Assembly: GCF_964199755.1 (NCBI RefSeq)
Contig: NC_133901.1
Location: forward strand, 27,802,397 to 27,866,396
Reading direction: 5' to 3'
Length of the DNA: 64,000 bases
Origin: Larus michahellis
Lineage: Eukaryota; Chordata; Aves; Charadriiformes; Laridae
Of this stretch, positions 1 through 64,000 are shown piece by piece. Under the pieces are notes generated by a model. It worked only from the letters and a program-made list of their open reading frames with translations. It ran no database searches and was not told where the DNA came from. Made by a program: the position numbers and the translations under genes. The first letter of the stretch is position 1, and each line of letters opens with the position of its first letter.

Positions 1-1390
1 TGGACTCGTCCAGCCCCATCGCCACAGCTCTTCCTAGCCTTCCTTCCACCTTTGGCTGCTGATTTGGCTGCTCTCCTGTCCCTGTGGGGTGATGGGTGAG
101 TCGGGGTCCCACACACCTCCTGTCATTCCAGCCTCCCTCATAACAGGCTCCTTGTTTTCCAGGCCTGCATTTGGAGTGTATTTATGAAAATCCTGCTATG
201 AAAGGGCAAGTAAATGAAAATCTCCTTGAATTTTCTTAGTTGTGGATGCTGTGGTTTGTCCTCCCACTCTGAAAACACCGTTTGTATTTATTGATTTAAA
301 CTTCTGTGGCCTCTGAAGGAATAATATTTTGTGTACAGCAGGGCTGCACATCTAAAAGCTACAGAGCTGGTTTGAAATGGATTTTGCTAACCTGGTATAA
401 GGGCTGCATGGTTAGCTTGATTTCAGTTGAGCTGCATTGATTTCAGCTTAGTTTGTTGATTATGATCAGAGTTCAGATAAATCAAGTTAATTGGTCTCTT
501 AAACCTAAATAGGTGCTTACTGCAATGCCTTGAAATCACTTGAAAATTACATTTGAAGTTAAACCAGTACAATTGTTTGTATAAGCCCTCTCCAAGGAGC
601 TTTGCTTTGTTGCAGACTCTATCCTGTAAAGCACGTGTTGTCCTTCTGGCATTTCTTTGATGTGTATTTCAGCTGTGGGACTTCCTCGTTCTTATTCTTT
701 TTTGTCTAATTTAAAGCACCATTTCCTCCCCCCTCCTCTCAGCTACGTGAGCCATGTCAATAGGTTACACTATCCCATCACATTGTGTACTTTAGTTGAC
801 AAGCTATTCTGGAAAAGCATTCAGTGTAGTCACAAGTAGATGTACAAGAACGTTTACTTACCACTGCTGCCTGTGCCTGCAGGGTCACTCGATACCTCTT
901 CAGGGGCAAGTGCCACATGCACCCGCTGCCCTGTGGGTGGGTCATTGTTATCTGTGGTCTGGGCCGGGTATCTCACCTCGGTGATGGCACAGGATTGCTC
1001 CTGCATCTCCTTGCACGGGCCTGTCCTGCAGCACCCCTGAGCAGTGGGCATCTGGCAGCATCTCTGCCGGTGTCAGAGCGATGGGCCAGGCTCGCCTGCC
1101 ATGCTGCTGCTTCCTCGCTTGCTCCTGGGCGCGGCTGCTCTCCTGCCCTCGCCGTCAGCCCTAGGGTGAAGTCGCAGGGATTGCCTGGACCTGGGATTTT
1201 GGACTAGGGAGGAGAGCTGAGAGGTGCCTGGGAAGTGCCCTGTATAGGGGAACAAATGGACCACTGCAGCAGGAATGGAGACACCTGATGAAAGCAATAG
1301 ATACTTATTTCTTTCAGCAGTGGGTGCAACACAATAAATTACATTTCTTTTTCTAGGTTTTCATCTCAGTCTTAAACCAAAATTCTTTTC
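1..1390. other. upstream flank of ATP13A5, no gene recognised
   Basis: No exon could be supported here. Short reading frames exist but none resembles a known protein or has paired splice sites in phase. A GTGAGT donor-like string near 94 follows a short open stretch, but it cannot be linked to anything. The stretch is probably intergenic or the first intron of ATP13A5, whose first coding exon was not located. Confidence 0.4.
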
Positions 1391-1812
1391 ATAAAATCAC
1401 AGAATGGTTCGGGTTGGAAGGGACCTTAAAGATCCCCTGGTTCCAACGCCCTGCCGTGGGCTGGGACACCTCCCACTAGACCAGGCTGCTCAAAGCCCCA
1501 TCCAGCCTGGCCTTGAACACTTCCAGGAATGGGGCATCCACAGCTTCCCTGGGCAACCTGTTCCAGTGTCTCACCACCCTCACAGTAAAGAATTTCTTCC
1601 TAATATCTAATCTAAATCTCCCCTTTTTTAGTTTAAAACTGTTAGCACTTGTCCTCTCACTACACTCCCTGATCAAGAGTCCCTCTCCATCCTTCCTGTA
1701 GGCCCCCTTTAGGTACTGGAAAGCTGCTATAAGGTCTCTCCGGAGCATTCTCTTCTGCAGGCTGAGCAACCCCAACTCTCTCAAATAAGCTTTTTTCTCA
1801 AATAAACTTTTA
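1391..1812 (-). mobile_element. CR1 LINE, 5'-truncated, 3' end of ORF2 plus 3' UTR
   Basis: On the minus strand the stretch from about 1812 down to 1476 reads as the C-terminal end of a CR1 reverse-transcriptase polyprotein, with recognisable pieces such as LRELGLLSLQKR, AAFQYLKGAYRKDG, FRLDIRKKFF and RHWNRLPREAVDAP. It then runs into the CR1 3' tail ending in CCATTCTGTGATTTTATG near 1391. The 5' part is missing, as is usual for CR1. This family is typical of birds and other reptiles and supports the avian assignment. The open frame is a relic of the element, not a host gene. Confidence 0.93.
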
Positions 1813-2907
1813 AACATAGTGAGCCCCATTGTGGGAGCTGGCTGGGTTCCTGCCTTGGTGCCTGTGGAGAAGCAGAAAGGGAAAGACCCGTGGCTGCTGA
1901 GGGGGCAGAGGTAGGGTTGCAGGGCCAGGGTGGCACCTACCAACACTGCTGTGAGAGCTGTAGCCACGCTGCGGGTGACATGTCCAAAGGGTTGGCATCC
2001 CAGGGTGCTGTGTACCATCAGCTATGGATGGAACATCTTCCCTCTTCCCTCGTGCCCTGCAGGGTGCTGAGAGGGCTGGGAAAGCACCCAGCATGTAGAG
2101 AAGGATCCAGTTACACTACAGGCATTAAAGGTATTGTTAGCCCCATGGGCAGGTTTAAAGCAAACCAAAGGGCTCAAAAATCCAAAGTTCTTCTCAAGGG
2201 GAAAAACTAAAGCTATGCACTTAATCTCCTTCACAGGCACTGGAGCATCACTGAGTAGATGACTATGGGGCTATCAAAATAAAAGGGCAAGTAGGGAAGT
2301 TGACAAATGACCTGGGTAATAAATTGGAGGAAGAGAACTTACAGAGCAAAAAAAGCCCTTCCATATTTGCTTTCAAGATAAGGCATACGTGGTGGAAGGT
2401 AACACACCAGTAGGTATGGTACCTGGTACCTGACAGGCGTTGCTCGGCACTTGGTATTTTTCTTTCCCTGAGGCAGATTCTATGCCCCTGCTGCAAGGTA
2501 GATTTCAGCAGTCAGCACTGAATTCACATGGAGACAGCCTCCTCGGTGGCAGGCAGGGCTGTTTGGTGCTAGCATCGCAGAGAGAGAAGTGTTACCATGA
2601 CGGGTCAGCTGCAGTCTTGATGGTAAAAGCTCCAGACTGGAGTTATTTCTTCATTAATCCTGGGAAAGCTGATGTGAGAACACTTCTCTGCCAGCAGCAG
2701 CACAGCAGCATCCTCCTTTCAGCAGCTCTTCTGTATTCTTAACTACATCTTACCAATCAGCAAGCTCTCATATCCAAAAGTGACCTTGAGCAGTTATGGA
2801 GGAGGGCTTCAGTCACCAGCCTTTCTTTTCAATAAACTTGCACTTCCTGATGAACAATCGCCAAGGTCAAACTTGTTAACAAAGAACGCTTTCTCTTGGC
2901 TGTACAG
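1813..2907. other. non-coding stretch before the first recognised ATP13A5 exon
   Basis: No exon was found between the CR1 element and the first recognised ATP13A5 exon. The family's N terminus (about 20 residues, acidic, before the EIFGY motif) should be encoded upstream, but no ATG-bearing exon ending in phase 0 with a convincing donor could be picked out. Only a pyrimidine tract and AG at 2906-2907 are clearly part of a gene. Confidence 0.5.
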
Positions 2908-3081
2908 GAGATATTTGGCTACAAAACCCAAGGCTGGCGGAGGGTCTTGTGCATTGCTGGATACATCTTGTCCTGTGGAGCTCTGCTGCTGCTGTTTTAC
3001 TGGAAGCCCGAGTGGGATGTGTGGGCAAACTGCGTCCGCTGCAGCTTGGAAGAAGCGGACATTGTTCTGCTCAGAACAACA
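2908..3081 (+). CDS. ATP13A5: ATP13A5 exon: N-terminal cytosolic end and first membrane segment
   Basis: This exon opens after TGTACAG and reads [12 protein letters not shown], then a hydrophobic run ([20 protein letters not shown]) followed by a Trp/Cys-rich stretch ending [12 protein letters not shown]. The P5B family starts with this re-entrant hydrophobic segment before the first standard transmembrane helix. Both borders are phase 0; the donor is GTAGGT at 3082. The next exon continues DEFQRY, the expected family continuation. Confidence 0.92.
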
Positions 3082-6000
3082 GTAGGTGAACCCTCCTGCT
3101 CACTGTTATTTGCAGAACCTACTCTTCTCACAGATAGGGCAGCCCGTCTGCCTTCGGGTGATGTAGCAGGTTAATAACGCTTCCCACTTCTGGAAGTGGA
3201 GCAGCAGGGATGAATCAAGCTTCAGAGGACCAACCATTTTTATTTGCAGAGTTTGAAATACTGTGCAAAAGACCGCGTTTACGCTAACAAGAGCGCAGCT
3301 ACTCTGCCTGAAGGCTGGGTGCCAAGCAGGCTTCAGGCATTGCTGCTGCTCTCTGTTCTGTAAAACGGCTCTGCCTCTTCCCTCCCTTTATGGGCATGGG
3401 GTGCAGACCCCTGGCTTCAACGGAGGGATCATCTTCAGAAGTTGTGGCTTTTAGTAGCCTTTCTGCTTTCAAGTTATTGGAGAACACCTAGGAGATGGGT
3501 TTTAGAGAGCTGGGTTTCAGGCATTCGTTATATCCTAACGCTCCATGACTGGAAATTGAAACCCAACCCGATTCTAGCACAGCAAATGCTTAAGACACTT
3601 AACGTTCAACATTGCAATGATATTCCTAAAATAAACGCACTCAAACCACTAACTGAGTAATCTGTTGCTCATTGTAACTAATTACATTAGACTAAACGGA
3701 TTAACGGACAATTCAGTCTAATAAATGCACGTATTGCAGTAAAGCTGAGTTGCTTTTGGCTATGGATGTACACCAAATGACAGACCATTATAGGAGTTTT
3801 GTAGAGCAAAGTAGCTGTTTCTGAGGGCTCAATGTCCACACCAGAAGTATTTCAGAAAGCTTTTATTTCCAACTAGCTCGAGTCTGCTCCCACAGACTGG
3901 ATATCCATCCAGTAGCTATTGAAGCGCATCTTCTGGTTTAATTTCATCTTCTCTGAAATTGCTCTGCAGCATGAACTAAAGCAAATGGAGATGCTTGTGA
4001 GATTGACTTCGAAGTGCTTTCCTGATAGGTACTAACACACTGATACCAACATCCCTGTTACTGTGGACTTACATTTGCTATGGTTGCAATGATGCCACGG
4101 TACTGTAGTTCTCTTGAGAATCTCTTATATACTTCTCAGAGTCAGGAAACGTTATCACAGGCAACATTTACGGCTTGTCACTGAACTGTACTCTATTTCT
4201 CTAGGATGAGTTTCAGAGATACACATGGAAGAAGGTGACCTGGATTGATTTGTCCACATTGGCACTACCTGTGGGTAGTAATTCAGATGGTCCTCTTGTA
4301 GCTGATAAAGACTCTGTCATAAACAAAGCCATAATGAAGCCACAGTTAAAGGTGAGTCGTCTATAAAAGGGAGAAGAAAGATAGCAAGGAGGAGGTGGGT
4401 GAAAATAGGAGTCAAGGCACCTGGAGGCTCCCAAGGGTGCTCTGGCAGCACCTTTCTGCAAATTCTGTTTACATAAGCTCAAGTTTTCTCCTAAAATATG
4501 GTGAAGCATTTCTGTAACAGTGAGATGGTTTTTCCTTGAATGGCAAAAGGAATTTTTGCTATTTGGTCTTGCAGGTGAGGTGTATCCAGGTGCAGAAAAT
4601 CCGTTACATTTGGGACTTCTCTGTAAAAGAATTCAAGAAAGTTGGGTGAGTGTCAACAGCCTGTTACAAAATCCTTTGTGGTAGGGGACTCCCTTGTCTG
4701 AACTTTCTCCTGTTTTCCTAGATCATTAGAAGACAGCAACACATGTCACAGCATACACCACAAGTTTGGAGCTGGTCTCACAAGGGAAGAACAGAAGATC
4801 AGGTGCGGTCTACATATGAGTAGACGTATGAGCTAATTGTGGCAGTGTGACCTATCAATTCTTCCTTTCAAATTCACGTGAGCTTCTTGCCGCTCACCTA
4901 AGTAGTGCGGCAGTGCAAACTGTGTGGGTGGCACTCGGAAAGGTGCAAAATCATTATCCCTTACACTCTGTTGAGCTCATTGTCTTCTCAGTGAGGCCAG
5001 GCTAAATCTGGGGAAAATGCCGCCGATTCCACCTGGGATTCAGGGCACAGCAAGGTGTGACTGTCTTCCTTTGCCAGCGTGTCCTTAAAAGCCCTCTGGA
5101 AAACTCATTACAAAGTTTAGCAGCAAACTGATGATCTTTTCGTCAAGGATACAGTAAAATTCTGCCTCTGTCTAAAGTCCTCTCGGGTATAATATCTTCC
5201 TGACAGGTTTATTTATCCTGCTCAGCCATATGCTGCCCCTAGGGCTTAGTTTTTTAGATAGGTGTTAATGTTATTTGGATGCTCAGTTTTCCACGTAAGT
5301 CCTACCCTAAGTGACTGACCTGTAACATGGGAAACCCTTCTCTACCTTCCTACAGGCAGCTGGTGTGTGGGCCTAATGCTATCGAAGTTGAAATTCGTCC
5401 TATTTGGAAGTTACTTTTTAAAGAGGTAAGTAAGTCCGACCAGCGCTTGGTCGGTAGTAGTGGGAGGGATTGATGTCTTCCTCCTCTGCTCTAGGCCCTT
5501 TATTCCTAACTGAACATCTCCCATGAGCTGGGACATCTTGCCTCGTGTCCGAGCGGTGACATTCACCTGGAGTGCTCATGCTTTCTGCCGCTGCTAGGAC
5601 TGACCGTAGCCACATCAGTAACTCTCTCCTTTCATGTAGGCTCTTGATAATGATTTGCAGTGCATATTTTATTGTTACAACTAAGACACACTTGTTCCTC
5701 TTTAATAGCCTCATTTTAGTAGTCCAAATGTAGTACAAAGCATTGTGCAAGCTTGCTTGTGGCCTCAACAGCAGTGTGAATTGGGAGCGTGCTTTAGAAG
5801 GGAGGAAAATATTTGCAAAATTCCTATTTTCTAATTGCCTTGTTCACCTAGTAACTTCCTTTTCTCTTATGATATAGACGCAAGACAATTTTTTTCCTGC
5901 ATGAGTAAGGACACAATGCAAGACTGTTCACAGAATCATAGAATGTGTTGGGTTGGAAGGGACCTTTAAAGGTCATCTAGTCCAAGCCCCCTGCAGTAAG

Positions 6001-9000
6001 CAGGGACATCTTCAACTAGGTCAGGTTGCTCAGAGCCTCATCGAGCCTGGCCTTGAATGTCTCCAGGGATGGCGCCTCCACCACCTCTCTGGGCAACCTG
6101 TTCTTCCTCTACAGAGGACAAAATAAACATATCTTGTGGATAAGAGGAGGGACACATATGGGTGGTTACTTGCATGTAGAGTTTGCATCTAGAAATGCCA
6201 ACCTGTAAGCAGAGGCTTTGCATACAGGATACTGTCATGTCATCTGTGGTCGCTGTAGTGGATTATGGACACTACATGCGTGTCTTTAAAATGGAAAAGA
6301 GCTGTGAATGCTGAGACTTGAAGCTAGCATGTGTCTGAACTTTAAGTGGAGTTTCTTTGAAACCCTACAAAATACACAAAAAGCTCCAGGGCTCCTGAAA
6401 TTGGTTGGATTTGATGTTACCAACCTTTCAGTGCCCCCTGGAGATGTTTTTGAAGAGAACTCCAGCGTAGCACTCTAAAAAGTTTATTTAATTTGAACTT
6501 TGCACTTCCATCCAAGGCTGAAGCTTCATGTTTGAAATATTAATGGTGGTGCCTGGAGGCAGACTGGTCCTCATAAGCTTGTGGTATTTCAGTCCAGATA
6601 CAGCTTCGGTGTCTGACGGCTGGCACCCTGATTTAGTGTCTGTCTCTTTGTCCTAGTGAATGTCGAAGAAAGTATTAAATTTTCATTGAGGGACCAAATT
6701 TGTCAGATGAATAATTCATTTCAGTTCCAATTTTATGCAGAAAGCTCTCAGTGGCTATTTTAGTTATACCAGTTCTACAGAAAAGGCTGTCACTCCTTCA
6801 GACAAGGTGGGCAAATCTCTGAAAAACTTCATCTAATTCTTTTGTTGTTAGTTAGATAAGGCAATAACCAAAATTATAGTCTCAGACTTCAGTGGGGCTT
6901 GTGGCCTCTTTTAGCATAACACATTAGAGTGAGTGATGACTGGTATTGTAAGGCTGACACAATGTAGAGTAGCTAAAAGTATGGAAGTATGAGGAAATCA
7001 AGCCTTCATTTTTAGCTGTAGTCTAAGACTGATTACTGACGTCCCCAGAGACCATTAGTTCTTCTTTACTATTTTTCTTTTTACAAATAAATATTATATT
7101 CACAGTGACTTTCTTAAATCACAAAGTATCAAAGACTTTTATGGTAATTCAGTCTTTTTTTTTTTTTTTTTTTTTTTACATTTGGGTAGTGTCTCCTGAG
7201 TAGCAATTACTTGGCATCAGAAACATTCAAGTCACCTTTGATAGATGGCTACGGTGGGAAACCAACCGACTTAAAGTCCCTTAAGTCTGACTTGAAGTTG
7301 CTAGTACAGTTGCAGCTGCATTGTGACTGGTTAGCAACAGCTTTTAATTACAAGCACCATGAACTATGCGTAAGCTGGTGAGTTCAGAGCTGGAGGCTAT
7401 TAACGCTGTAAAACAGCCATGAGAGAATGCTGCCTTGGGATGGCAAAACAACCCGTTAAATTGGTGTTTAAGACTCCTGGATGCTGTAATGAAATGTTGT
7501 CACCTCTTCCCACACTCGATCTCTCTTGACATGTGTTATGTCCATGCCCTGATGCACGTTACATTTACGTTTGCAGATTTTAAACCCTTTCTATGTGTTC
7601 CAAGCCTTCACCCTCACGTTGTGGCTGAGCCAAGGCTACACTGAATATTCAGTGGCCATCATAATCCTGTCGATCATTTCTGTTGGCTTAACCGTGTACG
7701 ACCTCAGACAGGTGAGTCTGCTGCCCACTGCTAGCAGTTTCATCTGTCACAGACACAAGTAATGATTTATATGCTCTTTCTGGTTATTTCTTATTGCTGT
7801 GTATTCTGCTGTATTACTAGAGATTTATTTCTATGGAAGAGTTAAAAGGGTCATACCTGGGTCTTGAACTTCCCAAGAATTAAAGAAGATTGAAGTCTGA
7901 TACCTGGGGTTTGTAAGACTTTATGAAGGTGGACTATACCATGAGTCTAGTTCCCACTGTCATTTCACGATGATTCACTCCTCTTAAGGTTTGCTAAATA
8001 ACAGGTCTTAACAGCAAAAAGAAACATGACTTTCTATTTCTCAAATTTGTTCAACACCTCTGTCACAGATACAGCTGCTTGGATACCTATGATTCTAATA
8101 CTCTCAGCTCATTCACTTTTTGACCCAAAGCATTGACCTGTGGAAACCTGAAACCCTCAGTCTCTATGGCAAAGGCAAATAGATCGAGCTGAGCCTCCAG
8201 CATCGTCTGCCTGCCATTGAGAATCCTCACGCAGCCCCGATGAGCCTCCTGCTGGAAACGCAGAACACTCTCGCTGGGAGTTGGGAAACTCTTCTTTGAT
8301 TTCTGAGTCCACTTTAAAGATACAGGGAAGGCAAAAATCACATGGAGAAAGTACGTAATAGGGAAAAAAGAGAAACTATGTGAATGAAAGTACAGATCGG
8401 AAAGAGTGGTAGGAAGAGGAGCAGCCTGGCCAGCAATGTTTTAGTCTCTCAGGTCTGGATTATTAGGTATCACATTCCTCTGCATTGTCAAGATTTAAAA
8501 GGAAAAAAAAAATGGGGATTCCTGGGTTCTGGTAAATGTTTTGTTAATCTTCAGGAAAAATATGAGGGTTAGCGGCCAGCACTGAGAATTACAGTTCGTG
8601 CAGACGGTGTGCTGAGATTAGAGGTGGTGGCAGGTCTGGGGTGAACTGACCTGACTGTCATGCTCTTGTGCTGCTTCAGAGCCAGGCACGGCTCACGTTG
8701 CCTCCAAATTCACTGCTACGATCATTGTTGCTGCACTGAAATACTGGGGAAGGGCAAGATTCAGCCCTTCGAAAGGTTTCTTGAGAAGGTGGCATGGCGA
8801 ACTGCTCTGTGAAGTGCTGCCCAGGAGGAGGGAATAATGAGCCCTTCCAGGAGCTGGCTTTTGTTTGAATGGACTCTGATTTTTCCCTGGGCTGGTAGAA
8901 GCCCACATCACATTCCCTGTATCGGTCCCAGGCCCCCGGGCTGGCAGGGCTTGGGGCAGTGTGTGCCCGCGGTGCTGAGGAGGCACTCCTGCCCACCCTC

Positions 9001-12000
9001 GGCCCTGCCAAGGGCACGCTTCTACCGCTGCCTTGTTCCAGCCCTCATGCTGATCTCAGCGAGGGCTTTGTAAAGAGCTGGGGCTTTTGCCAGCGCAGGT
9101 GTGTTGGCTGCATATCACGTTTTTGTTTCTCTGACTAATATCTGTAGGATGACTAGCACTCCCATGTTGAACAAGCACTTGCATCTCTTTGAGCGCACCT
9201 TCGTGCTTAAAGTGTTGGTGTCCATCCTGGTATCGCAGAGAACAAAGAACGGATATGGTTTGTTCGGCTTTCTTTGGCAAGGCCATTTTTATTGTGCTGA
9301 CTGATAATTTTGGCAGGAAGAATTACAGTGTTGAGGCCTCCAGATATTCTTCAAACTGGCTTGACATCTTCGCATGAACAATGCTAATGAAGAAATCCAC
9401 ACTTGGGGATTAGTTTTTTGCAATTACAACTTTTAAATCAAGATAAGGCATTCTTTCTGATGGCCTTGCAATGACAGTTGACTTCATCATTATCTCAGGA
9501 TATGTAATTGTCTGAATTAGATTGCAAAAACTGGCAAAGCACAGACACCCAGCTAAATTAGAATTTCTGTTTTTCTTCTTGCAATGGCAGTGTTGTAACG
9601 ATAGTCTTTGTGACTTGGTTGTCCTGTTGATAGCCTCCTAGCAAGGGTAAAACTGTTGAGCACAAAGAAACCCTCTACGAAGGAACTGCAGATAGCAGTG
9701 TTGCTGCTGAGAAGACTTACTCTGACATGAAGTAGGAATAGCCCCTTGAAGGTTGAGGGAGATACAGCAGCATGAATCGGAAGCAAAAAGAAAATTAGGT
9801 CCATGTTCCCACGACAGCTCGTTCGAGGTTAACTCGATGAGCTCATATCCTGATCTCTAACAAGCGATGTGAAACCTCCCCTGGATAACTCAGCAGAATT
9901 CAGTTTCTGTGGTGTTAGCACGAGCGCTGAATCGTAACCTGCTTCGCTTGAGTATTGGTGTTTCAACACTGCAATTGCTTTCCCATCAACAGCAGTCTAC
10001 CAAGCTGCACGACCTGGTTGAGGAGCATAACAAAGTCCAAGTTACACTCTGCACGAAGAGCGAAGGTGAGTCATCCGCGTCTCATTTTCCTCACCAGCCT
10101 GTATAATTAATTAACATGTTGAAATATATCTGGAATTGCACAGCTCCTGTTGATTTCTACAGCTGAAACATGAAGGGCAAGCTGCAGGGAGAACGGGGCA
10201 GAGGGAGGTGAGCCGGGCAGGGCAGCGAGAAGTGTGGGCACAGCCTGTGTGCCGCAGTAATGATGCATCTGAATCATTATCATCTGTATCTGCGGCATCT
10301 GTAATGATACAGGTGAACCTAGTAATTTGTGTTAAGAGTCAAGAATGGCTTGGAAAATTTAATTTCACAAACAAGCAACTAGATAACAACTCTGGCCTTC
10401 TGAGCCCTGCTTCCCTGCCCTGCTATAGGCTACTTTCACAATCTTGTCAAGTAGCTTGTGAACGATTTTCAAGGAGTGTAGATATATGGCTCCCACCAAG
10501 GTGTGCACTTTCTCTCCTGCATCTCAGTTCATTGCCTGTAAAATAGGGGTTGTAGCTGTTTTTGCCTCCTAAAAATGTTGAGATGGGCCATTGTTAGGGT
10601 GATGGGAGGTGTAAAGGCCTTGGATAGGTTTTCTTGGTCAGAGTGTCTAATAAAACTGAAGACAACCACTTGGAGGGAGATGTTTAGACGAGGAACAATC
10701 TTTGTGCTAGTGCTTTTCAGTTGGTATTTTTTCTAAGAAGCACTGGCCCTAAATCATGCAGTGTAGAAGTTTGGCGGTGACGTGTGTGCCTTGAGACTTT
10801 TTTTAACTGCCCAGAACTTGTGCACAAATAAAGTTCATTTTTGTATTGTTCTACAGGTTGCAAAGAGCTGGAGTCTCGTTACTTAGTCCCTGGAGACATG
10901 TTTCTTTTAGATGGCAAAAGGCTCTCTCTCCCATGTGATGCTGTGCTGATTGATGGAAGCTGCATTGTGAATGAAGGGATGCTCACAGGTGCAGCCGTGG
11001 AGTTTGAAATGCTAATGCCCTGTGCAGATTGTCTGCCAGGGAGATGTCTCTATTTGTTCTGACAGCGAATTGTTTACTATTTATTAGAATGGTTTGCAGC
11101 AGGAGGTGGAAAAACTGTGGCTTGAATAATTCACAGTTGTCTTGGGCTTTTGAACAGTGCCATTGTGTAATATGCATTTCTATCCGCATTGAAAACAAGT
11201 GGGATTAATATACTGTCAGGAGTAGGAAATGAAACTACCCAAATACACTGAACATGTATTTTTTGAGTTTTCAGATTCTGTTCTTGCAGTGGTTCTGTTG
11301 AAGCAAGCACAGGGGTCACTGTTACACCTAAACATTGATCCGCTACAAGGCATGAACTTGTCAGAAGCAAAATTTGGCCCAAGCCCATTGATAAAAAAGG
11401 CTCAGAGAAGCTATCTGGTGCACTCTGAAACTAGAACTATAATGGCTGTCACCATAAATCCACATGTGTGAGTACATAAGCAGCTAATTAGTCAGGCAAA
11501 CCTGAGCACCTAAAGGGTGCTGTCACTTTTTAATATGCAGAACCTGATAGATGTTTAAAATCCCCTTTAAGTGAAGCTGCACGCTGTTGTTCATAGGTGA
11601 AAGCATTCCGGTTACTAAAACCCCCTTGCCCCTCGTGGAGAGTCCGATGCCCTGGAAAACCCACAGCATGGAGGATTATCGGAGACACGTCCTCTTCTGC
11701 GGGACAGAAGTCATACAGACGAAGCCGACGGGCAGAGGGCCAGCGAGAGCTGTTGTGCTGCAAACCGGTATTTCTTTTATCGTTTGCTAGCCAGCAGAGG
11801 GAAAGGGGCAACCACAGAGGCTGGTGGGAGAGCTGGTTTCTCTTTGTAGTTCAAGTCCAGCACAGATCTGCCGTCCCTGAGAAGTGCTTGTTGCCACCTG
11901 ATGGCTAAGGCTGGTGCAATGTTACCTGTCCCCACATAGCACCAATGCTGTATGACGCCGTTATGTCACATACGCAATGTATGGCACGTCTTCATGCAGG

Positions 12001-15000
12001 GTTCAATACAGCTAAAGGTGACTTGGTGAGATCCATCCTCTACCCCAAGCCAGTGAACTTCAAACTCTACAGAGATGCCTTCAAGTTCATCGTGGGCCTC
12101 TGTGTCATCGGTGTGTTTGGACTCATCTACACCGTGTGTGTGTTTGTGTCCCACAAGGTCAGTACCTGCTTCAGGTGCCAGCTCTGAGCCCTCGGTCACT
12201 TTTAGGAATATTGTTCACTTCTGCAATAGAGTTTTCAGATGCCAGGAATGGTGGTGGAGGCGGGGAGATGGACAGAACAAAGCATAATAAATCTGTCGTC
12301 CCCAGGGGCAGAGCTTGGGGTGCGTTGCTGCTGGGCAGGAGGGTCGGACCCCCCGAGAGCAGTGGAGCAGGGCGCGGAGGCTGTTCCCACCCCACCACCC
12401 CTGTTGCTGTCACTATTTGCAGAAGCCGATGGCAGACGTGGTGGCTATGGCCCTCCTCCTCCTCACTGTGCCTGTGCCTCCCACTATCCCCGCTGCCTTG
12501 ACAACAGGCACTGTCTATGCCCAGAGGAGGCTGAAGAAAAAGAAGATTTTCTGCATCAGCCCACAGAGGATTAATATCTGCGGGCAGATCAACCTTGTTT
12601 GCTTTGACAAAGTAAGGCGCTTCCTGGGGCACTGGAAGGTGCTGGGGGCTGCTAGGAACACAAGATATTTTCTTTTTCCACCCCATCTGCCCTGATCTAA
12701 CCCCAGGGAAAAATCCCCCGCAGGTGGGCAGGCAGCAGGGTCGCACTGTGGGCAGGAGGCTTTCCTTACCCTGCCCAGGAGCTGGGGAAGGACCTCTGGA
12801 GACGTGGCAGGAGGAAAGGGTGGGCAATAGCAGGGTAACTAGATATTTATTTAAATTTAGACAGGCACGCTGACAGAAGATGGACTGGACCTGTGGGGCA
12901 TCATCCCTTCAGAGGGAAGCCGGTAAGGAAGGATTTCATTTAGCAAGAACTGATCTCCAGTGTGAATGTACTGCCCAAACATCTAATTAGGAGGGAGGCA
13001 GCTGCACAGGATAAGGAGAGACGGCAAATAGCAGGCAGCAAGAGCTGTTTGGGTGCATTTGGGGAGGCAGAGCGCAATGGGTGTCCCTGCTCAGCCCCTT
13101 CCTTCCAAGGAGGGCACCTGGGCGCTGCTGTGGCAGGCAAAGCTGTAAAGGTTGCTGCTAATTCAAGGCAAACAGAAGTCAGCAGCAGCATGAGTGCTTT
13201 TAATTACCCCGAGGGGATTTGGAGAATATGCACAGAGCTTTTCAATTATGTCATTCTCAGCACAGTTCAATAAATATTCTTAATCTAGTCAATAAACCTT
13301 TCATCACTTAAATGTTAGGATAATGCTCCTTCTGCTGAAATTAAGTGTTGCCAACTTTGGTGCCTGTCAAATCTCACCTACTTCTGTAAATGCTATGAAA
13401 ATAAATCCATGAGACCACAGATCAGACCTGCGCAGCTCAAATGTCCTTAGGGACTCCCTTAAACCCATGGCAGGCTCCATCTCAATTCCAAGCCCAAAGA
13501 CCATTGAAATCCTCAAGAAATATCTGCTATATAAACATTAAACATGAGTATATTGAGAGTTATACCACTCAATTCGTATTACTGTAATACGATAACAGAC
13601 TTCAGCTCTGCAGTGCACGTTATGCCAAACTCAAAATATTAATCTTTTGCAGTGGCCAGAACAAATCACACACCCCACATCAACTCCCAGGTTTCATTAG
13701 TAGTTGTTAATATATCAGATACTTCAACACCACAGAGATAATCATGCCATAATGAATGAAAGGTTTAATTCATTGCGAGAGGACCAAAATCACATTCCCA
13801 ATACTTCCTCAAAGGACAGAGAGAAAATTACTATCTGATGCAAATTAATGAGAAGAGATTAATAAGTGTCAACCAGTAAAATACTCTTCCAGTGGGACCA
13901 AACCGCAGGCACATCTCTTTTTGGCCCCCCTCCAGCGCAGCAGGCAGGTCTCACTGAATTGCTGCGTGCTGAAGAGGTTTGGAGCCCACCAAAGGCAGGC
14001 AGCTCATGGTAGTGCCAGAATGGTTCCCGTCAAGGCAGCCTTGCAGGTAGTACCTGCTCACGTGAGCAGCAGAACGAAACTGGATCCATATATCAGAATA
14101 AATTCATGTAATAAAAAAAAAACCCCAACACCTCTGCAAGGGATCAAAACATAAGGCTGTCTTTGCAGACACGGCCAATCTGCACCCAGCTGGGAACTAG
14201 TGCTGGTGGCTTGCCAAAACGCAAGGAGGAGCTATTGCTGTCTGCATTGATCTCGTTTAGTTATTTGCATAATTACTCTTTCTTAAGTATTCACATCTTT
14301 AAACATATTACAAGACTAGCTGTCAGCTAAGCTGAATACTGCGAGGCAATGACAGTAAAGGAATTCCATTGAACTTGCAAAATATCCTATTGTACATTTA
14401 ATAAGATATAAATGTTTGTTGGGTTTATGTGGTTTTTAGCAGTTTCACAGTGTCCTCAAGTATTAATTAATTAATAAGCCAATTATGACCAGGCTGAGAA
14501 CAAGGTATAATTTGCTGGAAACAGAACAGACTTTGATGGCCCAGAGGGACAACAAGTCCTGGATTCATTGTTCCATTTAATAGAGCTGCGAGCCTTCACA
14601 CTGCTTGCTTCCAGATGCATTTCGCTGCGCCTGTTTTAGTAACAGGGGACGCTACTGGTGATCAAAGGTAAATAAAATCTGTTTAAATTTCTCCTTAACA
14701 TGCCAGCCTAAATGGTAACGGGCTGTGTTGTGGTCTGGCAGACACAGCTTGTCAGCCAGCCAGTTTCTTAGAGGGGAAAAATGTGTGTGTGAGAAGACTC
14801 TGAGAAATAACTTCCATGATGAAATTATAGAGCCTTCACCCACCCAGCCTCGCACGTGTTCAGTCTGTACTGCGGGGCCAAGGAGGGAATAAACCTTCCA
14901 CAGAAAGAAACTGCAGCATGAATCTTTGACAGCGTGCCTTGGTGGAACTCAGTAGAAGTCAACCAACTTATCCATTTTTAAAACCAAGGCGTGAGGGACA

Positions 15001-18000
15001 AGCATCTGGTGTCTGTGGCCATGCAGATGTAAAATCTACAGCTGGAAGTGAAGGTTGGGCTCCTTGTGGCTCTCCCAGGGGTGCTGAGAGTGGGCTGACG
15101 CTGCTTATCCACCCCGGTGGGTGCCCAGCACCAGCCCGAGCAGATGCGCCCCCTTTCCATACTGCAGCTTCACAAATCTTCTCCTAGGGCAGGTTGCCAA
15201 ACTTCTTTGCGATCCCTGCTGCAAGTTGTTTCCTCTCCAACAGTGACTTCTCTGCTTTGTCTAACACCAAACAGCATTTGCCAAGCGGGACTCCTGTGCC
15301 AGCCCCTCTGAGTGTTTTACCATCTCAGTCACTTCATATCAAGTTGAACTCATCCCAATTAATTATTGGGTGGTTTTTTGGCCTTCTGAATGCATCTGAC
15401 CTGTTATCAGAAGGATGGGTAGGACAGCGTGTTGCTTGCAGTTATTAGGCTCAGCTCCACTGAACGCAGCCGAGCAGCACCAGTACGCGCTAGCTGAGGA
15501 CTTGTGTCTCTGCACCCCTTTGATAAGTGGTCCCACTAACCTTCTGCTTTTAATCAGGTTTCAGAAAATCCATAAGTTCCCATCCAGCACTCCTCTGCCC
15601 TGGGGACCCGTGTGTGGAGCCATGGCGAGCTGTCATTCACTGGTTGTTTTGGATAAGAAGATTCAGGGAGATCCACTGGACCTGAAAATGTTTGAGGGCA
15701 CACACTGGGTAATGTGACTCACACCCTCTGCACGCATCCAAAGCAAGGACACCCTCAACCCAGCCCATGGGGGTTCACTCACGAGTCAAGCTCAAATATA
15801 TACTTGTAGGGGAAAATCCTTTCTGGTCCTGGTCCTAACAGCCGGAATTTGCTCTGATATTTCTGCTAACCTCATGACAGATTTGCAGCACTGTGGCTGC
15901 TTTTTGATAGTCCAGCCATCATTTTCCTTGTGGCTGCCTGCATTTGCTCTCTTAATTTGATTTGGAAACACTGGAGTGTGAGGAAGCAGAAGGGGAGCCT
16001 GGTTGCTGGAAGCAGATGACCAGACCATGCCGTTGGCCACGTGGTGCAGAGAGCGCAAGTCAGCCAAGGAAACGCAGAGGCAGGGTTTTATGCCTGTATG
16101 CGAGAGGTTGCTCTCTCTCATTAGCAAAGCGACATCCCTATGGAGAAACCAAGGCTGGAGCCTCTAGCTGAGTGCACAGCAAGTCTCACAGCAAGAGAGG
16201 CCTGGGGAAGCGGCGAGAGATGGAGCCTCAGGACTCATCCGTGGGGAAGGAGAGTTGCTTGGGTGGGAGCAGGATGGGAGGAGGCAAGAGAAGGAAAGGG
16301 GATGCTCTTCTCCCTGCCATGTCCTAGCCATGGAGGGGTTCTGGGTCTCTGCAGTTAACTGCCTTCTCATCTTTTCTCCTTCAACCTTTTGCTCAAGAGA
16401 GATTAATCAATAAGTAAAACAGATGGCAGCTCTTTCAGCAGCACTGCGGGACGGCATCAGGCTGGTGCTCGCACCTGTGGAAGAGCAGGCAGCAGCAGAG
16501 CCACATGACAGCAGAAGGGGACTGTAAGGGTGAATGAGCCCTGGCAGCACGTAAAGTAAGAGAGATGGAGGGCTAAAAGCATCCTACACTGAAAATTACC
16601 ACCCTGTTTCTGCACAGAACATCAGTGACAGTCTTTTAAAAGCAGGAGACTGGAAGATAAAAACAGCTACATAATATTTCTCTTTCCCTTCATCATTGAT
16701 ATGGCATTAAATTTGTATGGAACTTGAGTTTAGAGAAACCACAAAATTTGACACAGCATTTTCCTCTCATCAAGTCAAAATACGCAGGGCCATGTAGGCT
16801 TCTGCTGAGGACACGGCTGCAGGGGGGCTGTCACTGACAGTAGATAGGGAGACCTATTAGATCATAACAAAACACTTCTGCAACTGAGTGGCAACAGTAT
16901 GGGCGAAACACACTCCCATGTGCTGCTGCCCTGCTTTAACAGACAGGTGTGAAGCCAAAAAAAAAAAGTATCATAAATAATGCTTTTCCTTGTACAGGAG
17001 ATGTATGACTCCAGCACAGCTCAGGATGGGGCTGCTGCTCTCAACACCTGCGTTGTTAGACCGGGGCCGAAGGCCAGCACTGTAAGTCCAGTTCTTTCTG
17101 AGAATGAATATTCTGTGTTTTCAACCTGCAGCATCTGCAAACTCCTAGCATATGCGCTATTCATTTACCTGGGCTAGCGGTTGCAAAATGCCTTTCAACC
17201 GCTCTTGGTACCGTGTTGTACCTTTCCCCAAAACACCCTGGAAGCGTAGGACCAGGAAAGCAAACTCTAATTAAAGTGGAGCTTCTTCTCTAAAGTGGCA
17301 TCTAAAGCACTTCATGGGCCTTAAAAGCCCCACATTTCCAACTCCACTATTTGCACTAATAAAAGATACAGACTTCTCTGAGTCCTCACCCTGTAAAGCT
17401 GCTGGCAAAATGAAACTACACACTCAGTGTAAGTGGAAAATAACGCAGAGAAACTTTGTAAACAGAATAAACATCAAAAGCATGAGTTCATCTGCAGGAG
17501 GAGGCAACATAAGGGCAAGGCATTAGAGCTAGAAGCACGGACATGGGCCCATGAGCCCTACTGGTAATGGTTGTGCAATGCTACTAACAGATTTATCAGC
17601 ATCACCCCAAAGCACGGTGTTGTTTGCTTCACTGTTCCTCTTTAAAGTACATTTGGGGGGCTCCAAGTTTTGACAGTTAAAAATTGTTAAGTTTCCAGTC
17701 CAAATGTTGAACCAGCCAGCATCCTCCAGGTGGAAGGAATGTGATTTCTGCTAGCAATACCAGTAAGACAGTGCTGTGGCAACAAGGAAATCAATCTTGT
17801 TTCTAGGATTGCTCTGTTCCCATGGTAACATCACTGTAACACGCCAAACTTCAGTTCCCAGGACTGTAAATGCAGGAATATTAGATTAATATGTGATTAT
17901 TAAGAGAAAGGATGGGACAAAGCCTGGAAAACCAGATAAATATAAAGAAAACCATTGAGGTTCCTGGGAAGTACACTGGGAAGACAGAGTTGTTGAGACT

Positions 18001-21000
18001 GTGGTTCCTAAACTTGTAAGCAGTGATCTGATCCTATAGCCAGAAGGCAGCATAAATGAAATATTCTCCTATTAATAATAAATCACCTTAGCAGGAAAGC
18101 CTCAAATGAGCTGAAGTTCAGAATGCATTTGCTTTGTTTAATCAAAGACTCAAATATCATCTCACTTTCCTGATCTCTTCAGGCTCCCATGGAAGGAATA
18201 GCAATCCTGCATCAATTCCCATTTTCTTCTGGGCTGCAGAGGATGTCTGTTGTTTCACAGAAGATCGGAGAGGAACAGTATGACCTGTACATGAAAGGAG
18301 CACCAGAAATAGTGTCCAGCTTTTGCAGACAAGAAACTGGTACAGAACTGGGAAAGGACAACTTTACAGTGTTTATTTGGACTTAATCCAAACCGGAGTT
18401 TATGTTGGGGCTCTAATCCGAAAAGGTTTTCTGTGCTCGCCCTTCCCACTGGCCGTGCTGCAACTGCATGTGTATGACTCTTCCCACAAGCAAGCCTCGG
18501 GCTTGTTAAATGTCAGTAGTTAATACTACAAACAAGTTTTCGTTGCTTGTTTGTAAGTTAAAGATGCACACAGCCCAACAGCCAGTGAGATGCACAGCCT
18601 GAGGTTCAGCCCCCATACATCCCTTAGCTGACGTGCATCAGCTGAAGATATAGCGCATAAATAAGGTTGATATGTCAAAATACCCACAGCAGATGTAGGA
18701 TCATGCTAATTGCTTGTGTCACAGCAAGTGTGTTGTGCTGCACAAGTTCTTAAATTCCCTGATAATTTATTGCTCTGTAAATTCAGCATTTTGTTACTGA
18801 CCTGGCTTGCAAAGGCTTTAAATCTCAGCGATGGGAAACTTGCTGTGGACATACAAATTACTGTTATTAAGGATAATTGGTGTTAACACTCGAGCCAAGA
18901 CTTCTGTCCTCTCTCTGCAAGTAAACATAGGCTTTTCTCTTTTGTAGCTCAACAATATTATAGGCTTATACTCAAATTTGTCTGCAAACTTGAAACTCAG
19001 TCACTTTCACCGAATACTTCAAAAGGATGCCAAGAAAACACAGTGCCCATGGTCTGTGGCTCTGTAGTTTGTTACTTCAGATGGCACTGACCTGAAAATA
19101 GATGAAAATGGCTTTGAGGGACAATGAAAACATATAATTTAGAACAACCTAAGATCTAATGACACAAGCCTCCAAACAAGTCAACATCAGCAAGAAAAAT
19201 GTCTTCAAAATTATGTTTCACTTTCTCAGCTTTCTAAATAGCTCCTCTTATCCTGTCTTGATTGTTTCTATATTGATTGCAGCTTAATGAATAATTAGGT
19301 ACCGCACTGTAAAGCTGTGATTGCAGGATGTAGTGAGTACAAAATACTGCAAAGGTAAAAGGAACTTTTTGCTTTTAGAGTCACAGGAATGATCAGAGAA
19401 ATGAAAATTGAGGAACTGTGAGAATTCTCCCATTAAGGCTTAAACATAAAAACCATTTCCTCAGTCACTCAGCACGTATGCAGTAAAGTTTAGGGCAGAA
19501 TCTAGTCGCTTATCTTTATTATTTGTCCTCTGCCCAGTAATTCATTTTATCTACCTGCACCTTAACTTGCATTTTAAAAGTATAAAACAGGCACATAGAT
19601 CAGTTATTTGAACAGTCAGTTGCACGGCCTTGGTACAAACCGGCTGACTCCTATGAGATGCCACAGTGCTGTAACCCAGGCCATGAAGCAGTCTAAAAGG
19701 CAGGCGTTTAACCCTAGAAAAGCAATCAGCAAGGGTGGAATATTCTAACCACGAAACTTTTTTTCCTGTAAACAGTCCCAGATAATTTCTTAAAGGAGCT
19801 GAAGACGTACACAAGCCAAGGCTTCAGAGTCATTGCCCTGGCCCATAAAGTGCTAAACCTGGGAAAGGATGTAGACGTGAGCAGCCTGGAGAGGTAAGGT
19901 GTGCTGATGAGCTGCTGGTATCGCTCTGGGGCTGCTTTCCTATCTGCGTGTTACAACCTGCCCCAAACCTTCCCCTCCTCTCCTACCAAAGGGGAGCCTA
20001 TTGGGAAGCTGTGCCCTGTAACACCTTCCTCTCAGCAGATGCTGATTACACTGTTAATCGCCTGCTTTACTACTGCTCTCTCGAGGCTCACTGAGCTGAA
20101 TTTCAGAATCTGTTATCAAAGGGTAATGAAAGCTGGTCATTGTGCTTCTATATGGCGACGGATTGGGACTGCAGTAGAAATTCTGTGTGCTGCAATCTGT
20201 GGGTTTCAGCCAGCCAGTTCCACCAAATCCCTGTCCCTCTCTCTGCACACACACCTCTGCTGCGTTGCTCCCACCGAGCACGGCTCTCCTGTTGAACAAA
20301 AACCACAGGGAGAGCCTCGCTCCCTGTGCTGTCCCTGGGAAACAGCGTGTGTGTTTCTTTCTTGCGCCAAGAGAGGAGGCAGAGTCTGGGCTGATGTTCC
20401 TGGGCCTCCTGGTGATGGAGAACCGCCTGAAGCAGGAGACGAAGCCTGTGCTACAAGAGCTGGCTGCTGCCCGCATCAGGAGCGTCATGGTCACAGGTAA
20501 ATCTCCCCAGGCTCCTCCTGTGGCTGTGCTGGCTGCTGCGGGGCACACAGGACAGAGATTCACTCCTCCAGCATCTTCCATGGCACATCCATAGTCTCTA
20601 TCTGGGCTGCCACCGTGCTATGGCAGACGTGAGGAGCCTACCTCTCCACTATCCTTGCAGGGGACAACCTACAGACAGCTGTCACGGTGGCCAGGAACGC
20701 GGGTATGATTCACACGGGCAGCAAAGTCATCCTCATCGAAGCAAATGAGCCACAGGGCTCCGCTCCAGCTTCCATTGCCTGGCGACTGGCAGAAGAGAGC
20801 AAAGCAAACACAGCTGCTCCCCATGTAAGCACAGCCAGGGATGGCTGCTTTCGGGTGCCAGGGGGAATTAACAAAGCTTTTAGTGTCTAATTAATGTCTA
20901 ATGCCCAGGCTCCTTAGGCCTGGACTCCTTGCTAAGGATTTGGAAGTAGCTCTGAGGAATAGAGGAAACCTGGGGGCTAGTTCGTATCTGCCCCAGGGTA

Positions 21001-24000
21001 TATGGAGTGTGGTATTGACCATGCGCCTACTAGGGAGAAATAATCAATACAGTGGCTCTTAGCTCAAGGCAACATGCAAAATAACTACACAAATAACTGG
21101 CAAGGCTCTGCAGATGCAGTGGCCACTTCAATCACACTTGAAGTGTGCAGGATTAATTTGTGCAACGTGCAATTATACATACTGGTCTGTGTGACTATTT
21201 GCTGGGCCAAACTTCAGTGTCTAAATGAAGTGGCTAACGGGGATTAGTTACGTGTGGAAACACAGGTAGAAAATCAAGTACTTCCAGGTGTAAAGTTTTA
21301 CAAAGGGATGCTGCAGGGGGCTGTGTCCCTGGGTGCCTGGTGGGAGGCTGACGAGGGGGAAGTGAGATGGCATGTTATGACCTCAGTCTGAGAATAAATG
21401 CTGTCTTATTTCTAGGAGGTATGTGCTAATACCGAGGAAAAGATCACCTTGGAAGGAGAAACCTGCAACTACCATTTTGCAATGAATGGAAAGTCCTATC
21501 AGGTTATTATAAAGCACTTCTACAGCTTGCTGCCAAAAGTAAGTTCAGAGGAAACAACGCACTTAGTTGCCCTCCTTGTTTTGTAAAGCGGCAGTGGTGT
21601 TCCAGCTGGAGAAAGGTGTTTTTCTGACGGTAGCTGTAGCGTTGTCCCTTCACAAGTTGATAACTCTGGGCAGCCTCCCACCATGCCTCAGGTTTAACCC
21701 AAACAGCTTGCTTTCGGCATCTTCTATGACCTCAAATGACAGGGGTGGCTGTGGTGCTGCGAGCAGCTGCACAGTGGAGTTACTCCATGGTCACCTTCTC
21801 AATTTCAGTTTAATTAAAAACATCAACACCATTCCCATGTGCCGCTACCATAGCTGGCAACGGCCTCTGCTCAGCAGGGGCATCAGGAACATGAAATACC
21901 CACATCTACCAGCAGAAATCTTCGACTCCTGTCACCCAGTCCGTAAAATAGCTGGTGCTGGGACAGATTTTTGGATTTTGTACTCTCTGGCCAGATTTTC
22001 AGGTAGGAGAAACGTCAGGCTGAGCAGTGTTATTGCTGCTGTCATCAACCATCTGTTCTGCACTTGGGAAGCACTTATAATGCCTTGCTGCTCTAAAGGC
22101 TGCTGCAGAGCACGGGGTGATCGCTGGCTTCCCAGCACCTCCTGCGGAGCAGGCAAGGTAGAAAGCAGAGCAGGATAAATCTGCCGTTAGAGGAAATCTG
22201 AACCTTAAGGGTAGAAAAACTATGGTAGGGTTTGGGAGGTGGGATTGGAGGGTTTCACAAGTGTCAGGCACCCACCTGTCAGGGAGGCCTTGTCCTGCCT
22301 CGGTGGAGTGATGGAGGCACAAATGCCTGCCCAAGGCAGCCCGTTGCTCTTTCTTGCAGATACTGGTGAACGCGACTGTCTTTGCTAGGATGTCTCCTGG
22401 CCAGAAGTCCAGCCTCGTTGAAGAGTTTCAGAAACTCAAGTAAGGTTCTCTTTTGTTTTCTTTTTGAATCAAACCAATAACATGTGGGTTTTTTTTGAAA
22501 TGTGATCGTCCCAACTAGCTCTGCTGCAGGCCCATCTTTCCGACCCTCCCTTCTTCCACACGTAATCCCTGTTTGCATCACTCTGGGCCGCCTTCCTCTC
22601 AGTTCCCCCCCAGGGATCCCTCTGCATCAGGAATACCTGCACCCCTCTCCCAAACTTAGCCACTGCTTCTCACTAGTGCAGTACAGAAGGCAGCATTAAA
22701 TGAGGCTGAGATGAAAATAGTCACAACCCCATATTTACAAATAGCCCCCACCCCCAGTACCTCCCGCGTGGCTGCTGGTGCTCTCCTGGCTGCAGCTTTA
22801 GCAGAGCTGAAACCAACCTGGTGGATGCAGTTGGGAGTTTGACCCCGAAGATGCTCCTTCAGGTCCCCCAAAGGAATGTTTCCCCATGCTAACTGTAGAT
22901 ATCACTTGCTAAGCATAAACAAGACATGATACCTTTCTGAAAAAGGAACACTTAATTATTGGTTATGAGATGCTTCCTCTGGGGATGATGTTCCCTGTTC
23001 TCTCAGAGGGACATCACACGTGGTGGTTTGGGAGCTGCTGCATGATTTCAGCAATTCCTGTGTCTTTGGGTCTACAAAGACAGTCAAAGAGAAAATGCTG
23101 GTAAAAGCCAAGCTGCAGCCGCAGGAGCAGCTGCAAACGTACGCATCCTGCTGCCTTTCCGTGGCCTCTCGTACCAAGGAGAAAACACTGTCTGGAATAA
23201 AGTGGCAGCGTTCCCTTTCCTGTTACAGCCTCTTTCAAACCTTAATCATAATTTTGCCCTGTGCACTCTGCCCCAACCTCTCCCCATGTACAACTGGTCC
23301 TCTGGAAAGAGTCGCTGACTTCTGCAGGGCCACCACGAGTCCCTGCTCTGATGTCCCTGCAAGTGCTAAGCCAGCGGGTGCTCCACCACAGGATCAAACC
23401 CCTACATGAGAGACTTACGTGTTTTCCTCCTTCTTCCTCCACCAGTTACTACGTGGGTATGTGCGGTGATGGCGCCAACGACTGCGGGGTACGTAGGAGC
23501 TCATCTGCTGTTCTTGGGAAATTTCACCTCTTTCAGCCTAAGGAGTGCTATGACAAGTGGCTGCCCAACACCCCTTGTCACCAGCATTTCCCAAATTAGC
23601 TCATGGGGACACTTGGTCAGTGTGTCGTTGTAAAATACTATCTATGTGCTTATTTTTTTTATACTAACATAGATGATAATAGAGGATTACTGATTTGATT
23701 TCCCTCCCTGCCCAAAACAGAGGCAAAGGACTTTTTGTTACACATTTGTTCAAATTTACAATTGTAAATTTGAGGGTCTTAGCCATAAAAAAATTATTAT
23801 ATCTATTATATTATTATAATAAATGTTATCATAATATAATTTTATAATAATGCATCAGCTTGCTTCATAAAAGTTGTCCATAGCCTACACCTGAGCACTA
23901 AACCAGAGGCAACAAGGCCAAGTGACGGGGAGCTCATAAAAGGGCAATAAAAGAAATAGGAACATGAGATTGAAAGGAACAGAAAGAGGATAAAATGGTA

Positions 24001-27000
24001 ATTTAAATAGTTTAGGAGCCTGTTTAACAGGAGAGGTGTGCACAAACCCCAGAATGGGAAACAGCATACAGGGTAGTTCAAAGGATTGTAAGTAGGTGTA
24101 ATGGGATTAAATGAACAAAAGAATTATTTAAGCTTCAGGAGAGGGAAGATATCTGGAAAATGAGATCAGGTGGGCCACAGAATAGAGGAAGATCAATTAC
24201 AAAAGACACTTGAAGCAAAACTTGTAAAGCACCAGTAAACATACTGCGTGGGCTGGGGGGGGGTGGCTGCCTCTCCAGCTTCTTTTACTCCTGTGCATTT
24301 CAGGCTTTGAAAATGGCGCATGCAGGGATATCCCTGTCAGAGCAGGAGGCATCCGTGGCCTCACCCTTCACCTCCCAAATCCCCAACATCCAGTGTGTGC
24401 CGGAGCTGATCAGGTGAGTTTGCTGAGTCCCTGCTCGGAGCTGAGGGTGTGGGGTCGCGAGTGGACTTGCGCTACCCTCAGAGATGCTGCTAAACCAAAC
24501 CTGATCCCTCAGTCACTATATAAAATAGAGCAGAAGGGTTTTTGAATAGGTTTTGATCCTCAAATTCCAGTGCTGGGAGGTTTTTTTTTTTCTGGTTTTA
24601 GGAGAGCATTGGCCACGGTGGCTGATATTTTTGGAACAGGTACAATGGGAGCGTGGCACGAAAGGGCAGGTATAATGGTGACAGAATAGAATTGCTTGTC
24701 ATTACTTTAAAATAGTGATACCCATGCGCTGCACTCGGTCATGGAACAGCCAGTGAGAACGCCTTTTAACCAAATGTATGCAAAGACAATTACTTGTTTG
24801 TGTAGAAATGTGCTTGATTCCCAGAACTGTTGAACAAATTAGTAATGAAAAAAGCAACAACGGCTTAATCCAGGTATTAAAATTGTAGCTGCAGAGTAAA
24901 ACCAAAGAAACAAAACACTGCAGATGTGCAGTTAAGTGGCTCTGCAGTATCTTGAGGCCAAAATATTTGTCTATGGAATTTGAACTGTTTCTTATTCTTC
25001 TTAGAGCTCCTAAACAAAAGGAGTTGCCCTCCTGAGAAGCAGAAACCACTTGTAGCACTAAACCCCCAGTACTGTAGCTGTAAGGGAGGTTTTAGCTTTG
25101 TTTTGTGTTTCGAGCAGGGAAGGTCGAGCTGCTTTGGTTGCTTCCTTCGCTGTGGTTAAATACCTGACCCTCTACGGCCTGATTCAGTTTGTCGGTACTG
25201 CTCTGCTGTTTTGGGTAAGTGTTTCGTGCCGGTCTTTTATCAGTACGCTGTGCTCACTGTAGGTTTTTATCTTTAGTGGTATTACTCAGCAGGGAGGAAA
25301 AGGCATACAGGGCTTCAAGGCGTAACAAAGACGTGAAAAGCCGGGTAATTCATGGCAGGGGGTAGATTGGTTGTAGGGACACCTAGAATTGGGGAAAAAG
25401 CCCAGTGATAAAGCTTCATCTCTTCCAAAAGAAAAAAGGGAATTAGAAGGGGGTGAGTCCCGCCTAGATGGGTGGTGGGTGCCCAGGAGCAGAACTTGCT
25501 GTAAAACGGGGGATTTGGGAAAGCAGCTGCCTCTCTCTGCTGGGAAAAATGCTTGAAAAAGAAGTGAGTGTCTCAGGCAGATGCACGAGGGTAGCTAAGG
25601 AAGATTTACCATGGTGTATCACCAGCATGCGATGAATCCGCTAAAATTTCAATACGTGAGAAGAAAAACAATGAAGGAAATTCACATATGGATTTACTCG
25701 GGGCCACCTCTCTTGCCTCGGTTCATGCACATCTCCCGTGTGCAGCCCTGCGGAGGACGCAGAACAGGAAGCAAAGAGAGCGGCTGTGAGCCTGCAAGGC
25801 ACGGCCCAGCCGCGGTGGCAAACAGGGAGCACTTGTGGGTTTCCACATGGGGACAGCTTCCATGGCCACTAGTTTGGGCCACACCAAATTTGTCCCTGTC
25901 CCCACTACCCAAAGACATTTCAAACCTGGCACGCACAAAGTGGTCATTGCTGGTTATCATTGTTATTACTGTGGGCCGGGAGTGCGTGACCTGATCTAAG
26001 TGGTCCAAGGGGCATTGGTATCTGCTAGAAGAAGGGTGGAAAAACATTCAACTGCTACATTCAAATGTTGGGTTGCCCACAAGTGCTATGAATTAGCTAA
26101 GGATTCAGTGGAACCTGGCTGACACCTGGCAGCCTGGGGTTGCATCAGGGCTGTGAAGCTGCCATTGCTGGCATGACATTGCTCTGAAATAGCGTTGGAT
26201 GCTGAAGTTTGTATCATCAAAGTTGACGTCGGTTCTCAGGTGGTGCTGCCTTTGTTTTTTGTTCCAGCAACTGCAAATCTTTGGGATTCACCAGTACCTG
26301 ATACAAGACATCGTCATTACCCTTTTGGTTTGCCTAACAAGTAAGCTGCTCGGGGAAACCAGCTGTGTCTGTTTGAAAGCCTGAGTCTAAATGGTTGACT
26401 TCATTTCCCAATAAAAATAAAAACAAGGAGCCAAGTTCTGCTGTCAGTAACATGATAACCATTGGTGCTAGAGCAATTCCCAGGGCCCAGAGCATGGGAT
26501 TTGGCTTATAGTCCTTTGCAAACATGGCTGCAGAACTCTGTATATAACCGATAGCGTTTGGATGTGAGACTCAACGGGAAGAGGAGCAGTTGCTCTGGTG
26601 ACTGTCAGTGGGGCTCAGACAGTGTAAATTCAGCTCCTGGTCTCCTGTGTGCTCCTGCTGTGAGACCCAGTATGGCTCTTAGACTTCACTGGAGATTCCC
26701 ACGGGCAAGTGAGGATGATATTCCCCATCTTCTCTCTTTGTTCTCCTGAGGGGGAGATTCAGGGGAGGTTCAGATGGAAAATAGTGGAGATCAAAACCAC
26801 TTCTTGCCTGGTGATTAGGTCCAGGCTTTGCAGCTTTCACCTGTGATGAGCGGGTGGGGGTCTATGTGTGGCTCTGCTTGCCCAGCAAATGCAGAGGGAT
26901 GCTGGTGGCCTGGGCTGCCACAGATGGCAAACGTCTCTGGTTTCTCCCCAGTGAGCTTGACTGAAGCCTATCCAAAGCTGGCACCTTATCGCCCCCCTGG

Positions 27001-30000
27001 CCAGCTCATCTCTCCTCCCTTGCTGCTCTCCATCATCCTCAACGTGTGCTTTACCATCATCATGCAAACCTGTGGCTTCCTTCTGGTGAAGCAGCAGCCC
27101 TGGTATGTAGTGCTGGCCAGCCAGAGGTAAGTCCCTCTTTTTGTCTCTGGTCCCCCGTTTGCAGATCACGTTTCTGCTGTGTCTGGGGGACACCCCAGCC
27201 CCACCATGGCCTGGAGCCAGGCACGCTGAGGGACCCGAGTGGGACAATTTCCACCCCCCCCAAGCTGTGTGTGTGCTCAGTGGAGTACTGCCAAGGAAAA
27301 ATGAAGTTGCTGCAGATGCCACACTCAAATCTTAAAGGGCCAGCCCGAGGGCTAACACATGTGTGTTTTTAAAACACCTCTTTTGAAGCCCATCTGGAAA
27401 TGCGTGAGAAGTGGCAGTGCCAGGGCCCAGGGCTGTGGTGGGCGCCCATCCCCGGGGTGGCAGGGGATGGCTGGCCTCCCTCCCTCCCTTCTAATCTATA
27501 TATGAATGGCTGGTGTATCATCACACAGAAATGAGCTGATGGGGCAGGAGGCCCAATAGGCGTTTCAGTGGGGATGCTCCCAGACGCCAGGGCTCAGCCG
27601 GGGCTGTCCCCCTGAGGCTGCATGGATGCATGGCAGGGCGAGCGTGCCGGAGTGATGTGCAGGTGGCTGGGGCATGCATCTTCATAGCCATGTGTCTCGG
27701 ACACTGCTATCATTGCCCACTTGAGAGCCAAGATTTTGGCACAAACCAGAAAATTAAGCTAAGTTATTTGGGTTTTTTGTTTTGTTTTTGGTTTAAAACG
27801 TGGTTTTTACTCCTGCGGGCGGCATCTGGTTATAGTAGGCTGGGTCAGAAAGAAAAAGGAATTGCTGTTTGCACTTTACTGCTGCTGGAGAAAGCAGGAA
27901 CAAAACGCTGGGTGTTACCTTACAGACATTGCTCTCCAGGGAACCAGACCATGTCACACACCAGCCCAGGGGGAAATGGTACCACCAGTGGTGCCCAGAG
28001 CAGCGTCCTCAGTTACGAAGACACTACGCTGTGGCCACTGTCTTCTATCAACTGCATCATTGTGGCCTTCGTCTTTTCCAAGGGAAAGCCCTTCCGGAAG
28101 CCCATCTACACCAACTGTGAGTAGAGCCGGAGTAACACGTGCTCTACAGGCTCTCATTCCTGCCCCAAAATAACCCTGGCAGTAGAGGCTGCTCGGGAAG
28201 GGATGCTGTGGATTTCTGTACCCACACCAGTGACTGGCACGTAAAGTAACTGTTGGTGTATGTGAGCTCCTACTTCTCCGTTTCTAAAAAAGCTCAGTGA
28301 GCAGTGCTTATGTTAGCTTCTTCCTGGAGATAAAAAGCAGCAGAGCTGAAAAAGGAGACTGCATTTTATTTTGGAAAATGTGTGCTTTCCAGAAGGTGAT
28401 GGGCTGGATTTAGAGCAGAACTGTGTACTATTGTGAACACAGAGAGCATATGAGGATCAGATGTATTTGTTTCCAAATACACACATCAGAAAGAGTTCCT
28501 GTGAGATTCACAGTCTTACCTTGCCTGACTTCCATTCCTAGAGATGAGAGAGAAAAGCCTGTGATAGTATCACTGTTAAAATCCTCTCACAATAACCTTT
28601 CTTTTTCTGTTTGAGTTTTGCAGAGGTGATTTAGCCCTTCTAGCCACCAGTTAACTGGCAGCTCCTTTGCAGTTGCAGCTCACAGGTGACGGCAGGGCTT
28701 TGCTTAACCTCAGGGGAGTTGATGTTATTAGGTATTTTGTTAAAAGGCAGGTCCTAAGCCCATTTCACAGAGCACTGATCACCTGCAGAAGGTGTGTGAG
28801 ACCAGAAAGAAGCTGCCCTGCAAGCAGCCAGGCTGAGACAGACCAGAGGACTCTGGCAGCTCACAAATCTGCATGCGCTTCTCTGTTTTATCCCTGTTTG
28901 GGGACAATCCCTAGGAGGAAGTAAAGGGCAGTTCCATTGGTTTTGCCACCCAGGAGCCCTGTTTTCTCCTGCCTGGCAGTGAGAAGGTTGCCAGGAGGCT
29001 GCTGGGAGCTGTTGGCCCAATTGACCAGCTAGTTTTAAGATGCTCAGCTCCTGGTAATTGCCAGCATTTTGGCAACTCCAGACATCTGAGCCATTTGTCA
29101 TCTCTCTGTAGCCTCCGGCTCCTTTGGAAGGGGATACAAAGCCAGACAAGCCCTTCCTGTGGAAGGCACGGGTACAGCCCACCTTTGCATTCTGTTGGTT
29201 GCAGAAGCCTCTGACCTCCCCTCACCCCGGGAGGTCAGCCCACGAGCACAAGCAGCCTCCTCTGCTGCCTGTTGTCCAGGTGTGTGGCTGAGCACCTGGA
29301 GGAGCGAGTGCAGGGGAAGGGGTGATGGTGTGCCCTCACAGCAGTGCCCTTTCCAGGCAGTTTTCTCTAGTTGTATAAGAATCAGAATGTGCTAAATCAC
29401 TTGTGCAAGAAAAACAGTGTAGGTGGGGAGGTTTGCAACAGGCTGCTGGGGAGTAGCTCCTCTAGTTTCAGTTCCACAGCTCTTCTTTTAGGGTGCAAAG
29501 CAAAAAAATAAAAAGGCATTTTACATGATGGCAGTTTTACAGCATTAGCATTCGGGGGTCCTGTCAGCACATTTGCAGAGTTTGGTCACCAATCCCCCTC
29601 CTTCTCAGGGCCACAAATGCTCTTCTTTCCCTAGATGTGTTTTCAGTCCTCCTGGCCCTCCAGCTTGCAATCTGCCTCTTCCTCTTCTTCGCCGACATTG
29701 ATGCTATCTACAGCAGCATGCAGGTAAGTGCAAACGGAATGGGCATTTCCTTTTCACGCCACATATTTTGCTGGCCCTTTACCTAAGCGCACAGAGCAGA
29801 AGCTACAGCTGCGGTCATCTTGGAAACGAATGTGCTGACCCGATGCTGACGGGGCAGCCCTTTCAGACTTCTCCAACATCCTTCTGACAAGGGCTTGATT
29901 AATGAGGTAGTCCTCCTCCCCTCTAAAGAGTGGGTGGCAAGAGGGAGAGGAAAAAGTGCTTATAGCTCGCCGAGCTTTTCTTAACAGAAAAGCACAATAG

Positions 30001-31473
30001 GGTGGATTGTGGTTTTGCGTGTGGCTTTGCAGCTGCCTGCCGCTGTGCTGCCCCGGGCTATCCTGCACGGGATGGATTCAGATGGTGGCCTGGCATCAGG
30101 GTGGGCATACGCAGAGGGAGAAGAGCCGCACGTTGAGCATTAGCTGCAGCTCCTCAAAAGTATTTGGCCACCAGATCCTGCCCCAGGCACCTGATCTGCC
30201 GGTTTCAGCAGTAGCCAGGGTGAGTTAGGCAGCTCCGTGCCGTGGGGAATCTGGCATCAAACCTTCCAAGATCTCTGCGACAAGGAATTACTGTCACTCA
30301 CTTCTTACTGCCTCCTCCATGCTTGCCACCAGGAAAATGTTAGTCAGCCTCTCAAATCATTAGGAACAGATGCAAATCTTGGCAAGGCATTTAAACCTAA
30401 TTGCTGTTCATGTCTTTTCCAACAGCTTCTTTGCACTCCTGTGATCTGGAGAGTTTACATCTTACTGATGCTCGTGGTCACCTTTTGCGTATCTTTTTTC
30501 ACGGAGGTGAGTGCATTTACTTACTGCCTGTTCCCCCTCTGGTCCTTCTACCCTACTTGTGTCAACGCTTTCCTCCCGCAGAAGCATTTTTTTTTTTTTT
30601 TGCTTTCCCCATAAGACTCAATCTGCGTCAACCAAATCCATTTTATGCAGCACCAGAGATTATTTAGACCACATCTCTTAAGCCTTTAGAGAGAGGGAGC
30701 GGGAGCCGCAGTGCAGCTGCCCGTGAGGAGCCGCTGCCCCGGCTCGCAGGGGAGCAGGCCGCAGCACAGGCCAGGCCCTTGGCACTGGTTTTAAAACAGC
30801 TACTTCCCTCTTGCCCTACAATCGATCGGGCCAGAGGCTGCGCTGGCTTGTGCAGTTGGATGTTGCAGTAATGACTAAGCCCTAAAGCACTGTGTGGGTC
30901 AAGGCCGGCTGTGTCACCCCTGGCGGGGGGGCGTGGGCTGCATCCAGCACCGGGTACCGTCCCCTGCAAGGAGCAGCAGTGCCCAGCCATCCCACAGCCC
31001 CCGGAGCAAAAACATGTCCCTTGATTATCCTCTTCAGCCAAACAGACTGAGATCAACGCTGTCCCAATATAACCGAGCAGAGCCGTCCTGTGGATGAGGG
31101 CGGTGGCTTCTGGCAGCCCTGTTACCCAAGGGGAGCGCAGGCAGGCGCCTGGCGCCATGCTCCCGTGGGGCTCAGGGGTAGCACGTGTAGCAAGGGATGG
31201 GGTTTGTCCCCGAGCGGTCCTTCCTCCCAGAGAAGGGCAGCAGCACTGAGCCTGCACTCTGTCACTCCGCAGGACGTTATCCTGCAGAACAAGCACCTCT
31301 GGCTGCTGCTTAAAGCCTGGTTTGGGTACAAGTCGAAGAGCCAGTACCGAAAATGGCAGAGGATGCTGCAGAGGGATCCCAACTGGCCTCCCGTAAACAG
31401 AAAAGACGTTGCTGCAAAAGGCACGGATGAGATTTACATTAACCCCGCCTACGAACACAGCAATGAGGACTAA
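2908..31473 (+). CDS. ATP13A5: ATP13A5, P5B-type cation-transporting ATPase (first exon not found)
   Basis: Polytopic membrane P-type ATPase of the P5B group; better studied relatives (ATP13A2, ATP13A3) export polyamines from endosomes and lysosomes. Twenty-nine exons join in phase: 2908-3081, 4205-4351, 4575-4645, 4722-4802, 5356-5425, 7577-7711, 9993-10065, 10857-10988, 11597-11767, 12000-12157, 12423-12611, 12861-12922, 15558-15708, 16998-17081, 18183-18339, 19776-19893, 20372-20496, 20661-20824, 21416-21538, 22360-22439, 23446-23488, 24304-24413, 25118-25214, 26268-26340, 26952-27126, 27926-28116, 29635-29723, 30426-30506, 31273-31473. They give 1174 residues with no internal stop, close to the family length of about 1200. 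In visible numbering the signatures are TGES (294-297), DKTGT (466-470), KGAPE (604), TGDN (699-702) and GDGAND (829-834). Segments such as [20 protein letters not shown] fit ATP13A5 better than ATP13A4 (comparison from memory). The first 20 or so residues are missing, so the start is open. PLAAT1 is its convergent neighbour, as in human. Confidence 0.93.
4205..5425 (+). CDS. ATP13A5: ATP13A5 exons: N-terminal domain up to the first core membrane segments
   Basis: Four exons (4205-4351, 4575-4645, 4722-4802, 5356-5425) encode the region that ends with the family's [19 protein letters not shown] and [19 protein letters not shown] motifs. The intron phases (0, 2, 2, 0 at the successive donors) all agree, so no base is missing. 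CGPN followed by a PIWKLL amphipathic segment marks the approach to the first transmembrane helix of the P-type core. Confidence 0.92.
5931..6105 (-). mobile_element. CR1 LINE fragment in an ATP13A5 intron
   Basis: The plus strand carries the complement of a CR1 3' tail: CACAGAATCATAGAATG at the left end, then GGTTGGAAGGGACCTTTAAAGG and GGCCTTGAATGTCTCCAGGG. It is 5'-truncated near 6105, is non-coding, and lies in the intron 5426-7576 of ATP13A5. Confidence 0.92.
7155..7177. repeat. poly-T tract (23 T)
   Basis: An uninterrupted run of 23 T in the intron before the 7577 exon. No source element was recognised beside it, so it is recorded as simple repeat. Confidence 0.9.
7577..7711 (+). CDS. 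ATP13A5: ATP13A5 exon: core transmembrane helices 1-2
   Basis: A 45-codon phase 0-0 exon encodes two hydrophobic helices, [17 protein letters not shown] and [18 protein letters not shown], joined by a short loop. The wording of the first helix is the best single piece of evidence for ATP13A5 rather than ATP13A4. It ends at DLRQ, just before the actuator domain. Confidence 0.94.
9993..11767 (+). CDS. ATP13A5: ATP13A5 exons: actuator (A) domain with TGES
   Basis: Exons 9993-10065, 10857-10988 and 11597-11767 encode the actuator domain. The PGD motif (LVPGDMFLL), [13 protein letters not shown] and [17 protein letters not shown] are present; TGES, the dephosphorylation loop, is split by an intron after the first base of the Gly codon. 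The exon at 9993 has a tandem acceptor (AACAG/CAG), so one extra Gln can be kept or skipped. The domain ends with [13 protein letters not shown] and AVVLQTG. Confidence 0.93.
12000..12157 (+). CDS. ATP13A5: ATP13A5 exon: end of A domain and transmembrane helix 3
   Basis: The exon reads [18 protein letters not shown], the conserved end of the actuator domain, then [13 protein letters not shown] and a hydrophobic helix [17 protein letters not shown]. It enters in phase 1 from the previous exon (the split Gly) and ends in phase 0 at a GTCAGT donor. Confidence 0.92.
12423..12922 (+). CDS. ATP13A5: ATP13A5 exons: helix M4 and phosphorylation motif DKTGT
   Basis: Exons 12423-12611 and 12861-12922 encode the M4 helix and the start of the phosphorylation domain. 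M4 carries [15 protein letters not shown], where the P5B signature is normally PP-A-LP (ATP13A5 is already variant). The phosphorylated Asp lies in CFDK at the end of the first exon and [13 protein letters not shown] opens the next, so the catalytic motif is split by a 249-base intron but intact. Confidence 0.94.
12923..15557 (+). other. ATP13A5: longest intron of ATP13A5
   Basis: This 2.6 kb intron (GTAAGG donor, TAATCAG acceptor) contains no reading frame or element I recognise. Parts are AT-rich, with an ATTAATTAATTAAT run near 14463 and a short A tract near 14110. Other long introns of the gene (5426-7576, 7712-9992, 15709-16997, 17082-18182, 18340-19775, 28117-29634) look the same apart from the CR1 copy and poly-T tract listed separately. 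Confidence 0.7.
15558..18339 (+). CDS. ATP13A5: ATP13A5 exons: nucleotide-binding (N) domain, first part with KGAPE
   Basis: Exons 15558-15708, 16998-17081 and 18183-18339 form the N domain up to the KGAPE nucleotide-binding motif. Recognisable strings are [50 protein letters not shown] and [13 protein letters not shown]. The middle exon is the least conserved, as in other P5B ATPases. The donor after 18339 is GTACAG, weaker than the others but required by phase. Confidence 0.9.
19776..20824 (+). CDS. ATP13A5: ATP13A5 exons: end of N domain, return to P domain with TGDN
   Basis: Exons 19776-19893, 20372-20496 and 20661-20824 encode [52 protein letters not shown] and [10 protein letters not shown]. 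The TGDN loop, which contributes to Mg and phosphoryl handling in all P-type ATPases, is split by an intron between the two exons after the first base of Gly. All three junctions are in phase. Confidence 0.93.
21416..24413 (+). CDS. ATP13A5: ATP13A5 exons: P domain and hinge with GDGAND
   Basis: Exons 21416-21538, 22360-22439, 23446-23488 and 24304-24413 encode [47 protein letters not shown] and [20 protein letters not shown]. The GDGAND hinge sits in a 43-base exon with a GTACGT donor. The [11 protein letters not shown] string is characteristic of P5B ATPases and shows the catalytic unit is complete. Confidence 0.94.
23750..23773. repeat. 24-bp perfect palindrome
   Basis: The left half TCAAATTTACAA is followed directly by its exact reverse complement, with no spacer. 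It sits in an ATP13A5 intron a few bases before an AT-rich low-complexity stretch. Function unknown. Confidence 0.9.
23786..23851. repeat. AT-rich low-complexity stretch
   Basis: Runs of A, ATT and TAT repeats with almost no G or C over about 65 bases, inside the intron 23489-24303 of ATP13A5. Confidence 0.85.
25118..27126 (+). CDS. ATP13A5: ATP13A5 exons: membrane helices M5 to about M8
   Basis: Exons 25118-25214, 26268-26340 and 26952-27126 encode [20 protein letters not shown], the M5-M6 pair ([20 protein letters not shown]), [20 protein letters not shown] and a further hydrophobic helix ending VKQQPWY. The third exon is entered in phase 1 (A + TG gives Met) and ends at GTAAGT. Confidence 0.92.
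27926..31473 (+). CDS. ATP13A5: ATP13A5 exons: last membrane helices and C terminus
   Basis: Exons 27926-28116, 29635-29723, 30426-30506 and 31273-31473 encode an extracytoplasmic loop with two N-glycosylation sequons (NQT, NGT), then [20 protein letters not shown], two more helices, and a cytosolic tail with [16 protein letters not shown] and WPPVNRKD. The stop TAA is at 31471-31473 after the end [10 protein letters not shown]. Confidence 0.93.
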
Positions 31474-32383
31474 GCCAGAGCCCACAGCCGGGCGTGGGTC
31501 TGCGCAGCGCTGGCAGCTTCCCCCACTCCCACTGACCAGCCTGTGTTTTCATCCTCTGACGTGCACCAGAGCCACGCGTTTGGAACCCCTGCACAAACCC
31601 AGCCATTCAGGGGCAGGCTGGGCCCACGCTGGCCACGTCCCGGAGCAGAGGCAAGGATTTTTCTCTCAGCTGCTGGTAAAACAACCAACAGCCTTGACTC
31701 TAGTCTTGGCAACATCTCCTACAAAGGCTCAAAAATACTGAATACAGTGAAGCGATGGCTTCTGCTGCTCCACGTCACACTCTCACTCCACGTTTCAGAC
31801 ACTGCTCCACCCAATCCTGTCAATGCACCCACCAGACTTGACGGGAGGGCAATCCAAAATCCGTGACCTAATCTTGACCGCACAGAGGAGCACACGTACA
31901 ATTGCAAAATCCTGTGTTAAATGAAATGCTGCGTCTTCCAAGAACTACAAGAAAGTTTCGCAGATGAAGTAATCCCCATGTTCTTGCATCTTGGAGTGCA
32001 TTACAGATGTGAGAGGGCACATACCCTGTCCTCGCCCAGCTTGCCCGCGGCCGTTCTCGCAGACATAATGCTCCGAGTACAAGAAAGGTTAAAGCTGGAG
32101 GACTGCTGTAAGGCCAGGCTGGGAAGGCTGGCGGGGACATGCCCTACTTGTAGCAGCACAGCTGCTACGCACACACAAACCCCCCCTGTTCATGCTCTGC
32201 CTCTGCCAGGTCCTGTGTCACGCGGCAGAAAGCAGGGCTAAGCCTTGGGGTCTTGCTTTTAACTAGGTCATGCCAAGAAGCCAGGGTTTTAACATGCCCC
32301 AGCACATGGCTGCTGGACAGGCACAAGAAGCCCATCCCTCTGTACTTGCTCACTCGTTTTCAAATCGTTCAACCACCTAATTA

Positions 32384-32389
32384 ATTAAA
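32384..32389 (+). terminator. candidate variant poly(A) signal ATTAAA for ATP13A5
   Basis: ATTAAA lies about 0.9 kb after the ATP13A5 stop and runs straight into an A17 tract. The A tract could be genomic and misleading. It is one of two plus-strand candidates. Confidence 0.3.
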
Positions 32390-32419
32390 AAAAAAAAAAA
32401 AAAGACTTTCAGGTTCTGT

Positions 32420-32425
32420 TTTATT
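32420..32425 (-). terminator. candidate poly(A) signal AATAAA for PLAAT1
   Basis: On the minus strand AATAAA occurs about 1.46 kb after the PLAAT1 stop and is followed by a T17 tract about 17 bases further on, a U-rich downstream context expected of a cleavage site. No earlier canonical hexamer was noticed on this strand after 33884. Confidence 0.45.
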
Positions 32426-32711
32426 ATGTTTCCCCATGTTAAAAAAAGAAGAAATATATTCAAATGTAGCAACAGATTACGACCAGAAGTCTGGGCTTTG
32501 TTATTTCAAACGTTGAAACAACTGCTGTTTAAAAAAAGCTTCTGATCCCGTTATGTACATGTTAAGAGCAGACAAAAATAGCAAGCCTCTTACAGACAAC
32601 TCTTTTGCTCTCATCTCTTCTTACAGTCCAGGCAGTTGCAGAAAGCAACACAGGATTTCATTTCTTACATGCAATTCCAAACGTGCAAGCCAGATATTCC
32701 TGGTAGAGAGT

Positions 32712-32717
32712 AATAAA
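32712..32717 (+). terminator. candidate poly(A) signal AATAAA for ATP13A5
   Basis: This is the first canonical AATAAA on the plus strand after the ATP13A5 stop, giving a 3' UTR of about 1.25 kb. If it is used, ATP13A5 and PLAAT1 transcripts would overlap. Confidence 0.35.
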
Positions 32718-33032
32718 CCACACTTTTCCAAAACAGTTTTCTTTTAAGACAAGGCATGTGTCAGCTTTGTGACAAGGAAAGAGCGGGGCTCCGTGGATTT
32801 GGAGACAGGGCATAGGTGCTGCACAGCTCATTCTCCAGGCAGAGACCCCCCGGCTTTGCCTTTCCGATGGCTGGAGGAAGATCAATCTTGTGCTGGGGCT
32901 ACAAACTGATTAAACTCAACTTCTGGCGCCTGAACCATCACCCCAGCTGCGGGGGGACAAAGGCTCCTGGCTGCCCTCACAACCCATGGTGGTCTTTCTT
33001 TAAACCTCAGTGCTTTGGCAGCCCAAGAAGTA

Positions 33033-33080
33033 GAATCATAAGATGGTTGGGGTTGGAAAGGACCTTAAAGATCATCTAGT
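33033..33080 (-). mobile_element. short CR1 3'-end fragment
   Basis: About 48 bases match the terminal part of CR1 (AGAATCATAAGATGGTTGG, then GGAAAGGACCTTAAAGATCA). It falls inside the probable PLAAT1 3' UTR. Confidence 0.8.
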
Positions 33081-33883
33081 AAGCTTGGTCAGGTCCAATA
33101 CCAATAATCACTGCACTTACCAGGATGAAGAGGGAAATTTCAGTTGCACAGCAGTCCCAACCTGGAACAAACTGCTGCCAGAGGAAAAGTTAGCTGGGTT
33201 TTTGTCAAACCATGCCCCGCCCCCCCCCCCCCGCAGACTGGGGGCCTGCTGCTCCCAAAGGGAGTCAGAGGAGCCAGGGAAAGGGGTGCTTTGCAGGCAG
33301 GAAAAAACTGAGCAAAACATTGTCATGCCAAAAACACTGAGGAATACTGCCTGTAAGACCTGCCCTTCCTTCCTGCCTCCTGCCCTCGCACGGCAGGCAC
33401 AGGCTCTGGGACACAGCACATGCCTTGTCTGCCCTTCCCAGGGTTTTCCACTTGCACAGGCTCCTCCCAGTTGGAGGACACAGAGTAAACCCTCAGCAAT
33501 ACCTTTTTTTTTTTTTTTAAACAAAAGTAATGTAGAAGTAAAAACGTTTCTTCAAGCAGGTTAAAATAGGTTATTCACAGAAAGAGCCCACAGGATGTAG
33601 CTGATAAAAGCCACCATGCGTGCAGAAAGCCTGCGCCAGCCCTCAGCAGAGCAGCAGGGGTGTGAGGATGGAGAATTTGCTTCCAAGTGCTCCCAGACTA
33701 CCACAAAAATCATCACAGGCAATGAAATAAAAGCAGATGTAGCAAACAGGCTAGTGCTGCTCTCAGCAAGGGCGACACAGTTGTTTGTTAGTAAGCCTCG
33801 GTGGCAGCTGTGGCCAAAAACTGTCCTGGGTCCCTCCTGGCTGGGGCCTCCCTGTCCTGGTCCGAGCTCATCCCGGCAGCCCG

Positions 33884-33985
33884 TCAGTACTGTCTCTCTC
33901 TGGATCTGCTCCGGAGCAAGCCCAGCAAGGAGAAGGCACCAGCAGCAGCTGTTACAAACCCAATGGCACCGATGGCTCGTTTGGC
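33884..33985 (-). CDS. PLAAT1: PLAAT1 coding exon 3 (membrane anchor)
   Basis: Encodes the last 33 residues: [20 protein letters not shown] then a basic end. Acceptor TTTGCAG, phase 0. The hydrophobic stretch is the family's C-terminal membrane segment. Confidence 0.94.
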   Translation of the reverse strand, partial: AKRAIGAIGFVTAAAGAFSLLGLLRSRSRERQY

Positions 33986-34981
33986 CTGCAAACAGGAAGC
34001 AAAACACAGGCTGGAAACATGATAAGCTTGGTGTTTTTTTTTTTTTGTTTTTTTTTTAACTCCCAGGCATGCTAATGAAGAGCAGGCAGGAATAATGGAG
34101 GCAATTAAATGAATGACACACACCTGACCTAAAAGCGGAAGGGGTAACACCCAGGCTTTTACCCTTAGGCTGTGGCATTCAGCAAGAGGGCACTGCCAGG
34201 GTGCAGACAGACCATATAGTGAACCTCCTGGTGCAGGGTCTCCTGTGAGGCCAGAGGCGGCGATGGTTTGGTTGGGTGACTCCCCATACAGTTGGCATGC
34301 CATGCCCTGGTCCAGGGGCTGACACAGAGCAGCAAGGAGGTGTGCTGTGAGGCATGCAGGGGCTTACCCTGTGTTACTTACCTGGTCAGAGACCCCCTCG
34401 CCATAGCGGAGCAGCGTCACGAAGTGCTCACAGTTGTTGCCGAGCAGGTCGTAGGACACCTCCTGGTCAATGAGGTACTCAGCGCGCCGGATGATCTCCT
34501 CCACCGGGAGGGGAGCGTAGGTGCCATCGTACTTGTTGTTGATGTGGTAGGTGTCATTGCCCACCACGTCCTTCAGGAGCTGCATCCTCACCCGGGCCTT
34601 TCTGCTGAACACTGACTTGGCACTGGAGAAGGTGGCTGGGGGCCCTTCATCTGGAAAAGGTATGGATGGGATGAGCCAGGAAGGCTCTGGCTGGCTCCTC
34701 CAAGACCTCAGAGGGTTTTCTGGCTGGCTCCTGGAAATGCTATCTACAGACACAGGGTTCCCCACCAGCCCAGGGGGAGTGACAGGGCTTCGAGGTCACC
34801 CCAAAGCCCCTTCTGCACCTTGCCAGGCTGCACCAGCCTTACCTACGGGTGTCACGTTGATGATGTACCCGTCCCCCAGGTAGAGGGCCCAGTGCTGGTA
34901 AGCTGGCCGGAAGATCTCAATCAGGTCCCCGGGCTGGGGGTCGCCAGGGTGGGTGGCACTGAAGCTCTCGATAGCTGCCAT
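33884..34981 (-). CDS. PLAAT1: PLAAT1 (HRASLS), phospholipid acyltransferase / phospholipase A
   Basis: Small LRAT/NlpC-P60-type thiol enzyme that transfers acyl groups between phospholipids or cleaves them, acting on intracellular membranes. Three phased exons on the minus strand (34981-34843, 34650-34382, 33985-33884) give 169 residues, against about 168 for the human protein. [10 protein letters not shown] is followed by [12 protein letters not shown] with catalytic His30, Asn42 at the position that is His in some paralogues, and [15 protein letters not shown] with nucleophile Cys120. [14 protein letters not shown]-like and [13 protein letters not shown] strings are typical of PLAAT1. The C terminus (about 140-160) is hydrophobic and should anchor it in membrane, ending in a basic tail RSRSRERQY. 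The ATG at 34981 aligns with the family start. It converges with ATP13A5, as in human, and its 5' side faces a CpG island. Confidence 0.95.
34382..34650 (-). CDS. PLAAT1: PLAAT1 coding exon 2
   Basis: Encodes residues 47-136, including [30 protein letters not shown] and the catalytic NNCEHF motif. Acceptor TTTTCCAG, donor GTAAGT. Confidence 0.95.
34843..34981 (-). CDS. PLAAT1: PLAAT1 coding exon 1
   Basis: Encodes residues 1-46 with the His box [10 protein letters not shown]. It ends in phase 1 at GTAAGG. Nine bases upstream of the ATG there is a good acceptor (CCTGACCTCAG, exon from 34990), suggesting a separate 5' UTR exon. Confidence 0.94.
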
Positions 34982-35149
34982 CTCAGGGGCCTGAGGTCAG
35001 GACATGCCCCTCTTGCTGGGCAGGCTCAAGGCAAGGCGAGAGGTCTCGGTGGAGAGGGGAGGTCTGGGATGTGCTCCGGGCATCTGCTGGGGGATCGCAA
35101 GCAGGGAAATCATTAGCGCCTGGCGCTGGCACCCTCAAACGGCATGTGG

Positions 35150-36010
35150 AACGCTACCGTGGGGCACCCACCTGCTGCTGGTGGTCCCCTCTCCGCAGGG
35201 CCCCAGCTCGGGGGGCCGGGTCCCGCCTGCCAGCGACGACCTGCCGTAGGGTCAGACACGGAATCGCCGCCCCTCCCGCCAAGCGCTGCCGGCCAAGGCT
35301 GAAGCCATCACAGGCGGGCATCCAGCTCGCAGCGCCCGACCCCGCCGCAGGGCCACCTCCGCGGGCCCCCGCTCGGAACCGCCCCCTCCGCCAGAGCCCC
35401 CCGCCCCGGTCCCTCCCGGCCGGGCTCCCTTCGGGGCTCTGCTTGCTCTGGCACCGGGCCAGCTCCGCCGGGGGGGTCGCAGCTCCCCGGGGGAGGGGGC
35501 ACAGCTGGGGTGCCGAGCCCATCCCTAGGCTCCGGAGCACCCCCAGGAGCTCGGCAGACCCGCACCCCGAAGGGGAACCGCATCCTGCGGGCAGGCACCC
35601 GCTCGCATCGCCGCCCCCGCCCGTCCCATGGCGTCCCGCTCACCCCCCAGCGCCTGTCCTGCTGCTGCGGCCCGAAAAGTCGCCCCGAGGCGGGGGACCG
35701 GTGGCGGAAGCTGGGCCGGCTCCTGGCTCCTCCCGGCCGCTATAAATGGCGAGGAGCTGGGCGAGTTCCGGGCAGGCGGTGCTTGCTCGGTCCCCGGGGG
35801 GGGTCTTTCCCTGCCTGCCTTCCCGCCTGGCCACGCAGCCGCTCTGCCCCGCCGGCAGGAGCCCCGCTGCGGACGGTGTTGCCAGAAGCGGCCCCCGGGT
35901 GGAAGAGCCGCGGGGGTGGGCTGCGGGGCGGGGGCCCAGCCGGGCATCCCTCCCCTGGGAACCTTTCCCGAGGGAAAGGCAGCGCGGAGCTGCCGTCCCG
36001 CTTCTTTGCT
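35150..36010 (-). promoter_or_regulatory. PLAAT1: CpG island, likely PLAAT1 promoter and 5' UTR exon
   Basis: This stretch is very GC-rich with many CpG dinucleotides, unlike the AT-richer flanks, and lies just upstream of PLAAT1. A minus-strand donor (GGGGTGAGC, GT at 35643-35642) could close a non-coding first exon that splices to the acceptor at 34991. Long open frames on both strands here are an effect of base composition and carry no recognisable protein. A TATAAA on the plus strand at 35741 points away from PLAAT1. Confidence 0.55.
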
Positions 36011-38025
36011 GGCGAAGGGAAGCAAAGGAGGTGGAGTTCGGAGTAAATCCCAAGGGCAAAGATGTTTCTAGGGTGGCTTTCCACGTGTCTTTCGTGTTGT
36101 GGGACAGGAATTTCCTTTAGGACATCAGAGGAGTCTCGTGGCTGTGCCCAGCAAGAGTCCCCTGAGCTGAGGGGTGGCCGCGCTGGCAGCCCGAGCAGAG
36201 CTGGGCAGGTCACGGCTGTGCCTTTGGCTACTGACGGCACAGTGGGCTGGAAAGGAGTTGTCACTGGCACCAAAACTCTCCTCTGGGTGAGCTGAACTAG
36301 GCAGCGTATTTAAAGTCTGGCATTTCAGAAGTCAGGTGAGCAAGACAGTTGATGTAAAAGATGTGAGCTGTGTAAGATTTGTCACCTTTCTGGCTTCTAT
36401 TGACATAAAATAGTTGATTCAGTGCGGCCCTGAATTGCAGTTCTGCTTTCTAGATCACCCCCTGCTTCAAGTCTCAAGTATTCGCAAAGCTTTGCTGTGG
36501 AAAACCAAGGCAATTCTTGTGGTAGAATGGTAATCTATCCATGGAAATCCAGAAATCCGCTTTACCTGGGCACAGCTGAGCCCTGTTGTCTGGGAGGACC
36601 CGGTAGGGATCCTGCAGGGTAGTGGCCGGGCTGTGGTCCCACCGGCAGCAGGGGGAGGTGAGTGTGGTCAGCAGGGCTGGGCATTCACACAATCGCACTG
36701 CCAGCAAGCGCGGGAGCGCAATAGGGAGCTGACGCTGAACAGGCAGGAAAAACGCTTTTATAATTGCAGTGAAATTCCAGCATGAGGCTGACAGTTCGTT
36801 TGCGCACAAGTAGGTCTCTCGCGCTGATTCGTTTTCATTATGTAGCGAGGCTGAAAGCCCCCTTCCATTCACACCCTCTCCAAAATAGCTGCGCTGTGCT
36901 GGATGGACAGCTGGCATGTACTTGAATGGACCAGAATAAAATGCCTTTTATCTACCTAACTGTTCATGGAGGCTACAGATACTTTTTTTGGCTAATGGCA
37001 CACGTGAGTTTATGGATACAAGGGAAAGGAGAAAGGGTAAGTAAATAATAACCAGGATTATAGCAGAAACAAGAGGAAGCCCACGCTGATCCTCACCATA
37101 ATCAGAGTGAAGAAGAAAGCAAAGAACTGGAAAACCATCAGAGAAACCTTAATGGTGCATTCCTTATGTCTCAGTGCTTCACTCATGGCACTGGGAATTT
37201 GTTCGGGGCTTGTACAGGGCCCAGGCAGGGCTTGCTCCCCTGAGCCTCGAGAGCGCTCTATCGTGGGTCAGGTGTCTCACACACTGCACGTTATCAGGCC
37301 TTGCCACAAACACCTCTGACCTTCTGCTGTAGGGGCATCCTTAGCATGGTCTGGGACTGAGCTGGTGCAGATCTCTGCCCGTGTTCATCATCACATGGCA
37401 GCTTCGGCGTTTGCAAAGACCCCAAGGAGAGTTTATGACTGGATCTCGTTCTTCAGAAAGATTTTAAGCTATCCTCTTGCTTAGCACGCACAGGCTGGGG
37501 GCTGATGACAACCCCACTTCTTGTGCACTCCACACTGACAGCAAGGAGGCAGCTCTCCTTCAAACAATCATTTCTTTCAGTCCAACGCACCCAAGGGGGG
37601 CAGTGGGGGTCATCTTTTTTTACTGCACCTGTCACCAGATGAGGTCAATGTCATCATATATTACTCTCCCCAGTTGGATGTGCCTTGCCCGAAGAGGAGC
37701 CAGAACTGTGTCCAGCTCAGCCTGCTAATCCCCTCCCCATGGAAGGATTTGGGTAGGGTGATCTCATGAAAACCTGCCTGGGATGCTATAGTTAATTCTG
37801 ACTTCACCAGTTCACAGTTTGTGGATCTCCCAGAGGTGTGTATGCAATGGTGTGCAGCACACTTGTGCTGGCCAATTCTGCCTGGACTTTGTGTTTTTTA
37901 AATAGCCTCTGAAGACAACACAGTCTCTAGTGTGATTTAGGACATATTTCAATTTGGGTCTTCAACATGAGATCTGAGAGAGATTTTAGATGAACAATTC
38001 CAAAGGTTTTAACCAAATGCAATTA
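36011..38025. other. intergenic stretch between PLAAT1 and the zonadhesin-like gene
   Basis: No exon, RNA gene or repeat was recognised. It should contain upstream sequence of PLAAT1 and sequence downstream of the zonadhesin-like gene's poly(A) site. Confidence 0.6.
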
Positions 38026-38031
38026 TTTATT
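38026..38031 (-). terminator. poly(A) signal AATAAA of the zonadhesin-like gene
   Basis: The minus strand has AATAAA about 80 bases after the TAG at 38112-38114 (overlapped by a second AATAAT). The short distance suits a compact 3' UTR. Confidence 0.6.
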
Positions 38032-38111
38032 GTTTCTTCTCAAAGTACTAGAAATACTGTTAAAATAAAAGAGCAGAAAGTAATACCAATGAATTGGAAA
38101 AATATTGCTAA

Positions 38112-38256
38112 CTATGGGTATGTATTTGGGGGTTCATTTTGATCAAATGCAGCGTTCACGATGCAGCCATAATCTTGCTCATGTGCTCTGTCATTCCTGG
38201 ACAGTTTCAAAGAAGAATCCCTTGATATCGTAGCTGTATCCATCTTTCTTTCTCTT
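38112..38256 (-). CDS. zonadhesin-like: cytoplasmic tail, last exon
   Basis: Entered at the first AG after the pyrimidine tract (TGTACAG), the tail reads RRERKMDTATISRDSSLKLS and continues to YGCIVNAAFDQNEPPNTYP before TAG at 38112-38114 (48 codons with stop). An acceptor five bases further on (exon from 38251) shifts the frame and gives RKKDGYSYDIKGFFFETVQE before TGA at 38191-38193. The first is preferred because the first AG is usually used. Confidence 0.6.
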
Positions 38257-41200
38257 CTGTACAATGGGGGGGAAAAAAAAAAAGAACAACCATTTTAAAT
38301 TTCTGTTCTTATCTGTAGTGAGAGGTCAAATAACGGTGCGAGCATGAATGAAGTCAGATTTTGGAGTTTTGTGATAGTAGTGCTTACGCCCTGTGTAAAG
38401 GAAACGGATTATGTTAATTTAGCAGAAAAAGCTAGGTTTTCCCTCACACTTCTCAAGTGAGATCCTGAGTGCTGTGGCTCCTTGCTGGCCCAGCAGGTGT
38501 GTGACTAATGGGAGTTTTGAGGCTTACGGGTGCTACAAGGGGGTGTATGTGTCTCGACTCTGCTGAATGTAGCAAAGCTGGGAGAAGCCTTACCTGCACA
38601 TGTACACTGCAAAGGAGATGAGAATGACGATAACAACTACGCCTACCACAACTCCAATAATGATGGCAACCGGCTGGTTCTCAGGCTCTGGGGGAGGATC
38701 TTTAACAGAAGAAGAAATAAGAGCACTGTCAGTGAAAGCTAACCGTACTGTGAACACGATTTTTTTTTTTTTTTCCTCGACCCTTGCCTATCTGCTTGGT
38801 TTATACTGTGCTCTCTGATCAATGTGGCTTTCTGGAGTGGTTTCAGACCCAGATCCTGTACGCTCTACAGAGCCCTGCTGTCATGCCTTCTAGCACCTCT
38901 CCACCGGGGGATCTGACCCCTTCTTTCTGCTTGGATCACCACAGGCTCTTACCCACCGAGTTACTAATTTACAGCATGGAAATGAAAAACAAGCTCAGTC
39001 TTCTCCATAATGACACCCATTTTTGAAAGTGGTGTGTAATGCAGAGAGTGAAATCCAAAATAGTTTTATTACCTATTTTTTCAGCCTCGCAGGTTTCTCC
39101 TGTGTACAATTCCGAACACTCACAGTGGAAGTGGGGAGAGGCACTGTTGGTAGTTTCAGAGCAAACTCCATCATTCTCACACGGATTTGGCATACATGGT
39201 CCACCTAGCAAAAAAGAAGGAGAAACCCTTCAGACTCTCTGATAATCCGACACTGAGAGAACTGTTCTTGTTTAGATTACGCTGACTCCTAATGCTGGAT
39301 ATTCCCTGTATTTTAATGTCAATTACTTGTACTTGACAAGAGGAATAAGGGAAAGAAACACTGTTTCTACGACGAAACATCAGAGCAAGATCCCAGGTAT
39401 GCTTTTCTTCTGTACACACTTTGTTGCAACTATCCCCCACCCAGTGATGTAAGCAGTAAGTCAAGACTTCTTAGCATCAAAGGCAATGTGATAGCGGTTG
39501 ACTCACTCCTGTAGCATCCACGACTGTAGTTTGAAATGCCACAGATTTCATCAGATCCACACACTATGTTAGAGCAGGAGACAGTGGAGCTTTCTGTGCA
39601 CTGGCATCTCTGAGAGCAGTCGTCAGTGGTGAATATTTCTCCAATCTGGAAGACAGCAGTTAAATGTTAAAAAAAAAATCAAATAAAATCAGCCAGAAAA
39701 ACCATGAGTGGAGCACTGGGGCCCATGCTGCGCTCTCCGATGCCTTCCTGATGAATGGCAACAGGGCAGATTTTTTTTTTTTTTCAGTAGTTTGTACAAA
39801 AAAGAAAGCAAGCAATTTACTAATCCATCTCTCTGAAAATCAAGAATGGCCCAAAAAAGAAGGCAAAAGAAGAGTAGGGGTATAAGATCCTAGCCTCAGG
39901 TGGGGTACGTGTGCAACCAACAATGCCTTAACTGTTGCTGGAGATACAAGAGAGTGGCAGATGAAACACCATGTCTCCAAGGCCACGTGGAAAGGCTATG
40001 TGACATATTTCCTGGCAAGTGCCACCTGTTAATAGCAAGTATCTGCCTCCTCCCATAAAACAATCTTTACTGGTTTAGGCCTTTTCTGTACCGAATCTCC
40101 AGTGTTACAGAAGAAATCTATGAGATTATGAAGCTGTTCTATCCTGCAGTGACAATGGAGGATTCTCCATATTCCTCAGAGTCCAGCCATGCCTGGGGCT
40201 CTCCATGTCACAGCCAACTCTACAGACTCTCAGCCCTGCCCATATCACTCTTCATTGAGAGGAGAGGGACCACAGTGACCAACAGAATTTCTCAGTAACT
40301 GGTGTGTTGTAAACTTCAGAGCATATGAGGCTATTATTTATTGTAATAAAGGTGAAGAATTAACACGGAGGTCAGAGTGTAATCATACACTTTCTCCAAG
40401 TGCTTGCCATGAGTATTTTGGCAGGCAGAGTTTGAGGCAGACCAAGTGATCTACTCTCTCTTCCTTTCTTCTAGAGACCAGAATTTTATTTAACAAATTG
40501 CTCTTGGTTTCTAATGCAAAACTATGTGCTGAGGAGAATGAGAGGATTGTCAAAATAATTAGCAGAAGAAAATATGGTTTGGTGCCGCGGGAGCTATCTG
40601 ACCCACAGAGAGACTGTACCTCATAATATTTGTTAAGGTACGTGCAGCCACATTGTTTGTAAGGCACGCAGTCAGAATCACTAAGAACATATCCAGGGAG
40701 ACATTCGCAGCCTTCAACACAAGGTGATTCGCACTCAGAGGGGCTGGTCAAGTCGTTGCAGGATGCTGGGCATGCAGACATGCATGAGCTGTAGTTGCTG
40801 TTAGCAGGACATGATATACCTGTAAAAATAGGGAGAGTCCAGTTATAGCAGGTTGCTGTGCATTACTTATTTACGCAATGCCCTTTGATAACCAGAGGAT
40901 GTTACCATTTTGAAGAAGGCAATATGATGAACGCACATACCAGAGATGTGCACACATGTATAATAGTACTGAAGTTGTAAGTAAAGCGCTCCGAAGTCAG
41001 GAAATGCATCATCAAAGCTATTTGTATGCTCTGCTCTTATTTCTGGTGGTCACTGATCTCAAATAACTTCTCACACATTCAGGGTAGCCATCCCTGCAAG
41101 TACCAGAGCTGTTTCACAACTCTGGGAACTGTGTTTCACCAGGAATACAAAGTCATCTAACCATGGGTGAGACAGGGGAAGTAGGGTTTGATCAATCTCC

Positions 41201-44200
41201 CAACTTGCAGAAAAAAAAGGTTTGAGATTATTGTAAGTTTTATTTCAGCATTTTTTAGTCTGAAAGATTTGGAGTTTTCAAATGCATCTTTTTTGTCTTG
41301 AAATTTCTCAGGAAAAAAAAAAAGAATTAGTATGTTTTGTAGATTTAAAAAGAGATTGAAATGAAATGTTTTTCCTTCAGATTTGTGGCTTGTGATGGTC
41401 TCCAAAATTTTAATTTTTTTGCCCAGTTGGGAATGGGGACATTTTTTTTCTCTCGCAAAACTTCTGATGATAGGGGAGCTGACCGCTCTGCCTTCCTAAG
41501 TAGCTTTCTAAGTGGGGGTCTAAATGCAAAAGTCAGCATAGGACACAGAAAGAAGGCCAGAGGAGCAAGTGTGCATGCTAAACTGTGAACAGTGATTGAG
41601 GTGTGAATCAACATGCTTTTACTCCATGAGAATCTTTGTTACATGGTACGTCTAGAAAAAGCCTCAAATCTCATATATTGAGAGACCTTTAGGCAGAAAC
41701 CATACTTTCTGGTTCTTTCTGTGCTTACCACAAACTGTCTGTTGCCTCCAGCCTTCCATCCTGACTCCTTGCTGCTGACAAGCCAGCACATATTCCTCCA
41801 GACTGCGACATAAGGTAGCATCGTCATCTTCCACACACATATCAAACAGGCAGCTCCTATGTGCAACATGAGAAAGCGTTCATTCCCAATATCTTTGTTA
41901 TTGTTAATTTTCAGCTGCTTTTCTGCCTGATTCTTAGTTACTTCCATTTTCCTGTATCTTGCTGACAGGGAAACAGAGGAATAAAAAAACCCCAAATCCA
42001 GCCACATGATTGGGAAGATCAGGTGACTTGTTGTGCAGCTGCTGCGAACACGCGAGGTATTCATATATGAAAAAGCAATCACCAGGTATCTGACTGCTTG
42101 TCACAGTAAGTTATTCTTTGCTGTCTCCTTCTGGTTTAGGCTAGCATGGCTATATATGGCTTATGGAGCACTTTTTCAGTGCTGCTCAGTCTTATAGCTG
42201 GACTACACAATTCTTTCAATACAGGGCTGCCCTCCCCGTGTCCATATGCCTTGAATATTGACACAGAATTCTGTTTTACCCAGTGTTTGTTTGCCAGTGC
42301 TACCTTCTCAGCTTTTCTCATCATCTGTGTATCCATGGCCCGATTTTCAGATCTGAGACGAATGGGATCTGCAAGTATGCAGCACCTCAGAAAAATCAGG
42401 CAACCACTAAGAAAGTCCCAACCAAATTATAGAGTGAAAAGTATGTTAAGAATGAGGATGTTTACATTGAAGCCAGTGGTCCAGTTTATTTGGCTTAAGA
42501 TACCTTCACATCCTTCTCACAACTAAGAGGGACTTTGAAGTGGACATTAGCTATCTTTAAACATTAGTTACAACTATATGACTAAAGAAAACTGGCAGCT
42601 ACTTGGCAATTTTGTGACTGATGATGGATGAATAGTGAATGTGGGGATGAATCAACCGGTTTCATACAGCTCAAAATTAATTGTGTAGGAATTGTATGTG
42701 CAGGAGGCCAGAGCAACCTTGAAACACAGCAGGGGGAACTTTCTTGAAGATACCGGGTTAGTTACTCTTCATTTATCTGTTTTTTGCATTTCTCCATGAA
42801 AGATTCAAGAAGTGTCACTGCCAGCTTCAGCCTTTTTGGCTATAGCATGAAGGCTATGTTTTATGAAGCTAGAATTGCGAAAAGGTACCTGAGCCAAGTA
42901 CCAAATTCTCACTGAATGTGGATGAGAACTGTAAGCACACTGGAAATCTCAGCTTAATGATTGACACTGCTGCTTTATCTGTGTAGGAAAAGAGGAAAGC
43001 TACTTTCTAGTGCTAACAGAAAAGTGAAACTCTAAACAAATGGAAAGATAGATCATCACAATTATTTAAAAATAAACAAGGGGAATTAAATTTATCAATA
43101 ACGGGATCACTGGGCCCTGTTCTCCAAAGACACTACTATCCTCAATTCCTATTAACACCCTGGAGACCGCAGATGCAAAGTTCTTGTCAGACACTAGCAC
43201 CAAAATGATTTTGCACATGGGGAGAACAACTGTCTGCAGTAGACACTTACGTGAAATAGAAATTTGGTGGGACCGTAGAATGACAATTCACAAAAGGACC
43301 ATTTGAGTCAATCAGGATATGACATGTAGAAGTGCTGTTTTCTTGCCCCAGCTCATTTTCATTGCAGCCTTGGAAGAGCCCTGGATCCGGTTCCTCCTCG
43401 GACTCATTTTTTGAATTGACATCTCGTCTGGAAGTGAAGTCATTATGAAACCATCAGTTCTCTGTACATCCAGCATTCATAGTGCTACTCTCTAAGTAAC
43501 AACACAAGAGTATTTCTGCCTTGTGGTGTAAGCGTAAGCTTATTTCTCTCTCATGATTTATCCTGAATGGGAAAGAGATAGATGAAGCAAATCACAGATG
43601 TACTAGAATGTTTCCTACCATCTCAGAGGTTTATTTAAATCAAAATGGATAAGTGTAATTATCTCTTTGGAAATTCTGCATGACACAGGCTTCATCCAAT
43701 GCCTCCTTCACCCAATCTATTCAGTAAAACTTGAATGTTAGTTAGAATGATGCAGCTGGAACAGACCACTGTTTCTTGGACGCATGCTCCCTTGCACTGA
43801 ACAGCTGGCTGCATCCCTGAAGTGCCAGAATTCTCCTGTAGGCACGGCCTCCAGAGCCCCTTTATGCTCAACACTAGCCTACGTACTGCTTTCTACTATT
43901 CTGGCAGACAAGTTTTTGCAGCAAATTATATCCTGACAGCTAATACAATTCCATTTACTTGCTGAAAAAGTTCTGCGTTAGTGGCTAAGCAACCTTGAGA
44001 GGTCTTTCAAAGCAAATTAAGAAGGAAGGAAGGAAACTTCTTTCCCCACCTGTTTCAATATTCTGTATGGACTAATTAGCACAGAATTTGCCTGACCACA
44101 AATATCATGCTCATTTATACTCAAGAGAATGTCCTTACTTTTTGTGTACTGGCAGAAATCACTATATAGCCACAAAAGCAAGGAAATCAGACTCTCCCAG

Positions 44201-47200
44201 AACCTCTTCTGGGAGGAACTGAGAATTCATCTTCATGTATTTCAAAGCTACCTTCATGTTCCTGAGGGAGGGATGACACTGAACCAGGATTTGCCCTCCC
44301 TCAGGCCCATCCAGCACAACTTGATGTACTTATCTTTGCCAGGAACCATGAGCAAAGATCTTTTTCATCCCCTTGCCCTAGCAGTTGTAATGGCTGTGAC
44401 TCCAAAGAGGGATACTGAACTGGTGTAATGCAATGATAGTTTGGGCCTCTTTTGGGTAGATAGAAGGGCACTGATAGTTCACCTTAGTGATGAGCAGGAA
44501 AAGTCCCTACACACAGAGCAAGGGAAGAAGAAAGAGCAGAAATAAGACAGTGTAGTTATTCCTGGATATTAACTATGGCTTAATTCACTCACTTCCAGTG
44601 GCTGTGCTTGCCATGGATTTAAGTAAAAAATTAAGTACCTGAGACGAGAAGTTGCTCTTTTTAGAGGAACTTTCCAGCTCTCACCAAATGCATTCACATT
44701 CCGCACCCAAACGCCATCTGGATTTGTGAAGTCATTTCTATATCTCCCATCAAAGTCACCACACAAGCCTTCCACTCTGTTCCTGTAGGTGTTGGCCAGC
44801 TTTATATCTAGGAAAGTTCAGAAGAAAAAAAGCCATTACACAGAAATCTTTGCTTCTGAGTGTATGGAAGAGGTGGAAAGCAGTGGCAAGTACCACATTT
44901 CATGATTCAGATCAGAGTTGGTCGTGTGACATGGGCCTCATACACAGGGTATGAACACAGCCCTGAACATATATATTCTTACATGTATTCACTGTTTCTG
45001 TGCTCTGCAACATGGATCATGAAAAAAGTAATTTCTTGCTGCCAATAAGTTACCATATAACATGACATCACCATCTGAGTGCTCTTCTTGCATACTGCTT
45101 ACTGCATTGCAACAAACTGAATGCATCACCCACTTTTTGGCCTTCATTTACAATCCACTTGCTCATTGAGAAACAGAATTCCTATAAAACAGACCTTTTC
45201 TTTCTGCAGTTGGAATTTTAGGGTTTGGAATGATAGTCATGTGTATAAATGGCCTGATACTTTTCCCATATACTCAGAAATAACGTGGCTATATTCTGTT
45301 GTAAATCAGAAGTAACTCTGCTTTGAACAGAGGAGGTAATGTGTGTTCAACTTACATGAGTGAGTTGTGTATACGTGATACAAGGGTCCTGCTGAGAAAA
45401 TAATGGGATTATCTGGAATAGGCTTGAGATGAAGCACGTAAAAGGATGCACTCACAACACATTTTGTTTTAATTTTCTGGAAGTTCATACCACAAAGGAC
45501 CATAGGCTCAAACAGTGAAGGTTTCTAATTTTGCCTTGGGTTTAGACCTTCTCTGGGATGAGAACATTTTTTGAGACAGTGCATAAATATTCCGGTACAT
45601 TGTCTTAGTATCACTTACCTGCATTTTGACTGCCATCAAAGCTCACGTATAAGCCAAAATCTGTCTCCAGGTAAATTCTTGTTGTCCTCCGATATATACG
45701 AATACCTTCATGAGGATGAGCAGGGGGTCTCACTGTCACACCATCCAACTAAGAGTGAAAGAATAAGTTTAAATTCATAATATATAGGCCAAATTAAAAT
45801 CTGGCTTCAGTACAGGTCAATGCTACAAATGAACACTCCTCCGGTTTTGTGATAAATGTATCAGACAATTTAACCAGGTAAAAACCGCAGTATTCATTTT
45901 TTTACAGTTAACAAAATCATGTATTGAGGAAAGTGATCTGGACACCGTATTTTCATATCATCCTAAGAGATATCTATTATTGAACTAAAAATGTATACAT
46001 GAGCTATGTGTACTCTTACGGACCAATAAAGAGGAAAGAAATAAAATTTTCCTAGCATAATTCACACTTTTCTTTTCCCTACCACTGATAAAAACTTGTA
46101 TGAGTTTATTGTAAGTCTTTGGATATTTGGGATTTTATTCTTAAATCTCTATTTATTCATTTATTTGTTTGAAGTAGAATTATATCCTTCATAGCTATAG
46201 AGAAAAAATACTCAACACAACAGAAAATCACATTTGTTGTTGCCTCATAGCACTGCTGTAATAATATAGTTAGCTTTAATACTTAAATTCTTCAGAACAG
46301 ACATTTATTATTCAAAGGTGTTTAACTCTAAGGCAAAGCCTTTCTCTGTGCTCTGGAGTCAGTGACAGACTTACCACTAGCTGCTTGTTCTGCCTGAACC
46401 GCACTGTATGATTGTAAACATTGATGAGAATCTCTTTCAGATAAGTAATGTGTCGACTTCGATAAAAAGGATAGTTCATGCCTTCAATGCTGAACTGCGT
46501 CAGAGTATCAGGTAGGTCAGGGATGGTCTGAGCCAGAATATATGTGTATTTCCCTTGAAAGTGGTGCACCAGACCATCGAAGGTGATGTAGTGTGGATCG
46601 CCCATGACCCGGCATTTCCCAAAACCTAAAGGAGAAGAGCTTCATTACTCTCCAGTCTAAATGTGCACGTGCCAGATCTCAAGTGTGGATCATTTTAACA
46701 TAAGTTAGATAAAAATGATTGCTGCTAGCATGCAGGTCTCTTAAAATAAAGATGGGTGCTCAGGCATCACCCTAGTGAATGGGCACTCAAATGGAGAGAC
46801 AGCCAGAGAAACTCATTCATCTGCTGAGAACCAGCACAAGCCAACTGAACTGAAGCAGAACATTAGGGTTTATAGGCTTTATAGAGACTAAGCTGTGCAC
46901 ATCGGTTCTCTGCAGAAGAATATCTCTGCCACACAGCATGGCTTGCAGTGGGCTCTTAGGGATGTCAGTTTCATAATCCTCAGCAATGTGTTGCTACAAA
47001 ATTATTGGAACATGAAATGCAATGTCTAATTTTGGCTGGCTCACTGCTGTCACACTGATTGCTTCTGAGGTTACTAAATTGATCATTGCATTCACCAGAC
47101 CTAACAATCAGATGCAGCAACTATTGTCTAAGTATTCTCCTTGACTATTAAGAACAGGGCAAACCATTATCCCAGGAACAAGGCTCTCCCTAAGACTGCT

Positions 47201-50200
47201 GGGGTGCCTCTGCTGTGGTATTTTGCCAACATGGAGCAGGAGGAAGCTGTATTTGCATTATGCTCTTGTACTGACCATCAATACAGTAGGACCTATGCCA
47301 TACTGTTCTTCAACATTGAAGTGTAAAGTCACGAGGCAACAAGCTATTTCCTAAACAATCTAATTTACCCAGAGAATATGGGAACTGAGGTTCTCTGACT
47401 GGCCTGTTACATGTCTGTTCAGATGTGCTCTGTCCTGTTTTGCCTTTATTTTTTCTCTTCTCAAATCAACATGCAATGTAAAAAACCGAATCATTGCCAT
47501 TGCGATTCATGGATATAGCTGAGTTTTGGTTTTAGTATATGCAGTGCAAATCTTTTATTTATTTATTTATTTAAACTAGTCAGACTGAACTGTGAAATGT
47601 CTAGATTTAAGTAAATTTTCAAACTTTTGTTCCACTTCCCTCTACAAATTCTCTGTCTTGTACTGGAACTTTCAATTCTGAGAAGAGGTCTTTTTGTGTT
47701 CAATAATGTGCCATCAGTAGCACTGTCAGAGCTTCCTTCGTTCCTGTGGAAAAGACTGGAAGCACCACGGAAGAAAGAATAGACACTAATACCCTTCCTC
47801 CTTCTCCAGCCCTCATGGAACGCCAAGTGAAGATCTGCCCGCACATACCTGTTGGATTGCACTTATGTTTTCCATTTTTGATCACGCAGGTTTCCTTAGA
47901 ATCACAGCTATAGCTCTTACATTTGATGACACCGTTCTTCTCACACTGGCATCTTTTGGTGCAGTGTGGAGTTATCCAGGTCTCCCCAGCCTGAATGCAA
48001 GTTGTATTAATAATATGTTACCAAAGTGCTCAGCTTTGCAGTGCAATAAAAGTTCAATAGCAAAGGGGCTGGCTAGGTGCACCCTGTCTAGTTGGCAATT
48101 CCTATACTACTCGATCCAGGCATAGTCTCACCAAGAGCCTAGGAAGGGGGGATCTCAGTCCATTTATCTTTCTGTCTTCGACATGAGAATTTGAACACAA
48201 AGCAGGACTAGGACATACTGCTTGAATAACTCTGATCAACCAACTAGTTTAGAATATGCCTCGATTTTGGCCTCAGGTGCAAAGTACCAAGATCCTGCAC
48301 CTCCTAATGCCTTAGTCTGCAATTTTTACTGATCAGATGAAAGATATTTAAGAGGTAGACCCAGAAGATTTCTTTATCTCTCATTCAGATGAACAGGAGA
48401 CCAACTTTCTACAAGTTTTGCAGCCAGAGATTTGCTCCACAGACAAACTACTTACACTGTAGTAATTGTTGTCATCATCCCTGCAGCCACAATTGCTCAG
48501 AGGTACACACTTGCCATTACTGAGCACATAATTATCAGCACACTCACAGCCCTCTGTGCACTCTTCTGTCTTCTCACAAAGGGAAGAGGCAAAAATGTCA
48601 TTGCATGTTGATGGGCAGGTGGAGACACAGTCTGTGTAATAGCTGTGAGATGGACAGGGCAATGCTGTGTGGTTGAAGAGAATAAAATCAGCGTTATTAA
48701 GTACATTTAGAAATTGCACGGCAAACACATATGCCTGCCTGAAAGCTACCACTTGGCCTGTAAAATGGCAGTACAGAATTGCCTTTTAATGTCTGATTTT
48801 GACCATCAACCAGTTTTGATTTTTTATATTTTATTTTAAAAACCAACCAAAACAGAGAGCCCCCTCTGAAGCTGCTTATTCAGTTCTATTACAGACTCAG
48901 TATTCCAGTTCAGCTGCAAATGGGCACTGCTAGAAATGAAAATCTTTAGGCAAGTTCCTTAGAATGCTCAACCCTCCAGTGATGCTGAACAGACGTGTAT
49001 CTAGCTTAACCATAGACATAAACACATGCAAGAACAAAAGACATGCATTGTTAGAGTGAAGATTCATCTAGCTCTATACCCAGTTTCTGCCAGTGACTAG
49101 AGATGCGTAAGGGGACAGACAGTTCAAGAAACAGGGTAGCAGGACAAAGGGTTTGTTTGTCCAGTATTTTTCTCCACTTGTGGCAATGAGGCAACTAGGA
49201 ATTTCTGATGGGCCTATTCACCATTCATCTGGCTTGGTTTTTAACCAGTTAATTGTTTTGCCCCCCACAACATTATGTGATAATTAGTTCCACAATGTAA
49301 TACTAAATTGTGAAAAAAGCAACAAAAAGAAACCCACTGTGTAATCTTTACTCATTTTTACATAATTTGTTTGTAGCTTTGTTGAATGGGTGGAGTGAGG
49401 CACATACATCGGAAATTAATCTGAGAATGTGGCCCTTAATAAGCAACTAGCCAAATAGTCAGTTTTCGTTCAAAACACAGTGAGTAGCATTGAGCCCTGT
49501 GTCCTAATATGGTATCCCCCTTTGTTTTAGTCTTATGATTATATTATTTCTCCATTTTAGGCTCATTGCAATATCTCATGGCACTCATTTGGCTACTAAA
49601 GGCATTCTAACTCCACATTACTACACAAAACTTGTCTAGTCCTGAATTATCACTGGGTTTAGCTCAACCAGAACACAGTTCAGCGCAACAATGGAGTCAT
49701 AAAATCATAATAATAGAATTGCATTTTGTGAGAATTTGGGGTTAACTTTCTTTTATACAACTTGTTCACCTAACACTGCTAATTCATTTTCATGCTATCA
49801 GCCATCCAAGTTTCAGTGTTTTCACTTGCTTGTGCACTTACGACAGAATGTGCTGTTCCTCCATTTAATGGTGATTCCATAATTCCTGCAGGTGTCCACG
49901 TAGAATTGAACTATGTCACAGAGAGCAGACTTCATGCCATCATACTGACACATGTCATAGATGCAGATCCGTATGAAGTCTTCAGGCTTGACTAGATTAT
50001 GACATGCTTTGAATTTGTCTGATTTTAGGACATTGCACTGGCTTTCAATGACTGGTTTATTCTCAGCAGTGCAAGGAGGAACATCATCTTCTCTTAAGTC
50101 TGGTAAACAGCTGCATAAAAGCACAGACAGAGCTGCATTTAAATTTCAAAGACATATAAAAGACAGAGACTGAAACTGAAAATTGGTTTCTACTAAAAGT

Positions 50201-53200
50201 TATTAAGCAAGTAACGCTAGAGACTACAGTCTTCTTTCTGTCTATGACTGAAAGATTAGGAAGAATTAGACCTGCCTGGCAATCACATACTGCGTCTGAC
50301 CCTCGTTACTCTCACTGAACTTGCCCCTGACTAGAGGGTTGATTTCTCAGCTTTACCTTGGATCTGCCTGGTCACTGCAAACTTGTGTGGTGATCTGGAC
50401 TCTTGGCTGACCCTGGCTTCCACACTTGGACCTGCCCTGCTTGCCTTCCTCGGGTAGTGTGGGATGGGCTCTGGCTGGTGAGGCCACTGTTCTCTCAGCT
50501 GTGTTATCACACTTGGCTCCCTGTCCCTTGGGGAGCAGCTGGCCCTCACTGTTCCCCAACACCATTGCCCTGCTCTAGGTGTTTTCAGTGTAAAATATGA
50601 GAAGCTATGCTACACTGTGGACTGCCCCAAAGCCTAATTCCCCAGGTCTGTATGTAGATCAGTAGAATGGCTGTGGTTTCCCTCTGGCCCATCCAGTGGT
50701 TTCCTGTGGTGATGGCTTTTTTTTGAGCTTCAAATTGAGGAAAAGAAATGTCTCCTATACACTGCTTATATGTAACAAAGTATCAGTCAAAACAATTGAA
50801 TGGAGTCTGTTTACTAAAGGAAAATGGAAGATAAGAAAAGAAGTTACATTTACCCTGCATCACTGTCTTCCTCCACTTTCCAGCTATTTCCAAACTGTGC
50901 AACATTGACGAGTGTACCATTGGGCAAGGACAGGTCATCTTCACGATCATCATTAAAGTTACCACACATTCCCTGTACCTGCAAATCAATGAGAACCATA
51001 TTCTCAGCACAATCCGTTCTACATCAGCTTCCCCAAAAACTTCTTATTCATTGCCTATGAAATGATGTGACCAAATCACCACCAACAACCAATCTCATAC
51101 CAGAATTTTCAGACATACTCACTAGTGTCTGACTTCACCCATGGAGAAATAAAATAGAAACTGCAGTAAATCTGTGGTTCCCTAAGGCTTCAAGGTGTTT
51201 ACTTTTATAAGTTGGATGTATTCCCCTACCCAGGTCATTTTCTCTAGCTACCCTCTTGGAACACAAGGAAATTGTTGTGAAGAGAAAAAAATAGAAAGGA
51301 AAAAAATTACATGTGTTACAATACAGCTACAAAGAAAGATGCAACAGCAAACCACAGGATTCAAAGAAATTAAAAGTAAATGCACAAAGCAGAGGTTTGG
51401 AAACAGTGCCAGATGTTTACATATTAAATCTTACCTTTGAAAAATAAGAGTGTGGGAGGGTGATTTCCAGGTGGTGATCACCATCATATTTCACTATCAT
51501 GCCAAAGTCAGTTTCCAATACTATAAATCTGCCAACGTTTCCAATGGACACGCCTCGCAACCGGTTCTCCATTGGAGTGTAGACTCTCTCATTGTTCAGC
51601 TGGAGAGACATGTCATTTGTCAGTATGGACATTCTTCCATGAAAGCTTTTCTGCTCACAATCGATATTCCTTGCGGTGCTGAAGATTTATCTATGACAGT
51701 ACACTTCCACCATTGCATATTCCAACTATGGGTTGCAGGAATCAGCCTTTTAGCTGAGGAGAGCTGGGCAAGACCCACAGCCTGTGCCTTTAACAGGGTG
51801 CTGGAAAGATCCCTGGTAGTGAGCTAGTTCTCACCCACTCATCCATAGGATTCCCTGCCTCCAGTACTGCCACATGCTATTCTAGACCAATACAGTATGA
51901 CTTGCTTTTATTCTGCTCTTTTTAGCCAGCTATAAGTGATTGGGTTTTGGGTTGACAACAGCTACTGAAGTGGGAAGCCCCATTCTTTAGTTCAGGCAAC
52001 AGTTCCCTGGAGGGTCTGGGCTCCATCTCCAAGATATGGCCAATAGAACAGTAAATCCAAACTAGCGAGAAATTATATTTCCCCATGATATCCAGTTAAT
52101 TAAAGTGCCCACAAGCACATGCGTACATATTCCTTAGGAAACATGAAGATCCTTTTTCCTACAGCTACTGTAGTGAACTAATTTTAAGATACTTCTTGCC
52201 AGAATAAAGAGCACCACCACCTACCAGGATTCCTTGGTTTTTCTGAAGGGTGATTCGTACACCATACACATCTACGTAGACTTCTTTCAGGTATGTGGCC
52301 CCTCTTAGTCCTCTGTCTTCATTCTTGCCAAGGATGGTTATAGGAATGACACTATTGCTGTTGACAACCTCAACTAAGGTGTAGGTGCAGGTACCCACAA
52401 AAGTGTACATCAGTCCATCAAAAGTGAAATAATGGGGATCTCCTGCCACTTGACACGTTGCTTGGCCTGCAAGTGAAAAAATAATCTAAGAATTTTGGAC
52501 TGGATTTCACCATGGACTCAGCTGACAAAAGATGTTTGCATTAGTGCAGCAACCTAATCCCTATCGTTATTACACGGGCAAACCTTCACAGTGGTATCTC
52601 AAGTTCATGCCAATGACGTTTATTTGGAAATAAGAAATTTCCAGAAAGTGTCTCCTAAATGTAATTTGCAAATTATGTACAAACTGGCAACTTGGCAGCA
52701 AATGAACCTCTTTATACATTTCTATATGTTGTTGTAGGCATTATTTATGGTAGCTGAGAGTAATACAGAGCTTTTCTACTTAACTATATAAAAATTCATA
52801 ATTATATATATAAATATAGATCTAAATATAAAAGTAAATAAATTTGCATCTATACACATAGATACTTAACGCATTTGTCATCACCCAGACTCTCAGAAAT
52901 GCAGTTCTCAATTACTCCCAAATTTAGAGCTTGCAGCACTGTGATGTGGGACTTGAATTTGTATTATCAGGACAAAAGGAACCCAAGCGACCTTACAAGC
53001 TTTTGGGTAGCATCAGTTTTTGCTGACATCCACTACAACAGAAAGGAATCTGTGCTTGCAAGACAGATCATCATGTCTTTTCAGCAATTATTTGTGACTT
53101 CTTGCCATAACATATGAAAAGGTATTTATAATAAAGCTAGAAGGAGAAGAAGGATTTAATTATGGAATTGACATTAAGAACCACTTTCAGGCAGGACTTA

Positions 53201-56200
53201 CCATTGGAATGACAGCCCAGCACACCATCCTGAATACTGCACTCTTCTCTGACTCCACACTCCCAGGGTGTGCATACAATGGTGTTATTAGCCTTGCAGG
53301 TGCAGCGTTCAGTGCAGGGATAACTGGTGAACCAGCTTTCATCCAGCTGAGTGGAAAAAAGAGTGTAGAAAAATATACTATAAGATAAATTGGAAGGTAA
53401 TACTGTAAGGGACAATCAAATTACTAATATTTAAATGAGCATTACATATGATCATTTGGGCAATTGTAGCCACACAGCTCACAGATCAAGAAGGCTGGCA
53501 AAGTGAGTCTATTTTATTATTAATAATGGTGTAAATAATAATTGTGTTATTGTTATTAACATCTCTTTTTTCTCATGGTGATAAAGAATGAGATCTCCTG
53601 TTCTTTCTTTCTTTTTTTTTTCTCCTTTAAATATCTGAAGTAACTTGCCTGGTGATACTGGTTTTTGTCATCAACGCAACCACAGCTGCTTTCTGGCACA
53701 CATTTGTCTCCACTCAAAACATAGCCTTCCTTACAGAAGCAACCTTCCACTGGTAAGGAACTGCAGGAATCAGCTGCTGAGATGTTCAAACAGGTAGAGG
53801 GACACCTAGTACCACAGCTCTTGTAGATGCTGCCTCCAGGACAGGGCATTGCTAGAAACAAAAAGGAAAAATAAGATCACTCAAAAGGGCAAAATCATGA
53901 TTAAGGTTTTCCTGATGTTTTCACTATTTGCCCTTGAAAATATCCAAAAATTTCTGTCAGAAAGTCTGACACTGGAGAGTCCTGCATACAAAGGATTTTC
54001 TTGCAGTGTGAGAAGGGGGGCTTTTGGTAGAGGTGGGCCACCCTGCATGTCACCTCACAATGGAAGTCAAACATTGTAGGCTCGCTTTGAGGTAGATCTG
54101 ATGTGATCATACAGAACCAATTGTGCTTGGATCAGTAAAACGTGTTCTGCAGGCCGAAAGACATAAAGTCACTCCATTAAGGAAATAGAAGAATCTCTTC
54201 ATGTACCACCTGATATGGCCCCATTACTGTAGTTCCTATTTGAACATCTACCAATGTATTTAAAAATAGAACTAAAAATCAGACTCTTATCTTTCACTGA
54301 GACCCTTTGAGGAAAATATATTATACTGTCACACCCCTCCTGCTCATGGTAGAATTGGGCTTCTATCACTCAAAACATGCTCCCCAGGGAAGACATTACA
54401 TTTTACAGAAATCCTGAAGCATTTGTCCATTTCTGTCATCTAAAAAAACCCTAAATACTGTTTCTGGCTAGATTCTGTAATAAATCACTACACATGACTC
54501 TCATTTAGTTCTGTCCCTACAGCAGGTTCTCTTAGTCCTGTCAGGCAATTCCAGACAACAACTCCAGACACCTGCTCTTTGTCAGGTTCTTAATTGAGGT
54601 TTTGTTGATTTGATGGAGGGAGCACTTGAGAGTCAATCCTCTTAATGTGACTGAGTCTATAATCAAGCCATAGATGTTTAGGTCCTAGGCTATGGCCTCA
54701 GACCGCGGAGTCTGGGTGTCCATAGCTGGAATCTGTTTTGGAGGGTTAGAAGCTTGTTTCTTGCCCTGTCTTTTTATATATGAATTCTCTGTGCTCTGTC
54801 CTCCTGGGGCTGACTTACTGGGTGCTTTAAAGCCATTCTAAAGTTACAGTAATTCTTTTTCCAAACTTAGCAGCTCCCAGAATCTCTCAATGATTTTTAT
54901 GTTTTCATTTCAATGCAGAGCTAATTGCTGATCATAGAAAAAAAAGAAAAAGGAGGAAAAAAAAAAGGTGCAAATCTGCAGAAGGTAATACAGTGGTAAC
55001 TAGTATAATCAAAATTAGTGTAAAAGACAAAAAAACATAAAGAAGAATTATGGTTTATTTCAGTGTGGTTGACCTTTAGAGGACTTTTTTCCTCCAGGTT
55101 TGTACTTTGTGAATATAAAGGTCCTTTAGAAGATGTCTGGCAAGCACAAAACTGCCCAGTGCTGCATAAAATCAGCACCAGTGGAACACCTGGAAATCTT
55201 TATTCTAAGAAATACAGGTTCATTATATGAAATTTCCCATAAGGTCATTCTGAAGAGAATTAATCAGGAGATAGGTGAGAATATTTGATTTCTTTGCTTT
55301 ATAGAGATGTACTTGTAAACTTCCTAGAAACAGCTGTTTCTCAAGGTCTCCTATTAAACTAGTTCTTTAACCAAAAGCCGTCAATAAACATTTGTGTATA
55401 AGGGACTACCAGCTCCGCTTAAGTTGAGGATGGTACATTTTCAGTGGAGCAAAGCAACAGTTATTTTCCCAATGAGGAAGCTCACATAAGATACAGTTGA
55501 ATGCAATCAAACTTTTTCAAGAAACTAATAGTAAATTATTAAAACTTTAAGGATTAGACCTACATGTATCCAAGCGTTCATGAAAATTAGTGTTTTATAC
55601 AAATACTGGAATAGTACTGAAATTGAAGTAGGCTCAAGACATGTCAAAAGATAAGACTGTACTCAAAACATTACATAAAATGAAATAACACGCATGAAAA
55701 AGGTAGAGGAGAACGTGCATACTTCTGAAGTTTAAATCCAGGATAGATATTTATAAGTCGCAACACTCACGGCAAAGAGTAGCATTCCTCCACTCTATGC
55801 ATATCCCAGCATTGACACATGACTCAGCGTAGGCCTGGAGTCCATAGCATAAGGATGTTGCCTGTCCACCAGTGAAACACATGTCATAAACACAGTTTTC
55901 AAAGAAATTCTCTGGAGGCACTTTGGTATGACAATCCTTGAAGATTCCTGTAAATCAAGAAAAATATATAGAAGGACAGAAAATAAATGGGATCACCACC
56001 ACCATCTATTTTCTGTCATGGCAAATGTATTGTGAGTACTCCAGGCTAACTTTGTTTAGTAGGTTAAACTAGCACTTGAAATAGAGCATGCACAATGAGA
56101 CTTGGCTCTCTGGATCAGACTTTCTTCTTTTGATATGAAAGTTACAACATAGCTTACAGAAATTAAGAGCTGCTGGCTAGGCAAGCCACTAATTCTGGAC

Positions 56201-59200
56201 GACTGCAGGGGCTCCCCAATGCAGGGAATATCTACAGAATTTCAGATAAAGTATCTGTAATACATGCAATGGTAGTGCCCCCTGAACTATTTCTTTTAGC
56301 AAGCAGAGTGCAAGTCACTATAAAGCAAAGAGCAGCTATGTCTCCCTGCACACATTCTCAGATAAACTTCATGGATACATTGGCACTGTCTGAATGGTTG
56401 ACATATCTTCACCAAGCACTTATGAGTTTTATGTTGGCCATTCACACTGGAGGTTTTATATGCTTCTGATGTGAACTCAGAGCAACAGACTATAGAGAGG
56501 GTCCAACACAAGCTATAAAGTGCTCCATCATATGATTCATACTACCTGTTGGGTCTGTGATCATGCCACACATTGTGTTCTTCTTTGCTTCACTTTCCAG
56601 CGCAGGATCACATTTCTCTTCTGTCCCGCTTGAGCATCTGGGGAAAGCAAGCAATATCAAGTGTGCGTTTCACATTTCTTACTATCTGATTTTCAGTGAA
56701 AGATTGACACACGACAACCCTGCACAACAGGGTGTATTTTATTAGTTACATGACTTTATCCAGCTTCTTTGAAAAGCTGATGTCAGCCTTATCACTGAAT
56801 GGTCTCCCTTTTTCATGCCTTCTGGGCTATTCAAACGCTTATTCTTATCTGAAAAAAAGACCTATGGGATCCAATCAGTTATAGTTTCCAATCAGGGAAA
56901 TGGACTGAAGTCCCATCCCCCTTCACACTCAGCAGACAGTTCCTGATTTGGAAAACAAGACTTAAAGGACACAAGCCCTCTTCTCATTCCCTGTTTAATC
57001 TAATGGAGCAGCTCCCTACTTCTAATGGGCAGTTGGAAGATGTAAAATGGGACTGGATGACAAAGCCAGTAAGTGCTTTATAGAGTTTGATTAGCAAATG
57101 CCATGTGATTAAATTAATATACATACATAGTGTTATTCTCAGGTACAAGCCAGCTTTGTCCAAGATCGTTGGTACCACTTGCAACGTCACCATTGGGCTT
57201 TATGTTGTCATCATTTGGATCACCATTATAATTACCTGTGAGGGTAAAAAGAGATTTATGGGACACATGAAGTTCACACCTGTAGAAAAAATCTAGGTTT
57301 CAGATGTAAAATAAATTACTATCAACTAGGGAGAATATACATGCAACATCAATCTGTACTGGGCAAAATAAGAAGAGCTCAATCGTGTTTTAGGCTTTGA
57401 TCACTGACATGAGCTGCCGTGCAGAGACCTGTGGACTTGAAGCAAGAAGACTGTAAGTTTCTATGTAACTACATCACATCGCATACAAGAAAGAATCATT
57501 TTTCTAGAATCAATACTAGAAAAACCCAACTCATTTGCTTGGATCCTACTTGTAGAATGTTGGACTAAAAATCAAGTGTTGTTACTTGCAACATTATATT
57601 CTTAGGTAGATTTCCTGAATGGAAAGTGTGAAAAACCCATGAAGACATAGTTGAACTAGGAAATTTCAGTTGATCCAAATCAATCCAAACCAAAATAATC
57701 AGCAACTCACAAGACAAGCTACTCTTGCAATTTCCATCCTGAAGTACATCTCATATAATCACCTGGATTTCAGAATGTTGTTCCAACTAAACCTGCTCAA
57801 GTTCAGGCATTAGCAACATTGCTGATGAGAAATTACTGGTCACTACTAATTCCAGCGAGCTCCTACTCTCGTTAGCTACATAAGCCACCTGTGACTCTTA
57901 CTTATTTTGCTATCCTATTGCAATAGAATTTCTTACAGAACACAGTAGAATGTGCCCTTTGCATCTGATCTTTCTCACAGGACTCTAAAATACCTCTATA
58001 TTTTGTATCATATATAGCACTTAATATTTTGTGGTATCTGAATTTTGGAAATGAAGTATGAATTTTCCTTGTTATTCATCAAGTCTATCAGGTCAGGATT
58101 ATCCATTTTTGATCCTTGTCATTGTTTTGTTTTAATGTAGACAGTGCCTATCTTAGCTGGAAGAAAAAGTAGGTAAAAATAAGTGTTTTCTTTCTTTTTC
58201 TGTTATTTCATCTTTTTCTTTTCCTTTCATCATAAAAACGTGATCATTCAGGTTGTATAAATACCTCCTAAAATAGCACAGGAAAACAGCAGCAGGAAAG
58301 TTTGAGGATGCTGACAGTAAGCGCTCTGCTAAAAATGTTATTTGTAGTTATACCTCACAACATTCCAAATGGACAGCATGTTACCAGGAATTATGTAAGT
58401 AACAGTTCTGAGAAACTGAAAAATTCTAGCACGTTTTCTTCACTGCTGTAAATTCTAGTCCATTTGACAAGCACTAGTTGCGTGGAGAGTAAGTATGATA
58501 TGCTAAGGAAAAACGTTTACGTAATCACCAGCCTCCGTAACTCACTAAAAAGAGACTAAGCCTATGACTTACCACAGAGGCCACAGAGCAGACCACTGTA
58601 AATAGAGGGCACAGAGACTTCTGCATAGTGATTTCCATCGTATCTCACCCACAGTCCAAAGTCAGTTTCCAGGAGAACATATCCACCACTGCTCTGAATA
58701 CTGATCTTTTCCATAAACACAGGCAGGTTCATTCTGCTGCCATTCACCTGTACAGTAAGTTGTAAAAGTTAGTGTATGTCTGCTGGGACTCCTAGAGATG
58801 CCAGCAGCTACAAAACATTAGTGGCAGATATGATCTTGTGCACAAGGTAACTGGAAGAAATAATAATAATTTCATCTGAGCAAATCTGTTGGACATATCA
58901 TCAAAAAGGGGTACATTTAACTAATAAAAAGAGAAAGTTTGCTATGAACTCTACAGTCAGAGAAAATATTTCATTATCTGAATGTCAGTTTAAAAGTATT
59001 ACATATGTTGTTTAAACAAGTATTTTCTTACATTCACTTTCTTGTTTTTCAGCAAAGAAATCTGGTTGCCATAGACTTCCACTTGCACTGACTTCACATA
59101 AGAGACTTTGGTGTTGGCTCCTCTGTGCTCATTCGTTGTGGACACATCAAAGTATGGAAGGCTCTCAGAGACGTTGCACACTTTGGAGAGCGTGTAAGTG

Positions 59201-62200
59201 CAATTTCCCATGAAATTATGAACTCTGTGGTCAAAAGTGTTATAATGTGGATCCCCAGAGGCACTGCAGAAAGCACGGCCTGGTGAGAAAGAAAGACAGA
59301 ATAATTCCCTCGAGTCTCTACTAGACTTCTGCAGTTGCTCTCTTCCCACTTTGTTTTACTTTGCAATTTCTGCTCAGATATAACAGTGATGGCATCAGTA
59401 AAGAACATTCCAAAGCCCAGCCGAGCCTCCCACCTTTGGACCCATAAAGAATATCTAATCTTATGTATCAGAAATCTATGGTAGAGGTTGGGGAAGCGCT
59501 TAAAACTGGAGGAAAGAAGCACCTAAAAATTATGTTATATCCAAAATAAAAACAGAATTTGGAAGTTAAATACATTTTCAATATACCATGAACACCTGTA
59601 TAACACGTGAAAACTTGCCATAGAAAAGGCAAAAAAATATTTATGGACATGGCAATAAAGGGTGTGTGAGATAACTATAGGCAGCTGGTGTACTGTTCCC
59701 AAAGACCCCAACAATGTGGCAAAAGAGATCCAAGGCAGGACACCAGAAAGAGTCCGACCACTGAAGGACTGTCCCAAAAGCGTGATTGGGTGAGCAAGAA
59801 AAAGCTCTCACCCTCCAGTATAAAAACTCTGTCACTTGGCTGCAGGTCCTGTATTAAGAAACTTGAGCAGTTATGACAGGCAGTAAGAGTTGGGGATGGG
59901 ACGTGGCAGTACCTGAGCTGGGTGTGGGCATTGGAGGTGATGGCGTGTGTGCAGTCTGCGCCGTAGTGCTTGGTGAGGGTGTTGTGGGTTGTGACGTCGA
60001 GGGACCTGCCAAAAGAGAGAGTTAGAGAAGACCTGCGTCAACATAGGAGTTTTGTTGCAGGCAGCTGGTCCATCCTTCCCAAACACCCCAACACTGTGAC
60101 CAGAGAGGACCAGGCCAGGGATTGCACAGTGACTCCTCAGCAGAGAGTTCTGCACTCAAGCGATCTCCAAACAGCATTACTGGGTAACAAAAGAACATGC
60201 GCAGCCCCTTCACTACAGCCGCTCCATCCCATGGTCGCGGGCCTTGGAGGGAGTGAAATGAACAGCTGCCACGAGCAGTAGAAGATGGGCAGGGAGCACG
60301 AGAGTACCTGAGCTCGGTGTGGGTGTTGATGGTGATGGTGTCTGTGGAAGCTGCGTTGTAATGCCTGGCAATGTTGTCGCGGGTTGTGAAGTCAATGTAC
60401 CTGGCACAAGAGAGAGTTATAAGAGATCTGCACCAACGGGGGAGTTTTGTTGCAGGCAGCCGGTGCACCCTTCCCATACGCCCCAACACCGTAACCAGAA
60501 AGGCCCAGGGCAGGAGTCGCAGGCTGTCATCCCAGAAAGAGCCCTGCCGCTCCAGGGCTCTCCCACCAGCACAGCTGTGTGACAAACGCAGATTAGGCAC
60601 TTCAGTACCTCTGCTCAATGTCTTGGCTGTGGGCCTTGCGATACATGAACTAAATAGTGACTGCAGGCAGTGCCAGCGCTCCAGCCTCCCAGAGGTAAGC
60701 CTGCTTGGTTGGGCACAGGCTGCATCACTGACCTACAGGGCGCTGCAAAGACAACCGGTGCTCCTGCCTGTAGCACAGCGGGCCACCTCAGTGGGTGACA
60801 TCTCTCAAGCTGCCCTTCCCCAAGCCGAGCCTTGTACCTGCACGTGGATGGGAGAGAACAGTACCTGTGCTCGTCTCGGGCGCTGGTGCTGTTGTATGTG
60901 GAGGCCGCGTTGAAGTGTCTGGCAAGGGGGCCGAGGTGGTAGGAGCTGGTGGATGCACAGTGAAACAGAGGTGGAGAAGATGTGTTTCACAATGAGGACT
61001 TGTTCCCAAATGGGGATGTTACACCTTTCCCAAACACCCCCACACCATGGCCAAAGGAGCGCAGAATACTTACCACAGACAGTGCCAGCACTCCAGTCTC
61101 CCAGAGAAACGCCTGCCTCAGCACAGGCTGCTGCATAGGCCCCCAGGTCATTGCAGAGCTGCTCCGTGCTGCCACCAGTGGCACACTGGTCATAGACACA
61201 GCTCTCAAAGTACGTCTCGGGTGGCAGAACTGCGTGGCATGACTGGAATGGGCCACCAAGTTGCGTGAGGATTGCACACTGCTTGTTAGCTGCCTCCTCC
61301 TCGGAGGGGGAGCAGGACACAGGTGGGATGATGGCCGGGTCACACCTGCAGAACAGACAGACAGCCCTGAGCCCACGGCAGCCTGTGGGCCCCCAACCAG
61401 ACAGTTTCCTGACCTCCTTCCCAGCCAAAACCTCAGCCTCTGTAGTCCAGACCCCTCACTAAGACAAGGCACCCATGGTTGTCACTTGCAAGGGTGAACA
61501 ACATGCCCCACAGTCACCACCCTCCTCCATGGCATCAGGTGGACAGAAACAAATGGCCAAGGCAGTTGCAACCGCAACAGCTTGGGAGAAGATTCATGCC
61601 AAGGCCCCGGGCCACTCTCTCTGGGGGCAGGAACTGTGAGACGCAGCACGTGGAGTGGGATGGCAGGGCCGTGCATGGAGATGACTGAGGACCCCAGACC
61701 AGAGCGCCTACGGGGAGAGAGCACCGTGCACCCCGACCGCATGGAGGGACCCGGACACTGCCCCAGGCAAGCCAGCCTTGAGGGGAAAGGGGAATGGCCA
61801 CACTTCTGGCACCCAGTTGCAGCGAGGACGTGCCACTGGTGGGTGGATCAGAGAGAGGAGACACGAGGACGATACATCTGCTGCTGTGGAACCTCACGTG
61901 CTCTCACCCGCTTTCCCACCACTGCCTGCCTCCTCTCCCTTGCCCCGTGCCTGCCATTACCAACCCTTCCTCCTTGTGCCCCTCACAGCTCCCCTCTCCC
62001 ACGCTCCCTTTTGTCCGTCCCCTACGGGACGGAACAAGGACTCACAGCCACTCATCATCCGGCACCATCCAGCTGGCTCCAAAGTCGTTGAAGTCCGGCA
62101 CGACAACCCCATCGGGTCGCATGAAGTCATCCTGCTGGCTCCCGGTGTACGTCCCACACAGCCCACACAGCTTGCCCTTGTGCTTCTCAGACACCCTCAC

Positions 62201-64000
62201 CAAGAGCTCATGGTCCCCATTGAACTGCAGCTGCAGGCCCAGCTTGGTAGAAACCCGCACGTAGGAGCCACTCAGGGAGACGGTCACACCAGGGGCAGGA
62301 GAGGCCGGCAGGGAGGCCAGAGCACCGTTGATCTGAATAAGGGGGAGAGAGGGAGACAGAAGCATAAGGCAATGCCCTCCACTGGGAGGTCACTGTGCTT
62401 CCCTGCGGTGGTGCCAGGGCCCAGTGAGTCAGAATGGCACGAGAAACCCTGCCCAGGCCTACGAGAACAGCAGCTCCTCTACATACGGCACACTGAAGGC
62501 TCAGGAAAACAAGCCGAAAATCCGTTGCTGCGCAAGCAGCCCCATCTGCCCCGCTCAGAGCCTCACCGTGCTCTTCTGTGAGCATGCCAGCAGGCTCAGG
62601 GAATATCAAGCTCTGCTTGGGGACAGAGTGGTACTCAATGGTGCCTAGGGCATCTGTTGTTCCCAGGTGTGAAAATGAGGGGCTTACGTAGACCGCCTTG
62701 TTCTGGCGCAGTGCAATGTGGAGGCCTTCCATGGAGAGTGCCACAGAGTTCAGAGCTGTCCATGTCCGGCTGCCGCGATGTTTGTTGCGGGTGGTGACAG
62801 TGAAGCCAACGGAGGAGTTGTCACAGCCCGTCACCACCGTGTAGTTGCAGGAGCCCTGGAAGTGGTGAAGCTTCCCATCGAAGGTGCTGTAATGCGGGTC
62901 ACCGTAGATGTGGCAGAGAGCAGTGCTGGCTGGGTAACAGCCCCTCTGGCCATTCTGGATCTTGCAGACCTCGTCCTCGCCACAGGACAACGTAGAGCAA
63001 ACCATCTGGCCGTGGGCTTCACACCGGCACTGCCGAGTGCAGTTCTTGTTCACAGAGTACTCGCCTTGCTGCAGGCAGAGAAACACCGAGCGTCAGCGTA
63101 TCAGGCAAGAAATAGGGGCAAGGGAGTGCCCTGGGAGGGGTGCAAGCCAGGGCAAGGCTTTCACTCACGCTGTAGTAGATCCCCTCAAAGAGGCAGCCAC
63201 AGTGGGCCTCAGGCACACAGGTGTCTCCGCTGAGGAAGAAGCCAGAGTTACACGCACAGCCCTCCATGCAGGGCTTGGAGCAGTTCTGCGGGGCTTGTCG
63301 GTCAACACAGGTGGCAGGACAGCCAGTCGTGCAAGGGTCATAGTAGCTGTTGGCGGGGCAAGGCAGGGCTGCAACGGCAAGGGGACAATTAGGACCAGCA
63401 CGCCTTCAAGGAAGGATGACCTTCTGGGAAGGGGAAGACCAAAGACTTGCTTTGGCCAGAGGGTCTGGGCGTGGGGAGCAGCACATCCCCCTTCTGGCAA
63501 CTGCAAGGCAGGTACTCACGGCAGAAAGTGGTGTTCCTCCAGGGAAGGACAGTCACGCCGACTGCCTGGCATGCATCAGCGTAGGCCTCCAGAGCAGCAC
63601 ACAGGACCTCCTGGCCACCATTCAGGGCACAAAGGTCATAGAAACAGGTGTCAAAGTAGTTCTGGGGGTTGATCACAGCGTGGCACCTCTCAAAAGAGCC
63701 AGGCCTGGCAGTCAGCATGCCACAGAACTGGTCCGATCGGTAGAGCTTCTCCTCTTCTGCGCTGCAGGGTGGGGAGGGGACGGGGACACCGCAAGAGGAG
63801 TCATTGTCTGGGACCTGCCAGCTCTCCCCCAGCTCGTTGGAGTCTGCGGCTTGCTGCCCATTGGGCATCATGTAATCGTCCTCTCTGCGGTTGTTGAAGT
63901 TCCCGCACATGCCACAGGTCAGGTTGAAGTAGGCAGTGGGCACCTTCACCTCCACCGAGTGGTCAGTGTCGTAGGACACTCGGAGGTTGAAGTCTGTCTC
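38112..64000 (-). CDS. zonadhesin-like protein: VWD/C8/TIL repeats, EGF, one TM (5' end outside window)
   Basis: Large cell-surface or secreted-type adhesive glycoprotein related to zonadhesin (a sperm protein that binds the egg coat) and to FCGBP and mucins. Thirty-one exons in transcript order: 64000-63520 (continues outside), 63368-63169, 63068-62688, 62332-62046, 61345-61074, 60945-60865, 60400-60308, 60005-59913, 59279-59032, 58747-58573, 57235-57127, 56637-56546, 55947-55771, 53851-53649, 53346-53202, 52466-52225, 51599-51435, 50978-50854, 50110-49842, 48664-48456, 47990-47849, 46625-46375, 45748-45619, 44807-44639, 43427-43251, 41856-41729, 40819-40620, 39645-39507, 39204-39073, 38699-38594, 38256-38112. 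They total 5766 bases, 1921 residues and a stop, with every junction in phase. Order: partial VWD-C8, TIL, TILa-VWD-C8, Pro/Thr/Ser linker, VWD-C8, TIL, TILa, VWD-C8, TIL, TILa, VWD-C8, TIL, TILa, EGF, TM, tail. EGF plus TM at the C terminus fits zonadhesin rather than FCGBP, but orthology to mammalian ZAN is not shown. It lies in tandem behind PLAAT1. Confidence 0.88.
38594..38699 (-). CDS. zonadhesin-like: transmembrane helix
   Basis: Encodes a Pro-rich stem (DPPPEPENQP) and a strongly hydrophobic helix starting VAIIIGVVVGVVVIVILISF, followed by AVYMCR. It ends in phase 2. Orientation is expected to be type I, with the VWD repeats outside the cell. Confidence 0.93.
39073..39204 (-). CDS. 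zonadhesin-like: EGF domain
   Basis: A single phase 1-1 exon encodes an EGF-like domain with six cysteines: GPCMPNPCENDGVC, then FHCECSELYTGETC. It has no calcium-binding signature at its start. An EGF domain just before the membrane helix is the arrangement of zonadhesin. Confidence 0.92.
   Translation of the reverse strand: MDHVCQIRVRMMEFALKLPTVPLPTSTVSVRNCTQEKPARLKK
39507..40819 (-). CDS. zonadhesin-like: TIL 4 and TILa after assembly E
   Basis: Exon 40819-40620 is TIL (CPANSNYSSCMSACPASCND, CVEGCECLPGYVLSDSDC, CGCTYLNKYYE). Exon 39645-39507 is TILa (CSQRCQCTESSTVSCSNIVC, CGISNYSRGCYR). TILa ends in phase 1 and leads to the EGF exon. Confidence 0.9.
41729..46625 (-). CDS. zonadhesin-like: assembly E, VWD and C8
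   Basis: Exons 46625-46375, 45748-45619, 44807-44639, 43427-43251 and 41856-41729. VWD begins KCRVMGDPHYITFDGLVHHF but the next conserved Cys is Tyr (QGKYTYILAQTI), the following Cys is Ile, CGxCG is reduced to EGLCGDFDG, and SWKVPLKRATSRLRRD lacks the closing Cys. A long acidic insert (NESEEEPDPG) precedes C8. C8 reads TCHILIDSNGPFVNCHSTVP, SCLFDMCVEDD and ends WRQQTVC. Confidence 0.9.
47554..47574. repeat. (ATTT)n microsatellite
   Basis: About five ATTT units in the intron between the TILa exon at 47849 and the VWD exon at 46625. Confidence 0.85.
47849..48664 (-). CDS. zonadhesin-like: TIL 3 and TILa after assembly D
   Basis: Exon 48664-48456 is TIL (CVSTCPSTCNDIF, CTEGCECADNYVLSNGKC, SNCGCRDDDNNYYS). 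Exon 47990-47849 is TILa (HCTKRCQCEKNGVIKCKSYS, CVIKNGKHKCNPTG). Phases 1-0 and 0-1, as for the other pairs. Confidence 0.91.
49842..52466 (-). CDS. zonadhesin-like: assembly D, VWD and C8
   Basis: Exons 52466-52225, 51599-51435, 50978-50854 and 50110-49842. VWD begins TCQVAGDPHYFTFDGLMYTF and keeps GTCTYTL, but the Cys normally eight residues later is Val, and the first Cys of CGxCG is Gln (VQGMCGNFND). SWKVEEDSDAGC retains its Cys. C8 reads QCNVLKSDKFKACHNL, FIRICIYDMCQYDG and ends WRNSTFC. Confidence 0.91.
52780..52870. repeat. AT-rich low-complexity stretch
   Basis: TATATA/TAAATA-rich sequence in the intron between 52467 and 53201 of the zonadhesin-like gene. Confidence 0.75.
53202..53851 (-). 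CDS. zonadhesin-like: TIL 2 and TILa after assembly C
   Basis: Exon 53851-53649 is a TIL domain (CGTRCPSTCLNISAADSC, VEGCFCKEGYVLSGDKC, CGCVDDKNQYHQ). Its donor is AG|GCAAGT, a GC rather than GT donor, with otherwise perfect consensus. Exon 53346-53202 is the TILa module (CTERCTCKANNTIVCTPWEC, CSIQDGVLGCHSN) ending in phase 1. Confidence 0.91.
53852..55770 (-). other. longest intron of the zonadhesin-like gene
   Basis: A 1.9 kb intron between C8 of assembly C and TIL 2. It contains A/T-rich stretches (for example A runs at 54938-54966) but no exon or element I recognise. Other introns over 1 kb (41857-43250, 43428-44638, 46626-47848, 48665-49841, 57236-58572) likewise show nothing beyond simple repeats. 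Confidence 0.65.
55771..59279 (-). CDS. zonadhesin-like: assembly C, VWD and C8
   Basis: Exons 59279-59032, 58747-58573, 57235-57127, 56637-56546 and 55947-55771. VWD starts FCSASGDPHYNTFDHRVHNF, keeps GNCTYTLSKVC, carries LLCGLCGNYNGDPNDDN and SWLVPENNTIC, so its disulfide cysteines are all present. C8 reads KNTMCGMITD, FKDCHTKVPPENFFENCVYD, CFTGGQ and ends WRNATLC. It directly follows the linker exons. Confidence 0.91.
59913..60945 (-). CDS. zonadhesin-like: three Pro/Thr/Ser-rich linker exons
   Basis: Three symmetric phase 1-1 exons, 60945-60865 (81 bases), 60400-60308 (93) and 60005-59913 (93), encode a mucin-like linker of about 89 residues. Examples are PDTSTRPPHTTAPAPETSTG, TLPGITTQLPQTPSPSTPTP and SPSTTAQTAHTPSPPMPTP. 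There is no cysteine, and the many Ser/Thr next to Pro suggest dense O-glycosylation. Each has clean CAG acceptor and GTACT donor sites. The linker replaces the TIL and TILa modules expected between assemblies B and C. Confidence 0.85.
60660..60830 (-). pseudogene. decayed copy of the C8 exon inside an intron
   Basis: The plus-strand stretch from about 60663 (CAGTGCCAGCGCTCCAGCC, CTCCCAGAG, GCACAGGCTGC) closely matches the assembly B C8 exon end at 61080-61135 (CAGTGCCAGCACTCCAGTC, CTCCCAGAG, GCACAGGCTGC). Similarity fades towards 60830. The copy has indels and lost its GT donor (GCAGTC in place of GTAAGT), so it is not coding. It lies between linker exons 1 and 2. Confidence 0.75.
61074..61345 (-). 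CDS. zonadhesin-like: assembly B, C8 domain
   Basis: C8 domain with CDPAIIPPVSCSPSEEEAAN, QCAILTQLGGPFQSCH, PETYFESCVYDQCATGG, CNDLGAYAAACAEAGVSLGDW and the final C. It ends in phase 1, the phase at which a TIL exon normally follows; here a mucin-like exon follows instead. Confidence 0.93.
62046..62332 (-). CDS. zonadhesin-like: assembly B, second half of VWD
   Basis: Encodes SYVRVSTKLGLQLQFNGDHE, KLCGLCGTYTGSQQDDFM with an intact CGLCG and FGASWMVPDDEWL. It is one 287-base exon where assemblies C, D and E use two exons. Confidence 0.92.
62688..63068 (-). CDS. zonadhesin-like: assembly B, TILa plus first half of VWD in one exon
   Basis: A 127-codon exon holds a TILa (E) module (CTRQCRCEAHGQMVC, GCYPAS) joined to the start of a VWD domain (LCHIYGDPHYSTFDGKLHHF, then GSCNYTVVTGC). 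In the other assemblies these two modules are on separate exons of about 145 and 245 bases. Confidence 0.92.
63169..63368 (-). CDS. zonadhesin-like: TIL domain 1
   Basis: Cys-rich trypsin-inhibitor-like domain: CPANSYYDPC, TGCPATCVD, CSKPCMEGCACNSGFFLSG and CVPEAHCGC. The exon enters in phase 1 and ends in phase 0, the pattern of all TIL exons in this gene. Confidence 0.92.
63520..64000 (-). CDS. zonadhesin-like: assembly A, end of VWD plus C8 (partial exon)
   Basis: Reads from the window edge with ETDFNLRVSYDTDHSVEV, the second half of a VWD domain, then TCGMCGNFNNR with an intact CGxCG, SWQVPDNDSSCG, and a full C8 domain ending WRNTTFC. VWD end and C8 share one exon here, whereas in the later assemblies they are separate. 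The exon continues beyond 64000. Confidence 0.9.

Follow-up and report, generated by a model that had tools for sequence, protein, structure and literature searches.

The window, i.e., the whole 64,000-nucleotide stretch of Larus michahellis DNA analysed here, contains sequence of a minus-strand gene in which open frames and profile matches reveal, in order, a MAM domain (103.3 bits, exons joined by eye), 15 VWD-C8 modules, an EGF domain (28.7 bits in a profile scan) and a hydrophobic segment. Part of the 15-assembly array is made up of near-identical 8.1-kb units. This layout of MAM, tandem D assemblies, EGF and transmembrane helix, read from sequence, suggests that the product is probably a zonadhesin-like cell-surface protein. 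The two modules considered below, D (module 14) and E (module 15, the last), are those nearest the membrane, and are preceded by modules A-C; position 52466 is the first base of the first exon of D, and 41729 is the last base of the last C8 exon of E (Table 1). Matches to Pfam PF00094 (VWD) score 132.7 bits for D and 119.5 bits for E (curated cut-off 22.9), the C8 profile matches of both are far over the cut-off, and both modules are VWD-C8-TIL (D) assemblies, with a TIL domain of 49.3 bits after D and TIL plus TILa after E (profile scan, two pieces joined by eye). An NCBIfam scan of module E matched no family, a motif search of the window for neighbouring genes identified none, and a tandem repeat scan of the region from 38 to 64 kb of the window found one short array.

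The cysteine positions of the VWD domain are denoted below by their VWF equivalents, i.e., 867 (C1), 889 (C2), 898 (C3), 993 (C4), 996 (C5) and 1031 (C6).

Table 1. Features of the gene with their positions in the window; residue numbers are VWF equivalents.
Feature	Position	Strand	Remark
Module B VWD	62045..63092	-	all six Cys, linker Cys in next exon; open frames with the two halves
Module C VWD exon 1	59032..59279	-	used for comparison; module C has all six VWD Cys
Module C further exons	58747-58573, 57235-57127, 56637-56546, 55947-55771	-	
Module D VWD exon 1	52225..52466	-	GDPH; 867 and 889 Cys kept; 898 is Val
Lost codon D-898	52365-52363	-	GTC
Module D VWD exon 2	51435..51599	-	no Cys
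Module D VWD exon 3	50854..50978	-	VQGMCG; 993 is Gln; 996 kept
Lost codon D-993	50975-50973	-	CAG
Module D linker and C8 exon	49842..50110	-	opens with 1031 Cys (TGT, 50109-50107); 8 C8 Cys
Module E VWD exon 1	46375..46625	-	GDPH; 867 Cys kept; 889 is Tyr; 898 is Ile
Lost codon E-889	46548-46546	-	TAC
Lost codon E-898	46524-46522	-	ATC
Module E VWD exon 2	45619..45748	-	no Cys; found by profile search only
Module E VWD exon 3	44639..44807	-	VEGLCG; 993 is Glu; 996 kept
Lost codon E-993	44772-44770	-	GAA
Module E linker and first C8 exon	43251..43427	-	first full codon, at 1031 position, is Arg
Lost codon E-1031	43426-43424	-	CGA
Module E second C8 exon	41729..41856	-	
TIL domain after module E	40386..40862	-	open frame
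TILa segment after TIL of module E	39666-39433	-	open frame
EGF-like domain	38972..39229	-	open frame
Hydrophobic segment	38593..38787	-	read as transmembrane helix; open frame, by eye

Module D lacks the cysteines at 898 and 993 (C3-C4), while E lacks these and also those at 889 and 1031 (C2-C6), such that four cysteines, including that of the linker, are left in the VWD of D and two (867 and 996) in that of E. Neither module therefore has the full set of three VWD disulfides (C1-C5, C2-C6, C3-C4), and all eight C8 cysteine columns of the alignment are filled in both. By our own count, only E-889 is a single base away from a Cys codon, while the other five lost codons are two or three bases away, so that the losses do not amount to a series of single sequencing errors. 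The 1031 position of E was assigned from a phase-2 intron common to B, C, D and E, which in each case immediately precedes the 1031 codon, TGT or TGC in B-D and CGA in E; the multiple alignment alone, which is gapped at the longer linker of E (33 residues from the Trp to the first C8 Cys, vs 17-22 in A-D), sets a Pro of E at this position, i.e., it is non-Cys either way. These codons, the exon borders and the shared intron confirm what a sequence-only reading had proposed, i.e., that D has lost one whole pair and E two, and both cysteines of each pair are absent, which leaves no orphan partner, as had also been claimed. If losses fell at random on the six positions, a fully paired outcome would be obtained with p = 0.2 for D and p = 0.2 for E.

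Some of the motifs given in that reading need adjustment. The cysteine pattern of GxCxYxLxxxC, ascribed to B and C, is found in B, but there the motif is GSCNYTVVTGC, with V instead of L; the motif cysteines of CGLCG are present in A, which reads CGMCG; and the SWxVP motif is SWKVE in D, where the Cys is supplied by the next exon. With its missing part supplied by the genome sequence beyond the window, module A has all six VWD cysteines. The CGxCG motif is kept in the 13 other modules and, within this gene, has been lost only in D and E.

Drawing on the analogy to VWF, the available text of PMC9737082 gives the VWD disulfides as C1-5, C2-6 and C3-4, and that of PMC10880436 names a disulfide C4097-C4255 in FCGBP D10. 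The sequence-only reading had given the pairs 898-993 and 889-1031; both are supported by the former source and by the co-loss data described below, and the latter pair also by the FCGBP disulfide. In FCGBP, C4097 is found 15 residues past the GDPH His (H4082), which is the same spacing as that of VWF 889 from its corresponding His, and it is this match in spacing that links C4097-C4255 to 889-1031.

Independently of these sources, covariation among the paralogous domains of the genome picks the VWF-type pairing from the 15 possible ones. Over 31 distinct VWD domains, this pairing yields two discordances in 93 cells, while each of the 14 other pairings yields at least 10. Positions 898/993 were both lost in seven domains, singly lost in one and both kept in 23; the corresponding numbers for 889/1031 are three, one and 27, and 867/996 were both lost in one domain and both kept in 30. 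Domains within one gene are related, and these counts are hence non-independent. The 1031 letters of this 31-domain comparison were entered by hand from exon readings, and seven near-identical copies were left out before counting (M5, M8 and M11, represented by M2; M7 and M10 by M4; M9 and M12 by M6), as was the C31 domain 1460002, the first half of which was not found. By our own count, 45 of the 115 VWD matches in the genome, on C1, C4 and C12, lie outside this comparison.

The paired loss in D and E is real, yet it fits a pattern that this genome shows in several further genes as well. Three other loci have paired C3-C4 loss in a total of five domains, and further cases are paired C2-C6 loss in two terminal VWDs on C31 (where the 1031 state assumes no later Cys exon) and paired C1-C5 loss once among the 31 domains; a restriction of the loss to membrane-proximal domains was rejected because other loci show it too. 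When the losses are grouped, by our own criteria, into eight episodes, seven or more would be paired by chance with p = 1.3e-4. A difference by one whole pair is also seen between sister domains: C31m6 lacks 898 and 993, and its sister in the tree, C31p6 (support 81.6/85), has both. The strict rule of whole-pair loss is weakened by one of the 31 domains, C21:5344063/5342937, which shows losses other than whole pairs: 889 and the 993 position are lost, 898 and apparently 1031 are kept, and a Cys is found two residues ahead of the 993 position, possibly reflecting rewiring or orphan cysteines. The domain C21:5341236 has an extra Cys five residues past 889. The tree was based on 23 of the 31 domains and 233 columns, from which the five VWD-core Cys columns and the junction and linker columns were excluded. 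A sister relation of D and E is compatible with these data (AU p 0.226), and the common 898/993 loss may consequently be a single event.

We consider it quite likely that D and E, the two membrane-proximal VWDs of a zonadhesin-like cell-surface protein, underwent compensatory loss of whole structural disulfides, i.e., ordinary loss of dispensable staples of which E is the extreme case. Loss of one cysteine of a staple would leave its partner as a free thiol that could mispair in the secretory pathway, and selection against this risk would favor loss of the partner as well. In this manner D would have dropped the C3-C4 staple, and E both C3-C4 and C2-C6, where the latter would tether the VWD beta-sandwich to the VWD-C8 linker. 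Both modules retain the cysteines of C1-C5, presumably a covalent bond across the GDPH site, as well as a complete C8. Module E would then be a VWD with fewer staples and, likely, a looser and longer VWD-C8 hinge beside the membrane stalk. Cleavage at GDPH in D and E is putative, and such a site need not be cut: according to the available part of PMC10082768, that of MUC2 is intact in CHO cells and cut only after acid treatment.

The same losses could instead reflect functional retuning, in which removal of C4 of CGxC5G and its partner C3 abolishes a thiol-exchange motif and bars the membrane-adjacent modules from disulfide-linked oligomers or from exchange with the C1-C5 tether. A role of CGxCG in mucin multimerisation is reported in the accessible text of PMC9737082, and only the two membrane-nearest of the 15 modules have lost the motif. 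The sequence-only reading had likewise tied CGxCG to disulfide exchange, which is in print for mucins and FCGBP in the portions of the literature available, but both motif cysteines are already bonded in the VWF pairing, and for this reason the loss in D and E is more simply that of a structural staple. Because C3-C4 loss also recurs at the other loci, and because the second lost pair of E is unrelated to the motif, we regard retuning, along with its consequence for oligomers and exchange, as unlikely. Still less probable is a reading in which the membrane-proximal VWDs have been stripped towards a lone bond spanning the GDPH autocleavage site. The loss of C4 would also remove the adjacent thiol able to attack C1-C5, and an ectodomain cut at GDPH would then be held by a single exchange-resistant disulfide in each module; D and E would act as locked tethers, and the tethers of the 13 outer modules would be exchangeable.

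Two further explanations are both very improbable and were rejected. The missing cysteines might sit in unrecognised exons or splice variants, considering that the gene models were built from sequence alone, that the intron directly precedes VQGMCG in D but follows CGLCG in C, and that the linker position of E was set by an intron rather than by alignment. However, when the 14 VWD-C8 exons of modules C to E are spliced at their GT-AG borders the frames stay open, the alignment is gap-free at 889, 898 and 993, and D-898 as well as three of the lost codons of E (E-889, E-898 and E-993) are located well inside exons. Random cysteine loss under relaxed constraint would agree with the long branches of D (about 0.9 substitutions per site) and E (about 1.1), although C21_4 (2.3) and C31p9 (1.6) are longer; such decay would leave orphans (over 14 cysteines, p 0.02 for E alone and 0.08 for D alone), while both modules retain every C8 cysteine, the C1-C5 pair, GDPH and the splice borders.

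Module E is a natural VWD with one predicted disulfide, which makes it useful for probing what the other two contribute to folding, to cleavage at GDPH and to the VWD-C8 hinge. In our sample, VWD disulfides have been lost repeatedly and as whole bonds, C3-4 most often, C2-6 next and C1-5 once, and the connectivity of the domain can be read from the paralogues of one genome without a structure. The VWD of VWF D3 belongs to the same domain family and has the six cysteine positions and the C1-5/C2-6/C3-4 pairing (available text of PMC9737082), from which D differs by the absence of C3 and C4, and E by that of C2, C3, C4 and C6. The same text states that FCGBP VWDs mostly have six cysteines, so that six is not a strict criterion. 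E also resembles the isolated terminal VWD of FCGBP, likewise a C-terminal VWD without the whole C2-C6 pair: in human FCGBP the 889 Cys is absent, and there is no Cys after the Trp up to eight residues before the chain end. This loss is found in the human protein and in two FCGBP-like copies here, one of which was compared with solved structures. These terminal domains keep C3-C4 and end the protein, whereas E also lacks C3-C4 and is followed by C8, TIL, EGF and the hydrophobic segment.

Zonadhesin, a sperm-adhesion protein, is expressed in the acrosome, binds the egg coat and harbors an EGF domain and a membrane helix; a location between Epo and Ephb4 (AchE-Tfr2 locus) is typical of zonadhesin-like genes. 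The gull gene resembles zonadhesin/ZanL in its MAM domain, tandem VWD assemblies, EGF and membrane segment, but differs in having 15 assemblies with near-identical 8.1-kb units. For birds, the portion of PMC9275260 available reports neither Zan nor ZanL, and our literature search for zonadhesin with CGLCG found no paper. All three VWDs of a gene on C2 lack 898 and 993, like D, but retain 889/1031, unlike E; this three-VWD gene is, we assume, SCO-spondin-like.

The cysteines that the sequence-only reading reported as missing from the last two of the five minus-strand VWD assemblies in the window are indeed missing from the rebuilt VWD-C8 exons; those of modules C, D and E show GT-AG at the joins and open frames once joined. 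Below, the equivalents of VWF D3 residues 867, 889, 898, 993, 996 and 1031 are denoted C1 to C6. Module D, the 14th of the gene, carries Val at C3, i.e., the eighth position past the Cys of GTC, and Gln at C4, the first Cys position of CGxCG, and its C6 is present (TGT, 50109-50107). Module E, the last, carries Tyr, Ile, Glu and Arg at its four lost positions. The Arg was assigned to C6 because modules B to E share a phase-2 intron directly 5' of this codon, which encodes Cys (TGT or TGC) in all of them except E, where it reads CGA; the alignment by itself places a Pro of module E, not the Arg, in this column. Both D and E harbor C1, C5, GDPH and all eight C8 cysteines. The linker from the Trp to the first C8 Cys comprises 33 residues in E, compared to 18, 19, 17 and 22 in A, B, C and D, respectively. 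The limits of the region originally noted are exon ends, as seen from the spans of D and E listed in the table.

The proposal that the lost cysteines are partners in VWF D3 is supported by three agreeing lines of evidence, i.e., published pairing, register with solved chains and covariation. A passage of PMC9737082 describes the VWD bridges C1-5, C2-6 and C3-4 by analogy with VWF, and one in PMC10880436 names a disulfide C4097-C4255 in FCGBP D10, which, from its distance to GDPH, corresponds to C2-C6. In printed alignments the Cys columns are in register with the solved FCGBP and VWF chains. Across 31 distinct VWD domains from this genome, the six positions were scored (C6 transcribed by hand, the remaining five by pattern), a set outside which, by our own count, 45 of 115 genome VWD matches fall (contigs C1, C4 and C12). 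Here, the VWF pairing leaves 2 of 93 cells discordant; the next best among the 15 possible pairings leave 10.

Paired loss such as that in D and E is not very unusual. The C3-C4 pair is gone in 7 of the 31 domains: D, E, one module each on contigs C31 and C21, and three more within a single contig C2 gene. The tree sister of this contig C31 module retains both cysteines. The C2-C6 pair is missing from E as well as from two terminal contig C31 VWDs, for one of which the best solved-structure match is the human FCGBP terminal VWD; the human domain is without C2 and displays no Cys past the Trp to the alignment end, eight residues before the chain end. C1-C5 is gone once, in a contig C31 domain where GDPH is still present, such that autocleavage would leave halves without a C1-C5 link. 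With related copies grouped, there are eight loss episodes, of which seven are paired (probability 1.3e-4 under random positions), or six (1.8e-3) if a contig C21 module that has an additional Cys is left out of the clean cases. The exception, another contig C21 module, has lost C2, apparently kept C6, and has a Cys two residues before the C4 position, which may reflect disulfide rewiring.

A free Cys in a secreted domain is costly, and loss of one Cys of a pair would for this reason be followed by loss of its partner. The need presumably differs between bonds: C3-C4 appears most dispensable, followed by C2-C6, while C1-C5, nearly fixed in this sample, retains the first strand once GDPH is cleaved. 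D and E would then be points on a scale of bond dispensability, with E, having a single bond remaining, at the extreme. As to whether one event or two occurred, the tree groups D with modules 1, 2, 4 and C at moderate support (87.2/78) and leaves E unplaced; the AU test does not reject a D+E sister pair (p 0.226). Because C2-C6 is the bond between sandwich and VWD-C8 linker, and the E linker is longer, E likely has a looser hinge next to the membrane. GDPH need not be cleaved here: PMC10082768 describes that of MUC2 as uncut in CHO cells and cleaved only after acid. A role of the lost cysteines in disulfide exchange is possible, a question that requires more than sequence.

Upstream (5') of the window, ten further modules and a MAM domain belong to the same gene, and module E is followed by TIL and TILa segments, an EGF domain and a hydrophobic segment, an order that we take to be the zonadhesin layout. 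From its predicted domains the gene, with 15 VWD assemblies, is zonadhesin-like in architecture, a statement that does not extend to orthology. In PMC9275260, turtles, alligator, fishes and platypus are reported to have zonadhesin-like genes and birds to have none; PMC6562755 (turkey) names an annotated zonadhesin-like gene. The genome that holds the window is most likely that of a bird, since it has clusters of keratin-family matches on two contigs (150 matches scored), and the two matches that were read resemble feather keratins. The gene includes a tandem array of 8,094-bp units, each with three modules; in all fourteen 1-kb steps over C10:27863000-27876999, comparison with the stretch one unit (8,094 bp) ahead gives 99.5-100% identity, a pattern indicative of very recent amplification or gene conversion.

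Features in the window (plain positions) and elsewhere in the genome (contig:positions; C10 is NC_133901.1; L numbers denote genome pieces outside the window)
Feature	Position	Strand	Basis or remark
Module D VWD-C8 exons	52466-49842	minus	exon rebuild
Module E VWD-C8 exons	46625-41729	minus	exon rebuild
Module E second VWD exon	45748-45619	minus	profile match only
Zonadhesin-like gene (MAM, 15 VWD-C8 modules, EGF, hydrophobic segment)	C10:27841000-27902400		window 38593-64000 and upstream L031-L034
Tandem 8,094-bp three-VWD-module units	C10:27863000-27885000		window edge and L031-L032
Module A, SDPH replacing GDPH	C10:27866829-27867542 (L031)		HVHSDPH
VWD without both C1 and C5	C31:1412994-1414885 (L039)		GDPH kept
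Exceptional VWD	C21:5342937-5344887 (L044)		CGxCG Cys two residues early; fewer linker Cys than neighbor
Open frame with NCEHFV	34795-34367	minus	by eye

GDPH is intact in modules 2, 5 and 8, the near-identical sisters of module A. Past the C8 of module B (window 61050-59300), no TIL domain was recognized by a pattern search, which also overlooked the real TIL after module D, and an open-frame listing; some open frames in this interval look rich in Pro, Thr and Ser. The open frame with NCEHFV resembles an exon of a PLAAT/LRAT phospholipase A/acyltransferase.
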